From Patiria pectinifera (taxonomy: Eukaryota > Echinodermata > Asteroidea > Valvatida > Asterinidae): DNA of 64,000 bases. The stretch spans positions 12,609,281 to 12,673,280 of the forward strand of contig CM057144.1 of NCBI GenBank assembly GCA_029964075.1, in the 5' to 3' direction. The translations under genes and the position numbers were made by a program. Below the pieces are notes generated by a model, which was given only the letters and a program-made list of their open reading frames with translations, was not told where the DNA came from and ran no database searches. Below, one piece after another: positions 1 to 64,000 of this stretch. Numbering within the stretch: position 1 is the stretch's first letter; the number at the start of each line of letters is the position of its first letter.

Positions 1-150
1 AGCCACGAACGCGGAGAAAGCTAGCAAGACATATTTGACCACAGAGTTGGTAACGTCGTCTTGATTGTCTCCCGGTCCCTCGAGCCCGCCATCTTCAAAC
101 CCACCGGTAGAATTTCCAACAATTCCAGCCATCTCCGTGTGATGCGACAT
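1..150 (-). CDS. N-terminal exon of an unidentified membrane protein, cut by the window edge
   Basis: An open frame starts with ATG at 150 on the minus strand and is still open at base 1, giving exactly 50 codons. It reads MSHHTEMAGIVGNSTGG at the start, then an acidic, glycine-rich stretch (residues 18-33, GFEDGGLEGPGDNQDD), then a hydrophobic run at residues 37-50 that looks like the beginning of a membrane helix. NST at residues 13-15 is a possible N-glycosylation site. No splice donor is seen before the edge. I do not recognise the family. The absence of stops, the codon-like composition and the acidic-then-hydrophobic order make a real first exon plausible, but it is short and unconfirmed. 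Confidence 0.45.
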   Translation of the reverse strand, partial: MSHHTEMAGIVGNSTGGFEDGGLEGPGDNQDDVTNSVVKYVLLAFSAFVA

Positions 151-2169
151 GATGGAGATTTTGCCGAAGCAGCTCGGCGATTCGCATGCCTGACGCTAAA
201 TGTCCAATGTGCGCGTTTTTGTAAGCGTACGGTTATTATGAGGCGACATCCAAGAGGCGAACTTGAACTTTAGTCAGTGTACGGCTGTTTCGTGCCGAAT
301 CTAGTTAGGAAGCTTTCTTTCGGCAAGTTAAATATTTACATTGGTTTGGCCAAGTACCCGTCCGCTTCCTATTTTTCCTCTTTTTTATCAATCATTGATT
401 TTTAATCAATCATTTCCAATTTATTTACTTATCTATTTATTTTTTGTTCTTCCAGCAAAATTGTAGCAATGTACGCAAGTTTGGAATCTGTTACAGCTCA
501 TTATCCGCTAACTTTAAAGAGTCAAGAAAATGGAAGATTCCATCTTGGAAAATCCTAGTCTGGCTCCCAGACCAAAAGATTCTGACTTTCTGATGAATGT
601 TACCTGACCTGCAATTTAGACGTCAGAGCGCCGGGAATTGTCAGGTCAGGGAGCCAGACTAGGAAAATCCGCCATCTTGAAACAAAACAAAAGGGACCGG
701 ACGAGAATCCATTTCTTTTACTTGGCCTTATATGCGCTGCTAACAAAAACTATTCACCTAAACGTTCGTTTCTTTCTTTCTTTTTAAATAATGGTTGATG
801 TATGATTTAAATAATTCAAAACAGCAACTTGAACAATGTTATGCAAAAGTAACTATAAAAATTGTCAACAACATAAAGTCCATCAAATTTGATTGAAAAC
901 ATGAAAATGATGAGTTGTGCATGTTTTTTACTTTAGGTATGGGAAATTAATCATTAATTTTGTTCACGTGGTATCAACAATTTGCAGAATCACATTTTGT
1001 ATTCAACGTTTAATTTTTTAGATTGGTTTGTACACTTTCGTTCATCTTTGAAATGTGTTTGTTTATAAAGCTCTTCTTCAGAAAACAGCCGTCACTATAT
1101 CCATGCCAATCCGTCTTCTCCGAACAATTGAGAGGGGGGAATGGGGAAAAAGGAACCAAATATAATCAGATGGAGCTGTCAAGAATGATTGGGCATTATT
1201 GAGTGTTTGGGCGCTGATAAATATCTCACAAGAGAGAAGAGCACACAGAACGTGCAGTTTCCGTCGGACCGGGGTACGATGGCTTGGAAATTGAACTCTC
1301 TCTCCCGCTACGTGCTTGACGCGGCCCCATCTAAGATGCGTTGCCGAGTAACACTTTCTCTGTGTGATTAGAAATCCTCCTTGTCCGCGGATGAGGAAGA
1401 GATTCGATCATGAGGCGAAATAGAAGACGATAATTGCCATCCATGTGCTCTTTTCTCTCGACCCTAATGACGTATTCCAGAAAGACATTGGCGATCTTCT
1501 ATCCACCTGCCACAGTTTGTTCTGAAAGGTTACGTCAGCAATGTTGATAGTGTCACGAGTATGTTTGTCAATTCCCGGGTGAATAAGATCGTGCACGGAA
1601 TACTCAATCGAGAAATACGATTACATTGTAATAGGGAACCGTGTTTACGTGGAGACGTGGATGAGGTTAATTTCAAATTTTACCAATCAACGTTGCTAAG
1701 ATGAAGCCTTATTTCTCTAATTTGGACGGTACTTTGGCTTTGTTTGTGATGCACATTTTGATGATGTTATCCACAGATCTGTATAAGCTCGTAAAAATAG
1801 TTCAATTTTGGACAGGGAAAAACAAGGAAACTGGGTCTACAGACAAAACATTGTTTCAAGTGTATAGACAGGCGCCCGACAAGTTCAGTTGGTTGGTAAC
1901 CACATTGTTTCAATCTAGTGTTGAGAATTTACGTTGGCGCACATCTACTTTCATCCCCTGCTCAGGACTCCACTGTTGCATCGTTCTGCACGCGCTTCAC
2001 TGTTTCCAGTCACACTACATGTCCTCCCTTCATAGTTGGAATCCCTTCAGTCTCCTGACGACGGGCAGAGCATACTGTCCGAAACGTTGAGGTCTTCCCC
2101 GGTTCTTTTCTAAACCTTACAAACTCACAAAAGAGATTTGTCCCATATATGGTGATACCGTAAATCCAA
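151..2169. other. Intergenic, no recognised gene
   Basis: AT-rich sequence without a supported gene. It holds the inverted repeat at 553-664. On the minus strand, 1408-1626 is an open stretch containing HDLIHPGIDKHTRDTINIAD; I could not assign it to a family or join it to other exons. Near 2050-2090 there is a 'gacgacgggcagagcatactgtccgaaacgttga'-type tail (quoted in parts: gacgacgggcagagc, then atactgtccgaaacgttga), a sequence style common at the ends of invertebrate retroelements. That suggests the 1701-2090 plus-strand frame is repeat debris. Confidence 0.5.
553..664. repeat. Short inverted repeat (fold-back)
   Basis: The ends are inverted copies of each other: tcctagtctggctccc at the left and gggagccagactagga at the right, about 110 bp apart. 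The same 'agtctggttccctgac' style sequence occurs inside the family A elements (for example near 16430 and 16495), so this may be a relic of that family. Confidence 0.7.
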
Positions 2170-2664
2170 TTATCTTATTACCTTAGCCCTATAGTTAGAG
2201 AATCTAAAAGTTGGAAAGTGATCCACTGCGGATCGACGCAGCACACCAGGATCACATCCCGGAGAATTAAACAAGGATTTTGATAAAAGGTTACTGAGCA
2301 AACGGCAACCTTTCTCGGCCATTACCCAGACACTTGAATTTGTCTGTGGGCTAAATGCTCCAGCAATCAAGGAAGTGTACGGTACATCGATTACCAAAGA
2401 GTCAACTCTCTTGCGTAAACCATGCTGGCGGAGGGCTTCCGAGCAAACACTTTTAACGCACTTTGAGAGTGACATGAATGATCCGCTGCCGCGCTCAGCC
2501 CCGTCCGTTGGACCGTCTTCGCTTACAAAAACGCTCGGCTGAGTGTTGACGAGGGGCAGTGAATGATACGATGATCCACTATAGGATGCTGCCTTATGTA
2601 AATAAACCGAATCAGTAAGCCCTGCCCACTGTGCGCGTAGGGCAACAAAGGGCGCGCGCGCCAT
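2170..2664 (-). CDS. Unidentified 164-codon open frame, possible first exon
   Basis: ATG at 2664 opens a frame of 164 codons on the minus strand. The start is MARAPFVALRAQWAGL, arginine-rich and without acidic residues, which could be a mitochondrial-type leader. The middle is serine-rich (residues 22-75), and the end reads FPTFRFSNYRAK before VIR-stop. The sequence GCTAAG|GTAATA just before the stop is a usable splice donor, so the natural end may be a splice near codon 161 rather than the stop. I do not recognise the protein, and no matching downstream exon was identified. It may be a real exon or a chance frame. The length without stops in AT-rich DNA and its locally higher GC content favour something real, but only weakly. 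Confidence 0.3.
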   Translation of the reverse strand: MARAPFVALRAQWAGLTDSVYLHKAASYSGSSYHSLPLVNTQPSVFVSEDGPTDGAERGSGSFMSLSKCVKSVCSEALRQHGLRKRVDSLVIDVPYTSLIAGAFSPQTNSSVWVMAEKGCRLLSNLLSKSLFNSPGCDPGVLRRSAVDHFPTFRFSNYRAKVIR

Positions 2665-2671
2665 TATGAAA

Positions 2672-2835
2672 ATCAGACTCTTTTTCCCTTTTATTGGTTA
2701 AACCCTCTCACGTGACCGGTCCCACTCCTAATTATCTATGCATGAGCATGCGCAATACCACCAACGAGCCCGTATTTCATAAGACCTAAATTCATGCTAC
2801 ACCGGCCCTTCAATGCCACACTGCATATTCCAGCC
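2672..2835 (+). repeat. Fragment of repeat family D
   Basis: The stretch with 'cccttttattggtta', 'catgcgcaataccacca' and 'ctacaccgg' matches in order the longer copies at 32180-32775 and 38690-39185. It is a truncated, diverged copy. Confidence 0.55.
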
Positions 2836-4546
2836 GTGCGCATCATACGCGCGTGCCCGCATATCGGACTTCTGTGCACGCATGTCGGACATTAATCTAG
2901 GCTGTGATTGGTCAAAGCATTGTTGGGCGGGACTGGTCTGGTTCCCTGTCCCATTGTCATTTGGACTTCAAATATGGGACAAGTAGTAGCAACCTCGTCC
3001 CCCCGGCCGGTGCTCACTTTATTTCCAACCTCGTTTCAAATAGTAAGCCCTTGATAGGAAACTTTCTTCCTGTATCCTGATTCGATACCGCAATTGGCTA
3101 GGAATGGATTTTTATCGTGTAATTGGTGCTATTATTCACAACGTGCAGTGCGATCATTCGTTCACGCATTCGTTCACGTTCGATCATTCGTTCATGCATA
3201 GGTCTGAATCCCGCCTCGTGAATTCAAAATCACAACGGTAATGGTTGCGCGCAACCAGCCTATTGCAAAATGGGAATATGCCGCGCTACCAAATAATGTG
3301 CAATTTCCGACGTGATGAGCTTCGATTTTAGCTGAATTCGAAAGTGTCCCTGGCAAATATCAATAAAGAAAGAGGCATTGCTGTTTAGTATTTACAACTT
3401 AATGTAGAAATGCTTGAAAGTTGCCTTCGTGGAGAGACTGGTGATTTTGCGTTATGGTTAGACAAGAGTCATTTTTTTGATAGCTTTGTGTTCAATTATC
3501 GTGCATGCACGAGGTAGGCGGGTAGCCTTGGTCAAGGCATACGTCATTATTCGTCCGCACTCGGTAAACAATCGGCGGCATATCCTCGCTATGTGGGGCA
3601 TCAAAAATACAGCGCAAACAGCGACCTCATGCAGCCACTATTGTATGTAAATCATTTGGATCCAGACGAACGCCTTGGTCCAATCGTCCATGTGAGGTTT
3701 GGGGGTGGTGCTAATTATGCTAATAGCCTAAGCTGACCTTAAAAGTCGTTTACTTATTGGTCGATCGTGGCGTGGAAACTTGCATATAGTTTGCGAGCAG
3801 TACTGGCGAGACAGTACTAATAATACATACTTACACGTTGCGGGGTTTTTTCGCTAGATTTCCAGCGCATGATCTCATATGCGAATACAGACAAGCGTAG
3901 GCGGGGCAAATATGTGGAGTGTCCAATCACACCTGGGTAAATCTCGACGTCATCCAACCATTTGCAGCTATTCGCCTTTTGCGGACGTGTCAGAAACCAC
4001 ATTTTTTGTGCATTGGAAATTTAATATCCACCGCGCGCGCGCAGTGAAGTGATTAAACAGCGTCGTTCATTTTTCTGTGTGGGATCCGTGGTGCAAGCGT
4101 GTGCTTCTGGTTCACTGGCGTGTAGAATGGAATGGCCTGTCCAGTCTAAAGAACTTAACACAATGGGCAATGGAACTAAAATGCCACGGTCACTATGGCA
4201 GAACTGAGTAAAACTAAAAATGACTTTGAGCTTATTCGGCCAGCGCAAAAGATATAGAGCTGCTGTAGGAATTTCACTGCAAGTTGTGTGTAAAACATCA
4301 GGTCAAAACAGGGAAAATACGGGGAGAGGTTACGCCCTCAATAATGCTTCGTTTGCAGGCATCTTTTTTTATTGTTTGGGTAAAGGAAAATTGACAAGGA
4401 GGTTTGTCGCCGATGTAGCTAACCGATCGTGACATTTACACCATTCGCTGTGACAGGCTTTATGTTCTTGCCTTAGCTTCTCTTCAAATCAGCCGAACAA
4501 GTCGTCTGGAGATCGTCAGAACAGTTTTGATCTTTAGTTCCAAACT
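2836..4546. other. Intergenic upstream region of the SLC18-like gene
   Basis: No gene recognised. Around 3145-3200 the words cattcgttcacg and cgatcattcgttca recur as a short degenerate tandem repeat. Open frames at 3817-4432 on both strands are short and have no family-like features. No confident TATA box or initiator could be chosen ahead of 4547. Confidence 0.45.
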
Positions 4547-5923
4547 ATGGCCGAAATTTCGAGGAGGACGAAGTGGCTGAGGATTGTCTCGAGCATTGGG
4601 GCCCTGTATCTGGACAGCTGCTTGCACGGAGCCGTCGTGCCGATTGTTTCCGAGTGGGCTTGGGCAACTTCCGACGTCCCCCTCACCACAAACCGATCAC
4701 ACACCGGTGGAGACGAAGAAACAAGGGCCAGTTTCGCAATTGATGCCATTTTCCTTTCTACTGGACTTGTAGAGATCGGGTTATCGCCCATTGCTGGTAT
4801 GGCAGCCGACCGGTTTGGGTTTGATGTGGTCATTTTGGCTGGGCTTCTGGTTGGAATATTGAAATGTCTTCTGTTTGGACTTCTAGGCACATCGATTGTG
4901 ATTGTTTCAATCAATCGTGTTCTTCAAGGTGTAGTGAGTGCCTTTACACAGACCATAGCAATGGCTCGTATTAGAGATGTATATGCAGAGGCATCGCCAG
5001 AGTGCGCCAACGTGATGGCGATAGCCATGTTCAAAATGGCATTTAATTTCTTTGCGGGACTCTTCATTGGAGAACTGTACGGATATTTGAAGTATCGAGT
5101 ATTCCTCCTGTTTCTACCCATCTCTTTACTTCTCATCATCGGCGTATTGGTAACATTCAGAACTGACAATTTCCATTCAAAAGACGAATCGAAGGAAGGG
5201 AGCGAATGCCAGCAAAACCCGTCTTCAGCTGTTCAGTGGAGGGTGATCTGCGACGTCCAGCTCATGGTCGTTGCAACCTGCTTCGTGGTTTCAAATCTTG
5301 GCCAGTCTTCCTTGGAACCATCTTTTGCCGTGTGGATGAAATCTGCCTTCGGGGCGGGTCCGGAATCCACAGGTGTCATTCTTGGGCTCTGCGGGGTGGC
5401 AACGATCACAACCAGCCTCGCCAGCGCTCAGATCCTACCCACTCTTCAGCACCGATCCTGGATCTTCTGCTTGACATCTCTCTGTACGGCGGGAGTACCT
5501 TTGCTTCTTGTCAGCTTCTCACCGAGCATCGTTCTAGCCGGTGCCGGCCTGTGCGCTCATTTCTTCGGCGCCACTGCTGCGCGTTTCACGCTCCTCCTGA
5601 TGTGTTCTACCATCGCCAACAGCCGCTATCCCCAAGCCTACGGTCTAGTCTTTTCCGTGCTCAACGTAGGCTGGGCGGCTTCCTTTCTCCTTGGACCCCT
5701 CCTTGCCTCCTACCTGTTTGGATCCGTTTGCGTCATCTGTATCATCGGAGTAGCTTGCATTGCCAGTTCCCTACTCACAATTATCTTACAGACGCTTGAC
5801 TCCAAGCAAGGACCCAATTTCATGGACTGTTTTCCTAAGGAATATCCCGAGTATCAGATAGTGACCTCTACCGAAGGCCCTCCATTGCCTTATGAGGAAG
5901 TTATTCAGCAGCCGAATTATTAA
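4547..5923 (+). CDS. SLC18-like (vesicular amine transporter-type) MFS transporter, single exon
   Basis: This is an intact 458-residue frame with no introns. Hydrophobic segments in two blocks fit a 12-helix major facilitator. TM1 (about residues 14-36) reads ALYLDSCLHGAVVPIV. It matches the 'LDxxLxxxVVPI' pattern of vesicular monoamine and acetylcholine transporters, including the TM1 aspartate (D23). The first loop between TM1 and TM2 carries an NRS glycosylation site (N49), as in SLC18 lumenal loops. The loop 2-3 MFS motif is present as GMAADRFG (84-91). The C-terminal tail holds tyrosine and acidic residues (EYPEYQ, PYEEV) that could serve in trafficking. Known SLC18 proteins use the vesicle proton gradient to load amines; whether this one does is inference. 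The mid-loop and C-half are divergent, so another DHA1-type drug:H+ antiporter is possible. The start is the first in-frame ATG, followed by GCC. Confidence 0.72.
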   Translation: MAEISRRTKWLRIVSSIGALYLDSCLHGAVVPIVSEWAWATSDVPLTTNRSHTGGDEETRASFAIDAIFLSTGLVEIGLSPIAGMAADRFGFDVVILAGLLVGILKCLLFGLLGTSIVIVSINRVLQGVVSAFTQTIAMARIRDVYAEASPECANVMAIAMFKMAFNFFAGLFIGELYGYLKYRVFLLFLPISLLLIIGVLVTFRTDNFHSKDESKEGSECQQNPSSAVQWRVICDVQLMVVATCFVVSNLGQSSLEPSFAVWMKSAFGAGPESTGVILGLCGVATITTSLASAQILPTLQHRSWIFCLTSLCTAGVPLLLVSFSPSIVLAGAGLCAHFFGATAARFTLLLMCSTIANSRYPQAYGLVFSVLNVGWAASFLLGPLLASYLFGSVCVICIIGVACIASSLLTIILQTLDSKQGPNFMDCFPKEYPEYQIVTSTEGPPLPYEEVIQQPNY

Positions 5924-7715
5924 TCATTTAAAATATTGAAGGGATATGTTTGATGTTATGGCTTATTTTGGTTGTGTTATGAATGTTGTACATGTACAAA
6001 GAAACAAACACTTCTTTAAGTCGAACTCTTGCACAAAACATGTTTGATAGTCTCTCTCAAATGACGTCACTTCCTACAGTTTGCCAAAGTGCATCGGGAT
6101 TTTGGGCGTCAAAATTTCGTGACGCGAATCGGCTGCGGCTTATTTCGAAGAACTTTCGAGCAACTGCCCTGTGGCAACTGCAGACTGCAGCTAGCAACAC
6201 GCGCGCATGTTTAGAACATTTTGTCATTTTGCACATTGCGTGCACACGCACATGATGGCGTTGAATACGCACGCAGTTGTAATTTTCCTACACTGAGATG
6301 GCGTCCTATGAGAGAGATCCATTGATCTCCATAATGGAGATCACTGGAGAGATCTGTGATAAAAAGGTCAATAACGATGATAGTATATACCAGGACAATT
6401 TCTCATTTTAAAGGATTATAATAATTCCGCGTATATATAAAATGATAACTATCAGTATCAGGATGGCAATATTGGCAATGCAAATTGTACTGACAATGAC
6501 AAGTAGAAACAGTAGCCAGAAAATAAACGATCAATTGAAATACAGAAAAACTTTTGAATCGTAAATTTATGTTATTTACCAAAATATAATATAGAGTCAA
6601 AATGATATGAAAAACATACACACGTTCATGAGCTACTGAATGAATAACATTTTTGTCTGCACATTGAAGTGCCTTACTTGTCCCCCACTCCACCCCAAAT
6701 ATTTGTTTTTGTTTTTTTTAAATAACACTTCAAATATTAAAACAAAATCAATTTCTTTAATACACTATTTATTCTCCCTCCCCCCCCCCCCTTGACGCTT
6801 TTTTACAAACCCGCTGCACTGGCGTAAACGAGGGATATTTTCGTAAGCAAATAAAAATTAAAAAGTTCACCTTTTTAAACTGAAAAAAGCATCAATTTTG
6901 GAGGATAAAACACAAACGGATTTAATTTTTTCCACAATTTCGCTCAATGCGCCAAAAATAATCGGATAATAATGAAAAGGTCCAGGAAATCTAATAATGT
7001 ACGCATACAGTTTTCCTTCAACAGTTTTCAATCATACTTTAACCAACTGACTACAAATTTTACTGTATCAAAATTCAAGGTCACTGTGAAATTCTAGTAA
7101 GGAATGCATATATAATTCTACTAACTACCATGCCACATACATTGAAAATATAGCATAATCATCCTTTTGTATTTTACGGCTATTACAAGCTTGTATATGA
7201 TGATATAAATAAACAATAATTATTTGTATGGCTGCAACCGTATACTAAATCATACTTTAACAAGTAATTTGAAATTATACTGCGATGTATAAAAATAACC
7301 TATAATACGCGTGAGTTACACTAAAATTAATAAAATGACTAAATCTTGCTGTTTGTTCCTTTTGTTCCGACTTGTGTGGGTGTGTGTTAAGTATTGGGTG
7401 TCTGTCGTTTCAATAAAGGCAGCATCTTCCTCAAGCGCTACTTAAGACCGAACACCAGGCCTTTCAACTTTTACGATTTCAAGTTATTTATTAATTTATT
7501 TTAGCTTTTCCAACCATTCTAATACGGATCTCGGAGGGAGTTCTCTAAGAGATAATCTGGATATTAACATGTCTTTGAAGTACTGAAATAAAACATCTTA
7601 AGCGAATACAAATTCGTCACTCTAGTGCCTCTATCAGTAACTTCCGTCCTTTTTGTTTTCGGACAAAATTATTGTAGTCGGCTAAAATTTATATTCCCAA
7701 GCATCTGGTGATTAA
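5924..7715. other. Intergenic, AT-rich
   Basis: No gene recognised after the SLC18-like stop codon. The region contains a 12-base C run near 6781-6792 and low-complexity AT sequence. The short minus-strand frame at 6403-6693 is hydrophobic low-complexity translation without family signals. Confidence 0.5.
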
Positions 7716-8172
7716 AATATATCGTCGTGTGTCCGGCAGAAGGGCATATGTGCATATTCCCTTATGCAATAGCGCGTGATGACCAACATGTTCCCAGCAA
7801 AAGGGCATATGCAGAAAACTGCCTCCATATTATGCATATATTATAAGGGCATATGTGCATATTCCCTTATGCAATAGCGCGTAATGATCAAAATGTTCCC
7901 AGCAAAAGGGCATATGCAGAAAACTGCCTCCATATTATGCATATATTATAAGGGCATATGTGCATATTCCCTTATGCAATAGCGCGTAATGATCAAAATG
8001 TTCCCAGCAAAAGGGCATATGCAGAAAACTGCCTCCATTGTAATGAAATTTAAACATTTGATTCAAAATGCGCGCGAGGGAACAATGAAACCTTTCCAAT
8101 GCAATTTTCTTGAAAATGATTTTTGCGTCAGAACGCTCATATGCCCTTCTGCCGGGCACCCGACGATATATT
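7716..8172. mobile_element. MITE-like element with internal 105-bp tandem units
   Basis: The ends are inverted repeats of about 32 bp: aatatatcgtcgtgtgtccg... at the left, and at the right the complement of tatatcgtcgggtgcccggc. Both continue into cagaagggcatatg. Inside, a unit beginning agggcatatgtgcatattcc starts at 7741, 7846 and 7951, a period of 105 bp. No coding capacity is seen. The structure suggests a non-autonomous DNA transposon that has expanded its subterminal part in tandem. Confidence 0.75.
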
Positions 8173-8484
8173 GCTGCATTTGAAATTCAATTATAGATAT
8201 AATTAATTATACAGTCTCAAAAGGTATTTCTTGTTCCCATTTTCTCGAATCTAAAATTCAAACTAGGATATCAAGTGATGTTGAATATACGTTGAACTTG
8301 TAGCTCTGTATATGACTTGTACTGGTGCAAGAAAACTTTGGTCAATAAATCTCACTTAAAGATCTTTCTAAACAATTACAAATAACGATAGTGTTTCGAT
8401 AGTGTTTCGCTTGGTGAGTTTCTAAAGCTAAAGTTTTAGAATGTTTCATTCGACATGAAAGACGGCCTATCTGCATTTGAAAAC

Positions 8485-11400
8485 TCACAAGGCCATCGCA
8501 GCCCAGGCTACAATCAGTATGGTGCCTCCGTATGGTGCGAATTTCACCAGGGCGGGGTCGCTGGTCATTGCATAGTAATAACACGGGACACAGAACAAGG
8601 TCATCCCAGAGACCATCAAGGAGCCAACCTAAAACACGAAAGAATATTTTGGTAACGATTTCGTTTTTAAAGATTCGAATACAATGTATGTTATGTAAAC
8701 AAAATGTCGTGTGTGGGTTTTTTTTATGGAGGTGGGAGGGGGTTGGGGCTGGGATTTTTTTTTCTATTTTTTTTTACCAAGACATCGAATTGTGCATGGG
8801 CGGCGACCCCAGGGGATTGGGTTATTTGTTTTTGTTTTTGTTTTTGTTTTTGGGGTGTTTTTTTGGGGGGAGAGGAAATCCCCCAACGGAACACCAACGG
8901 AATGGTCTCCCCCCCCCCCCCAATAATTACCCCATACATGTAGATTTTAACCCAATGTGCCTAAATCTGAACTTTATTTTCCACAAAAAAGGTGTATACC
9001 GCTGGTTTAATGCATTACGGTACTTCTCAGTGCCACTCCTTGAGAGAACCACTTCACACAATCAATCCACCATATTCCCCGAAGTTAATGGGTTTCCCCC
9101 AGCATGCATACCTCAAACCGCATGCCATTAGAAATGTGGCGCGTACGAGATACGTACGTATGCAGCTCGGAAAATTTAGCTGGGAAACTTGTGTGGAGTC
9201 ATTTCGCCAAACCCACATTATCTTAACATTTTTTTATGTTAGATACGCATTGCGCATAATGTGCACGATGAAATAAACCACGACAAAACGGCGTGATTTA
9301 GAAAGCAACTTTTTTTTTAGCCGCATACGTATTCCGTACGTGCGCGTACCATTTCTAACGATTACTATACTCCAGTTGTCGGTCACATCATCATGGTGAC
9401 CGATACGTCGATTTGATACATCTGGTACTTCTCAGAATACCGTCCCTGCCCATGGTAGGCCCTATATCAACTTTCCCCACGATTGTAGAAGTATGGGGCC
9501 AAATGTATACATGTCAATTAGGGCAACTGTGTACACAAATGCCACTCCCCGATATTTCACAATTGAGCAGAGACCCTAAATACATAGATATTACATGGAC
9601 TTCAACCCCAAGGGCCGAGTGTTAATGTTCTCAATCACAAATACAACACGTTTCATTTTACTACGAAAGAGCAACCCAAATCGATACCAGGGACTTCCGT
9701 GATAGCACATATTGCTGCCATATTACTGTTCCATTTGGTCGTGCACTAAAATTGATATTTAGTTATTGTGTATATAGTGTTGATGCATCGCATGCAAATC
9801 TCAAAACGTATACCGTATGGACGTTAAAATACCTGGAACATAAATTATACAGGGTTATTTTTGTTTGTCTTTAATGGAGTTTTAGCCAGATGGTATAGTA
9901 TCCATATTTAAAACATAACGAGCACTAACTAGAGGTCTATGTCTGTTTGAAAACAGAACCTAGGGCTTTATTCCGCATTATATTTTTTGTATGACTATGC
10001 TTTTTTGCCGAGGTGCAGTGATGTACATTATGATGTTTATGTTCAAACATTCATCTTGATTACACTTGTCAATGCTCATTTTTGCATTGTGGTCTTTGTT
10101 TGTACTAAGGTTGAAGTCAATCCAGTGAAAGGAAGTGCTAAATTTGGAAGCAGAATGAAACTGTAAATCCCTATGAAAAAAATCATAAAAAATCAACAAT
10201 GACGTCATGGTGACGTCTTTTCGGAATTTGCATACTAGTACCATTATCTAGATATCCACCAAGTTTCATGGCGATCGGACTTTCCCTTTATGTGTTTTTT
10301 TCCAACGCGGTAAATTGACCACAGACGAATTTTGTTTAGTAGGGTATAACGGGGAAAACCAACACCGTGTCAACACTCATCGTTAACGTCATGAAATGTG
10401 CTTTCGAATCTGCGAGAAGCGTTAGTAGTCTCAACCATTCAGGGACTGTGTTTTCCCAACGATGGCATTTCAGAAGCCGAGCAATGAGGAATTGCGCGGT
10501 TTTGGGGAGACGAAAGAAGCTCGTACGTGGTCGTTTAATTAAATACGTTAATGGTTACTCGTAAACAGTTAATGGTTAAACTGAAGTTATACAGGGTGAA
10601 TACAAAAACAAGGAAACCCAGATGTAACTGTGAATTATACAAAAATATCTCATCAATATTTTCAAATAGGTTAAAGATCATGTGAAACGCCAATGTGTCT
10701 TCTTTCCAATGACACCTTGATTGTGTGTCTGTGGCAACGGAGGACTAAGCATCCGTTGTTATTCTGCCAAGGGTTCAAACCTGTAATTGGCCAAGTTTCA
10801 CCTGGCCGTAAAGATTGCTGGCTGGTTTGTTATGCAAAGGTTGAAATGGAGTGGAAAGAGGTGATGGCCACGTTGAAGGCATTGGGCCCCGAGTGGTTAA
10901 CTGCAACAACGAGAGTGGTTAAATCACTGAGTTAAATTGAATAATTTGTTTTAAACAAAAGGATGTCTTCTTTCTTTAAATTAAACCGTTCCACATGCCC
11001 AGAATACCAGTAACCCTTTCGCACAAACTTGGCCCAGTGCAGGTTTTGACCCTCGACAGAACACCAACGAATGCTCAGTCATCCGTCGCCACAGACACAC
11101 AATCAGGGTATCATTGCAAAGAGGACACGCTGGCATTTTACATGATCTTTAACTTATTTGAAAATAGTTTGTTGGATTATTTGTATCATTTACATTTATA
11201 TAAGGGTTTCCTCTTTTTGATACACGCTGATGTAAAAGGCTTATTTCGTGAACACAACTCTAAAATATGTTAAAACTTGATGCAAAGAGTGCAAGGGAAA
11301 TAGGGCTGAATAAAAAGAAAGGGGTAATAAAAAAAAATGAGTCTGAAATATTTGAATTTGAGAGCAATTCACTAAGCGTTTGCTAGGGGATGCTAGGGAG

Positions 11401-14400
11401 GGGGGGGGCGAACTGAAAGGTCGACAAAGAATTATCCTGCAATTATATCGTCCGTCTTTCCAGTAGGGCCTAGGTGCAGTACCTCATAAACACTAACTTT
11501 TTTTTAGAGAAGTCACGAAAATGAATTCATCGTTATTCAAAAAAGTAAACGTTTCCGACTAGTGCAAAGGGGCAAAAAGTTGTTGGCGCAGATAATTGCG
11601 TCGAATGTTTCCCATCTGCGCTGCAAAACAAAAATGGCCTCTCTGTGGTAACGTTTGGTGGCGCTCCGCATTGCTTCTGTCATACTCACCAACATTGGGC
11701 GCCTAGTGAGCGGAACTGCAAGCAAGGCCAATGTGTGCAGGAACTGGTACTTGTTGGCTGAATCAAACACCTGTCCGGCAAACAAAATACGATAATTTGA
11801 TAAAAACAAACTTGGTCGCCCAAATACCTAAAACAACTTCCATGTCAAGAGTTTGCGGGAAACAAATTGCAAGCAGTTGGAATACTCGCACACGTCGTCC
11901 CAAAGTTCAAATCTTTGGTCAATGGAGCTTAGGGAACTCAGGGCCTGAATAAGAAAAATAAATTGGTAATTCGTGTTTTGTGTATACCAAAAGTGACACA
12001 CTTACATTCTATATTACACAGAGTCACAGGCCCAGCACGTATAACGGAAACGGAGAAAAACATTGCTTCGCAAAGGCCGAAAAAAATTATTCGTAATTTT
12101 CCTTGCAAGAAACCGCTTTCGACAACAAAATGAAGTGATCACAGGCACCGTTAATAAGCGAGGTTATGTTGCTTTACCGTGCTGACATCAAAGACCACAC
12201 TACACCTGTTTTGATTGATTGAATTCACTAAGCTAACTCTCGGGTCTATTGTCAGCTCACGTTTCCAGTGATTTATCGCCAAGCCGCTATAAAATCAGAG
12301 ACCGGCCGAATAAACGTCTCATGGTTGCCAAGGTTTCCACACGATGTTTCCTTTCATTGAAACTCAACGCAAAAAAAAATGCCATGCAACCTCGTTTCAA
12401 TCATAATTATCTTTTGCTAATTTCAACATACATGCATTATAAGATCCGGGTTTCCCCAGCAAGTATACCCTAATGTAGGCCCTACATGGAAAATAGTATA
12501 CCCTAATGTAGGCCCTACATGGAAAATAGTATTACCTAATGTAGACCCTACATGGAAAATAGTATACCCTAATGTAGGCCCTACATGGAAAATAGTATAC
12601 CCTAATGTAGGCCCTACATGGTAAATAGTATACCCTAATGTAGGCCCTACATGGTAATTAGTATACCCTAATGTAGGCCCTACATGGTAATTAGTATACC
12701 CTAATGTAGGCCCTACATGGTAAATAGTATACCCTAACGTAGGTCCTACATGGAAAATAGTATACCCTAATGTAGGCCCTACATGGTAAATAGTATACCC
12801 TAATGTAGGCCCTACATGGAAAATAGTATACCCTAATGTAGGCCCTACATGGAAAATAGTATACCCTAATGTAGGCCCTACATGGAAAATAGTATACCCT
12901 AATGTAGGCCCTACATGGTAAATAATATTCAGCAAAAACTGACCGTTACCCCTTCGCTAAATATAACACACAATGGAGGCCCACAGTGGTTAATGAAACA
13001 GCCCCATCTACTGGTGCTGTACGGAGATGTTTAGCTCGGTCAAGCTACTGCTCGGCCCAAACTTTGAGAAACGATGTACAGTATCTCACATTTTTGACAA
13101 AATTTGGTATTTGTTTAACCTGGGTAAAATGAGGGCGCTCTTTTCATTTGTGCAAGTTTCAAGTGAAAAGGTACACGCACCGCTTAGAAATTCCAATATG
13201 AACATCTTCATCCCTTAAAAATTCGTTAAAGAAGATTTTTCCTTTCCCTATTACTGTTACTAATTTTTCGGAATTTTCACAACATATTAAGCCAGATTAG
13301 TCCGTGAAAAAACACTTAAGAAGGTCCTTTTTGTACCCATGGAGAGAGACACAGTGTACACATGTATATAACCAATGATAATCCTCAGTGGCCAGTTCAT
13401 TAAAAGAAAAAAAAAAAAACCCTTACAGGATTAGTTATCCTATATATATCCCATGTATCCGTGTGAAACATCTCTTAAAGATTCTTTTCACGGAGAAATG
13501 GACTTTTAATGAATTTTTAAGGGGTGAAGATGTTCATAATGTCTATAGAGTAAAAACGGGCCTGTCTGTGCGTGTTTATAATTTGTTAAAATATGTCGAA
13601 CATACATAATAATATACACACATTGTGAACATTTCCTAACGCAGTGAAACGATGTATCAGTTACTTTAGTAACACCTAATGTGCCATATCTGTAAGATAC
13701 ATAGCTTCTTTTAAAAAAAATCGTCTTCTACGTTATCATGTGTTTCTAAGACGTACATCATACATGGCATGGTTCTCGCCAAATTGTGGAACGGAAGGCC
13801 CCAGATTTTAATGTTGCAATAACTTTAAATTGGTAACACTTTATCTAGAATCTCAGGACAACTTTTAAAGGAATAGGCCCCTACATCATTTTAGTATGTC
13901 AAGATACATTTTCATTCAAGGAACATGTCTGCTGTATCTTTATAAAACGTCCTTTAACTGGCAAATTAATATGTTGAAAGATTTTTTTTAATGGTCTAAT
14001 AACGTCGAAATTGAAAACAGTTTGAATGAAATTGATTGAAAATAAGAAAAAAGGCAATACCTCTCAAAATTTAAGTAGGGCCCAGTTCTTCTCGAAAACA
14101 CCCTTTTCAAAGATACATCGGGGTTTTACTGGTTTTCCAAATAAGGACTGCGTCAATTCAAGTTAATTCATTGAGCAAAAAAGTATTAAATAGTTCCAAG
14201 GTGCAGCAACAACCATTTACTATCTTTTCTGCCTTGCAGCTCCACTTAGTTGGCCATAGTTTATGTTTGAGTGAAATGTTTCTTTAATGACAAGTTTCAT
14301 TTAGAAACTTTAGTTTAGTTAACTTGAGGGTGTGAATGACAATAAGCACATACCTGCTTTTCGTGTTCAATACCAGCCTTAGGCTTCAACACTAAAACGA

Positions 14401-15136
14401 ATAATAAAAAAAATACGTTTGGAGTGCACCGTGGAGGTATGAGTATTTATGTCTAACTAGGTATTTAACTATATGCCTCCAGGCGTACCCATGAGTTTTA
14501 TTGATAACTTTTAATAATCCACTTCAGTAAAATCTTAGCTCCGACTAAAAGTGTTATCTTCAAGTAAACTTGAATCCTCGATCCTGATTGGTCAATCCAT
14601 GGCAACAAGCCGTGCTACATATAACCATGTAGCACGGCTTATTGCCATGGATCGACCAATCAGGATCGAGGATTCAAGTTTGCTTGAAGATAATATTCTG
14701 TGTTCCACTCGCGCTCGCGGGATAACTAATATTGTACTAAGTACTTCCCCAGCAGGTCCGACAAATCGGCCGATAGAGGCAGATCAAAGATGGCCGTTGT
14801 AAAGTGTTGCCCGTCAATGTCTGTGGTCCTTATTGTCAAATGATTTTGTGTATTTGCAAACGGACTTGACTCTAATTCAGACAAATTTCCCGAAGGATAA
14901 TTATTTCATAACATCGTTAATAATTAATAATGTAACTTATTACGCGTTCTTCCCCAATTGTTTTGTTTTACACTTGAGCTAGGGGTTAGGCCCCCAAAAG
15001 TCAACTTTCTTGAAACGTTTTATTACTGGGAGTTACCATGTGTGCCGTAGGCTCCCAATCCTACAGCAGAAGCACCCGACAATCCGGCCAAACGTAAGAA
15101 CAAGGAACCCGCAGCACGACCACTGGACGACGCCAT
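8485..15136 (-). CDS. TMEM256: TMEM256 homologue (DUF423 family), four exons
   Basis: I assembled four exons on the minus strand: 15136-15037, 14391-14354, 11770-11690 and 8628-8485. Together they give 363 nt and 120 residues; human TMEM256 has 113. All introns are GT-AG (intron phases 1, 0, 0). Exon 1 encodes LAGLSGASAVGLGAYGTH. The 38-nt exon 2 encodes LKPKAGIEHEKQ. Exon 3 encodes FDSANKYQFLHTLALLAVP, and exon 4 MTLFCVPCYYYAM followed by APYGGTILIVAWAAMAL-stop. These match the family's signatures 'GAxGAHG', 'FDxANKxHFLHSLALL', 'GxTLFCxxxYYxAL' and 'PxGGxxLxxxWxxxAL'. Four hydrophobic helices are predicted. The protein is a small membrane protein of unknown biochemical role. ATG at 15136 is the first Met in frame with the family N-terminus. 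Confidence 0.93.
8824..8853. repeat. (TTTTTG)n microsatellite
   Basis: Five near-perfect tttttg units lie in TMEM256 intron 3, flanked by poly-T and poly-G/C tracts at 8757-8875 and 8910-8922. Confidence 0.8.
9125..9360. mobile_element. Short element with ~35-bp terminal inverted repeats
   Basis: The left end, attagaaatgtggcgcgtac and on to gtacgtatgcagc, pairs with the right end gcatacgtattccgtacgtg and on to cgcgtaccatttctaa. The element is about 235 bp with no coding capacity and lies in TMEM256 intron 3. It is MITE-like. Confidence 0.65.
12463..12924. repeat. 33-bp minisatellite, 14 units
   Basis: The unit consists of gtataccctaatgtaggcc followed by ctacatggaaaata. About 14 copies are present, with a few substitutions (tggaaaata versus tggtaaata; one unit reads tattacctaatgtagacc). 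Each unit contains the near-palindrome atgtaggccctacat. The array lies in TMEM256 intron 2. The period is a multiple of three, so a minus-strand frame stays open as an 11-residue HVGPTLGYTIF repeat; I treat that frame as non-coding. Confidence 0.95.
14554..14693. repeat. Near-perfect fold-back of ~67-bp arms
   Basis: The left arm runs from ttatcttcaagtaaacttga to agccgtgctacat. The right arm is its complement, from atgtagcacggctt to caagtttgcttgaagataa, with only about four mismatches and a loop of about 6 bases. It sits in TMEM256 intron 1, 40 bases or more from the exons. The outer arm sequence 'cctgattggt' resembles the fold-back terminal style of other elements in the window. Confidence 0.9.
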
Positions 15137-16144
15137 ATTTGTTTTGCAGATAGAGCGCCCTCAATCGAGTGGTCTATTTTAGTTTAGGCACAACGTTAAC
15201 GCTGCATAGCATGTTAACGCCATCAACAATTTTTATTTGAGAGGGGCAAGGACACCCACCCCATAGTGTCAGTGGTACGAAATGGGGGGGGGGGAGGGGC
15301 CATACAAAGGGGGCACTAGGGGCAAGACTTTTTTTTACAACTTTGATGAAAAGTTTGGTAATCATAAAACTGTCCTTTATTAGCACATAGAAGTGATTTA
15401 ATGGTCCCGTTGACGGGCTGTAAATCTATCCATCGACAATAAAAGTCATGTTGCTGTGTTGTACTAACTTGTACAGGTAACAAATCTACTAAACACACAC
15501 CCTCTGGATAATACTGAGGTAATGTAAAGTTACCGGTAGCTACCACTAAGGGTATACAGTGGGGGTAAATACAGCAAAACAAACATCTTTATTGTGTTGG
15601 CTACCTTTATGCTGCTACCTGTCACGCCATGGGCCCGGGCCCTGATGACTAGATATCAGATTTGCCAGTCAGAAATACACCTGGCCTTTTGGAACGGGGG
15701 CGGGGGGTCGTGAACCTTTCACTCTCAAAACCAAGCAGAATTAGTGAAAGTTGCATTCCCCGCCCTACTTTCGAGTTTCGACCCAAAAATAGATTCCTAT
15801 TCTAAATTGCTATTTTTATGTAATACAACAGTTATTAACTTTGAATGATGAGAAGTCCACCGAAAACAAACTCATCCCGTGCACGTTGAGTTACTGAATC
15901 ATTGCTTTTAAAAATTTCGAATTACTAGCTGCAAAGTTGCGGAATTTGAATTGCTGTTGCATTATAGGGCCAATACTAATATGAAAAGCGCAGAAACGTT
16001 TGTGTCTTTCTTGCGTCTACAATGTTCGATATCGACGTGATAAAGTTAATCAAGTTCATGCCGTTTTGTCCTTCAGTGTACAGCCCATCCATTAGCCACA
16101 CATGATGTTTAACACTCCGAACAAGAAATACCCTGTAGCTAATG

Positions 16145-16516
16145 TTAAAGGGAAAATACAACATTTGCAAACATCAGAAAATAAAACTACCAAATCATTT
16201 TGAAATACCTTGCTGGACTGTTAGTGAATGACAGTGTAAAGCATCCTGTAAAATCATGGCACCTGGTATACTGTCATTTCCAAGAAAAGTGGTATTTTTG
16301 TATCAATTTCCAACGCTGATCGGCCGATCAGCGTTGGAAAAAACTGGCTTTTTTCAAATACTGGCCCCAGTTGACCATCGCACTTGTTTGCAATCGATTA
16401 CACACCTATGAACGGGTACAAGCCAGCTAGACTGGTTCCCTGACCTTACAATTCCCCAATGTATGTAAACTGCTCTGTTTCTTCTTTTATGGAGTCAGGG
16501 AACCAGACTACAGGAA
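16145..16516 (+). mobile_element. Family A element, copy 1 (3'-truncated)
   Basis: It begins ttaaagggaaaatacaacat and follows the same order as the copies at 34463 and 61186. It has the 'aaagcatcctgtaaaatcatgg' block (in parts: aaagcatcctgt, aaaatcatgg), a 28-bp palindrome at 16310-16337, then two 'agactggttccctgac' segments in inverted order. It ends in a poly-T tract without the right terminus. Confidence 0.8.
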
Positions 16517-17183
16517 AATGATTGTGTTTGTTTTTTTTTTTTTTTTTTTCGAACCTCAAAAAAAAAAAAAGTGTAGTCACTATATTTATATTTTATTTCC
16601 AACCCCCCTTCCATTCCACAAATGAAAAAAAAATATATATTGTATCCTTTAAAGAATATAAATTTCCCATTCCAGAAAATGGACTCACGAATGGATGCCC
16701 CCCCCCCCTTAATATTATAGTTACAAGTGTGTTCCACCGTTTTAGTAGTAGTTAGTAGTAGCGTAGGTAGTAGGCCCATACCTTTTGAAATTGGGAATGG
16801 GGGGCATAATGCAAGAGCGCTGAGATGGACAACGAACTGTTTGCGTTTTAAGTCAATTTAGAGAAACTGCCATTGATGTTATGGTTCCCAAATTATTAGC
16901 TGCGAAATGAAAAAGGCTATAGAATGATAGAACGATATATCACCGGTCACCATGAATGACCCTCTTCTACGAATCGGAATGATCAGCACAAAAACTGCCC
17001 AATTATACTTCATGCAAAAGCTTCATAAAAAAGGTTGGGAGAAGGTTGGACCAATTAAAATCGACTTATATAAATGTACATCAACGGTAAATACCGGTAA
17101 CAATAAACATTCAATTGCACGTAATATCTTAATCCTACCGATTCATCCTTGCTTATATGTTATGTACATGTTTTTTTTTAATG

Positions 17184-17635
17184 CAGTCCTTGTAATTGCA
17201 CCTTTGTGTCCCATTTAACCTTATTTTCAATTTTCGTTTTGCCACTTGCAAAGGTATTTTGGTGCATGTTTTGGTTTCATGGCTTCATGCTATTGCAAAT
17301 TTCTATATTCATGTGCAAAGGTGTGATATTATTTCAGGCAGAAACCTCCATATTTCAGGTATTTCAACACCAAAAGTTGCCAGAATTTTGGATATTTAGC
17401 TGTGACAGTTGTACATTTTCTGCCACCACATGGCATTAACCTAATGAGCAAACTTTTCTCACAAATGGTTTCAATTAGCAAATTTGGGGTTCACAATGTG
17501 AGTAGAAAACCCCTGAACTGAACATTGTCTTCCTGAAATGACATCACAGCAACAGCGCCCTCAGTTGTTCGGAAAAGCATGGAAAATGTTATAATTATGT
17601 TGAATAAAAGTGCAGTTTTCAATCAAATTAAACCC
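17184..17635 (+). mobile_element. Family B interspersed repeat, copy 1
   Basis: The stretch shares ordered blocks with 35687-36047 and, inverted, with 49285-49748: gcacctttgtgtccca, ttcgttttgcca, agaaacctccatatttcag, gctgtgacagttgt and cagcgccctcagttgttcgg. No coding frame is conserved between copies. Confidence 0.75.
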
Positions 17636-18100
17636 CCCCCCCAAAAAAAAAAGGATGTCAAACAGTTTTCATACATTTAAGAGTAGAAAGTTGTATTCCT
17701 TGGAAAGATTCAGTTCAAAGTCTTTTTAAGTCCCACAAAATCAGGTCGTCAAAAAAAACCTTTTATTTATTATAAAATGGTACTTCGAAACCTGCTTTAA
17801 AATCCGTTTACTACTCTTTATTCGGAATATCCCGATGGCCAATTCACCGCCTCTGCAAAACTCAATAAAAAAACACACAAAAGACAGGTTTGTATACAAC
17901 GGTAAACCTCCACCTGAGTCGACCGCTGACACAAAGCAATTATTGGCGACCCTCTGGAAGTCGAAAGAAAAGCGATTACGTAACAGCCGCTGTTGTCATG
18001 TAAATAGCCCGGGATTGCTCCGCTGTGGCATAAAAGAGACGGATTGCGAGTAACGGATAATCAGTTTGGCTGCGCGTTGGGTGCAAGTGTTGTTTTTCAC

Positions 18101-18184
18101 CCAGGTGGGCCGTCAGGCAGGTTGCTTCAACTCCTTCAGCGGAACCCAAGTCAACAGGTGCAACAGCATTCCACTGGACAAAAG
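18101..18184. other. Possible isolated exon, strand undecided
   Basis: On the plus strand, 18105-18184 is open and flanked by tttttcacccag and gtactttt. It would encode GRQAGCFNSFSGTQVNRCNS. On the minus strand, 18173-18101 is open and flanked by ttttgtccag and gtgaaaaac. It would encode WNAVAPVDLGSAEGVEATCL. Either could be an exon of an unidentified gene. Both splice contexts are good and neither peptide is recognised. Confidence 0.25.
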
Positions 18185-20934
18185 GTACTTTTTTGTTTTG
18201 ACCAAGCATTTTCAAAGTTGACATATTTGGCATGCAGTCAAAGATCGCTGAAAAATAACCAATAAGGACTTCTATATTAATATCTTGACTAAAATAGAGA
18301 CGTAAATAATAGGGATAGTGTTCAAGAGACGCACCAAACAACAAGTCGAGCAAGACGTAGAAGAATTCTTTTGAATGCCTATTTGATTAGAAAATAAAAA
18401 AGGTGTTTCAAATAGAGAAAAGTTACAGTTTTAAACAGATTTGTTCATCAACAATCTGATGAAAAAAATGCCGGCTTATTTACCTTATATTAATGCACAT
18501 GTACATTTATTTACATTTCTCTGAGAACTCCATACTGACGCTCATTCCGCCTTTTCGTTTCCTTTATTTTAATAACCGTCACGCTTCTTTTTTACAAACA
18601 AGACTTTTAGCAGTTTATTATGAAGTGATATCTTGCTGTTTCTTAATGAGCTTTACAACTTGAAACTTTTAGCAGGCGAATTGTAGTCTTCAGATTTGCT
18701 TTTGCTAAAAAATGGCATGTTTTTGTGACTATATATAATTACAGTATTTATCTCCTGTTTCTTAAGCATGAAACCTACTAACAATAATTATTTCCATTTC
18801 CATTTCTGGAAGGGATACAAGTCTGTGATTCTTCCCATGCAGTTACCCATTTATATTCCCAAGTGGAAAAGTGTAACATGCCCAGTACAGCTTGATTCGA
18901 ACTTGGGCCCCTCTGATCACGAAACACAAATAAACACGGAGCTTGTATTTTTTTTTCAGACATGAAAATTTTGATTTTTAATTCCTCAACTTTCAATGCT
19001 TTATTAACAAAATTTTCAGAATTTGCAAGCTGAATTCTTGACTAAAGGGCGCGCGATGTAAAACCTCTTTCTTTGCGATAAATAATTTTGAAAAATTGCG
19101 CACATCACAACACGTTTTGTTAATACAGTACGGAATAAATATCCCAATCTGAGATTAACCATCAATCGAATCAAAAGAGGTCCGAACACAACTTGTTTGG
19201 AATCATCCAAAATATTTGAACATCAAAACTGTAATCCATTTCGCACACTTCATTATGTAGAGCAACGAAACTTGCTCTATAGATACATTATACATAGCAC
19301 TTCAAGAACTAACAAACGAGACAAAGAAATGGACCATCTACTAAATGGCTTTGTACGAGGGAAAGTTTGTAGGCTTGCTTAAAAGATTACAGGATTTTGT
19401 ATCTACAAAATTCGTTATCCCTTTGACAAACCCATATTGTGTATGGGATTAAAAAAAACTATCCTTAAATATCTGGGGGAAAAGTGACAAAACAAGTGTC
19501 GCTGAATGAGATAAAGTTTGCCGATTTGTGTGATCTCGGAATTTGATACTTTATGCGACCATGTCGTTAAACATGGCAACTCTTTGCGTTCAATGCGATG
19601 GCTAGGAGCGTGGTCCTTCCTGATTGGTCTGAAATGGTTCTATATGCAAATGAGTGGCCCCAAACAATGAATAGTCCGGAGGAGAGCTCATTGTGAACGT
19701 TAAATAAACGGTTTCCAGAGTTTAGAGGATGAATGAAAGAGCAGTGAGGAATGAAAGATATCGAAATAATAAGAGGAAAATAAATTAGTCTGAAGGTTAA
19801 TAAAACTTACTTATATACATTCTTATTTATTTATTTTTGAGGTGGACCTACTTTCAAGGGCAGAGGGAGGGGGAAAAACCTCGGAACACCCCCCCCCCCG
19901 TGTTCTTTCTCTAGAAGAAAAATGGGAACTTTTTTGTTTGAAGAATATACAGATTTTATACTGTCTCTATTTGAGTCATTTTATGACAAGTTGTCTGGGG
20001 GTTTTTCGTCGGTCGGTTCAATGCACAGTAGCCGCAATGTTAATTGACCCATCATTTTGACTTGTTTACCGGGTCACACCAGATACGAAAATAAAACTTG
20101 AAAGTCAAACACCCATCGGAGAGGAACACTTGACAATCTCCCGGAAGTCATCAAGAGCTGTAACTCATGGGTAGAGTATTATTTCTCCATGGTTAGACTA
20201 GAGTATCGTAAACGTATAAATTGGCCCATATAATTGGGCTGCGTGCACAGAATGAATAGTAGATTCGATATTTGGACAAGGGATTGCTTCTAAACTGTCG
20301 GTTCTTGGGTGTTATTTACGATGTTTGTTATGAGTGAGGGACACTCACCGCGGCGCAGTGTGTAAACGAAACTTGGGAGGTCGCACTCTCCCGCGATATT
20401 TGGTTTATTTGTGTGGGTGATGATGCCATGATGATACACTCCCCCCCCCCCCAACCCTTTTTCAGAATTGGGTGCGTTTCTATCTATTGATACGGAACAC
20501 GCACGAGCATTGATAGGTTATAAACCCCAAACCAGGTTGTGTGCTGACGCATAACAAATAATGTTGTCCACTGGGACACTGTAGTAAACATAGTGGAGCA
20601 AGGAATTTCACAAAGTAGAGGATAAAAGACATTGGTGTGGGTGGGTTAAAGAGATAAAAAGAAAATGGGAGAGGCATTTTGTCTCATAACTCGCATGGGA
20701 ATAATACTGTGCTCTTAGGTTTGTGATTTTTTTTCATGGGGTCACAGGGTTTGAATCCTGCTGCTGGTTCCACTGCAGAGGTCGCAGATGAAAAAAAAAC
20801 CCTATTTTTTTGTTGGGAGATGTTAACCGATGTGCGAATGCAAATTTGCTCTTTATTTCCACGTCCATCAGTACGAGACTGCTGAGTATAAGAGGCAACT
20901 CTGCAGTTTTTTTCCCACAGAATACAACATCATG

Positions 20935-21760
20935 ACCTATAGGTCTATAATGGGCAGAGCTTTTAGTCGGCAGTTGAAATTTTGACCTGGGCGATTAATA
21001 TTTTAATTGGCAAGATTATTGCTTCATTTCAAAGAACTTCATAGATTTGTACAGTTTAAATAACTTATCACGTAACCCTAACACAACCCTAAGCTCCTTT
21101 AGGGCTTTTTTGCTATGTTGGGAACCATCCTAGAGACTCCAAAATCCTCAAAAATGTTGCACTTAAATGTTCAAATGAAGGATACCCATCGCCACAATCC
21201 TTCAAAATCGTCAGACAGTCCTGCCTCAGAAAATGCATTCATCCTCAAAAATCCTCCTCTTTTTTAAACACTCATCCTCAATCCTCCACAATCCTGATGT
21301 CCTAAAACACCATTCATCCTCAATCCCGCAAAAATCCTCGTGTTTCTCAAACGCCATTCATTCTCAATTCTCCAAAATCCTCCAAAACTGTCAGAAGAAT
21401 TGAGGGGGGGGGGGTAGTCCACTTTTAATTCGTCCGTGGTACACTTTGATATTATTCGCATGTCCTCGGCCATTTGAGTGTTCATTCCTTATAGTTTGAC
21501 CGCAGTCTCATGATGGGCATAATAGCTTTCAGTCAGCAGTTGAATTTTGGCCTGGATACCTTTTGTTTTGAATTGGCAAGAATTAGGCTTTAGTTCAAAA
21601 AGATGCCTTAATTTTTGTGGATTGGTACCGGTACACTATACAGCTTCTCTACATGGAACAATCCTCAAATGCGTCCGTGGTACACTTTGCCGTTACAATG
21701 TTCGTGTTGGGTTATTCGCGTTGGGCCATTGGAGCGCTCATATTCCTTGAAATGTTCAAC
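20935..21760. repeat. Degenerate duplicated block with ATCCTC-rich core
   Basis: The segment around 20940-21050 (atgggcagagcttttagtcg, gaattggcaagatta-like) recurs at 21513-21610. 'cgtccgtggtacactttg' appears at 21431 and again at 21673 with shared downstream sequence. Between them, 21120-21400 is rich in repeated 'atcctc(a)aaatcct' words. It looks like an old, diverged tandem duplication. Confidence 0.6.
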
Positions 21761-21792
21761 AATGCGAAGTGTTTACGTCGAATCTTATATCG

Positions 21793-21880
21793 ATGATAGA
21801 TGATACAAATAAATATATTGGTTCTCTGAACCCGTTTGATAGATGATACAAACAAATAAATTGGTTCTCTGACCCCGTTA
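21793..21880. repeat. ~44-bp direct tandem duplication
   Basis: The unit gatagatgatacaaataaat continuing to ttggttctctgaacccgttt occurs twice back to back with few differences. Confidence 0.8.
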
Positions 21881-22415
21881 TTTGTCCTGTACAACCTTGA
21901 GCACGTTATGTGTTGGAATGGACCCCGAGGCGAGCTCATGCGCTGGAAATTGTTTAAGAATCCTTGAAATCCTATCTTGATTTGTGTTAGTCCTTGATGA
22001 GAAAAAAAGAGCAATACGTTTGCTGTGACTGAACAAAACGCGCCCCGATGCCCCATCAAATGGCATGTGTACCGGTACACAAAATTTTCAAAATAAAGAA
22101 AATGTAAAGTTTTATCAGAAGCCCTACTTTTTTCATGTTTAAGGATCCCTACAGAATTGAGGAAAACTCAGGAGATCGTTCAAAAATAGCACAAATTTTG
22201 AGTATCTAGGTACAAAATATCGCTGACTGGAAAAGTGTTAAGTTACTGACGGGAAAAGCCACGCTGCTTTTCTGGAAGAATTATATTTCCCGCGGAAAAA
22301 AAATAGAATATTCAAAATGCATACTAAAGCTAGTTCTTTCATATAGATTGATCACAATCTTGATGTCCTGTCTTTTATTTGTTATACGTTGCAGATCATT
22401 CCATCTTGAGACAAG

Positions 22416-23888
22416 ATGGGCTACCTCTCTACAATCCAAACGGTTCTCTTGGTGATTGGGGGCTGTCTCGTCTTAGCGTCTGCACAACCAAGCTCCGTGA
22501 ACTTCACCGTGAGCCATGACGCCGACACGGACTTCTTTACAGTCAGAGAAGGCCAGGTGCTTCCCTTGAACATCACCATCACAGGCGGTGTGGATTTAGG
22601 CATCATCAGCGTAGTCGGCACTGATGACAGCATTTACGAGATAGTCAACGCCACGGAGCTCAACATCACCGGCAGCGGGGATCTACCGGTGATGATGACC
22701 GTGCATGTGAGGGGGAAGGCCTTGGGGATATCGGAGCTGGAGCTCCGGTTGAAGAGGGATGGTATGGTGAGGGAGATTGTGGGCGAGTATACTATCAAGG
22801 TCATCCGGGTGCCCACCATCCTCGATTTTTTGTTCACCTACCTGCTGCTGGTCTGGCTCTGCTTGTCTTACGTCACCACGGGGGCCAAGATGCAGCCAAA
22901 GGTCATCTGGAGCAAGATGAAGCCTCCATGGGGGATCCTGATCGGTATGCTGGGCCAGTTCATCCTGATGCCACTCTGGGCTTTCGCCCTGACCAAGATC
23001 TTCTCTCTGGATAACGAGACGGCACTGGGTCTAATCTTCGTCGGTACCTGTCCGGGAGGCTGGCTCAGCAACATCTTCAGTCTCCTGCTGGACTGTGACT
23101 TTGTCTTGAGTCTCACCATGACCTTCTGTTCCACCGTTATGGCCATGGGAATGATGCCCCTTAATCTCTTCATCTATGCCACGCCCCTCGTGGCTGAGAA
23201 CTCCGAGCTCAATACGCCATTTGTGGAGCTCGCTATCCAGCTAGCCGCCTTGGTAATCCCCATTGGGATCGGTATGGGGCTGTGCTACAAGTTTGAGAAG
23301 TTCAAGAAGATCTGTGAGAAGCTCCTCAAGCCGCTGGCTGGCATCCTGATCCTGCTGGCTCTGGGTCTGGGCATCCCCTCTCAGCTCTACATCTTCACGT
23401 CTCCTTGGCAGGTGTGGGCTGTCTCGGCTCTCCTTCCGATTGGAGGGGTCCTTTTAGGCGGGATCATCGCCAAGATCATCTGTCTTCCCAAGAAGTCTGT
23501 CATCACTGTTGCCTTGGAGACAGGAGCGCAGAATGCCCTCCTGGCCAAGACCATGTTGGATCTGTTCTACCCGCGCCCGGAGTCCGACCTGGTGGGCCGC
23601 GTCCCACTGATGACCAGCCTCATCAGCTTGGTCGAGGGTACAGTCGTTACCTTGGCCTACGTATTAATCCGCTACGTCTGCTGTCGCAAGGATGAAGACC
23701 AGCAAGACTTAGTGGAGAAGGATGCGAGCGAGAACGACAAGGCTGAGGAGGTCGAGAAAGGAGGCAAGCAGGACCAGAAGACGGAAGAGGAGTCGCAGAC
23801 CAACTTCCCGGACGACAGTCCGACGGACCAAGCTCATGTTAACCCCGTCTTCGATGACACTGAAGAAAATGAACAGACATGGGCGTAA
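22416..23888 (+). CDS. SLC10-family (bile acid:sodium symporter-like) transporter with extracellular N-domain
   Basis: This is an intact 490-residue frame. Residues 1-23 form a signal peptide ending LVLASA|QPSS. Residues 24-130 form an extracellular beta-rich domain with NFT, NIT and NAT glycosylation sites. About nine to ten helices follow from residue 133. SLC10 hallmarks are visible: GTCPGGWLSN (about 210-219), then LSLTMTFCST and MPLNLFIY, and ETGAQNALLAKTM (from about 368). The C-terminal tail (from about 425) is highly charged and acidic. The long N-domain resembles the SLC10A3/SLC10A5 (P3/P5) branch, whose substrates are poorly known; bile-acid transport should not be assumed. The coding part is a single exon. 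Pyrimidine-rich tttatttgttatacgttgcag ends at 22394, just 21 bases before the ATG, so a noncoding 5' exon probably lies upstream. An AATAAA near 24840 could be the poly(A) signal. Confidence 0.88.
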   Translation: MGYLSTIQTVLLVIGGCLVLASAQPSSVNFTVSHDADTDFFTVREGQVLPLNITITGGVDLGIISVVGTDDSIYEIVNATELNITGSGDLPVMMTVHVRGKALGISELELRLKRDGMVREIVGEYTIKVIRVPTILDFLFTYLLLVWLCLSYVTTGAKMQPKVIWSKMKPPWGILIGMLGQFILMPLWAFALTKIFSLDNETALGLIFVGTCPGGWLSNIFSLLLDCDFVLSLTMTFCSTVMAMGMMPLNLFIYATPLVAENSELNTPFVELAIQLAALVIPIGIGMGLCYKFEKFKKICEKLLKPLAGILILLALGLGIPSQLYIFTSPWQVWAVSALLPIGGVLLGGIIAKIICLPKKSVITVALETGAQNALLAKTMLDLFYPRPESDLVGRVPLMTSLISLVEGTVVTLAYVLIRYVCCRKDEDQQDLVEKDASENDKAEEVEKGGKQDQKTEEESQTNFPDDSPTDQAHVNPVFDDTEENEQTWA

Positions 23889-24248
23889 ATCCCGGGAGGG
23901 GTGGGGAGGATATATCCACCAATTTTTGACGGGGAGATGGGCCATTGTATCAACCCCCCCCCCCCCTCCAGCATTTTCAGGATTTTGCGGGGTATATGGT
24001 CCTCTCCCACTCGCCAAGCATTTACGCCACTGTGATCTACCTCCTTGTAGAGAGATGAATTACAACTTGGTAGATGACTAAACACGACACAGTGAGGTCC
24101 TTACACATCCTCGCATGTCCTCACAAATCCTCAAAAGTCTGCAAAAGTTATCCCACTCTCAAATCAAGTGTCAAGTTATTAAATATTTATAACTGATATA
24201 AGGTTCATCCTCAATGTTACGTGTGGCTTTACTTGTGATTTGACTTTA

Positions 24249-24648
24249 ATTTTCAGTTTGCTTTTTCACAGACTTGAGAAACAGAATAACTTTTAATCAA
24301 TTCTGTTTAGTCAAAGATAGTGCCTGTGTAGATAACTTGATGCTATGCTTCAGTACATTTTCAGTAAAATCAAATTTCTCCGATGTCTCTATAAATACGC
24401 GTATACGTTCTTCCAAACGTCACATTAAGAATCTCTTGCATAAGCTGAATTTTCAATTTGCTTTTTCACGGACTTGAGAAACAGAATAACTTTTAATCAA
24501 TTCTGTTTAGTCAAAGATAGTGCCTGTGTAGATAACTTGTTGCTATGCTTCAGTACATTTTCAGTAAAATCAAATTTCTCCGATGTCTCTATAAATACGC
24601 GTATACGTTCTTCCAAACGTCACATTAAGAATCTTTTGCATAAGCTGA
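24249..24648. repeat. 200-bp tandem duplication, two nearly identical units
   Basis: The sequence starting aattttcagtttgctttttc at 24249 repeats at 24449 with only a handful of differences. It contains an open frame in each unit (NRITFNQFCLVKDSACVDNL). Unit 1 has a splice-acceptor-like ttttcacag|actt; in unit 2 it reads ttttcacgg, so the AG is lost. The high identity indicates a recent duplication, possibly in the 3' untranslated part of the SLC10-like transcript. Confidence 0.9.
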
Positions 24649-25234
24649 AAGCCGTTATAAATAATTGTTTATGTAGAGCCTGCACACGGAGACTACATGA
24701 TTTTTAGACTGAAGAATGTGAAATGTAATAATGACAACCCTAAAACGTAGTAATTTGCAGTATTATAAGTTGTATATAGTTTATTAACCAAATTAGTAGT
24801 CAAGCACAAATAGTGATTCGAGTATTATAATAATGAAAAAAATAAACTTGAAGAAACTCATAAGGCAATACAGTCGAACCCCTTAGGACTTCACAATTTA
24901 CCTTGTTATAACAGGTACCTTGTATTAACAGTATTGGAAAACAAAGCAAAACTAAGACTTGGGACCTAAACTTGTTATAAGCATGGCGTTGGATTAACAG
25001 TACTCTTCTTATCAGGGTTCGACTGTGCTAAAAAAATCGCTCGAAATGAAAGAAAAAATGAAATGAAAGGAAAATGCATTAGAAGGAAGTGGTAAACTCA
25101 CGCATTTTTTTTTTAGAAATTACAAAAATATTTTATTCTGTTGGCTACAATTGTGCCAAATAATTTTCATATATGTTAGATACTCGTGAAAAAAACCGTC
25201 TAGTACTCATTAACAGTTGTTATTAAAGTTGCCT

Positions 25235-25615
25235 TTAGGCCAAAAAAAAAAGTCTCCGGTTTCTGGTATGGAGCTTGCCCAAAAAGTGGTGCGGCGACGC
25301 GGCTTTTTTTTCTTTTTTTTTACCTGACTTTTTTGCTTCAAATGTCGGCTGATGACTGCAAATGGTGCCCGACTAAACTTAGTGCAAATATTATGGGAGA
25401 ACAGAGAGTCCACATAAAGCTTATTCTCGATCATAACCCCATCTAAAAACACGTTAAAATTGTGCTGCAGCAGGATTCCAGTCAAACCAGTGAGTTTGGC
25501 GGTTTTAAGACATCATCTTTCATTGAAAAAACAAACTTTTTCATTTTGCCGACGCGCATGGCTACGGCGACGGGCGCGCATACCAGAAACCGGAGACATT
25601 TTTTTTTTGGCCTTA
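25235..25615. mobile_element. MITE-like element with ~38-bp terminal inverted repeats
   Basis: The left end is ttaggccaaaaaaaaaagtc then tccggtttctggtatg. The right end is cataccagaaaccggagac then attttttttttggcctta. They are clear inverted repeats about 380 bp apart. The interior has no long frame. A weaker relative of these ends bounds the element at 58620-59700. Confidence 0.85.
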
Positions 25616-26139
25616 CATAATGTTTTTTTTAAACAAGATGTCAGTATACTTTTATTTTTTAATGCAAATTGAGAAATATAATTGGGCAGTGTTTGTATAC
25701 GCTTTAGTAAGAAACTAGCCGATTCCTACACGTTATTTGCTAACAAATCCAACCGATTAAACACAAATAAGTTGCTGATAAATTGTAAATAGATTTCAAC
25801 ATTAACTCACTGCCTCCACACAATCGTGATTTAATTCAGTATGTGGCATAAAGAGCAATTTTCTTAAAATATGAAATGTCCAAAAATAGGAACTGCAAAC
25901 AAAAGTAGCCAGCTCGCCAGTGTTCAAGAAATATTTACATATTCTTACCATCAAAATTGTATTCTAAGATGCGGTACTTTAATTACAAACAGGTATAAAT
26001 GTTTAAAAAAAAACATTTGTCCACTTGAAACCAAAATATCCCGTCAATTCTACAGACGCTGTTAATTCTCCATTGTCCTGTGCATACATTAATTCCATAA
26101 AATACTTTCATTAAAATAGTTCCTTAAAATACTTATAAC

Positions 26140-26300
26140 AATAACAAGATGGCACCTGGTGTGCTGTCATTTTCCAGAAAGTGATGGCACCTGGTGTGCT
26201 GTCATTTTCAAGAAAAGTAGATTTTTTCGTATAAATTTCCAACGATGGTCGGCTGACATTGTTGGAAAAGAATTGGCATTGTTGTAATACTGCCCCCAAT
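26140..26300 (+). mobile_element. Family A fragment
   Basis: It has two copies of gatggcacctggtgtgctgt in tandem (26149 and 26183), followed by a decayed version of the family A palindrome (ccaacgatggtcggctgac, then attgttgg). Confidence 0.7.
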
Positions 26301-27984
26301 TTAGTGTAGTTGGTGTCTCCCTAGGATACACAGAATGTAAGGCAGTTAGATTTTTATAGAATTGCAAATTTATAAGTGGTTAATTGCAGTGAGAGAACAT
26401 CTCGAAACTGCAAAGCTTGAAATTTCAATGGCAACATTCTTATTTACAGCATTTGCAATTTTATAGCACACGACAAAATTCACTGCAAGCACACGGATCC
26501 AATTCCGACTTTTAAAGCCAGAATCCATCATTTGCAGCTATCCAAAAAGTAACTGGCGTAATTATTGTTAAAAAAACATACTTGGTTGAAAGATAGTAAA
26601 GGGACTAAACTCCCTGTGAAATTGTTCTTTCTGGCAACCTGTCATTTTGAAGAAATCAACAAAAGAAGGCCTTTCCAACGGTGCTTCTTAAGAAGCAACT
26701 TTTGATTTGAAATCGAGATCCTAGAATATTAGTTTTCTCGAAATATACAGCTAAAGATGAGCTGAAACTTCATCAGGTTAGTTGTTCAGCACCCTTCTTT
26801 AGATCTTTAGCACTTTTGTTGCTTCAAACGAACAAAATGCACAAATTACAAATGATGGACTATTCCTTTAATTAGTTCACTGTCTCCCCTCCCAAACTGG
26901 TCTCTTACACAAACTGTTGCGATGGAAATGCGGGGCATGTGAAAAAGGGCCTCCTTTGTTACTGTTCAAGCCTTGTAACTTTGGACCGGACTTGTGATTT
27001 AACTTGGGACCGGACTTGTGAAAGGACTTTTTGTCAGGTGCGTGGAAGAGGGTCATTAAGGCGAAAAATGGGTCAAAAGATCAAATACGGATTTTTCAGG
27101 TACACTTTGTCTCAAGGGACCACGTCATTCTGACGGCATGAACAGTATGAAAAAGACAGAGGGAGGTGTTTTTTCCTTTTCCCTGGCAAAAAGGACGTTA
27201 GCGTTTAATACTAATGTAACAAAGTATGTTCCAAATGCGCTAATGTCCCCATGAAGTGGGTGGGTAAAGCCAAGTTTATTCCCGGCAAAAGGACGTTATG
27301 ATTTAACATGTCGCCGAAGCGCACATTTATGGCAAGGGAGTTCCCGGTAAAAGGCCATTGGCATAAAAATGTAAATAACTTCAAAATTTAGTAATACTGT
27401 GAAATATAAACGCACACTATTATTGCAATTATTAACCAATTACATTAGTCAAAATATCAGCCTTAAATTATTTTTTTAGCTGCGGGTAACAGCTCAACAA
27501 ATCATCGTGTCTCGCCGTTAGTCCGTTAGACTAACTATTGCTCCTACATATTTTGACCGATTTCAACCAAACTTTGTCAAAAGTATCAGTAGCCCAGCCC
27601 CAACATGTCACATGAGGTCATAAGTCATCATGGGGTCAAGGTCAAAATAACGTCCAAATTCAAGCAAGCTCAAATGACAAAAGTCGCGCTGTCAACATGT
27701 TGGCCTTGGTCAAAAATTTAAAAACGTCCATGGTGGCATCTTCATCTGACCTACAGCTGTGGGGTCAAAGGTCAAAATAAGGTGAACGCAAATGTGTTGG
27801 CCCGCAGCATCCGAGATCAGATCGAGCTTGTTAATTTAGAAATGGGAACACAAAACCTCTAAACTTGATTATCTCCAAAAAAGGGTTTCTGCGTGCCTGG
27901 GCTGCTAACGTCCTTTTCCTTGGCACAAGATGTTCTGATGTACTTGTGACAATAAGTCAAAGCCAAGAGTCCCTCCTGGAGCAT

Positions 27985-30900
27985 CTAAGATGCGGTGGTG
28001 ACTTCCAACTGAAGGAGCAGCACAACAGCGAGCAACAAGAGAAAGCTGATCGGCCAGAGCAGAGACCTGGAGATGGGTATGCGACACAGTCTGGCCTGCA
28101 ACAGAATAACAGATCATCATGCTGTATAAGTCATGATCATATTGAATTTTGTTTATTTCAATGCTTTATAATAATAATAACGGGTACTTAATAGCGCTTT
28201 TAACTAAGATCAAAGCGCTTTGCATTATTATTACCCCGATCATTGGGCCAATTAAACATTCCCAAATACAATTTCAGCTCCCTGGGGAGTATTCAGCTCG
28301 TTGCTGCCTGTTAGGCGCAAGGAAGCTAGAATCAATCACAATAACCATCTCTGCCCCTCACAGGTACCCATTTACTCCTGGGTGGGGAGAAGCAATGAGT
28401 GACAAAGTGCCTTGCCCAAGGGCACACGCACCGTAGCCGCAGGCTAGAAACGAACCCACAACCTGCAGAATTACCCGCAGACCACGAGTTCAATGCTCCA
28501 GACCATGAGGCCATGGCACTCCACATGAAACCAAGAATTCCTTAAAAGTGCCAGGGCACTGTAGCCTGGGAGCCTGATAGGACTAGTTATTCGTTTTCTC
28601 GCAAAAGTAAAGTGTTTCTGATTTTGGAAAAAACCTCTTGCCCTACAAAGCTAATGGCTCTGCTTAACAGGCCTGTGCAGGGTTGAACAACAAAACAATT
28701 GAAAGTTGGTCAACTTTCTAGAAAAGGCCGGTTTTGAGACATTTTCTAACCACAAAAAGTTAATGAATTATAAACTTCAGAACTGTGAAGTTAGGAGCTA
28801 GGGTCCTTAACCTTACCTTGATGTTCAGTGTCGTTAGGTAGAGCATAAAGGAGTCCAAAGCATTCTGGGACGCATCATGGTAACCAAACGGTCTGGCGCG
28901 AACCTCATGACCCAGGCGTTTGAGCCGATTGCAAGCCGATGTAACCCTACTTGCCTGGAGGTTGAAACGAGAGCAGGAAGGAAATTATACGCTAAGATTT
29001 GGGAAACAAAAGAGACCACGGTTTGCAGGCTTGGGGAGCTCGGCACCAAAGAATAGATTAAATTCCAAGCTGAAATCAAAATCACCACTTTACCTTTTTT
29101 TTTAGGAGTCCACTCTCTGTCATACATGTCATCAATAATGGAGCCATATGAATCGCTAATTACAGGCAGTAATTTATGATATTAACCCTAACCTCCTAGC
29201 CATTACTTGGGATAAAGACCTGGGGTAAGATGGCCTAGCGGTTAAGAACACTGGACTCATGCTCTGGTGTTTCAGAGGCAACAGTGGCGTGGGTTTAAGC
29301 CCGGGGCCCGGACACTTGTGCCCTTGAGCAAGGCACTTAACCATTATTGCTTCGTCCTTCGGATGGGACGTAAAGCTGTAGGTCCTGTGTGTTGTATAAT
29401 GCACGCTAAAGAACCAAGCAAACACTTATCGCTAAGAGAAAGGATTCGCCCCGCTGTTTCTGGCAGTTATCCTCATACATACAGTATGAGGCTGCAAGGA
29501 TGAAGGTCTAAAGTTGGTGTGATATTCATTAAGTGAATTTTACCGACAGAACCAGAACCAGAAAGAACTGAGAACTACAAAATACTATGAGTGTTGTGCC
29601 CACTTATATGCTGAAGTATTGCATACTACAGTTTACTACTACATGTAGTAGTATTTTGAAGCGTTAGGTGAGGTTAGGGTTAATCATTTATGAGGCTAGT
29701 CGTATCGTTTGGTTAACTCAGGAACACCAGTCTGTAACTGGCACAAACCGTACCTGCATGAGACTGATGGCAATGAAGATGACAGCAATGATGGCACCTG
29801 CTATGTACGACCCAGAGAGGAGAGGGTCCAACCTGGTCAGCGTACCACTGGATACGGAAACAACAACTGCAGGGACAAACAGAAAAGAGGTTAATATTGC
29901 CCATACAGAAAGAAATATTAACTCATTAGAAGCTTTCATACAACGCCTGAAGAAATCACCGTCATCTGATTGGTTGGTCCTTGATCACATGTCATTGAAT
30001 TATTCATCCCAACACACGGCCCGGCCGCACTGCAAAAATAGAAGTTCCACTGCACGGTCACATGATTGGTGGCTCTGACCAATCAGATGACTAGGATTTA
30101 TTCAGGTGTTGTATAAAACAAATAATGAATGTTTTACATTCGTGCAATGGGAAAAAAATTTCATTCGGTGACAGATGGAATGTTCCATTCCACTCGGCTT
30201 CGCCTCGTGGAATGGAACATTCATCTGTCACCTCATGAAATTATTCTTACCATTGCACTCATAAACATTCATCATTTGTATAATAGCCAAGGCCTAGAGA
30301 CTCTTCTCAGTACCACACATAACTTACAAAAAAGACTTGTTATCGCATAGTATCACTGTTAATCTTGCTGCACACCTTCGAATCAAAAGTTGGCAGGTGT
30401 AACTTTGTATTGAAACATGCGGGCCAAAATGCAATGCATGCATTCTCAAGGTGAAACAGACATTACGCATCACAAAATCACAATTGTAACCATGTCGCAA
30501 AACAATCACAAGACAATCACAAGTGATCGACTCAATAATTGCAACACTATGTGATCGTCAACAACTGTTGTTTTCGTCATGCAGGCCCAGTACATCGTCA
30601 CCGTTTTCATGAAGGGGCGAATTTCATGAAAATCGTTTGGTTTTTTTCGAAAACAAAATTTTGGTGACTAAATGAATAAATATATCAATATCTACAACCT
30701 GGTGAGGCTATACTTTCAAAAAATTAATTAGAATCCCAATTAACCTAATTAACGAAGGGGCAAATTTGCCACAAGTGCCGTTTTGCGTTTTCACGAAGGG
30801 GCAAATTTCCGCACTCTATGGGATTAATAAAGGTTCAGTAAATAAATACATTGTAATACAATGAAGCGTTTTCACGATGGGGCGAATTTCAGGCGCGTGC

Positions 30901-33900
30901 AATAAAATGTTTTCACGAAGGGGCGAATTTTAAGGCGCACGCGCAGTGGCGCAAAATCTGCGCGTACTGTACAAAAAATGCATTGACTCAGACCGCAGAA
31001 GGGCGAAATCTGCGCGTACTCACTTAAGCGTTTTCACGAAGGGGCGAATTTGCTAATTGGTCGGGTTTTTTTTGTTTTCACGAACAGCCACTTTTCTTCA
31101 TGGATTAATTCTGCAGAACTAATCACCTATTTTGCTTAAAGTTTGCTCCATTGAGGAAGATTAGAAGTTCTTCTTTCCTCTGATACCTCAATCTTGCATA
31201 TTTCATGCATCTTTAAATTTCAAATTGTTAAATGAAAAAGGGACCAACTTTAAACGCGATTATCTCGAATGTTTGTTCAGACAATTCGCCTCTTCGTGAA
31301 AACGGTGACGACATGAAGGTACAATGTGAAACATTGAGGATCCAGGTGTTGTGAGGTGGCTTTGATTGATGTGTACGCACATGATGTGCTCTGATTATGG
31401 ACGCCGTGTCGTAACAATAGGTGGCGCTATTGCCGGCTACTAAGGGTGCAGGCCAGTAAATAGGCCCAATATTGCGTAAGCAGGCCAAATCACGATTTGT
31501 ATGCCCTAAAATTCTCCCGAATTTGGAGTGCCGTGAACTTGAAGGTTTATAAAAAAAGAAGGGTGGAAGCCGTGCAGAGGACTGCAAGCTCGTATTTCTG
31601 TGAAATTTGGATGAAATTAGGCCCAAAAAATGGCTCTATTTTGCCATGGAGCGTGGACGTCCTTTTTCAAAATGACAACGGGCGTCAGGACTGCTTTTAG
31701 GTGTGATCATCTTTGGATGGAATTTGCTCCAAAAAGTCATTGGGTTAACACCCCAAAAATTGAGCAGACAATGAAAGATGATGAAATAAGCTTGAATTTG
31801 ATGCGTGTCTCAAACACCTTGGAGAGTTGTGGGTATTTTCAATACCACTGGGAACGGAGTGCGCGTACTTATCACCAAGGTCTATGGCAGTCTATTTACT
31901 GGTCTACAACCCTCACGACAGCTATGAGCAAGTTGGGGCTAGGACTATGGTCAACCGTGGTCTGACTAAACTTCAACCGAACGCAGGATGGTTGGACCGG
32001 ACCACAGGGCAGGGTTGCATCACTGATTACCAATAGCTGCGCACATCATAAAACACAACGGCGAGCCAGGACCCAGACGTTTTGTGATAACGTTTTGACC
32101 ATCGTTTTGACTGGAGGCATTTGCACGTTGCTATTAGTGCGCAGGCATAAGTTATGTCACAAATCAACCACTATTCTTAACTCAGACTGTTTAGCTATTC
32201 CTATTGGTCGAGAGCCCGTCACGTGGCTGGTCTTAAACACTTTTTCAGTGTCACATAAAATGTGGACTCCTAAAAATCCAGTGCCTCTTACCGTTTTATT
32301 GGTTGAACGTTCACAATCCTCACGTAGACATGCGCAACACTACCAGCGAGTCAGAATTTTATAGTTCTAAATTCAAAACGCAATGCCCCAGGTGCGTTCT
32401 GCGCGACATCGCGCAGAACATGCTACGCGTGCGTCAATCTCCATAAAAGGGTTGTTTACATCTTACTCGCCAGCTGAACACTCCATTATTTTGCTAGAGG
32501 GATGTTTAAAAAAGCATGAAGTGAACTTGTTGAACAAAATCGGGATTTTTTGAACGAATTATTTGATATTTTTTTACAGAAAAGGTATTTATGAATGGGA
32601 ATAAATATGTGCTCGGTCGGTATTTATCACTCTGTTTAAGACCGCTTAGAGTCTGGGTGCTGAAAATTACCCTCGCCTCCGGCTCGGGTAATTATCAGCA
32701 CCCAGACACTAAGCGGTCTTAAACAGAGTGATAAAAACCTCTCGAGCACACATTTATTCCCTTAGTCAACTAATGGTCCCCGCCCCTATGAAGGACACAG
32801 GTTCGAAGTCCAAAGTGTTACAAAATAAAAAGAAGGTTAATATGCAACATACACAAGACAGCATCCAAGCCCAAGATGACAATGAGAAGTGACATGCATG
32901 AAGCGGTGTGACCATTGACAACCTTAAGCAGCTTGGCTGCCTCGTTCACCATCTGATGAGAATGAGAAAACGTGCAAAGGACTGATCGTATCAAATGAGA
33001 ACATCTATACAAAGACATGCCATTACCAACATTCACAATTAACAATTAGCAACAGGTGTTTTGTCATACCCGGGGGTTTTGTTTTTCAAGCCGAGGGTGT
33101 CATGCACATATGTCACATACCACAGAATTTCACTATCGAAGTGATTACGTAAGATCTGCCAAAACCAGTCGTTGGCACAGCAGCGGGATCACGCCAATGC
33201 AAACATGACCACCACTCACAACGGACGCATGTGTTTCTTTTTCCTGAGCATTTTCTGTGTTGTTTTGTTTGGAAATTGGTCAAGAATCTACAGGTGTGGC
33301 TTTCATTTGTGAGGTTACTGTCTACAGCGAAACAGTTTGACCATCGTGAGGCAGCATTTGTTGACCAATTTCTCAACGATTTTACTTTGCTTCGAATACA
33401 CGTGCAAGACCATTGACTGCATCAGTTGCTGCGTGTCTGGCATGATCCATCACTAGGATAAGTCCAGCGCCCTCGCTCGCTATTACGTAACACTTCGATA
33501 GTGAATTGTTGAGTTGTTTCATGCCAATCAGTCAAAAAGTTAAGAGTTATGATTTAGTTCTTTGCCCAGTCACCTTTGAGTGCCGTGAGCTTCCCTGACG
33601 GACATCTGTTTTCTCCATGAAGGAGTGAACCCAAAACTAAAACTGACTCTGCCTATGGGACCTGGGTACCTGAGTACCCGACCGCTGATGTCAGGAACCG
33701 GTTCAAGATTATAAAATCGAGTTCCCGTAGTTAATTTTACATTATTACTTAGTAACTTCTCAGAAAATGAAATAGAAAGGTTTTGAAATGTCATTTATGG
33801 GTAATCTTCAAAATGAAAACCTCGGCCTAATTTCACAGCGCTGCTTAACAGTAAGCAGAAAAGTTGTGCTTACTATAGCAGAAAATCATGCTGCTTGCTT

Positions 33901-36900
33901 AAGCACTGTTTCATGGCATGGATTGCACGCGCATGGAGATTTCTATTGTTAACGTCACTGATTTAAGCAACTTTTTCCTCTGGGCTTAAGCGTACTTTTG
34001 CTGTGCTTACTGCTTACAGTCTCTACGAAAAATAGATGCGAGGCTCGGTAAGCACAAAGTCGGCTGTTTAGCAGTGCCCAGGCTACATGGAAAAACAAAA
34101 CCGATTCACGTTTATTACGCTTGCGAAAATGCAATTCGCACCTGAAAGCTTACATATTGAGCTCACTGTACACACTTACATCTGCGTGTGTGGTATTTTT
34201 TTGTACAATAATAAAATATATTATCAATGAGCGTGCGAGTCTCACCGATATTGCTTTGTCCGGTATGCGGATGCTAGCGTCCTCAATCCGCTCCGACAGG
34301 CCCATCAGCAGGTAGATCATGAGCTGGGTCTGGGTGGCATAGTTGGTCAACATGGCTGTGTAGGACAGATAGAGTATGACGAAGCCTGTCGTCATCAGAA
34401 CTGCCAATGCAATGTTGGCTCTATGGCTGCAGACAAAGATCATTGACAGAAAAACATTGCATTTAAAGGGAAGATACAACATTTGCAAACATCACAAAAT
34501 GAAATGATCAAATTATCAAGAAATACCTTACTACATTGTTAGGAAATGACAGTCTAAAGCATCCTGTTAAATCGTGGCTCCTGGTGTGCTGACATTTTCA
34601 AGAAAAATGGTATTTTTTCAACGCTGGTCGGCCCACCAGCGTTAACGATTACTGGCTTTTTTCAAAAACTGCTCCTAATTTTTCATATTTAGTGATTCCG
34701 AATTTTCTTTGCAATTGATTACACACCTGTGAAGGGGTACAAGCCTGCTAGACTGATTTTCTGACCTTACAATTCCCCAAAGTATATAAATTGCTCTGTT
34801 TCATCTTAAGTGGGGTCTGGGAACCAGACTACCAGCGTCTACAAGCCCAAAATGTGAAACAAGTCCGCTTAACAATATTTGGTACAGCATACTAATCCCC
34901 CAAATCCATTTATTTCTGAAAATTGCAGCAAAAGCAAATGTTGTATATTCCCTTTAAAGTCTAGTTCCTATTGGCTGTTCCAACTAATAATAATAATGTG
35001 TAATTTATAGCGCACATATCCACTGTTATTGGTGCTCGAGGCGCTACATCATTATTACCCCTGCTCATTGGGCACATGAAACATTCCAAAGACCATCTCA
35101 GCTCCTTAGGGAGTATACAGCTCCATGCTGCCAATGATGCTGTCCATGATTTCGGTGCGAAGCAGCTAAAATCAATCACAATAACCATCTCTGCCCTTAC
35201 AGGTACCCATTTACTCCTGGGTGGAGAGAAGCAATGAGTGACAAAGTGCCTTGCCCAAGGGCACACGCACCATGACCCCGGGCTGGACTCAAACCCACAA
35301 CCTGCAGAATTCTTAGCAGACCATGAGTTCGATGCTCCAGACCATAGCACCAAATATGTAAGATCACTCCATGGGCCCATCGGGCTTACCATGTCCAAAG
35401 GAAGGTGAAGTTGATGCCGTCAAGCATCATGTACTCGGATGACGTGAATAAAACTGGTAACCCACAAGCTACGACCATCCACAGTATGCCAAGATAGTAG
35501 AACCTCACCAGCGACTGCACCAACTGACTTTGTGACCGGTATCCGGCGAAATACCTCGATGAGCACTGGAGGGACACCTGCATGAACAAACGAACAAACA
35601 AATAGATGTGATTAAAAATGGTTGGGGTGATCATCTTCAAACTTGGAACACGAGTTGTTCCAAAAACAGATTCAACACTTTAGGACTTTTAAAGGGCACA
35701 TGCAATGTAAAAAAAAATTTAATGCTTGAAAATGCACCTTTGTGTCCCATAAAACCTCATTTTCTATTTTCGTTTTGCCGTTTTGAATTGTTCTTTATGC
35801 TAATGCCAATTTCCATATTCATGAGCAAAACAGTGATGGCATTCGGGGTAGAAACCTCAATGTTCCAGCTATTTCAGCGCAAACAGTTGCTAAGATTTTT
35901 GATATTTTGCTGTCATAAATGTTCTTTTCTTTGGTAATTTGTTGTTGTGTAAGTGCCATGGCTATAAGCCAACGAGAAACCCTTTCTCAAAAATGTTTTA
36001 ATGAGCACATTTTGGGCTCACAATTTGAACAGGAAAGCCCTAAACTGACAAGACACTCATAAGTCAGTCACAAGACACTCATAAGTCAGTCACAAGACAC
36101 TCATAAGTCAGTCACAAGACACTCATAAGTCAGTCACAAGACACTCATAAGTCAGTCACAAGACACTCATAAGTCAGTCACAAGACACTCATAAGTCAGT
36201 CGCAAGACACTCATAAGTCAGTCGCAAGACACTCATAAGTCAGTCACAAGACACTCATAAGTCAGTCACAAGTCACTCATAAGTCGGTCACAAGACACTC
36301 ATAAGTCGGTCACAAGACACTCATAAGTCGGTCACAAGACACTCATAAGTCAGTCACAAGACACTCATAAGTCAGTCACAAGACACTCATAAGTCAGTCA
36401 CAAGACACTCATAAGTCAGTCGCAAGACACTCATAAGTCAGTCGCAAGACACTCATAAGTCAGTCACAAGTCACTCATAAGTCAGTCACAAGACACTCAT
36501 CAGTCGGTCACAAGACACTCATCAGTCAGTCACAAGACACTCAATTGTCAGTCGCAAGACACTCATAAGTCAGTCACAAGACACTCATAAGTCAGTCACA
36601 AGACACTCATAAGTCAGTCACAAGACACTCGTAAGTTAATCACAAGACACTCATAAGTCAGTCACAAGACAATCATAAGTCGGTCACAAGACACTCATAA
36701 GTCAGTCACAAGACACCCATAAGTCAGTCACAAGACACTCATAAGTCAGTCGCAAGACACTCATTAGTCAGTCGCAAGACACTCATCAGTCAGTCACAAG
36801 ACACTCAATTGTCAGTCACAAGACACTCATAAGTCAGTCACAAGACACTCATAAGTCAGTCACAAGACACTCGTAAGTTAATCACAAGACACTCATAAGT

Positions 36901-39900
36901 CAGTCGCAAGACACTCATAAGTCAGTCACAAGACACTCATAAGTCAATCACAAGACACTCATTAGTCAGTCGCAAGACACTCATCAGTCAGTCACAAGAC
37001 ACTCAATTGTCAGTCGCAAGACTGACACTCATAAGTCAGTCACAAGACACTCATAAGTCAGTCACAAGACACTCATAAGTCAGTCACAAGACACTCATAA
37101 GTCAGTCACAAGACACTCATAAGTCAGTCACAAGACACTCATAAGTCAGTCACAAGACACTCATAAGTCAGTCACAAGACACTCATAAGTCAGTCACAAG
37201 ACACTCATAAGTCGGTCACAAGACACTCATAAGTCAGTCACAAGACACCCATAAGTCAGTCACAAGACACTCATAAGTCAGTCGCAAGACACTCGTAAGT
37301 TAATCACAAGACACTCATAAGTCAGTCACAAGACACCCATAAGTCAGTCACAAGACACTCATAAGTCAGTCGCAAGACACTCATTAGTCAGTCGCAAGAC
37401 ACTCATCAGTCAGTCACAAGACACTCAATTGTCAGTCGCAAGACACTCATAAGTCAGTCACAAGACACTCATAAGTCAGTCACAAGACACTCGTAAGTTA
37501 ATCACAAGACACTCATAAGTCAGTCACAAGACAATCATAAGTCGGTCACAAGACACTCATAAGTCAGTCGCAAGACACTCATAAGTCAGTCGCAAGACAC
37601 TCATAAGTCAGTCACTAGACACTCATAAGTCAGTCACAAGACACTCATAAGTCGGTCACAAGACACTCATAAGTCAGTCGCAAGAGCTAAATCCCAAGTC
37701 AGTCACCCTCGGTCGTTGTATGTCACACATCACAGCAGTCTGGGGTTGTTCAATAGATGTGGGTATTACATGCCTTCTCTATCATTGAAGGGAGCTGCTC
37801 GCCCTCCACGTATCGGTTCAGAATGAGCGAGTAGAGGTAGAAGATGAGATTGAGCGCACCAGGTAGGATGTAGACGCCCGCCACCGACTGTTGACATCTA
37901 AGAGGAAGGGCAGGCGACGGCACCTGCTGGTGCTTCTCTGATGAATTGCAGAACAGGTGCATGTAGACACTAAAGTTTTTCTGTTGGACAAAACAATCAA
38001 TTAAAACTCTCGAGATGGAAAAGAAAACATGCAAATGATTCTGTTCATTATGGTCAATAATTGGACACTTAATGAATATTCGCCATGTCTTTATGACTTC
38101 ACCCATTGAAATGACTGATACCTCATGCATATTCATGAGCCAAATGGACTTCTTTCATTGGTCAATGTTTCACCGCATCACAGAGGTAAAAGTAAACTAA
38201 CTGTGATGCAACATTCTGTAGGAGAGAATGTACGGTGGTATCAAGGGTTAGCTCCTGGACTCCAAACTATGCAACAGCAGATAAGGTTGTCAGTAGTACC
38301 ATACTAAAACCCTCGCAACCGACACAATACACTTATAATTTCACACACAGTTCCTGGGAGTCTGAAACAAAATTTGTCAAGGAAATGGTCTGGATTTTGT
38401 TTGCAAACCTTTTGAGGAAATTCAGTATTGATCATATAGCAAGAAGCGTATTGCAGGAAGAATGCCGTCAGCAGTACAGCCACGATAAGGGCTGGGTACA
38501 AGACGTTGACAAGCTTCCACAACAGTGTCAGTTGGAAGGTACTGCCGTCTTGGTAAGGCTTCAACTGGACCACTGGCTGCCAACCAATCTACAACACAGA
38601 AAAGACAAAATCTTGTGATTGTCAGCTCTGTTGCTTGGGTTTCCTCCACTTTTCTCAAAATTTAAGCACTCTTTTATTCTTCGTTGTAAATACTAAGACA
38701 GTTTACCCATTCCTGTTGGTCAAGAGTACGTCAAGTGGCCGGTTTTAAACGGCAAATAAAACATCAGCTGGCTGGTCTTAAACACTTTTCCACGGTCACA
38801 TGAAACTTGGGCTCCTATGAAATCTGATCCTTTTACCCTTTTATTGGTTGAACGTTCACAATCCTCAGATAGGCATGCACAATACTACCAGTGGGTCAGT
38901 ATTTCAGTTCTAAATTTCAATACACCGGCACAGCTGCATTCTGCGCACTAATCTCCATATAAGGAGTTGTTTACGACTTCTCGCTATAGAGGCACATACC
39001 ATACCATAGCTAGAGGGGTGTTTCGAAAAAGATAAAGTAAAATTGTTGAACAAAATCGTTGGAAATTTACAATTTTTGACTAGTTTGGACTTTTGGACCG
39101 AAAAGTTCTGACTTCAGCTCGGGTCATTATCGGCGTCCAGACTCCAAACCGGCCGAACACACATTTATTCCCTTATTCTATAGGGTGTACTTTACGGTAA
39201 ACGCACGCAAACCGCGAAAGTTTGGCACAGAGCCTACATTCAGCAACTTAAGGAGTTGGAAAGGACTGGTTTATATACTTACCAAGATTTGCAGCCACTG
39301 ATGGGGTTTGGACAAGCCGACTCGCTTAGCGGATAGCTCAGCTCGCTTCATGGGGTCCGAAATGACGGATTCTGTCAATCCGTGGCTCTCCTCCTGTCAA
39401 TAAACAAGGCACATCAATCGGTCACTCCTTCTCACTTACTCACGCTTTTATTTTACCTCTCAAGACTGGTGTTCATATTCTTTTCATCCAAGATCTGCTT
39501 CTTGTGAAGAATTATAATGAAATCTAAATTGTGAAGCAGAGGTGACGCTTCGGAAAGCTATTTCACAATAGTGTGGTTTGCTGATGACCCTGGGTGAATC
39601 AAATGTCTTCCGTTAAGACTTGTTAGTTCCACGAGATGTTATCTCGAATCTTTAGACAATTAAAATTCCTCCCATCCACAGGAGAAAGTGAAGCACAAAA
39701 TATTCTGTCTGAAACATCACGAAAAGAAGTTGTTTCTTCTTCTTTTCAGAACCAAAACTTTAGACGGAAACAATTTTCAAAAGACATCACTTTCAAAAAG
39801 AAAAAAAATGCAAAATCCTCCACCACCAATTTGTAAAGTTTAAAGTACATGTACAATAATGTCAAGCACATCTTAGCTGTTCCTACTGCGAGGGCACGTG

Positions 39901-41011
39901 TGGTCTAGCGGTAGAGCACAGGATTCAAGATCGTGAGAAAGTAGGTTCAAGCCCCGCCGTGGCCGTGCATGTTGTGCCCTTGAGTAAGGCGCTTTACCTC
40001 AATTACTCCTTTCAACCAAGGTGTTAAATGGGTACCGGCATTATTCAATGCTGGGAAGGTAACACTCTCTGTGGAGGGGGTGTGGCGATCCCTCCCCCCC
40101 CCCCCTCCCCACAGCAGCATTTCATGGAATTGAGTCTGGACCAATCGCTTTGGAAGAGAGATGGGCACTCCGTTCCTATGAATACGGGTTCGTCCCCTTT
40201 ACCTTTACTGTTAGTTTGAGGCTGGCTGAAAAAGCTGATATTATCAGTATCAAATCATTTCACGAAACGTGGATAATGTACCTCATCAGATCGTGGTGTA
40301 CTTTTTTCCCCGATGGTGAGATAAATGACGTCAGAGCTTCGATCCAAGTCGCTTTCCCCGTAGCATCGTAGACTGCCATAGCCTGGCTGTTCCTCCCTCT
40401 GTCTCGTCGCGTCTTCACTTTGGTAACCATTGGAATGGGATGCGATCAGCTGAACACAAGACGATAATTAAGAATACGAGTACGGAGTAAAATTAGGCTT
40501 TGACATCAGACGTTTTTTAACCTTTTACGCATCCATTTTTTATTCAGACAAAAATGTTTGAGCAAAAAATGGATGCAAACATCTAATTTCACACATTGTA
40601 AGAAGGTAAAAATATTCAAATGCTGACTAAGGCTGCATCCGAATCGCCTGTCTGGAGCTAGGTCTAGGTCTGCGCCCATTGAAAATACGCGGGGACGCGC
40701 TGACAATAGACAGACTCGGTCCCTGGATCTGCTAGTCATAGCTGATCCAAATTGCCAAGTCTAGGGTAGATTTTAATGAATTCAGGGTGATATTAAGGCG
40801 AAAAAAACAAGACCAAGATACAGGGGAGCAACTGGGAATTTAGAGAAAAAAAGTCCAAACCACACAAGACTTTGTAAAGTGTTTTTCAATTTGTAATGGC
40901 ATTTATGAGAAGTGAAAAAAAAGAGAAAATCAGCGGATCCGAGGAAAAGTTGCATGCCTGAAGATAACAAAAAATACGAGGAGAGACATTCCTAACCTTC
41001 TGTGATTCCAT
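27985..41011 (-). CDS. Candidate gustatory-receptor-like (GRL) seven-helix protein, 11 exons
   Basis: Exons read on the minus strand are 41011-40997, 40449-40282, 39393-39283, 38588-38409, 37980-37774, 35577-35390, 34426-34246, 32952-32853, 29866-29754, 28954-28817 and 28095-27985. Together they give 1512 nt, 503 residues and a TAG stop. Every junction keeps frame. All introns are GT-AG except intron 5 (GC-AG). After a hydrophilic N-terminus of about 115 residues, hydrophobic segments fall near 121-146, 191-212, 250-271, 293-316, 368-388, 399-420 and 478-498, so seven helices with the last almost at the C-terminus. The C-terminal block (about 452-498: LDSFMLYLTTLNIK, then ISRSLLWPISF, AVVLLLQLE) resembles the TM7 region of insect gustatory receptors and animal GRLs, ending in a hydrophobic run plus Q. 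The last introns are phase 0, as is typical of that superfamily. Members form tetrameric ligand-gated cation channels in insects; function here is unknown. The start Met follows an in-frame stop in the same exon, but an upstream exon cannot be excluded. Confidence 0.68.
28167..28522 (-). mobile_element. tRNA-derived SINE, copy 1
   Basis: On the minus strand it starts with a tRNA-like head (box A-like tggcctcatggtctggagca, box B-like gtgggttcgtttc). It then has the body gcccttgggcaaggcacttt and ends in a TTATTATTATT tail. It lies in the last intron of the GRL gene and matches 34985-35352 along its length. Confidence 0.85.
29226..29525 (+). mobile_element. tRNA-derived SINE (second type)
   Basis: The head is gatggcctagcggttaagaa (box A), with box B gggtttaagccc. 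The body is cccttgagcaaggcacttaa, followed by ccttcggatgggacgtaaag, a conserved core seen in many metazoan SINEs. It is in the intron between GRL exons 9 and 10, in antisense orientation to the gene. Confidence 0.85.
30126..30270. repeat. Fold-back element, ~65-bp arms
   Basis: Left gaatgttttacattcgtgca ... gacagatggaatgttccatt pairs with right aatggaacattcatctgtca ... ccattgcactcataaacatt. The loop is tcggcttcgcctc. It lies in the intron between GRL exons 8 and 9. Confidence 0.85.
30593..31314. mobile_element. ~720-bp inverted-repeat element with iterated CGTTTTCACGAAGGGGC motif
   Basis: The ends are inverted: catcgtcaccgttttcatga aggggcgaatt at the left, and aattcgcctcttcgtgaaaa cggtgacgac at the right. 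The terminal motif recurs internally in direct orientation near 30785, 30866, 30908 and 31029, with partial copies near 30751 and 31071. No open frame spans it. Iterated terminal motifs are typical transposase-binding arrays in DNA transposons. Confidence 0.8.
32180..32775 (+). mobile_element. Family D element with internal fold-back
   Basis: It shares ordered blocks with 38690-39185: attcctattggtc, ggctggtcttaaacactttt, ttttattggttgaacgttca and caatcctca. Its right part (32598-32762) is a fold-back with arms ggaataaatatgtgctcg, tttatcactctgtttaagac and their complements, around a loop rich in cctcgcctccggctcgg. It is located in the intron between GRL exons 8 and 9. Confidence 0.8.
33836..34080. 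mobile_element. Short TIR element (GCTGCTTAACAGTAAGCA ends)
   Basis: The left part gctgcttaacagtaagcaga and aagttgtgcttactatagc pairs loosely with the right part tgctgtgcttactgcttaca and gtaagcacaaagtcggctgt. It lies in a GRL intron (exons 7-8). The boundaries are approximate. Confidence 0.5.
34463..34957 (+). mobile_element. Family A element, copy 2 (complete)
   Basis: It has long terminal inverted repeats: ttaaagggaagatacaacat then ttgc at the left, and gcaaatgttgtatattccct ttaa at the right. About 495 bp. The internal palindrome at 34621-34642 is shortened. It lies in the GRL intron between exons 6 and 7. TTAA at both ends could be the target duplication. Confidence 0.9.
34985..35352 (-). 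mobile_element. tRNA-derived SINE, copy 2
   Basis: It is the same family and orientation as 28167-28522: TTATTATTA tail at 34985, ggtacccatttactcctggg body, gggcacacgcaccatgacc, and a box B-like ggactcaaacccaca complement. It lies between GRL exons 6 and 7, immediately 3' of a family A element. Confidence 0.88.
35687..36047 (+). mobile_element. Family B repeat, copy 2, running into the 22-bp minisatellite
   Basis: It starts ttaaagggcacatgcaatgt and follows family B order (gcacctttgtgtcccataaa, ttcgttttgccg, gtagaaacctcaatgttcca). At the point where copy 1 continues 'ctgaactgaacattgtcttc', this copy turns into 'aaactgacaagacactcata' and the tandem array begins. Confidence 0.75.
36047..37706. 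repeat. 22-bp minisatellite, ~75 units, with higher-order structure
   Basis: The unit is agtcagtcacaagacactca ta. Most units are identical. Variants are cacaag/cgcaag, gtcagt/gtcggt, cataag/catcag/cattag, a caattg variant, and gtaagttaatca. The variants recur as ordered blocks: a 'catcagtcagtcacaagaca ... tcaattgtcagt' block appears near 36510, 36783, 36981 and 37402. The array is non-coding because the period is not a multiple of three and stops recur. It lies in the intron between GRL exons 5 and 6. Confidence 0.97.
37768..37774 (-). other. GC splice donor of GRL intron 5
   Basis: Exon 5 must end ...ATAGAGAAG|GCATGT for the frame to continue into exon 6 (VSLQCSSRYF). The neighbouring GT (AAGGCAT|GTAATA) would put exon 6 out of frame and hit a stop. 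GC-AG introns are a known minor class. Confidence 0.6.
38690..39185 (+). mobile_element. Family D element, copy 3
   Basis: It matches 32180-32775: attcctgttggtcaagagta, gctggtcttaaacacttttc, cccttttattggttgaacgt and ending cacacatttattccctta. The fold-back of the other copy is mostly missing here. It lies in the GRL intron between exons 3 and 4. Confidence 0.75.
39890..40203 (+). mobile_element. tRNA-derived SINE (third copy type)
   Basis: The head is tgtggtctagcggtagagca (box A), with box B aggttcaagcccc. The body is gcccttgagtaaggcgcttt, followed by a C-rich tract (40096-40106). It lies in the GRL intron between exons 2 and 3. Confidence 0.8.
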
Positions 41012-42704
41012 ACTTTTGATGCCCTGTGCTTCATTTGTCAGCGACTCCGAGTTATACTACATCTGTATCCATAGAAAGCTGTGTCATCCTCTGCTAAATT
41101 AATGTCAGAACCTGATCAAGAAGAATATGACAGACATACTAAAATAAAATTGAGACCAACATTTATTCTACACTACAGCCCATCTCATCTACTCTCATGT
41201 ATTGTTTTAATTTAAGTAGAAGATCTTGGCTTCAAGACCTTCATGGTTTTACCTTTTCCCAATTTAAATCAATCTTTCACTGTACATAAATTATCATTTT
41301 TTCGGATTGTTTTGTGTTTGTGCATGCAGGAAATCCTGACAGGCTCTTATCAGACCACGAGGGTGATACAAATTTCCAGTTCAATTATTATTGGCTTTGG
41401 TCTTTGGGAAATGTTGCCTCCCGATGCCACTGTTTTCCGATCGGGGCCGGCCGGCCACATCATAATCATTCACTCACGCTCACATTCACACACACACGCA
41501 TGATCAACAATAAATGCAACTGCAAGTCTATCGCGACAGGATTGTCAATCATAGTATATTCAGATAAGTTCAGCTCTCTTTCAAAATTATAGCATTTCGG
41601 TAACTGTTATATTATTTGGGGCAAATTACACAGAAAATTCTAATCGGAACGCGGAACAACTTACAAAACTTCACACACTCACCGTGCACACATGCAGCTA
41701 GCAGCTGTCTAATCTGTTTATTTACTTGGTAGAGGGCGCACTTCAGTGTGTACTGTCATTTCCAATATTATCCCAAGAAATTAAAGTCAACAAACATTAC
41801 TTCGCAATTCGTCATTTAACTCCACTATTTCATCAGCGAACTTATGGTCAAACTGTGGATGTCGAAATCATGCAGAAGTTATTTTGTCCTGTGACTCCTG
41901 CATGAGCGTGTATGCTTGTGATGTCGGAAAGACCGACTTTCAGCGTCTGTATATGGAAGGCAACGAAACGAAGTCGGTCGATATTCGTGAGTCGAGTGTT
42001 TTCATATTGTCCACTTAAAAACCCCGGCCCCGCCATTTATATTCTCGGGACAGTGTGCACGTGTGGGACTATCTTGAGTCGATCTTCTCCAATTTCGGCG
42101 GGAATGTTGCTTTGCCGGTGTTCTAGAAAAGATTCCCATATCTGGCCATCGCTTGTCACCCTGTGCATGAGACTGGTCTGAAAATTTCTAAGTAGGCCCT
42201 AAAGTGTTTTCTCAGTAAATATTTCAACATTTTCCCTGCTAAATTTGACTTTTTTTAGGACGTATGATCACTTTCTGATGGCTGATAGGCCACTGAAGGG
42301 AAAAATTAGTGATGGCCAGATAAGGGAATCTTTCCGTGTTGTATAAGTTATAACCCATGGAGGAATAAGAACGTTATCACTTGCAACACTGTCACATTTT
42401 TTTCCCCAAATTTGGTTGAATACATGGAGATTTATAAAACAAGTAAAGTAGTCTTATGTTTTAGTTTTCATATGCAATGCTTATATTCCTTGAGACTAGC
42501 ATGACTAGTAAATTTGATAAGAACTGAGTTGCAATCTAAGTCGCCAATAATGGGTGCTATTCCTGCATACTGTTTTTAAATGATTTACACGCGCAGTCTA
42601 AACCATCGCAACCTAGCCAAATAATAAAATGAACCTTTTTCCCCCATAAGAAGCAGGAATCAACTGCCAGTAACAATCAGTGATCAACTTTATGCCCGAC
42701 AAAG
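41012..42704. other. Intergenic region between divergent GRL and SLC16 genes
   Basis: The two genes are transcribed away from each other, so both promoters should lie here. A (CA)n-like tract occurs at 41482-41500. From 42170 to 42320 there is a copy of the 'gactggtctgaaaatttctaagt' repeat (quoted in parts: gactggtctgaaaa, tttctaagt), also found at 56037. No clear core-promoter element could be chosen. Confidence 0.5.
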
Positions 42705-45700
42705 ATGGCAGCAAAACACAATTCACCGGTTCCTCCCGATGGTGGATGGGGCTGGGTGGTTGTCGTTGGCAGCAGTGTCAGCTTGCATTTTGCTCTGTTC
42801 ATCCGCTGCATCGGGGTCTTCTTCAACGAGTGGAGACAGTTCTTCGACGCTTCGGCCACTGCGGTCGGAGTTGTGGGCAGTGTCCATCTGGCCGCATTTC
42901 TGTTCATGGGTTTGTGTCAAACTTTTATAACTGCAAACTTTTAAAGTTTTGGGAAAGATTTCCGTATACGAAGTTCACTAATTTTCCTCTGTATTGACTA
43001 ACAAGCCCCCAGATAGCAATTTCATGTCATCAAAGTCAATTTGAGCAGTGAGAAAATACAAGCATTTTTTTAAAAAACACTTAGAATTTTTCAGTCCAAT
43101 CTCATAGGGTTTGTACACAGGGTGTTGAGTGAACTTCGTATATGGAAATCTTTCCATATTACTAGACCTGTGTACAAAATACATGTATATGGAAAGAATG
43201 TTGCAACCTGACGCTGCTTTTTTCTTCATGTACCAGCTAAATGAAGGTCAGTCATTGTAAAAATGACGATAAGACATGAATCTGGGACTGAGAAATATTT
43301 CCAATTTGTTAAAAAATACTTTGAAAATTTTCTTGACTCTCCATAGACTTTGTACACAACCGCTGAAGTAGCGTCAGGTTGCAACATTCTTTCCAAATAT
43401 ACATCTGGTTTGTTTGTTTTTTTCGGAATTGATCGAGAAGAACATGCTTAAAAAGCAAGATAAATCAAGCAAGATCAATCATAGCAGAAAGTTGTTTGGA
43501 TTTTGATGTTCTGGGCTGTTTATTTAAGAAAAATTGTTTGCTGTAGCTGTGGAATCCTGTCACACATTTCACTATACTGAGCATCTCAGTAGGTACTTCC
43601 AGAACTGTAAGGTTTTTTACAAACCTTACAGAAAGACCAATTGAAGTCTGCATCTGCATCAACACTGCTCAACACTCCTTGTTGCAGTTGGAGAAAACCG
43701 AGCAGGGTTTACTGTTTTTGCTGTAGCAGAAAATTCTCAATTTTTTCCGAACTCCAAACTCTCCTGTCGCGAAATGTTCAGCCTCAATATTTCACAAGTA
43801 TTATCTTGATGTGGATAGGTACCTCTAGGGTGGGTTGAAATCCCTCAAATGTCAAACAAAAATGTGAAAATTACCAGAATTTTGTTCACCAGGCCTGCAG
43901 GAATCTCGCACTCGGCCGTCTCTCATTGTTTGCCATCAACTGAGGGCGCTTTAATTCTCTTGACCAACTGCAGCGCGGCTTTCTTTCCGAGAGTGTGTCC
44001 GTGCCTTGCGCGATGAAATGAAAGCCGCACTGTAGTTGGTCAAGAGAATTAAATCACCCTCTGTCGACGGCAAACGATGAGAGACGGCCGAGTGTGAGAC
44101 TCCTGTGATCCTGGCGAATGAAATACTGGTAAATTTCACATTTTTGTTTGACATTTTAAGGATTTCAACCCTCCCAAGAGGTACCTATCCACATCAAGAT
44201 AATACTTGTGAAATATTGAGGCTGAACATTTTGTGACAGGAGAGTTTGGAGGTCGGAAAAAAATTGAGAATTTTCTGCTACAGCAACTTCAATTGGTCTT
44301 TCTGTAAGGTTTGTAAAAAAACCTTACAGTTCTGGAAGTACTCAGAAAGTGCTCTGGAAGTTAATTGTAACTATAGAGTATTTATACCCCAACCCTCCAG
44401 GGTTCATTTGAATTGTGCAGAATCTTGTTGAATTTATCACGGTTAGGGTTATGATAATTACATACATTTGAATGTTCTACTTACAGGGCCTCTGGCGGGA
44501 TATCTCTGCAATCGAATTGGCTCACGGAAACTGGCTGTCTTGGGCGGTATGATGACATTCACCAGTTTCCTGGTCACGTCTTACGCTAAAACCCTGTTGC
44601 ACATCATCTTGAGCTTTGGTGTTTTGGGAGGTAACTGTGTTTTGCTTTTGAAGTTGATAAAGCCTAATTACTCAGCATTGTTAAATCCATCACAAGTCCT
44701 TCACAAGTCTTTAATAAGTCATCCTGGAGGCCTGATCCGATTTTTTTGGGGGGGGGGGGGGGGGGATTGGGATTCGTCAAACCCAAAGTGGAACTTTTTA
44801 AATGCAAGCAGCCTGCCTGAGTACAGGCGTTATACATACTGTTGCTGTGCCAAATGCAGTAGCATTGTCTAGAACGGGCCTCAGATTTGCTTAGTACATA
44901 CATTTTCTGAGAAATGTTTTCGTCTTAGAAGCTCCATTAAGTTGGGCTCAGATGAGGAGCAAGTTTCACTGATGTCATGTGTAAACGTGTATTTATCTTT
45001 CCATAGGGGTTGGCTGCGGTTTTGTCTTCATCAGCGCCGTAACCATTATCACTAAGTACTTCAAGAAGCGATACGCTACAGCCCACAGCATCAGCAACAG
45101 TGGCTCCGGCTTGACCATTGTCGTTCTACCATTGCTGGCTCGCTTTCTCATTGATCTGTACAGCTGGGACGGAGCTATGTTTATCCTTGCAGCCGCATCA
45201 GCCAACATGTGCGTCTGTGGTATGCTGTTCCGACCTGTGGGACCGAGTGGTAGAGAGTTGCCAGATGAAGAAGGACCTCAGCTCTGCCAGGAAACTGGAG
45301 CGTTGTCATTGCACGATGAGGTGCTCAACGGAGGCCTGAGAGGTTCTCGTGGAAATGTTTACAGGAAGATCTCATCGACTTCCGATGGCCAGCCTGGAGG
45401 GTCGGAAAAGACTGATCTTAAGGTCAAGGAAAATCCAGACGGGAAACCTCACAGGAAGGTGGCACCAAGCCCTGGAACAGAGTCTGGGTCAGAAGGGGTG
45501 GTCAACACCAATAATGGTTTCTCAGAGGGAAAACCTCAGAGGAGGGTCTCCATATGCCCTGATTACATTGCTGAGACTGAAGGTGCTGTAAACCTCAAGG
45601 GCGTTTCAGATGGGCAGCAGCTACAAAGGAGCCTCTCTGAGAGCTATGGTTGCAGTTCCGATGTACAGGAAGGAGAACTACCAAGATTATCAGAGGTATC

Positions 45701-47455
45701 CGTGTCAGGGGATCAATTAAATGGAGTGTCTGTCAACCTCAGTGCCAGGATGGAACAGCGTAGGCCAACCATGGCGTCCATTTATCTGGGGCACATTGCC
45801 CGAGGTAGTGGGCTGTTTCTCCTCAAGACGAGGTTCTGCTTCAGCTTCCTCTGCCTTTTGCAGGCAGTGCAGAGTATAGCCTTCTCTTCTGTCACGATCC
45901 ACTTTGTCCCCATGACAATCGAAGCTGGGATATCCAAACTGGATGCTGCCGTACTGATGTCCATCAGCGGTGTTGGAAGCCTGTGCGGCCGTCTGGCTCT
46001 CGGCCAGTTGATTGACCGCAAAGTCGTCGGCTCACTCAAGATATACTTCTTTGCTGTTCTGACGTGTGGTGTGGCCATGGTCGTCTGTCCATCCCTCCAA
46101 ACCTTCGCAGGGTACCTCGTCTTTGCCCTTGTCTTTGGCGTTATGTCTGGAACCTACAAGTCCCTCTCAGCCGTCTTGATCAGAGAGTTTGTTGGGGCGG
46201 ATCTTATGCCGCTTGCACTGGGGATATTCATGCCTTTTATAGGTATCGGCATTGTAACTGGACCAACTTTTGCAGGTAAGGATGGAGTGATTTACAGTTT
46301 TGTTGTATAAAACAAACCTATAAATAAGGACTCATCATTATTTGGACTCTATGTTTTCTTGCATGTTTTTGGGAAGAAGGATTGTGGAGTCCAGTTTAAA
46401 AATGCAGACTCAATACGGTGAGTCTTTGTCCAAAACATTCACCACAGTCACAGTTTGCCACTTTGTTTTTCTAGTTCAAGTTTTAGAGGCACAGTCTGTT
46501 TCTGATTGTTTTTTAATCCTTTAACCCTAACCCCCAAATACCACAGAATACTACCAGTGTTCTCCTGTAAATATAACCTGGTGCCCCGCCAAGCTTTCTG
46601 AGGCACCCGCCAAGCTTCAAAAGTTGCCGCCATGCTTAAAAAAAAAGGAAACAATAATAAAAAAGACAAACAAGTGGGACTACCCTTAACCCTCCAGGGT
46701 ATAATTGGCCAGAAACTCTGCCAAAAGTAATAACATGCAACACTTGTCAAACTGACAAGCCTGCCCATTGTAGCAATCCATCAGATCAAAAGTCTCAAGG
46801 CCAAAATGTTAAAAAAGATGATGCTGAGCCAGTATTGTACTGGTACTTAACAGTTACTGTGTTAGAAATGGCCTAAAAGCTGTTATCCGTACATAAATTG
46901 CATGTTCATCTGCAAATAGCGCCCCCTAGCATAAAGAAATGTATGACTGCAAATAGCGCCCCTAACATAATTATAGCGCCCCCCCCCCTCCGCTTTTTGC
47001 GGGCGCACCGACCTTTAATTTTCAAAGTTGGAGAACACTGTCAGCTGTTCACACTTGTATGGAAAGAAATGCATACTACAGGTTACTCCTCAGTAGTATT
47101 TTGTAGCATTTGGGCGGTTAGGGTAAAAGGACATAATTGAAACTTTGGGCTTGCAATTAAGGCCGTTTGGGCCAATGTACAATACATGTAGCAGTTGGCA
47201 ACGGCAGCAGATAACAACGGTGTGATTCTTTGTATCGTAGGTTGGCTGTATGACATCCGGGAAAATTACGACCTAGCCTTCTACATCACCGGCAGCATCT
47301 TGGTTCTGAGCTCCTCTCTTCTCCTGCTCATGCCCTATCTGAAGAGGCTGGAGGACAGACGTCATCACGACAGTGAAACGAACGATGCTTTGGAAGAAGA
47401 ACCAGCTGTAGGTGCCTTACCTGTGGGTAGTGTTCAGTCACTCAATGCAATTTAG
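42705..47455 (+). CDS. SLC16 monocarboxylate-transporter family protein, four exons
   Basis: Exons are 42705-42909, 44487-44630, 45007-46275 and 47241-47455 (1833 nt, 610 residues). All introns are GT-AG and all phase 1. The SLC16 signature appears at residues 11-20 as PDGGWGWVVV. Exon 2 gives GPLAGYLCNRIGSRKLAVLG (MFS loop), and exon 3 GVGCGFVFISAVTIITKYF, which matches the TM4-5 signature. TM7-11 follow from about residue 388, and exon 4 encodes GWLYDIRENYDLAFYITGS and the cytoplasmic tail. Family members exchange monocarboxylates or aromatic amino acids, with or without protons, at the plasma membrane. The central loop (about residues 194-387) is unusually long, roughly 190 residues. The closest style is the MCT9/MCT12 group, but the substrate cannot be told. 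The ATG in gacaaagATGG is the first before the signature. Confidence 0.93.
42951..43156. mobile_element. Short TIR element in SLC16 intron 1
   Basis: Left gggaaagatttccgtatacg aagttcact and right agtgaacttcgtatatggaa atctttcc are inverted repeats of about 29 bp bounding about 205 bp. Confidence 0.8.
43183..43404. mobile_element. Second short TIR element in SLC16 intron 1
   Basis: Left atgtatatggaaagaatgtt gcaacctgacgct and right agcgtcaggttgcaacattc tttccaaatatacat are inverted repeats. Related copies lie at 56289-56455 and 57134-57260. Confidence 0.8.
43585..44345. repeat. Large fold-back, arms ~300-380 bp, SLC16 intron 1
   Basis: The left arm begins ctcagtaggtacttccagaa ctgtaagg. The right arm ends with its complement, ccttacagttctggaagtac tcag. 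Matching inner blocks include aggtacctcta/aagaggtacct, gatgtggataggtacct and ctcggccgtctctcat. The right arm lacks about 85 bp present on the left (around 43640-43720). The centre is near 43990. Confidence 0.9.
44747..44764. repeat. Poly-G tract
   Basis: An uninterrupted run of about 18 G follows a T run, in SLC16 intron 2. It can form G-quadruplexes and is a likely length-error site in any assembly. Confidence 0.85.
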
Positions 47456-47561
47456 CTAGCATGGAGTTGGCAAACTACTTAAGTACAGGGTGGTAAAGAC
47501 GGTTCCTGTTTCACCTTCTTTATGCACATTTTCTAAATGATACAGTCGTTTTTCTTACAGA

Positions 47562-48212
47562 GTGAGTTAAAAAAAAGCGGAACCCAAACCCCCAAAATAT
47601 ATTTCATGTTTTAAAATATGTGTAGCACCAAAAATAATAATGACTGGAAAGCCAATTTCTTTAACTACTTTTAGATGCAAAAATCACTGAAATTTCTCAA
47701 TCTGTTCAAAGTAAATCACCATTTAAATGCAATGACCCTCAAACCTCTTTTGTCCAAAAATGCGATTTCAAGAATCGTCCTCACAACTGTCTTCAAACAT
47801 CACCAGTGATAAAACGTCAGTTTGAAAGTTAAAAATATTCAACAAAGTCCTTTTGAAGGCCCGTCTTTAAAATGTTGATTTTATAAGTCATATTGTTTGC
47901 CTAAGCAGGGTTGTTAATAAAGATAGCGTGCACTTCAGTTGTTGACAGTTGTTGAAACAAGTATTCTGTCATTTTCTTTGTTGTTCCAAACAGTCAGAAC
48001 ACACGATAAACTGCTTTTTTTGGATGAAACAGGTTTTAGGGTCATTGCATTTAAATAGTGATATTCTTTGAACGGATTGAGCAAATTCGGTAATTTTATC
48101 ATCTAAAGTAGTTTATGAAACTGGCTTTCCAGTCATTGTTATTTGTGGTGCTACATATTTTTTAAATATGAAATATATTTTTGGGGGTTTGGGTTCCACT
48201 TTAGTTTGAACA
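47562..48212. repeat. Fold-back element, ~190-bp arms, just 3' of SLC16 stop
   Basis: Left agcggaacccaaacccccaa, aatgactggaaagccaattt and atttaaatgcaatgaccct pair with right agggtcattgcatttaaat, gaaactggctttccagtcat and gggtttgggttccactttag. The loop (about 47765-48030) carries an AATAAA. Confidence 0.88.
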
Positions 48213-48687
48213 CACAGTATAGACTTTAAACATGACCAGAAGTAGACAGTGTAGAATGTCCAGGGTTTGATGTACATTTATTGGCAGCATAAAGCCCACA
48301 GCGTATTTGTATTTTGTTTTATTTTTGTTCTGGCACAATTGTGAAAGAGAGTTTTGAACTTGCATTTATTTCTTCTCAGGTATGATGAGAGATACATACA
48401 AACAATCTCATCGAGGTTCAGATGAGTAGGATTTTAACCAGCGACCTTTTGTAAACAGAAATGTCATAGTATTATTGTCTAAGACTAACTTTACTATTGT
48501 TCAATTGGTTTTCTTTTGAATTTTTGTGCATATTGCACAAACACATAGTGTGTTTCTAGTTGTAGTTTATGTTATTAAACAAGAAATGATATGGCACATG
48601 TATTAATCAGACATTGTGAATTTTCGTTTTTAAAGGGTCCACGAAGTGAAATTTTCTAAGGAACATATTTTGTTTAAGTTTCTAGTC

Positions 48688-49228
48688 TTAAAGGGAATGT
48701 ACACGTGTACATTATTGGCTTTTGCTGTAATTTTCAGAAATGAACTATTTGAGGGGTTAATATAATAGATCAAATATTGTTGCACTGACATGTTTGAAGT
48801 TTTGTGTTTGAAAATGCTGGAAAAACCAAGAAAAACAAAAATGTTCAAGTAGTCTGGTTCCCTGTCTCCACTAAAGATGAAATGGATCAATGTATTGATG
48901 CCGGAAAATTGTAAGGTAAGGGAACCAGTCTAGCTGACCTGCACCCGTTCATGAACATGTAACCAATAGCAAACAAAGTTTGGACTGGAAAAAAAATGGT
49001 AAATTTGGAGCAGTAGTTGAAAATAGTTAGGTTTTTCCAACGGTGGTCGGCCGACCACCGTTGGAAATGTATACAAAAATACCATTTTCTTGAAAATGAC
49101 TTCACACCAGGTGCCATAATTTTACAGGATGCTTTAGACTGTCATTTACCAACATCCTAGTAAGGTATTTTATAAACATTTTATAGTTTTATTTTTCGAT
49201 GTTTGCAACTGTTGTATTTTCTCTTTAA
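48688..49228 (-). mobile_element. Family A element, copy 3 (inverted)
   Basis: The ends are ttaaagggaatgtacac and gttgtattttctctttaa. It reads in the opposite orientation to copies 1, 2 and 5. A perfect 28-bp palindrome lies at 49037-49064 (half: ccaacggtggtc, ggcc centre). Confidence 0.88.
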
Positions 49229-49284
49229 ATGTATTGAAAATATTCGACATCCCTTTTTGGTTAATTGTATTGAAAAGTGCAATT

Positions 49285-49748
49285 CTTTAAACATTAAAAA
49301 AATTTCCATGCTTTTCCAGACAACTGAGGATGCTGTATGCTGTGATGTCATTTCAGGAAGACACTGTTCGGTTTAGGGGTTTTCTGTTCAAATTTTAAAC
49401 CCAAAAATGTTCTGATTGAAAATATTTGTGTGAACAATTTGCTCATTGGCTTACTGCCACGTACTGACACAACAACGAATCATCAAATAAAAGAAAATTT
49501 ATGACACCGAAATATCCCAAATTCTCTTGCAACTTTTGGTGCTGAAATAGCTGTAGCATTGAGGTTTCTGCCTGATATGACATCACACTTTTGCTCACTA
49601 AGTATGGAAATTCACATAAGCATAAAAACCAAAACGGCACCAAACTGCCCTTGAAAATGGCAAAATGAAAATTGAAAATAGGGTTAAATGGGACACAAAG
49701 GTGCATTAATTTTAAAACAATTACACTTCATTTTCATGGCCCTTTAAC
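49285..49748 (-). mobile_element. Family B repeat, copy 3 (inverted)
   Basis: The reverse complement matches family B: the end with tttaacct lies at 49743, and tgggacacaaaggtgcatta, tgctgaaatagctgtagcat and acaactgaggatgctgt follow in the expected reverse order. Confidence 0.78.
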
Positions 49749-50874
49749 CTTTTGAGGAAGTGTAAATTTGATGTGTTTCAACGCCTTCCATCAGTTCCAT
49801 CAGTGGTGGAGTCCGGCAAAGTCTGAAGAACGTACAAACCAGATTGTTCTCTCAAAAAGTCTGGGTTTTTGTGCGTGTGATTGTTTCCGCCTATTGTTGC
49901 CATGTTCTTTTGTTTGCTGGTCTCTTTGTTTGTTGCTGTGTTTTTGGTATGTTTACTTTGCTTTGATTGGTTTTGTTTTTTAGTTTGACAAAGTTTGGAA
50001 AAAATGAAAATATTGCCAGTATATTCTCTTTTAATTGATCAATTATTTGAAAATGACAAAGAAAGTGTTGGACCAAACAAGTTATATTTTATTTGTATTT
50101 TTTAATAATTAAAACAAAAATTGCCAATGTATTCTCTTTAAATTGATCAATTATTGGAAAATGGCATTAAAAGTAATGTCAAACAAGTTTTATTTTTATT
50201 TAATAACAGGGTACAAAACCAAACCTGGTGATTTGAACTGTTGGAACAGTTTTTGGAATGAATGGCCATGAAAGTGGTTAAATCAACAAAACCATACCCT
50301 TTTAACAAAAATTCTCAAGTTTTATATGTCTCGTAAGCATCGACGTTTGGAAATATTTCTTCCATTGGTGATTCTTGTATAATCACTGATCCAGAAACGT
50401 AGATACTTAGTATAACTAATTAATGTTGATTTACATAAATTATTTTTGGTAAAAAGGATTAAATTGTGTGAGTTTCGTACAGATCGACCGCATTAATTTA
50501 AAGTTTATTCAAATCCAAAGGCTTTGAAATTTCAGCTGAACTGAAAATGACACTCCAGTTAAAGTTTATTTATAAAGTGTAAATATAAACCAGAAAGCTA
50601 TTCATATATACTAACCATCTATAAAAAAATATATTTTTGGTAAATCGATTGTTGTGCCAAGTAAATTATAAAGACTAATAGTGTGGAATATAGTAGTTTC
50701 ACTAACTGCATGTTAGCCAGATAATTTTAATATTTAATATGTTTTTGATAAAAGTCCCACCGTACACGTTACCAACTACATGTGTATGTTACGAAATTAT
50801 TATACCAAGGAAATAAAAATATATCGCTTGCCTGTAAATTGTTACTGTCTAGGCCTTCCTCTTTTGGGGCGCAT

Positions 50875-50970
50875 ACCTATTTTCCCCAATACCGATGTTC
50901 CCCGAAATCCTTACTCTGACCCTAACCCCTAATCCTTAGGATTTCGGGTATTGGGGAACATCGGGTAGAC
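50875..50970. repeat. Hairpin of ~30-bp arms
   Basis: Left ccccaataccgatgttcccc gaaatcc and right ggatttcgggtattggggaa catcggg share complementary blocks in swapped order (each block pairs), separated by ttactctgaccctaacccc. Confidence 0.6.
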
Positions 50971-51643
50971 CCCCCTCTTTTGGCCCGGGTGAAGTGCATG
51001 TGTCCCTAATCCACCAGGTTTACAAAGCTTGATATACGTGGGGAATTTTGATTGTGACAATTTGTTCATTCCACTTTAACAAGGATATCTACCCCCGCTG
51101 GCACCCATGATAATACACTTCACATTCACAACTTGAAATACGGACCGTTTTGTACTTTAGACACATCATCACATGCAACCCTCAGAAAAGTGACTCTGAA
51201 TTTCGTAAAATTGCAAGAATATTTAAGACTTTGGGTTTCATGATCCCTATAAGGCCAATATGACGCAGTTTGTTGATGATGACGACAAAACTGACAACGA
51301 TGAAAACTATTTTAAAGTTAAGAGTGCGATCATGACCTTGCAATGAGGTACGTAGGCATCATCATGTTGGTTATTTTTCGGATGTTCCATCTTCAACCTA
51401 CATTGGAGTTACTGTGGTAAAAGTACTGAATTCGTGTTTCGTAAAAGCAGTTTCAATGTCAACAAATGAACAGCTCAAGTCCTAGTTCTTTTCTTTTTAT
51501 TTTAAATCCCGTTTATGCCTCCAAAATTGACACCCCCAGCCTCCGCCCCCTTCTAATTTTGTCCACAAAATGTGTACGCCTATCCCCAAAAGTCACTCTG
51601 GGTAGAGGGTTAGGCACCACCAATGGCTTTATCACGCAGTTAC

Positions 51644-51686
51644 CGAAGCCAAGAATGGGTACGAGGTTGTCGGTGTTTTCAGGCAT
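51644..51686 (-). CDS. Possible first coding exon (minus strand)
   Basis: ATG at 51686 in the strong context gtcgccATGc opens MPENTDNLVPILGF plus one base. It is followed by the donor G|GTAACT. The protein is unidentified and no downstream exon was found. It competes with the open frame 51960-51718 on the same strand (MFGRLLRAYQCRDMQTSQLM...), which reads 80 codons to a stop and could instead be the true first exon or an upstream frame. Confidence 0.3.
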
Positions 51687-51717
51687 GGCGACCGAACGAC
51701 GGAACGCGGAAGAACCG

Positions 51718-51960
51718 TCACCGCCGCCAAATCTTGTCGTAGACCACCCGAAATTCAGACGGAATCCTGCCGCTGTCAGCTCTTAAAACCTCGCTCATGT
51801 CCAGAAGTTTATGTAAGGCTTGCCCTGGCGTGTGATTTCTTCCAAAAGAAGGGGAAATTGAAGGTTTCTGCAGACGAAATTCGTCGGGTGACAGTTGTCG
51901 CATCAACTGTGACGTTTGCATATCCCGGCATTGATACGCACGCAGTAAACGGCCGAACAT
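51718..51960 (-). CDS. Unidentified 80-codon frame, possible first exon
   Basis: ATG at 51960 gives MFGRLLRAYQCRDMQ, then a basic, serine- and proline-containing stretch, ending FRVVYDKIWRR-stop. Donor-like GCG|GTGACG overlaps the stop. The local GC content is higher than the surroundings. No family recognised. Confidence 0.28.
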   Translation of the reverse strand: MFGRLLRAYQCRDMQTSQLMRQLSPDEFRLQKPSISPSFGRNHTPGQALHKLLDMSEVLRADSGRIPSEFRVVYDKIWRR

Positions 51961-52088
51961 CGAAGTGCTTGTGCCTGTGGATTTAGTCTTTGTGTTTTAT
52001 CTAAAACGGGAGAAAAAAAGAAGGCTACTGGAATTTGATCAGGATATAAATGAATTGACCATGAAGAGAAACTGCAGGTAGCAGAATC

Positions 52089-52136
52089 ATGCAGCGTGGA
52101 AAACAGAACGGGAACATGAATTCGTCCCTTGGAAGG
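52089..52136 (+). CDS. Possible first coding exon (plus strand)
   Basis: ATG at 52089 opens MQRGKQNGNMNSSLGR (16 codons), ending at the excellent donor AGG|GTAAGT. A later acceptor (tttttttcag at about 53571) would continue in frame as PPDRRSQGHLHYF and reach a stop 16 codons in, so the second exon is not established. The gene is unknown. Confidence 0.35.
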
Positions 52137-55100
52137 GTAAGTTGTCTCGGTCGGTTTTTGGCATTTTAGCCAGACAGTTGTAAGCTTGTCATGCTTGTGT
52201 GGCCCCGGTAGTAAAGCGCAGCAATACGGAGGCCGCACAAGTGGGGCTAGGTCGGTTTGTGAACTTTAAATAAAAACACAAGCCATCACAAAATCATCAG
52301 TATTCAATTTGTGAACAAAAACAAACAGCACTCATCAGTGCCACCTTCTGACTTTCCATGACAAGATTATAAGAATTAAGATGTATGTACCTATGTTAAA
52401 AACTAGCTCTCTGCTTTCAGAAGAATTGGTTTAAAGGACTTAACTTTTGTACCGATGGAAAGGTTATTCAATCTACTTTTCAAAAATGGTTTTAAGTTTA
52501 GGGAACTCACTACATTTAAAATTCGTGATTCTACGTTTGTCATTTCTCTACACTAATCCTGGAATTTAAATCGAACGCCAGATGAAGGATGAATTGTGTC
52601 ATTTTTGGTTCCATCATTCAGGGAATTAAACCATGCCAATAGATGATTCTTTGATTTAAATTTTCATTATTCCACCATACAACTGTCAGTTGTCGAAGTT
52701 TGACGCCTTTCATACCCATACACATATACACTGGTCAGTTGGCCGGTTCCTTTGCCGCACCACCGAACCTATACATTACACTGGCTTACCTGTGACTGGC
52801 CAAACCAGTGCTGCTATTGCAAAGTATTTTTGACTTTTTTTTTTGAGATTTTGCTTTTTATTTTGGCAAAAATTATTTTTTGATGATTTTTTTTTGTTCT
52901 TTTCTTTAAAAAGAATTTAACAAAAAATTGTTTAAAAATCATTTTTTGGTGTTCAGCTCCCGGATAGCACAAAAAAATGACAAAAAAAAAATGTTTCTGT
53001 GGGTGTTCAAAATACAAAAAGGTTTTGGATTAAAAAAATTCGGACTTCAAATTTTTTCAATACCTAAAAATTTCAAACCTTTGGGATTCCCAAAAATTTT
53101 TTTCCTTTGTTTAAACAACTCTAAAAAAGTCAATGTCTCAGGGGTTTGATCTTTTTTGTGAGTTACAAGGGAACAATTAAAAATAGTGCATAATAATATG
53201 GCTAGGAGTTGAGGTTTGTGGGGAACAATTAAAAATAGTTTATAAAATTTTAAAAAATAAAAATAAAACGTGTTGTGTACCCAAACCTTATTCTTTTTAA
53301 TTTAGTTAAAAAAAAAAATCTAGGTTTCTTAATAAATCCTTACACTTACAGTTTTAAACAAAAGAAGTACACTAATTTTGATCATTTTGATGAAGAGTCA
53401 AAAATGGTCAAAGATACAAAATTTTTTTTGATTTTTTTGAGCACAAAATTTGTCAAAAACTATAAACCATTTCTCAATTGTTGTTTCAACTTGGTCATAA
53501 ACTAAATGATTTATATAAATTTGCATCATATGATAGATTATGTTAATTATTGTGTTTTTTTCAGCCTCCTGATAGAAGAAGTCAAGGCCATCTGCATTAT
53601 TTTAGTTAAAGTACATGTGTGTGTGAGAAGAAGTTGAATATTATAATGAATTTATGTGTAACTGTCTTTTTTTCACCAGTCTATTGAACTAATTCTCGTC
53701 TGTTACAAGTTTTTTTTTATATAGTAGACACTTCTGAGTGCTTAAATTATTAAAACAATTAAATTAAACAGCATACATTAATTTTAATTAATTTAAAAGA
53801 GAAGGAGATACATACATTTTTTAAAACTATGCTAGATTTTTAGTAAAAAAGGTGTTTTAAAACTATGCTACTTTGCAAGAAACCCACATATTTCTGTGAT
53901 TCATTGTGATTCATCACCATTTATTTATCTTTAGAATATTATTTAGGTTTTGGATTACTTTAGTTCTGAGTGCTTTAGTTTTGTATTACATTTACATTAC
54001 ACGGGAATAGGTTGAAACATGTCAACACATTGCAAGATGAATATTTGGATGTAGTTGATGAATAATGACATTTTCTTTTAAGAGCATCACAGCCACATTA
54101 TAGAGGTTTGCTAATACAGTTGCCCACCAATGTAACTGATGCAGAGTTATAATGTTATAATTACATGAGGATTAACTGAACCTCTCTTTAACTAATTTCA
54201 GAAATTTTAAATTAATGATTACCATTATTTTTAGACATTGATATTAATTTAATTGGCTTAACAAATTGTTTGTATGTGTTTGTGAAATGAAATTTGTATG
54301 TATGTGGCCTAGTATGTGGCCTGTCCCCTCCCTCAAGCCCTCCCGGCCTCTGTTCCCCTCCTCCTGGCCCCAGGTTCCCCTACTGGATGTTTTTGGCTGA
54401 AAAAATTGAAACACTCCAAAAAAAAAAAAAACAAAAAAAAAGGAAAAATAAAAAAAAGTAAATAAATAATAATAATTAAATAAACAAAAGTAAATAAATA
54501 AGCAAAATTAATAACAAACAATGATTCAGTTCCAATTCATCCAGCCACAGCAGATTCATTTCATCATCCAATGATGCTGGAGGCCCTAAGGTTTCATAGA
54601 ATAAAAACATCCTGAGGCTGTCTGTGCTTGAATCAACATGTGAGGGGAAAAAAACAACCAAGGTGAATGTAAAAGGTTTGGAGCTGGGTCGCACAAAAAG
54701 TCAAAGTGGTCTTAATAAAAGAATGAGGTGTCTAAAAAAGAAAAAGACAACAACAAAAAAATTGAAAGATAGTGAAAATGCACAAAAAGTCATTTAATCC
54801 AAAAATTGGATGATTATTATTCTATTGGATTATTATTATTCTATACCTCTGGTAATGAAACCAAGGATTCGCAAAAGCGCTGCAAGCCTGAAGAAACCTG
54901 TGAGAAGAGACCTGAGAAGACAAGACAATGAAGCAAAGATTGAAGCAAGTCAAATAATTATAGAACAAACAACCATCCAACGAACATGTGCAAATTCATG
55001 GTTTTACGCATTATAACGCAGACCATTATGCAGTGAAATATAATCCACATCTTTTTCTAATTCAATCCACATCTTGGGCAAAAATCCATCGGCAAAAACG

Positions 55101-55379
55101 ATCTAGCTTTGGCCAGTTTTCAGTCCACCACAGAGTCCAGTCTCACGAAGGGCGCTGCCATGAAAACTGTGGTCAAAGCACCGACCAACAAAAATGTCCA
55201 AAAAAATCTCCTGGCAAATTTCTCTTCAAAAATCATTTCAAAACTAGGGTGGTGAGTAGGTTGGTGAACTTTATAGATAGGTAGCTTCCTGTGAAAGTGC
55301 GTTTTTTCGCCACAAGACGCTTCAGACGATTTGCGATTGCGGAACCGGTCAAACGACTGTATGTATGTGACTCGGCAAA

Positions 55380-55982
55380 GATTTCCGGTAATCCTTACTT
55401 TTAGTTTTACCTCTATTTTTTACGAGTTCTGTTCAAAACTGACTTTTGCAGATGACTGTCCAGTACCAAAGTGGCTGTTGCGATATGTTGCAGGCTAAAG
55501 CAGTCTTTTTTCTTCATATAAACTCATGTTAGTTGTAATTTTGAAAGCACTTTCAAAGAAAATGTGACTTTCCTACCTTTTTTCGCAGTCGGACGTCATG
55601 TTGTAGTTCTCACAACACAAGTGAAAGCCTTACATAATGAAAGCCCGATGCTGATTGGCTGCTAAAAAAAATTAATTAAGGGTTTATTTTTTATCAGCCA
55701 ATCAGCATCGAGCTTTCATCGCATCGAGCTTTCATGTTTGCCATCTTGGATTTTGAGTCTGTTTTCTGGTTGTCATCGTCGCCCTTTACCCCCGAATTTC
55801 CCTCATAAATCAAAGCCCTGCCCTCTTTCCACAAAATTAAACCTGCTGATATTCAAGAAGGTGTCATTGCCAATTGTTCAGATGTGCCAAGAAATATCAG
55901 AATGTCAATTTTGAGTGTCATTTAGTCAACTGTTTTGGTGAGGTGAGGAACGGGGTCCTAAAAGTAAGGATTACCAGATTTC
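55380..55982. mobile_element. ~600-bp TIR element with internal hairpin
   Basis: Left atttccggtaatccttactt ttag pairs with right ctaaaagtaaggattaccag attt. Inside, tgaaagcccgatgctgattg gct and agccaatcagcatcgagctt tca form a hairpin at 55640-55725. Confidence 0.8.
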
Positions 55983-56288
55983 CATATCATTATCAGACGC
56001 CACTTGACACCCTGTACGAGTACAAACCCTATGAGACTGGTCTGAAAAATTCTAAGTGTTTTCCAACTAAATGCTTCAATATTTTTCCTGCTAAAGTTCA
56101 TTTTTTAGGACATGGTTGTTATCCCTCTCAATTCTCTGATGGTTGATGTGTCATTGCAGGGAAACACTAGTGGCGTACGTAATAATGGAATTCTTTCCAT
56201 AGTTGCGTGGCTCCATGATTTTACGTGTAATGACAATAACAATTAACATGTACAAATGTATTTGATTTAAATGTCTTCAAAGACAAAA

Positions 56289-56455
56289 AGGAAAGAATGT
56301 TGCAACCTGATGCTACTTCAGCGGTTGAGTACAAAGTCTAAGGAGAGTCAAGAAATTTGTTAAAGTATTTCTTAACAAAATTGGAAATGTTTTTCAGTCC
56401 CAGATTCATGAAGAAAGATATATGAAGAAAATAGCAGCATCAGATTGCAACATTT
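56289..56455. mobile_element. Relative of the 43183 TIR element
   Basis: Left aaggaaagaatgttgcaacc tgatgct and right agcatcagattgcaaca match the termini of 43183-43404. The interior is in the opposite orientation (ttcagtcccagattcatg). A further partial copy is at 57134-57260. Confidence 0.7.
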
Positions 56456-58619
56456 TTTTTTGAAAAAATGCACATCATATAATTCAATCTTATTCTTCTA
56501 ATTCGTCTGGTTTTGCTGTAATTTTAATTTTTTTAAGAGGTTACAAATTAAGGGTTTTTCTTTAATTTTTGGTTCTTTATATTCAATTGGGGTAATCGTG
56601 GAGTTATTAATTAGGACAACTGTTAGTTTTACAAGTTTTGTTCGTAAATCAAAACCCTTTCCTCTTTTCACGTTAAGTTATTAGCAAACTATTTAGATGA
56701 TTCCAAACACATCAAGTGACTTTTCCTGCTTGTTTCATAGCCAAATGTTTAGGAGTCCCAAAACATAAAAGTGTCTTCGTTTTCTTATAATTTAGTTATA
56801 TGAAACAGGATCCTAAACTACATTGTACATGTGCACGATTACCAAAATTAGAGTGTTCTTATCATTCCAAAGAACTGCAACCTTAGCCTTAGGCAGGTTT
56901 TAGGTGTCTTTTTTTTTGGAGGGGGGGGGTATTTTTTAACAGTATCTCAGTAGAAAATGCTATTTTCTTAGGTATTGCAAATCAACCATGCCAATCAACG
57001 CGGTTTCGGGCATTCATGGTGCGTCGTGTGATTGCTATCTTTACTTACTTGTTGCACTTTTGTCATTTTCATTGTTGTTTTTCCCTAAATTTCCTTCAAG
57101 AATTCTGCTCCCCTGGTAACATCATATTTTATTAGGAAAAATATAATGCAACCTGGCACCACTTTTTTTCTTCATACATGTATCATATCAATGAAGGTCA
57201 TTCATTGTGAAATTGATGATAAGACATGAATCTGGGACTGAGAAATATTCCAATTTGTAGCATTTTTTCCTTTTATTACGTTATTGAAGATGCCAAAAAA
57301 AACATGCAAATTACAGTACATTTTGTACTCTGAGCTGTAAGGCCAAGGAAAAAAAAATTAAGCAGTTTGTCGTGTCGTCCCCACCCGCTTCCATTTTTCC
57401 CAGCCGCCTCTTTTTTTCCTTTTTTTTTAATATGCATAATTGCAATATTTTTGCACATATATTCTCAATATTGTCTTTTTATTTGTTTCCGGAAAAAAAC
57501 TGTAGCTATGTAGAAAGGGTATTCAAATGGCCCCTTTGGACACAATTTTGTATCGGCAAAATAGTCGAGAAAAATGAAAATCCATCTGCCATCTTGGAAA
57601 ATCCATCATTTTGGGGGACCACGGAAAAGAGGGGGGAAAAAAGGTCTGCATCTTTCATTTTTCCAAAAAGGTCGGATGTGAAACCACTTGCTTTATTTGT
57701 AGAAACTTTCAAATGAAATCAGTGAGCAAGTGCAAATTGAGACTTGAGATAGAGACTACTGGTGATGGAAAGTAAAAATGGATCGTTAATATTATCAAAT
57801 CAAACACATGTATTGTTCCAAGAACATACCCCACCTAAAATCAAAACATGACAAGCCTTCATTGTAAATACCACAGGCAGAACACTATTTCATTTACATG
57901 TCATGTGCAATGTAAATAAAACAAGTACCAGTACATGTCAGAAACTAATGTATTACATTGTTCCTTCTTTGCTTTACAGTTAAATTATGCTGTATACATT
58001 TTAGAACTACATGTAGTACAATGTATTAATATGGTTCACACAGAGTGTACAATGATTCCTACTTTGCCATTGGTTGACTGCTTGTCATGTACTACGGTAC
58101 ATTGTGAAATCTGAAAAATCACACCACATCCCAATATATACAGTGATTGTGGTTGCATTTCCTGAATATAATAAGAGTGTTATGCAAGCATGCACATAGT
58201 CTACACATGTAGCAAAAGTTTAAAATTAGTGAGTTTTTTTGTGAGGACCTCATTCAATTACATGTTTAGAGTGTTCAACACTCAACAACCTTTGTAATAA
58301 TTCAATTGCAGTGGTTGCAAAAAAAAAATCTTTATTTTCCAAATTATTTTTCAGAAAAGATTTTTCTGAAAAGTGTGCTGTACAGAGCGAACAAGGTCTT
58401 ATGTGTACATTAGTTCAACAGTTTCTCTTTCTAAATTTTTGTGTTAAATAAACACATCTTGGCCTACATGTACATGTACAGCTTCAAATGTTTATGCAAT
58501 CCGTGATGTATTTAGGTAATAAATTTTGATGTACCGGTACATTGTATACATGTGCATTTCATGTACATGTACATGACACTGACAGAGAATGAACTTGGAT
58601 AATAACAAGTGCGACTGCA

Positions 58620-59700
58620 CAATAAGGCCCCAAAAAAATACTTCTGCTTCCGGTTACCCGACCGACCCTATTTTTAGGCCTCGACCCTAAAAATTTTATC
58701 GGCAATTCCAAAAAAAAATATAAAACAGTAATGATTGAAATTTTGAATACATGTAAATTAAAAAAAATCTTATTGTCTTTTCTGTCTACACAAAATAGCT
58801 CTCGACAACCTTTTCGCGTCAAAAATGCTTGTATTTATTTGTTTTCTTACTTACATTCAACATTTTTTTCAAAAGAAACCTCCGTTGTTTTACAAATTCA
58901 CTTCGCGATAACTACTTCGCTAACTGTCGCGGTGACACGTGCGTAATGCTACATTGTAGCTCAATGCAGCGACGACTGGTTCCCGCCGCGCCGCGCAGGG
59001 GCCAATTAAGAAGACATGATGAAAATGCAGTAACCAGCCTGTGCATAGCTATGCGCATAGCGCTAGCATGGCTGTGCATGGCAGGCCCACGCGGTGCACT
59101 GTCAACTGGTCAGTCCAGTCGGATTCGACATCGTAAAAATGCCAAGAAAACAACGATGGAGAAAGAACATTTTTGCAAGTTATTTCACAGAACTTCATCT
59201 CTCTTGTCTGTGTATGCATTTTCCTTGTTCAAGAGTTCATTTTGAGATGGCACTACTCATATGTGGAGTGATACGATGTAGCGTGTTTCCCCGAAATTGT
59301 ACACCGTAAAAACGAGGTCTGTCGCCCGCTGGCCACACATGCATTCACGCATCACGGAGTTTTGGCCAGTTTCCCGTCTTGACTAACGTTGTGCATACAT
59401 TGTATGGTGCGCACGACCTGAATTTTCCATTATTTTTAAAGAATTATCGAACGTAAATATATTGATAATAATTAAGGTACATGTAGGTTTTACTCACTTT
59501 TTGTGGCCATTTCGTGTATAGCTTTCGTAGTGCAGTGGAAATAGTTCAGGCAAAAACTTCGCATATATTTGAATACCCCATTCAATCAGCATAAAAAAAA
59601 TTGGCAAAAAAAAATAGATTCCGACCGACCGACCCTATTTTTGAAAGGCATGTAATCAGAAGCAGAAATATATTTTTTTTAAGCTCTGGCCGTCTTGCAT
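58620..59700. mobile_element. ~1.1-kb element with GACCGACC-rich ends
   Basis: Left aaggccccaaaaaaatactt ctgcttccgg is an imperfect inverted match of right cagaagcagaaatatatttt tttt...ctctggcc. Just inside both ends the direct sequence 'ccgaccgaccctattttt' occurs (58659 and 59620). The core (58940-59240) is GC-richer and holds only short frames. Confidence 0.6.
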
Positions 59701-60376
59701 GAAATGATACAGTTACTCACTTGGTCGTGATTGTCAATGGAAAGAAGAATTTCCCATTTTGTTGAAAGTCACAATGCAAAATGATAGTGACCTTCGTAAT
59801 ACAACTGTATCCTCACTCCTACGCCCTGGAGACTCATTAAACTGACACAGGGCCAGATGCAGGGGTGATAGTGACAGGTGTGTAGGACCCCTAACTTCCT
59901 AAGGTCGTAGCGCCCAAAAATACCACGTGACTATAACATAACCACACATTATGTTGCCTCAATTCAAAAAATTTCATAAACAATGTCACAAATTGTTACA
60001 AACAATTTTTGTCTTGAGTATTTTAATGTATTTTGTTTGCTTTTTCTGGACAGTTACAATTTGGTCAAAGTTTTACGGGTGCGTTAGGGGGTTTGTTTTG
60101 GGTCAATTTTTGGGAGGGATCAACCAACCAACCGACCGACCGACACCCGAGTGACTTGCGTAGAAGCTCTGTTGCCAGAGCCTAGAAATATTCACAAGTG
60201 CCATTTCCATTGAAGAGCGCCCTCATGTGGTTTACAACTGACAGTCAAATCATGGAGGAAAGAAAAAATCATGGATCAAATGCTAGGTGCACTGCTGCTG
60301 TGCATTGAAGAAAAAAAAAACGGGGCTCATTCATATTGTAAAAATACATATTTATTTAGGAACAAGTCAACAACGG

Positions 60377-60902
60377 TTAAAGGGAAAATATACATTGCTT
60401 TTTGCTGTAATTTTCAAAAAATGGATGGATTTGGGGGTTAGTATTTTATAGCAAATATTGTACACTGACTTGTTTGAAGTTTTGTGTTCGTAGATGCTGG
60501 AAAAACCAAGAAAAACAATCATGTTCTTGTAGTTTGGTGACCCCATGAAACGGAGCAATTTATAGACACCTGGGAATTGTAAGGTCAGGGAACACGTCTA
60601 GCTTGCTTGTACTCGTTCATACATGATGTTGTAGGTGTGTAATCGATTGTAAACAAAATACGGACTAACTAGGGTAAATATGGTAAATTGGGGGAAGTAT
60701 TTTTAAAAAGCCATTTTTTTTTCCATTGAAAATTGATACAAAAATACCACTTTTCTTGAAAATGACAACACACCAGGTGCCATGAAAAATTACAGGATGC
60801 TTAAGACTGTCATTCGCTTGCAGTCCAGTAAGGTACCGTATTTCATAATAATTCAGTGGTTTTGTTTTTTGATGTTTGCACATGTTGTATCAATCCCTTT
60901 AA
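60377..60902 (-). mobile_element. Family A element, copy 4 (inverted, palindrome lost)
   Basis: The ends are ttaaagggaaaatatacat and atcaatccctttaa. It is inverted relative to copy 5. The region that holds the palindrome in the other copies is reduced to a T run plus 'ccattgaaaattgatac'. Confidence 0.85.
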
Positions 60903-61185
60903 CATGGATTTACAGGGAGCATATGTGACACTTTACGTGTATGCAGTTACCAAAACATTGAGCACTACAATTTCTCTCAAACCACTAGAATTATTGACAC
61001 AGCGCAGCCACCGATCTTTTTTTCAACTGTCTGTATTTAAATGTAAAGCCTGTACAACAAACATGACAAAGGGAAGTGCTGTTTGTTGGATGTACTCCAC
61101 CCTCCTCAGGTAATGCATGGCCCCCCTGGGTTCACTGATTATCATAGTCACAAATACAAACATTGGCAGCTTCCATGCAGCTCTG

Positions 61186-61680
61186 TTAAAGGGAATATAC
61201 AACATTTGCAAACATTGAAAAATAAAACTACCGAGTTTTTACAAAATACCTTACTAGGATGTTAGTAAATGACAGTCTAAAGCATCCTGTAAAATTATGG
61301 CACCAGGTGTGAAGTCATTTTCAAGAAAATTGTATTTTTGTATACATTTCCAACGGTGGTCGGCCGACCACCGTTGGAAAAACCTAACTATTTTTCAACT
61401 ACTGCTCCAAATTTACCCTTTTTCAGTCTAAGTTGTGTTTGCTATTTGTTACATGTTCATTATACAATTTTCTGGCATCTATAAATTGATCCATTTTATC
61501 TTTAGTGGAGTCAGGGAACCAGACTACTTGAACATTTTTGTTTTTCTCGGTTTTTCTAGCCTTTTCGAACACAAAACTTCAAACATGTCTGTGTAACAAT
61601 ATTTGACCTATTATACTCACCCCTCAAATAGTTCATTTCTGAAAAGTACAGCAAAAACCAATGATGTACATTCCCTTTAA
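61186..61680 (+). mobile_element. Family A element, copy 5 (complete)
   Basis: The ends are ttaaagggaatatacaacat and aatgatgtacattcccttta a. A perfect 28-bp palindrome lies at 61350-61377, identical to copy 3. It lies only about 280 bp from copy 4 and in inverted orientation to it. Confidence 0.9.
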
Positions 61681-62793
61681 GCACCCTGAACAAAAGGTGA
61701 TTGTTCAGAACACAGGGTAGCATATGATCATTTTGAAGAAGGGCCCAATAACATTTAGTGTGTCAAGACTATTATTGTATGATATACAACTGAACAAGCA
61801 TTAAAAAGGATTAATTATACCGTGCCATTATATTTACGTAAAGACCTGAATTACAGAATGTTTACATGTTCATTTGATAGGATATAAATTGTACACATGT
61901 AATGGTATTTTCTGTGTAACTCCAGTTGTAATGTAATGTAAGCATTCTGTGTAGGCTAACACAGGGCCAACCCTGTTGCACAATAAACACACCATGGGAG
62001 GGAGTGAGCGATTACATTGACAGAGTACAGTACATGTATACACACTGCTCTGACCCTGGCCGTATTCTTTGTGCTCATTCAACCCATTGTTGCGGTCCAT
62101 GCAATTTGGGCCTGACGGGTTGCACTTTGCGTTCTCTGTGGTGGGAATCTACATACTCCGCATACTCGGTGCAGATTTACATGTAGGTGTACACACGAAC
62201 ACGTACGTACCGCGTCCGGTGAACCAATACTGCTTGTATGTGTGCATTGGCCGGTAATGTGAGTTCTGCATATTGTACGATTTTGGAGTGCATTTTGTCA
62301 TGATGCCACAGCGTTGATAACAGATAAGCAGATCTGGTGATGTGTGGTATGCCGGTTGATCCAGGATGCTCCTCCATTGATGTCTAATCTTTTGCTTTAT
62401 CTGTGCGATTACCGCTGTACAATACGATCTGTATTCTGGCAGCGTTTGTGCCTGGACCGTGTATTGTCAACATGAGGATGGTTAAGCCGTTCAGTGACCA
62501 CTGATCAAAAAAAAATGTGACTTCAGAGTACATGTGTGTATACATTTTACCGTAGTGTGCGCCAGCCATGGAAATGTTGACTCGGCGTCAATTTGCATGC
62601 ACGCCTGGATATTTTATGAACATTTACCGGTAGTTCTTTTGTGTTCTGCTCGCATCACCATTGTTTTCACCGATTCTAACATCGCCGACATTTCTAAGGA
62701 ATTGCTAACAATGTGAGAGAGAACTGCAGAGCTTGACCTTATTGTTGGATTTCTCGACAAGTGAGCGACCATTTTGGTCAGTCTGGGGTCGCT

Positions 62794-62853
62794 ATGGGAA
62801 AACCTTCGAAAAACCCTGCTGTGGTCCGACCCGCCAGGCCCAGTAAAAATCAG
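62794..62853 (+). CDS. First coding exon of a gene continuing beyond the window
   Basis: ATG at 62794 opens MGKPSKNPAVVRPARPSKNQ (20 codons), then CAG|GTAATT, a usable donor at phase 0. The peptide is very basic and proline-rich. Upstream (about 62560-62790) is locally richer in CG, consistent with a promoter and 5' UTR. The product is not identifiable from 20 residues. Confidence 0.4.
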
Positions 62854-62959
62854 GTAATTTGCATGTTCGTTTCCTTGGACTGAAGTACTTAACCACCATG
62901 AATTTATTTTTATTGACTTTTTGCAAACAGAACATTTGTCTTGATGTATTTATAATGTG

Positions 62960-63235
62960 AGAGCCCCAAATGATCAGCTCCTGCTGGATGGGTAACCCTC
63001 CCTCATGACTACCCTGCTAAATCCGTCCAATGGTTACTTCCTGCTCAATCCAACAGAATCCAACTGTGTCTAATTTTTAGTTGTCTGCTGGATCCAACAG
63101 AGTCCAACTTGGCGTTCTTATCAGTACCCAACAGAATCCGACTCTGAATGTATACATGTACATTGTATTTTACTGCTCAATCCAACAGGCTCCAATGGGT
63201 TTATAGGATCCTGTTGGATTCAGCAGGGTTAGGGT
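62960..63235. repeat. Degenerate tandem repeat, 'TCCAACAGAATCCAACT' units
   Basis: Words ctgctcaatccaacagaatc, tgctggatccaacagagtcc, acccaacagaatccgactct and tgctcaatccaacaggctcc recur at irregular spacing. The end (gatcctgttggattcagcag) is in inverse orientation. Confidence 0.7.
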
Positions 63236-63519
63236 TAAAGATGGTTTTAAATAAATTAATAAATAAATAAAACCATTTAAATACATATGTGTGCTAGCTA
63301 TAAAACTCAGGAATCAGATACGAAATGTGTTGTGTGTACCGGTACATGTAAACGCAATGCTTTTGTACCAGTGTGCTTTAGAAATCCTCCCATGAAACCA
63401 TTTTCTAAAATGTACTGGTATAGGCCTATCTGTTTTCTTTCCTCCATGGTCTTAGGAAGTGATTTCCAATATACTGGAAAATGTAATCATGAAGATGATG
63501 AATGAATAGTACATAATGA

Positions 63520-63770
63520 TGTATACGTACATGTACCTGATACGGTACATGTACATGTACATATGTACATACCAGGTACGGTACATGTACACATAGACGT
63601 CGCTGCACCTGTGAATATAATACATTCATACCTGTGCCCTATTCATTAAATTTTGTAAACTTTTGGCCTTCAGACGTTTTTATTCACGACGCCTACTACA
63701 CGTACATGTACACATTCACATTTTACATTGTACCGGTACATGCATTGCTGGATACATGCAAATGTACATC
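63520..63770. repeat. ACATGTAC-rich palindromic stretch
   Basis: The self-complementary words gtacatgtac, acatgtacatgtacatatgt and ggtaccggtacatg-like sequence occur repeatedly (63530-63610 and 63700-63745). It is a simple-sequence-like palindrome cluster. Confidence 0.75.
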
Positions 63771-64000
63771 ATGTAATGTTCATCATGCCTTCATGTTCAG
63801 TAGGCACACACTGCACACGTATGCGTAATGTACCCGGTAGTTTGGGCACTACAGTGTATGTGTATACATGCATAATACATACATTGAAATTGAAAGATAA
63901 ACGTGACACGGGAAAGCCATAAACGATAGCACATGATTATGTGCTGGCCGACGTATTCATACAATTTTTTGTTTTTATCAGTTCCACAACCATTAATAAG

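Follow-up and report, generated by a model that had tools for sequence, protein, structure and literature searches.

A starfish gene for a seven-helix protein that may be a divergent gustatory-receptor-like member of the 7TMIC superfamily

Does the locus described here hold one gene, and does that gene encode a gustatory-receptor-like (GRL) protein of the superfamily that is behind insect taste and smell receptors? A first-pass annotation of the window, which is the whole 64,000-nucleotide stretch of DNA that was analysed, had joined 11 minus-strand exons into a 503-residue protein and had assigned it to the GRLs. The gene model is sound, and the family assignment is held up in part. We give about an even chance to the reading that this starfish gene, of which a single copy was seen, encodes a divergent protein from the GRL branch of the seven-transmembrane ion channel (7TMIC) superfamily. 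This membership is provisional, because both the full TM7 motif and a Pfam match were sought and neither was found.

Joined on the minus strand, the 11 exons form an uninterrupted frame of 503 residues, as had been proposed, and the span is exactly 27985-41011. The frame runs from a predicted start ATG at 41011 (MESQK...) to a TAG stop codon that ends at 27985. Intron borders are GT-AG in nine of the ten introns. The annotation had allowed for one splice site that is not canonical, and this is the GC-AG border of intron 5 (AAG/GCATGT), whose GC donor lies near the usual consensus for such donors. The exons are as follows.

40997..41011, minus strand: coding exon 1 (MESQK) with the predicted start ATG, which has A at -3 and G at +4 (joined reading; coding frame not the best of three)
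40282..40449, minus strand: exon 2, hydrophilic N-terminus (joined reading, codon score)
39283..39393, minus strand: exon 3, hydrophilic N-terminus (joined reading, codon score)
38409..38588, minus strand: exon 4, helix 1 (residues 124-142) (joined reading, hydropathy, codon score)
37774..37980, minus strand: exon 5, loop 1 with sequons 160 and 170, helix 2 (residues 194-212), GC splice donor (joined reading, hydropathy, codon score)
35390..35577, minus strand: exon 6, helix 3 (residues 253-271), loop-3 sequon at 283 (joined reading, hydropathy, codon score)
34246..34426, minus strand: exon 7, helix 4 (residues 293-311), most of loop 4 (joined reading, hydropathy, codon score)
32853..32952, minus strand: exon 8, beginning of helix 5 (residues 370-388) (joined reading, hydropathy, codon score)
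29754..29866, minus strand: exon 9, rest of helix 5, helix 6 (residues 399-417) (joined reading, hydropathy, codon score)
28817..28954, minus strand: exon 10, basic loop 6, the position of TM7a if the protein is a GR/OR (joined reading, hydropathy, codon score)
27985..28095, minus strand: exon 11, which follows a phase-0 intron and carries helix 7 (residues 479-497, ...VVLLLQL) and the stop codon (joined reading, TM7 motif, hydropathy, codon score)

Codon statistics favour a real gene over chance. Three other ORFs in the window served to train the codon log-odds, and the control consisted of 2000 sets of intron pieces with exon-matched lengths, each piece read in its best frame. Exons 2-11 total +172 bits and the intron-piece sets average -184 bits (SD 38, maximum -37), a gap that is partly built in because the exons were picked as open and stops are penalised. 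The coding frame scores best of the three in every exon but the 15-nt exon 1, hence in 10 of 11. Exon 1, its ATG and the exact exon borders are predictions from the letters. When the host genome (613.5 Mb, 1020 contigs) was searched for paralogs, ten of the eleven matches fell on the exons of the gene itself and the remaining one had an E-value of 6.7. The gene is therefore single-copy at the search sensitivity used.

Several introns carry repeats. Intron 5 contains a large minisatellite at 36048-37685 with a 22-bp unit, about 74 copies and 92% matches. A hairpin lies in intron 8 at 32597-32761, with two 81-nt arms that are 89% complementary and 3 nt between them; by eye, a stretch of intron 3 resembles it, and the pair suggests a foldback element. 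Related repeat copies were also seen by eye at 28400-28520 in intron 10 and at 35240-35350 in intron 6 (GGTCTGGAGCAT...GGGCAAGGCACTT), and this repeat looks like a SINE. Outside the gene, a 33-bp tandem repeat at 12462-12928 (14 copies) is open on the minus strand as a repeated HVGPTLGYTIF and is probably a minisatellite, not a gene. An Rfam search over the window gave no RNA family at gathering scores. The neighbouring genes in the window encode transporters.

4538-5923, plus strand: MFS protein, single open ORF
22410-23888, plus strand: SLC10-type sodium/bile-acid symporter, single open ORF
42684-47455, plus strand: MFS gene, apparently multi-exon, with a Pfam match in the middle ORF (44985-46310) only

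The last of these stands head-to-head with the candidate gene at a distance of about 1.7 kb, and by eye it looks like a monocarboxylate transporter.

The layout of the encoded protein was read by simple hydropathy rather than TMHMM, a helix being called where the 19-residue mean is at least 1.2. Seven peaks are present (124-142, 194-212, 253-271, 293-311, 370-388, 399-417 and 479-497) and there is no eighth, in agreement with the seven hydrophobic segments first described. They are preceded by a hydrophilic N-terminus of about 100 residues and followed by a tail of six. All three N-glycosylation sequons (160, 170 and 283) are found in loops 1 and 3, which would be outer loops if the N-terminus is inside. 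The chance that three of three fall in outer loops, by loop length alone, is 0.013 to 0.045. Under the same N-inside model, there are 34 lysines and arginines in 282 inner residues and 6 in 88 outer residues. This density leans towards an inside N-terminus but falls short of significance (Fisher p 0.24; 0.20 when the N-terminus is left out), and positive-inside charge was rejected as proof of orientation. The N-terminus is probably inside.

Published criteria for a GRL are a reciprocal search or no match elsewhere, a length of 350-500 residues, seven helices, an inside N-terminus and longer inner loops (PMC7746228). The candidate has seven segments, and its 503 residues fall at the upper edge of the length range (about 350-500) and were counted as within it. 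If the N-terminus is inside, the inner loops 2, 4 and 6 (40, 58 and 61 residues) are together longer than the outer loops 1, 3 and 5 (51, 21 and 10 residues), outer loop 1 being itself long. Judged by published criteria only, the candidate is like the non-insect GRLs of Strongylocentrotus, Saccoglossus and Nematostella in its length of about 500 residues, seven helices, probable inside N-terminus, longer inner loops, 3' introns and echinoderm host (PMC7746228). It differs from them in lacking the first half of the TM7 motif.

The host lineage, first given as a probable deuterostome, can be sharpened to a starfish. The relaxin-type gonad-stimulating peptide of Patiria was searched for, and the match covers 24 of 24 residues of the A-chain and 18 of 19 residues of the B-chain. 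The loci concerned are L016, L017 and L018: contig C2 carries the chains of this peptide, and contig C5 has a further relaxin-like A-chain. COX1, tried as another marker of the host, had no match in the assembly. The pattern of the S1 SALMFamide has one exact match in the host genome and its reversed control has none. The match sits in an open stretch that encodes seven SALMFamide-like peptides, S1 included, each ending in GKR. S1 was described from Asterias, and the L-type precursor of Patiria miniata is reported to hold S1 and six others (PMC4772807). Because the S1 precursor and the gonad-stimulating peptide are both present, the host is a starfish, and probably a Patiria, the genus being judged from the gonad-stimulating peptide. 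The host thus belongs to a phylum, Echinodermata, from which GRLs have already been reported, as they have from Hemichordata, and is not a chordate (PMC7746228). No Gr-type GRLs are reported from chordates (PMC7746228), and GrlHz and PHTF are described as the chordate exceptions among 7TMICs (PMC9998090).

By sequence tests, kinship to insect GR/OR proteins is negative or weak and stays unproven. The profile search that had been proposed as a check gave no match to 7tm_7 or 7tm_6, nor to Trehalose_recp, at E up to 10 with the whole protein and three fragments. HMMER filters remove most matches above E ~0.1, and hence weak Pfam matches. The positive controls Gr43a and Orco are strongly matched by Pfam, and the Pfam scan of the candidate yields three chance-level matches only (E 3.4 to 4.8). 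NCBIfam and PHROGs scans gave none at E up to 1. A phmmer search of PDB sequences gave none at E up to 10, with either the whole protein or the last 82 residues. Alignment by hhalign to a five-sequence GR/OR profile reached a probability of 0.3% and E 0.23, pairing residues 216-272 (helix 3) with Orco 307-377. Close relatives were sought in viral and genome contig collections, where 1 and 19 pattern matches arose and tblastn confirmed 0.

Alignments to solved GR/OR proteins were mostly at the level of shuffled sequences in which the order of helices and loops is kept. Over the full length, the observed score was reached by 277 of 300 shuffles for Orco, 169 of 300 for Gr43a and 206 of 300 for BmGr9. 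The N-terminal region compared with four references fared alike (2532, 2995, 1877 and 1514 of 3000). The best single signal, one of three comparisons, is that of the C-terminus with Drosophila Gr43a, for which 32 of 3000 segment-preserving shuffles reach the score; for Orco and BmGr9 the counts are 1550 and 2441 of 3000, and the mean over all three is at chance (415 of 3000). The C-terminus was also compared with a GR consensus. Here 137 of 10000 shuffles reach the score, and the candidate scores 34, the SLC10 protein 33, a GPCR 31 and two MFS proteins 28 and 27. The layout of seven helices, short tail, longer summed inner loops and a probably inside N-terminus fits the GRL criteria (PMC7746228), but profile matches to 7tm_7 and 7tm_6 do not accompany it.

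The end of helix 7 was one of the hallmarks named in the first-pass annotation. Helix 7 ends six residues before the C-terminus in VVLLLQL, a hhhhhQL pattern, so the hydrophobic run and its QL are there as described. The TM7 motif (T/S)Yhhhhh(Q/K/E)(F/L/M) is described as diagnostic, not definitive, for GRLs and 7TMICs (PMC7746228). In the candidate it is incomplete: LAVVLLLQL fits two of the four fixed positions, the last two, and T and Y are replaced by L and A. Among all 24-residue windows of the protein, the helix-7 block scores highest against GR/OR TM7 (19.7, next 14.0), and 12 of 20000 plain shuffles reach this score. When the helix pattern is kept by segment-preserving shuffles, 622 of 5000 reach it. 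One of four control membrane proteins, the window's SLC10, scores above the candidate (25.7 vs 19.7). The TM7 similarity was rejected as evidence of kinship because of the stricter shuffle and the higher-scoring SLC10 control.

Phase-0 introns around the final exons had been taken as another hallmark. The phases of introns 1 to 10 are 0, 0, 0, 0, 0, 2, 0, 1, 0 and 0, and a phase-0 intron directly precedes the helix-7 exon. Gr genes are described with a phase-0 intron just before the TM7 exon (PMC9998090), and almost all Daphnia Grs with an intron six codons before the motif (PMC2680840). The candidate departs from Daphnia here, with its last intron 21 codons ahead of the motif. The last two introns are indeed in phase 0, but this is not distinctive because 8 of the 10 introns are in phase 0 anyway and intron 8 is in phase 1.

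Compared with the insect GR/OR proteins BmGr9, Gr43a and Orco, the candidate likewise has seven helices, the last of them with an hQL/hQF ending, and Orco too ends in QL. It departs from them in the missing Pfam and profile match, in LA for TY, in the hydrophilic N-terminus and in the position of the last intron. The host genome was also searched for other genes of this type. The 7tm_7 profile gave none at E 0.001, the control genomes being likewise without a match; relaxed, it gave 3 matches at E 0.02-0.6, all below cut-off, and 7tm_6 gave one at E 0.71, also below cut-off. The best 7tm_7 match (L012) is a rhodopsin-type GPCR by Pfam, not a GR, and was set aside.

These mostly negative comparisons also suit a seven-helix protein that is unrelated to the 7TMICs and has a transporter-like or scaffold role, its family being uncharacterised and perhaps confined to echinoderms. 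We regard this as unlikely, though still a reading to be reckoned with: the GR/OR tests are negative or marginal and Pfam offers no significant match, but the layout agrees with most of the published GRL topology (PMC7746228). The negative tests also do not refute 7TMIC membership, because identity among true 7TMICs is reported to fall to 8%, and negatives are then expected even in true members (PMC9998090). More speculatively, and with rather low confidence, the gene may represent an undescribed echinoderm family of inverted seven-helix proteins that reached the 7TMIC layout independently, or left the superfamily too long ago for profiles. As a single-copy channel, such a protein could serve internal or developmental signalling and not taste.

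It is improbable that the gene is the starfish orthologue of GrlHz (GrlHolozoa), a broadly expressed holozoan branch distinct from the Gr-type GRLs. GrlHz is reported across Holozoa, Branchiostoma included, and most fly Grls are said there to be without a recognisable TM7 motif (PMC9998090). By description, GrlHz is likewise a divergent 7TMIC outside insects (PMC9998090). The half motif and the phase-0 intron ahead of helix 7 nevertheless lean, weakly, to the Gr type, and Pfam finds no WD40 domain in the candidate, though not all GrlHz bear WD40, a subset only.

That the protein is a GPCR or a PHTF, the latter a candidate 7TMIC of deuterostomes (PMC9998090), is disfavoured and very improbable. 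Each would account for seven helices, and the charges do not place the N-terminus inside with significance. But the candidate has no 7tm, 7tm_1 or PHTF (PHTF1-2_N) match, whereas 7tm_1 picks out a GPCR fragment from this genome at E 9e-31. The three sequons sit where GPCR inner loops would be, and the genome's two above-cut-off PHTF matches are on another contig, C4 (a third, below cut-off, is on C18). A better match to either family had been named as grounds for giving up the GRL assignment, and the Pfam scan gave none.

If the candidate is a GRL, as we provisionally read it, its C-terminus would lie outside and its N-terminus probably inside. The model for BmGr9 and Orco comprises a tetramer, helix 7b at the pore, a hydrophobic plug and a glutamine that turns in, and pore roles of Q and F are described for BmGr9 (PMC11100771). 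If the protein works as insect GR/OR channels do, it might form a tetramer held together by TM7a and the inner portions of helices 4-6, and helix 7b would line a cation pore. L497, the hydrophobic end residue, may act as the gate plug and Q496 may swing into the pore upon opening, as in BmGr9/Orco. The ligand could come from outside or from within the animal. GRLs of sea urchin and Nematostella are stated to be expressed at early developmental stages (PMC7746228), which makes an internal or developmental ligand no less likely than an external one.

The locus had been put forward as the best candidate for new biology in this DNA. That is overstated, and the step is modest whichever reading holds, because echinoderm GRLs have already been reported (PMC7746228). 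Literature searches on starfish, echinoderm or non-insect GRs turned up no paper on a Patiria GRL, and at that scope we do not claim absence from print. The GRL101 of a crown-of-thorns paper is a GPCR in that source, not a gustatory-receptor-like protein (PMC6267866). If the gene is not a GRL, it belongs to a nameless seven-helix family. If it is a GRL, starfish would be added to those echinoderms in which the superfamily behind insect taste and smell receptors is represented, and with the gene apparently in single copy, loss of function could show cleanly what such a channel does outside protostomes.
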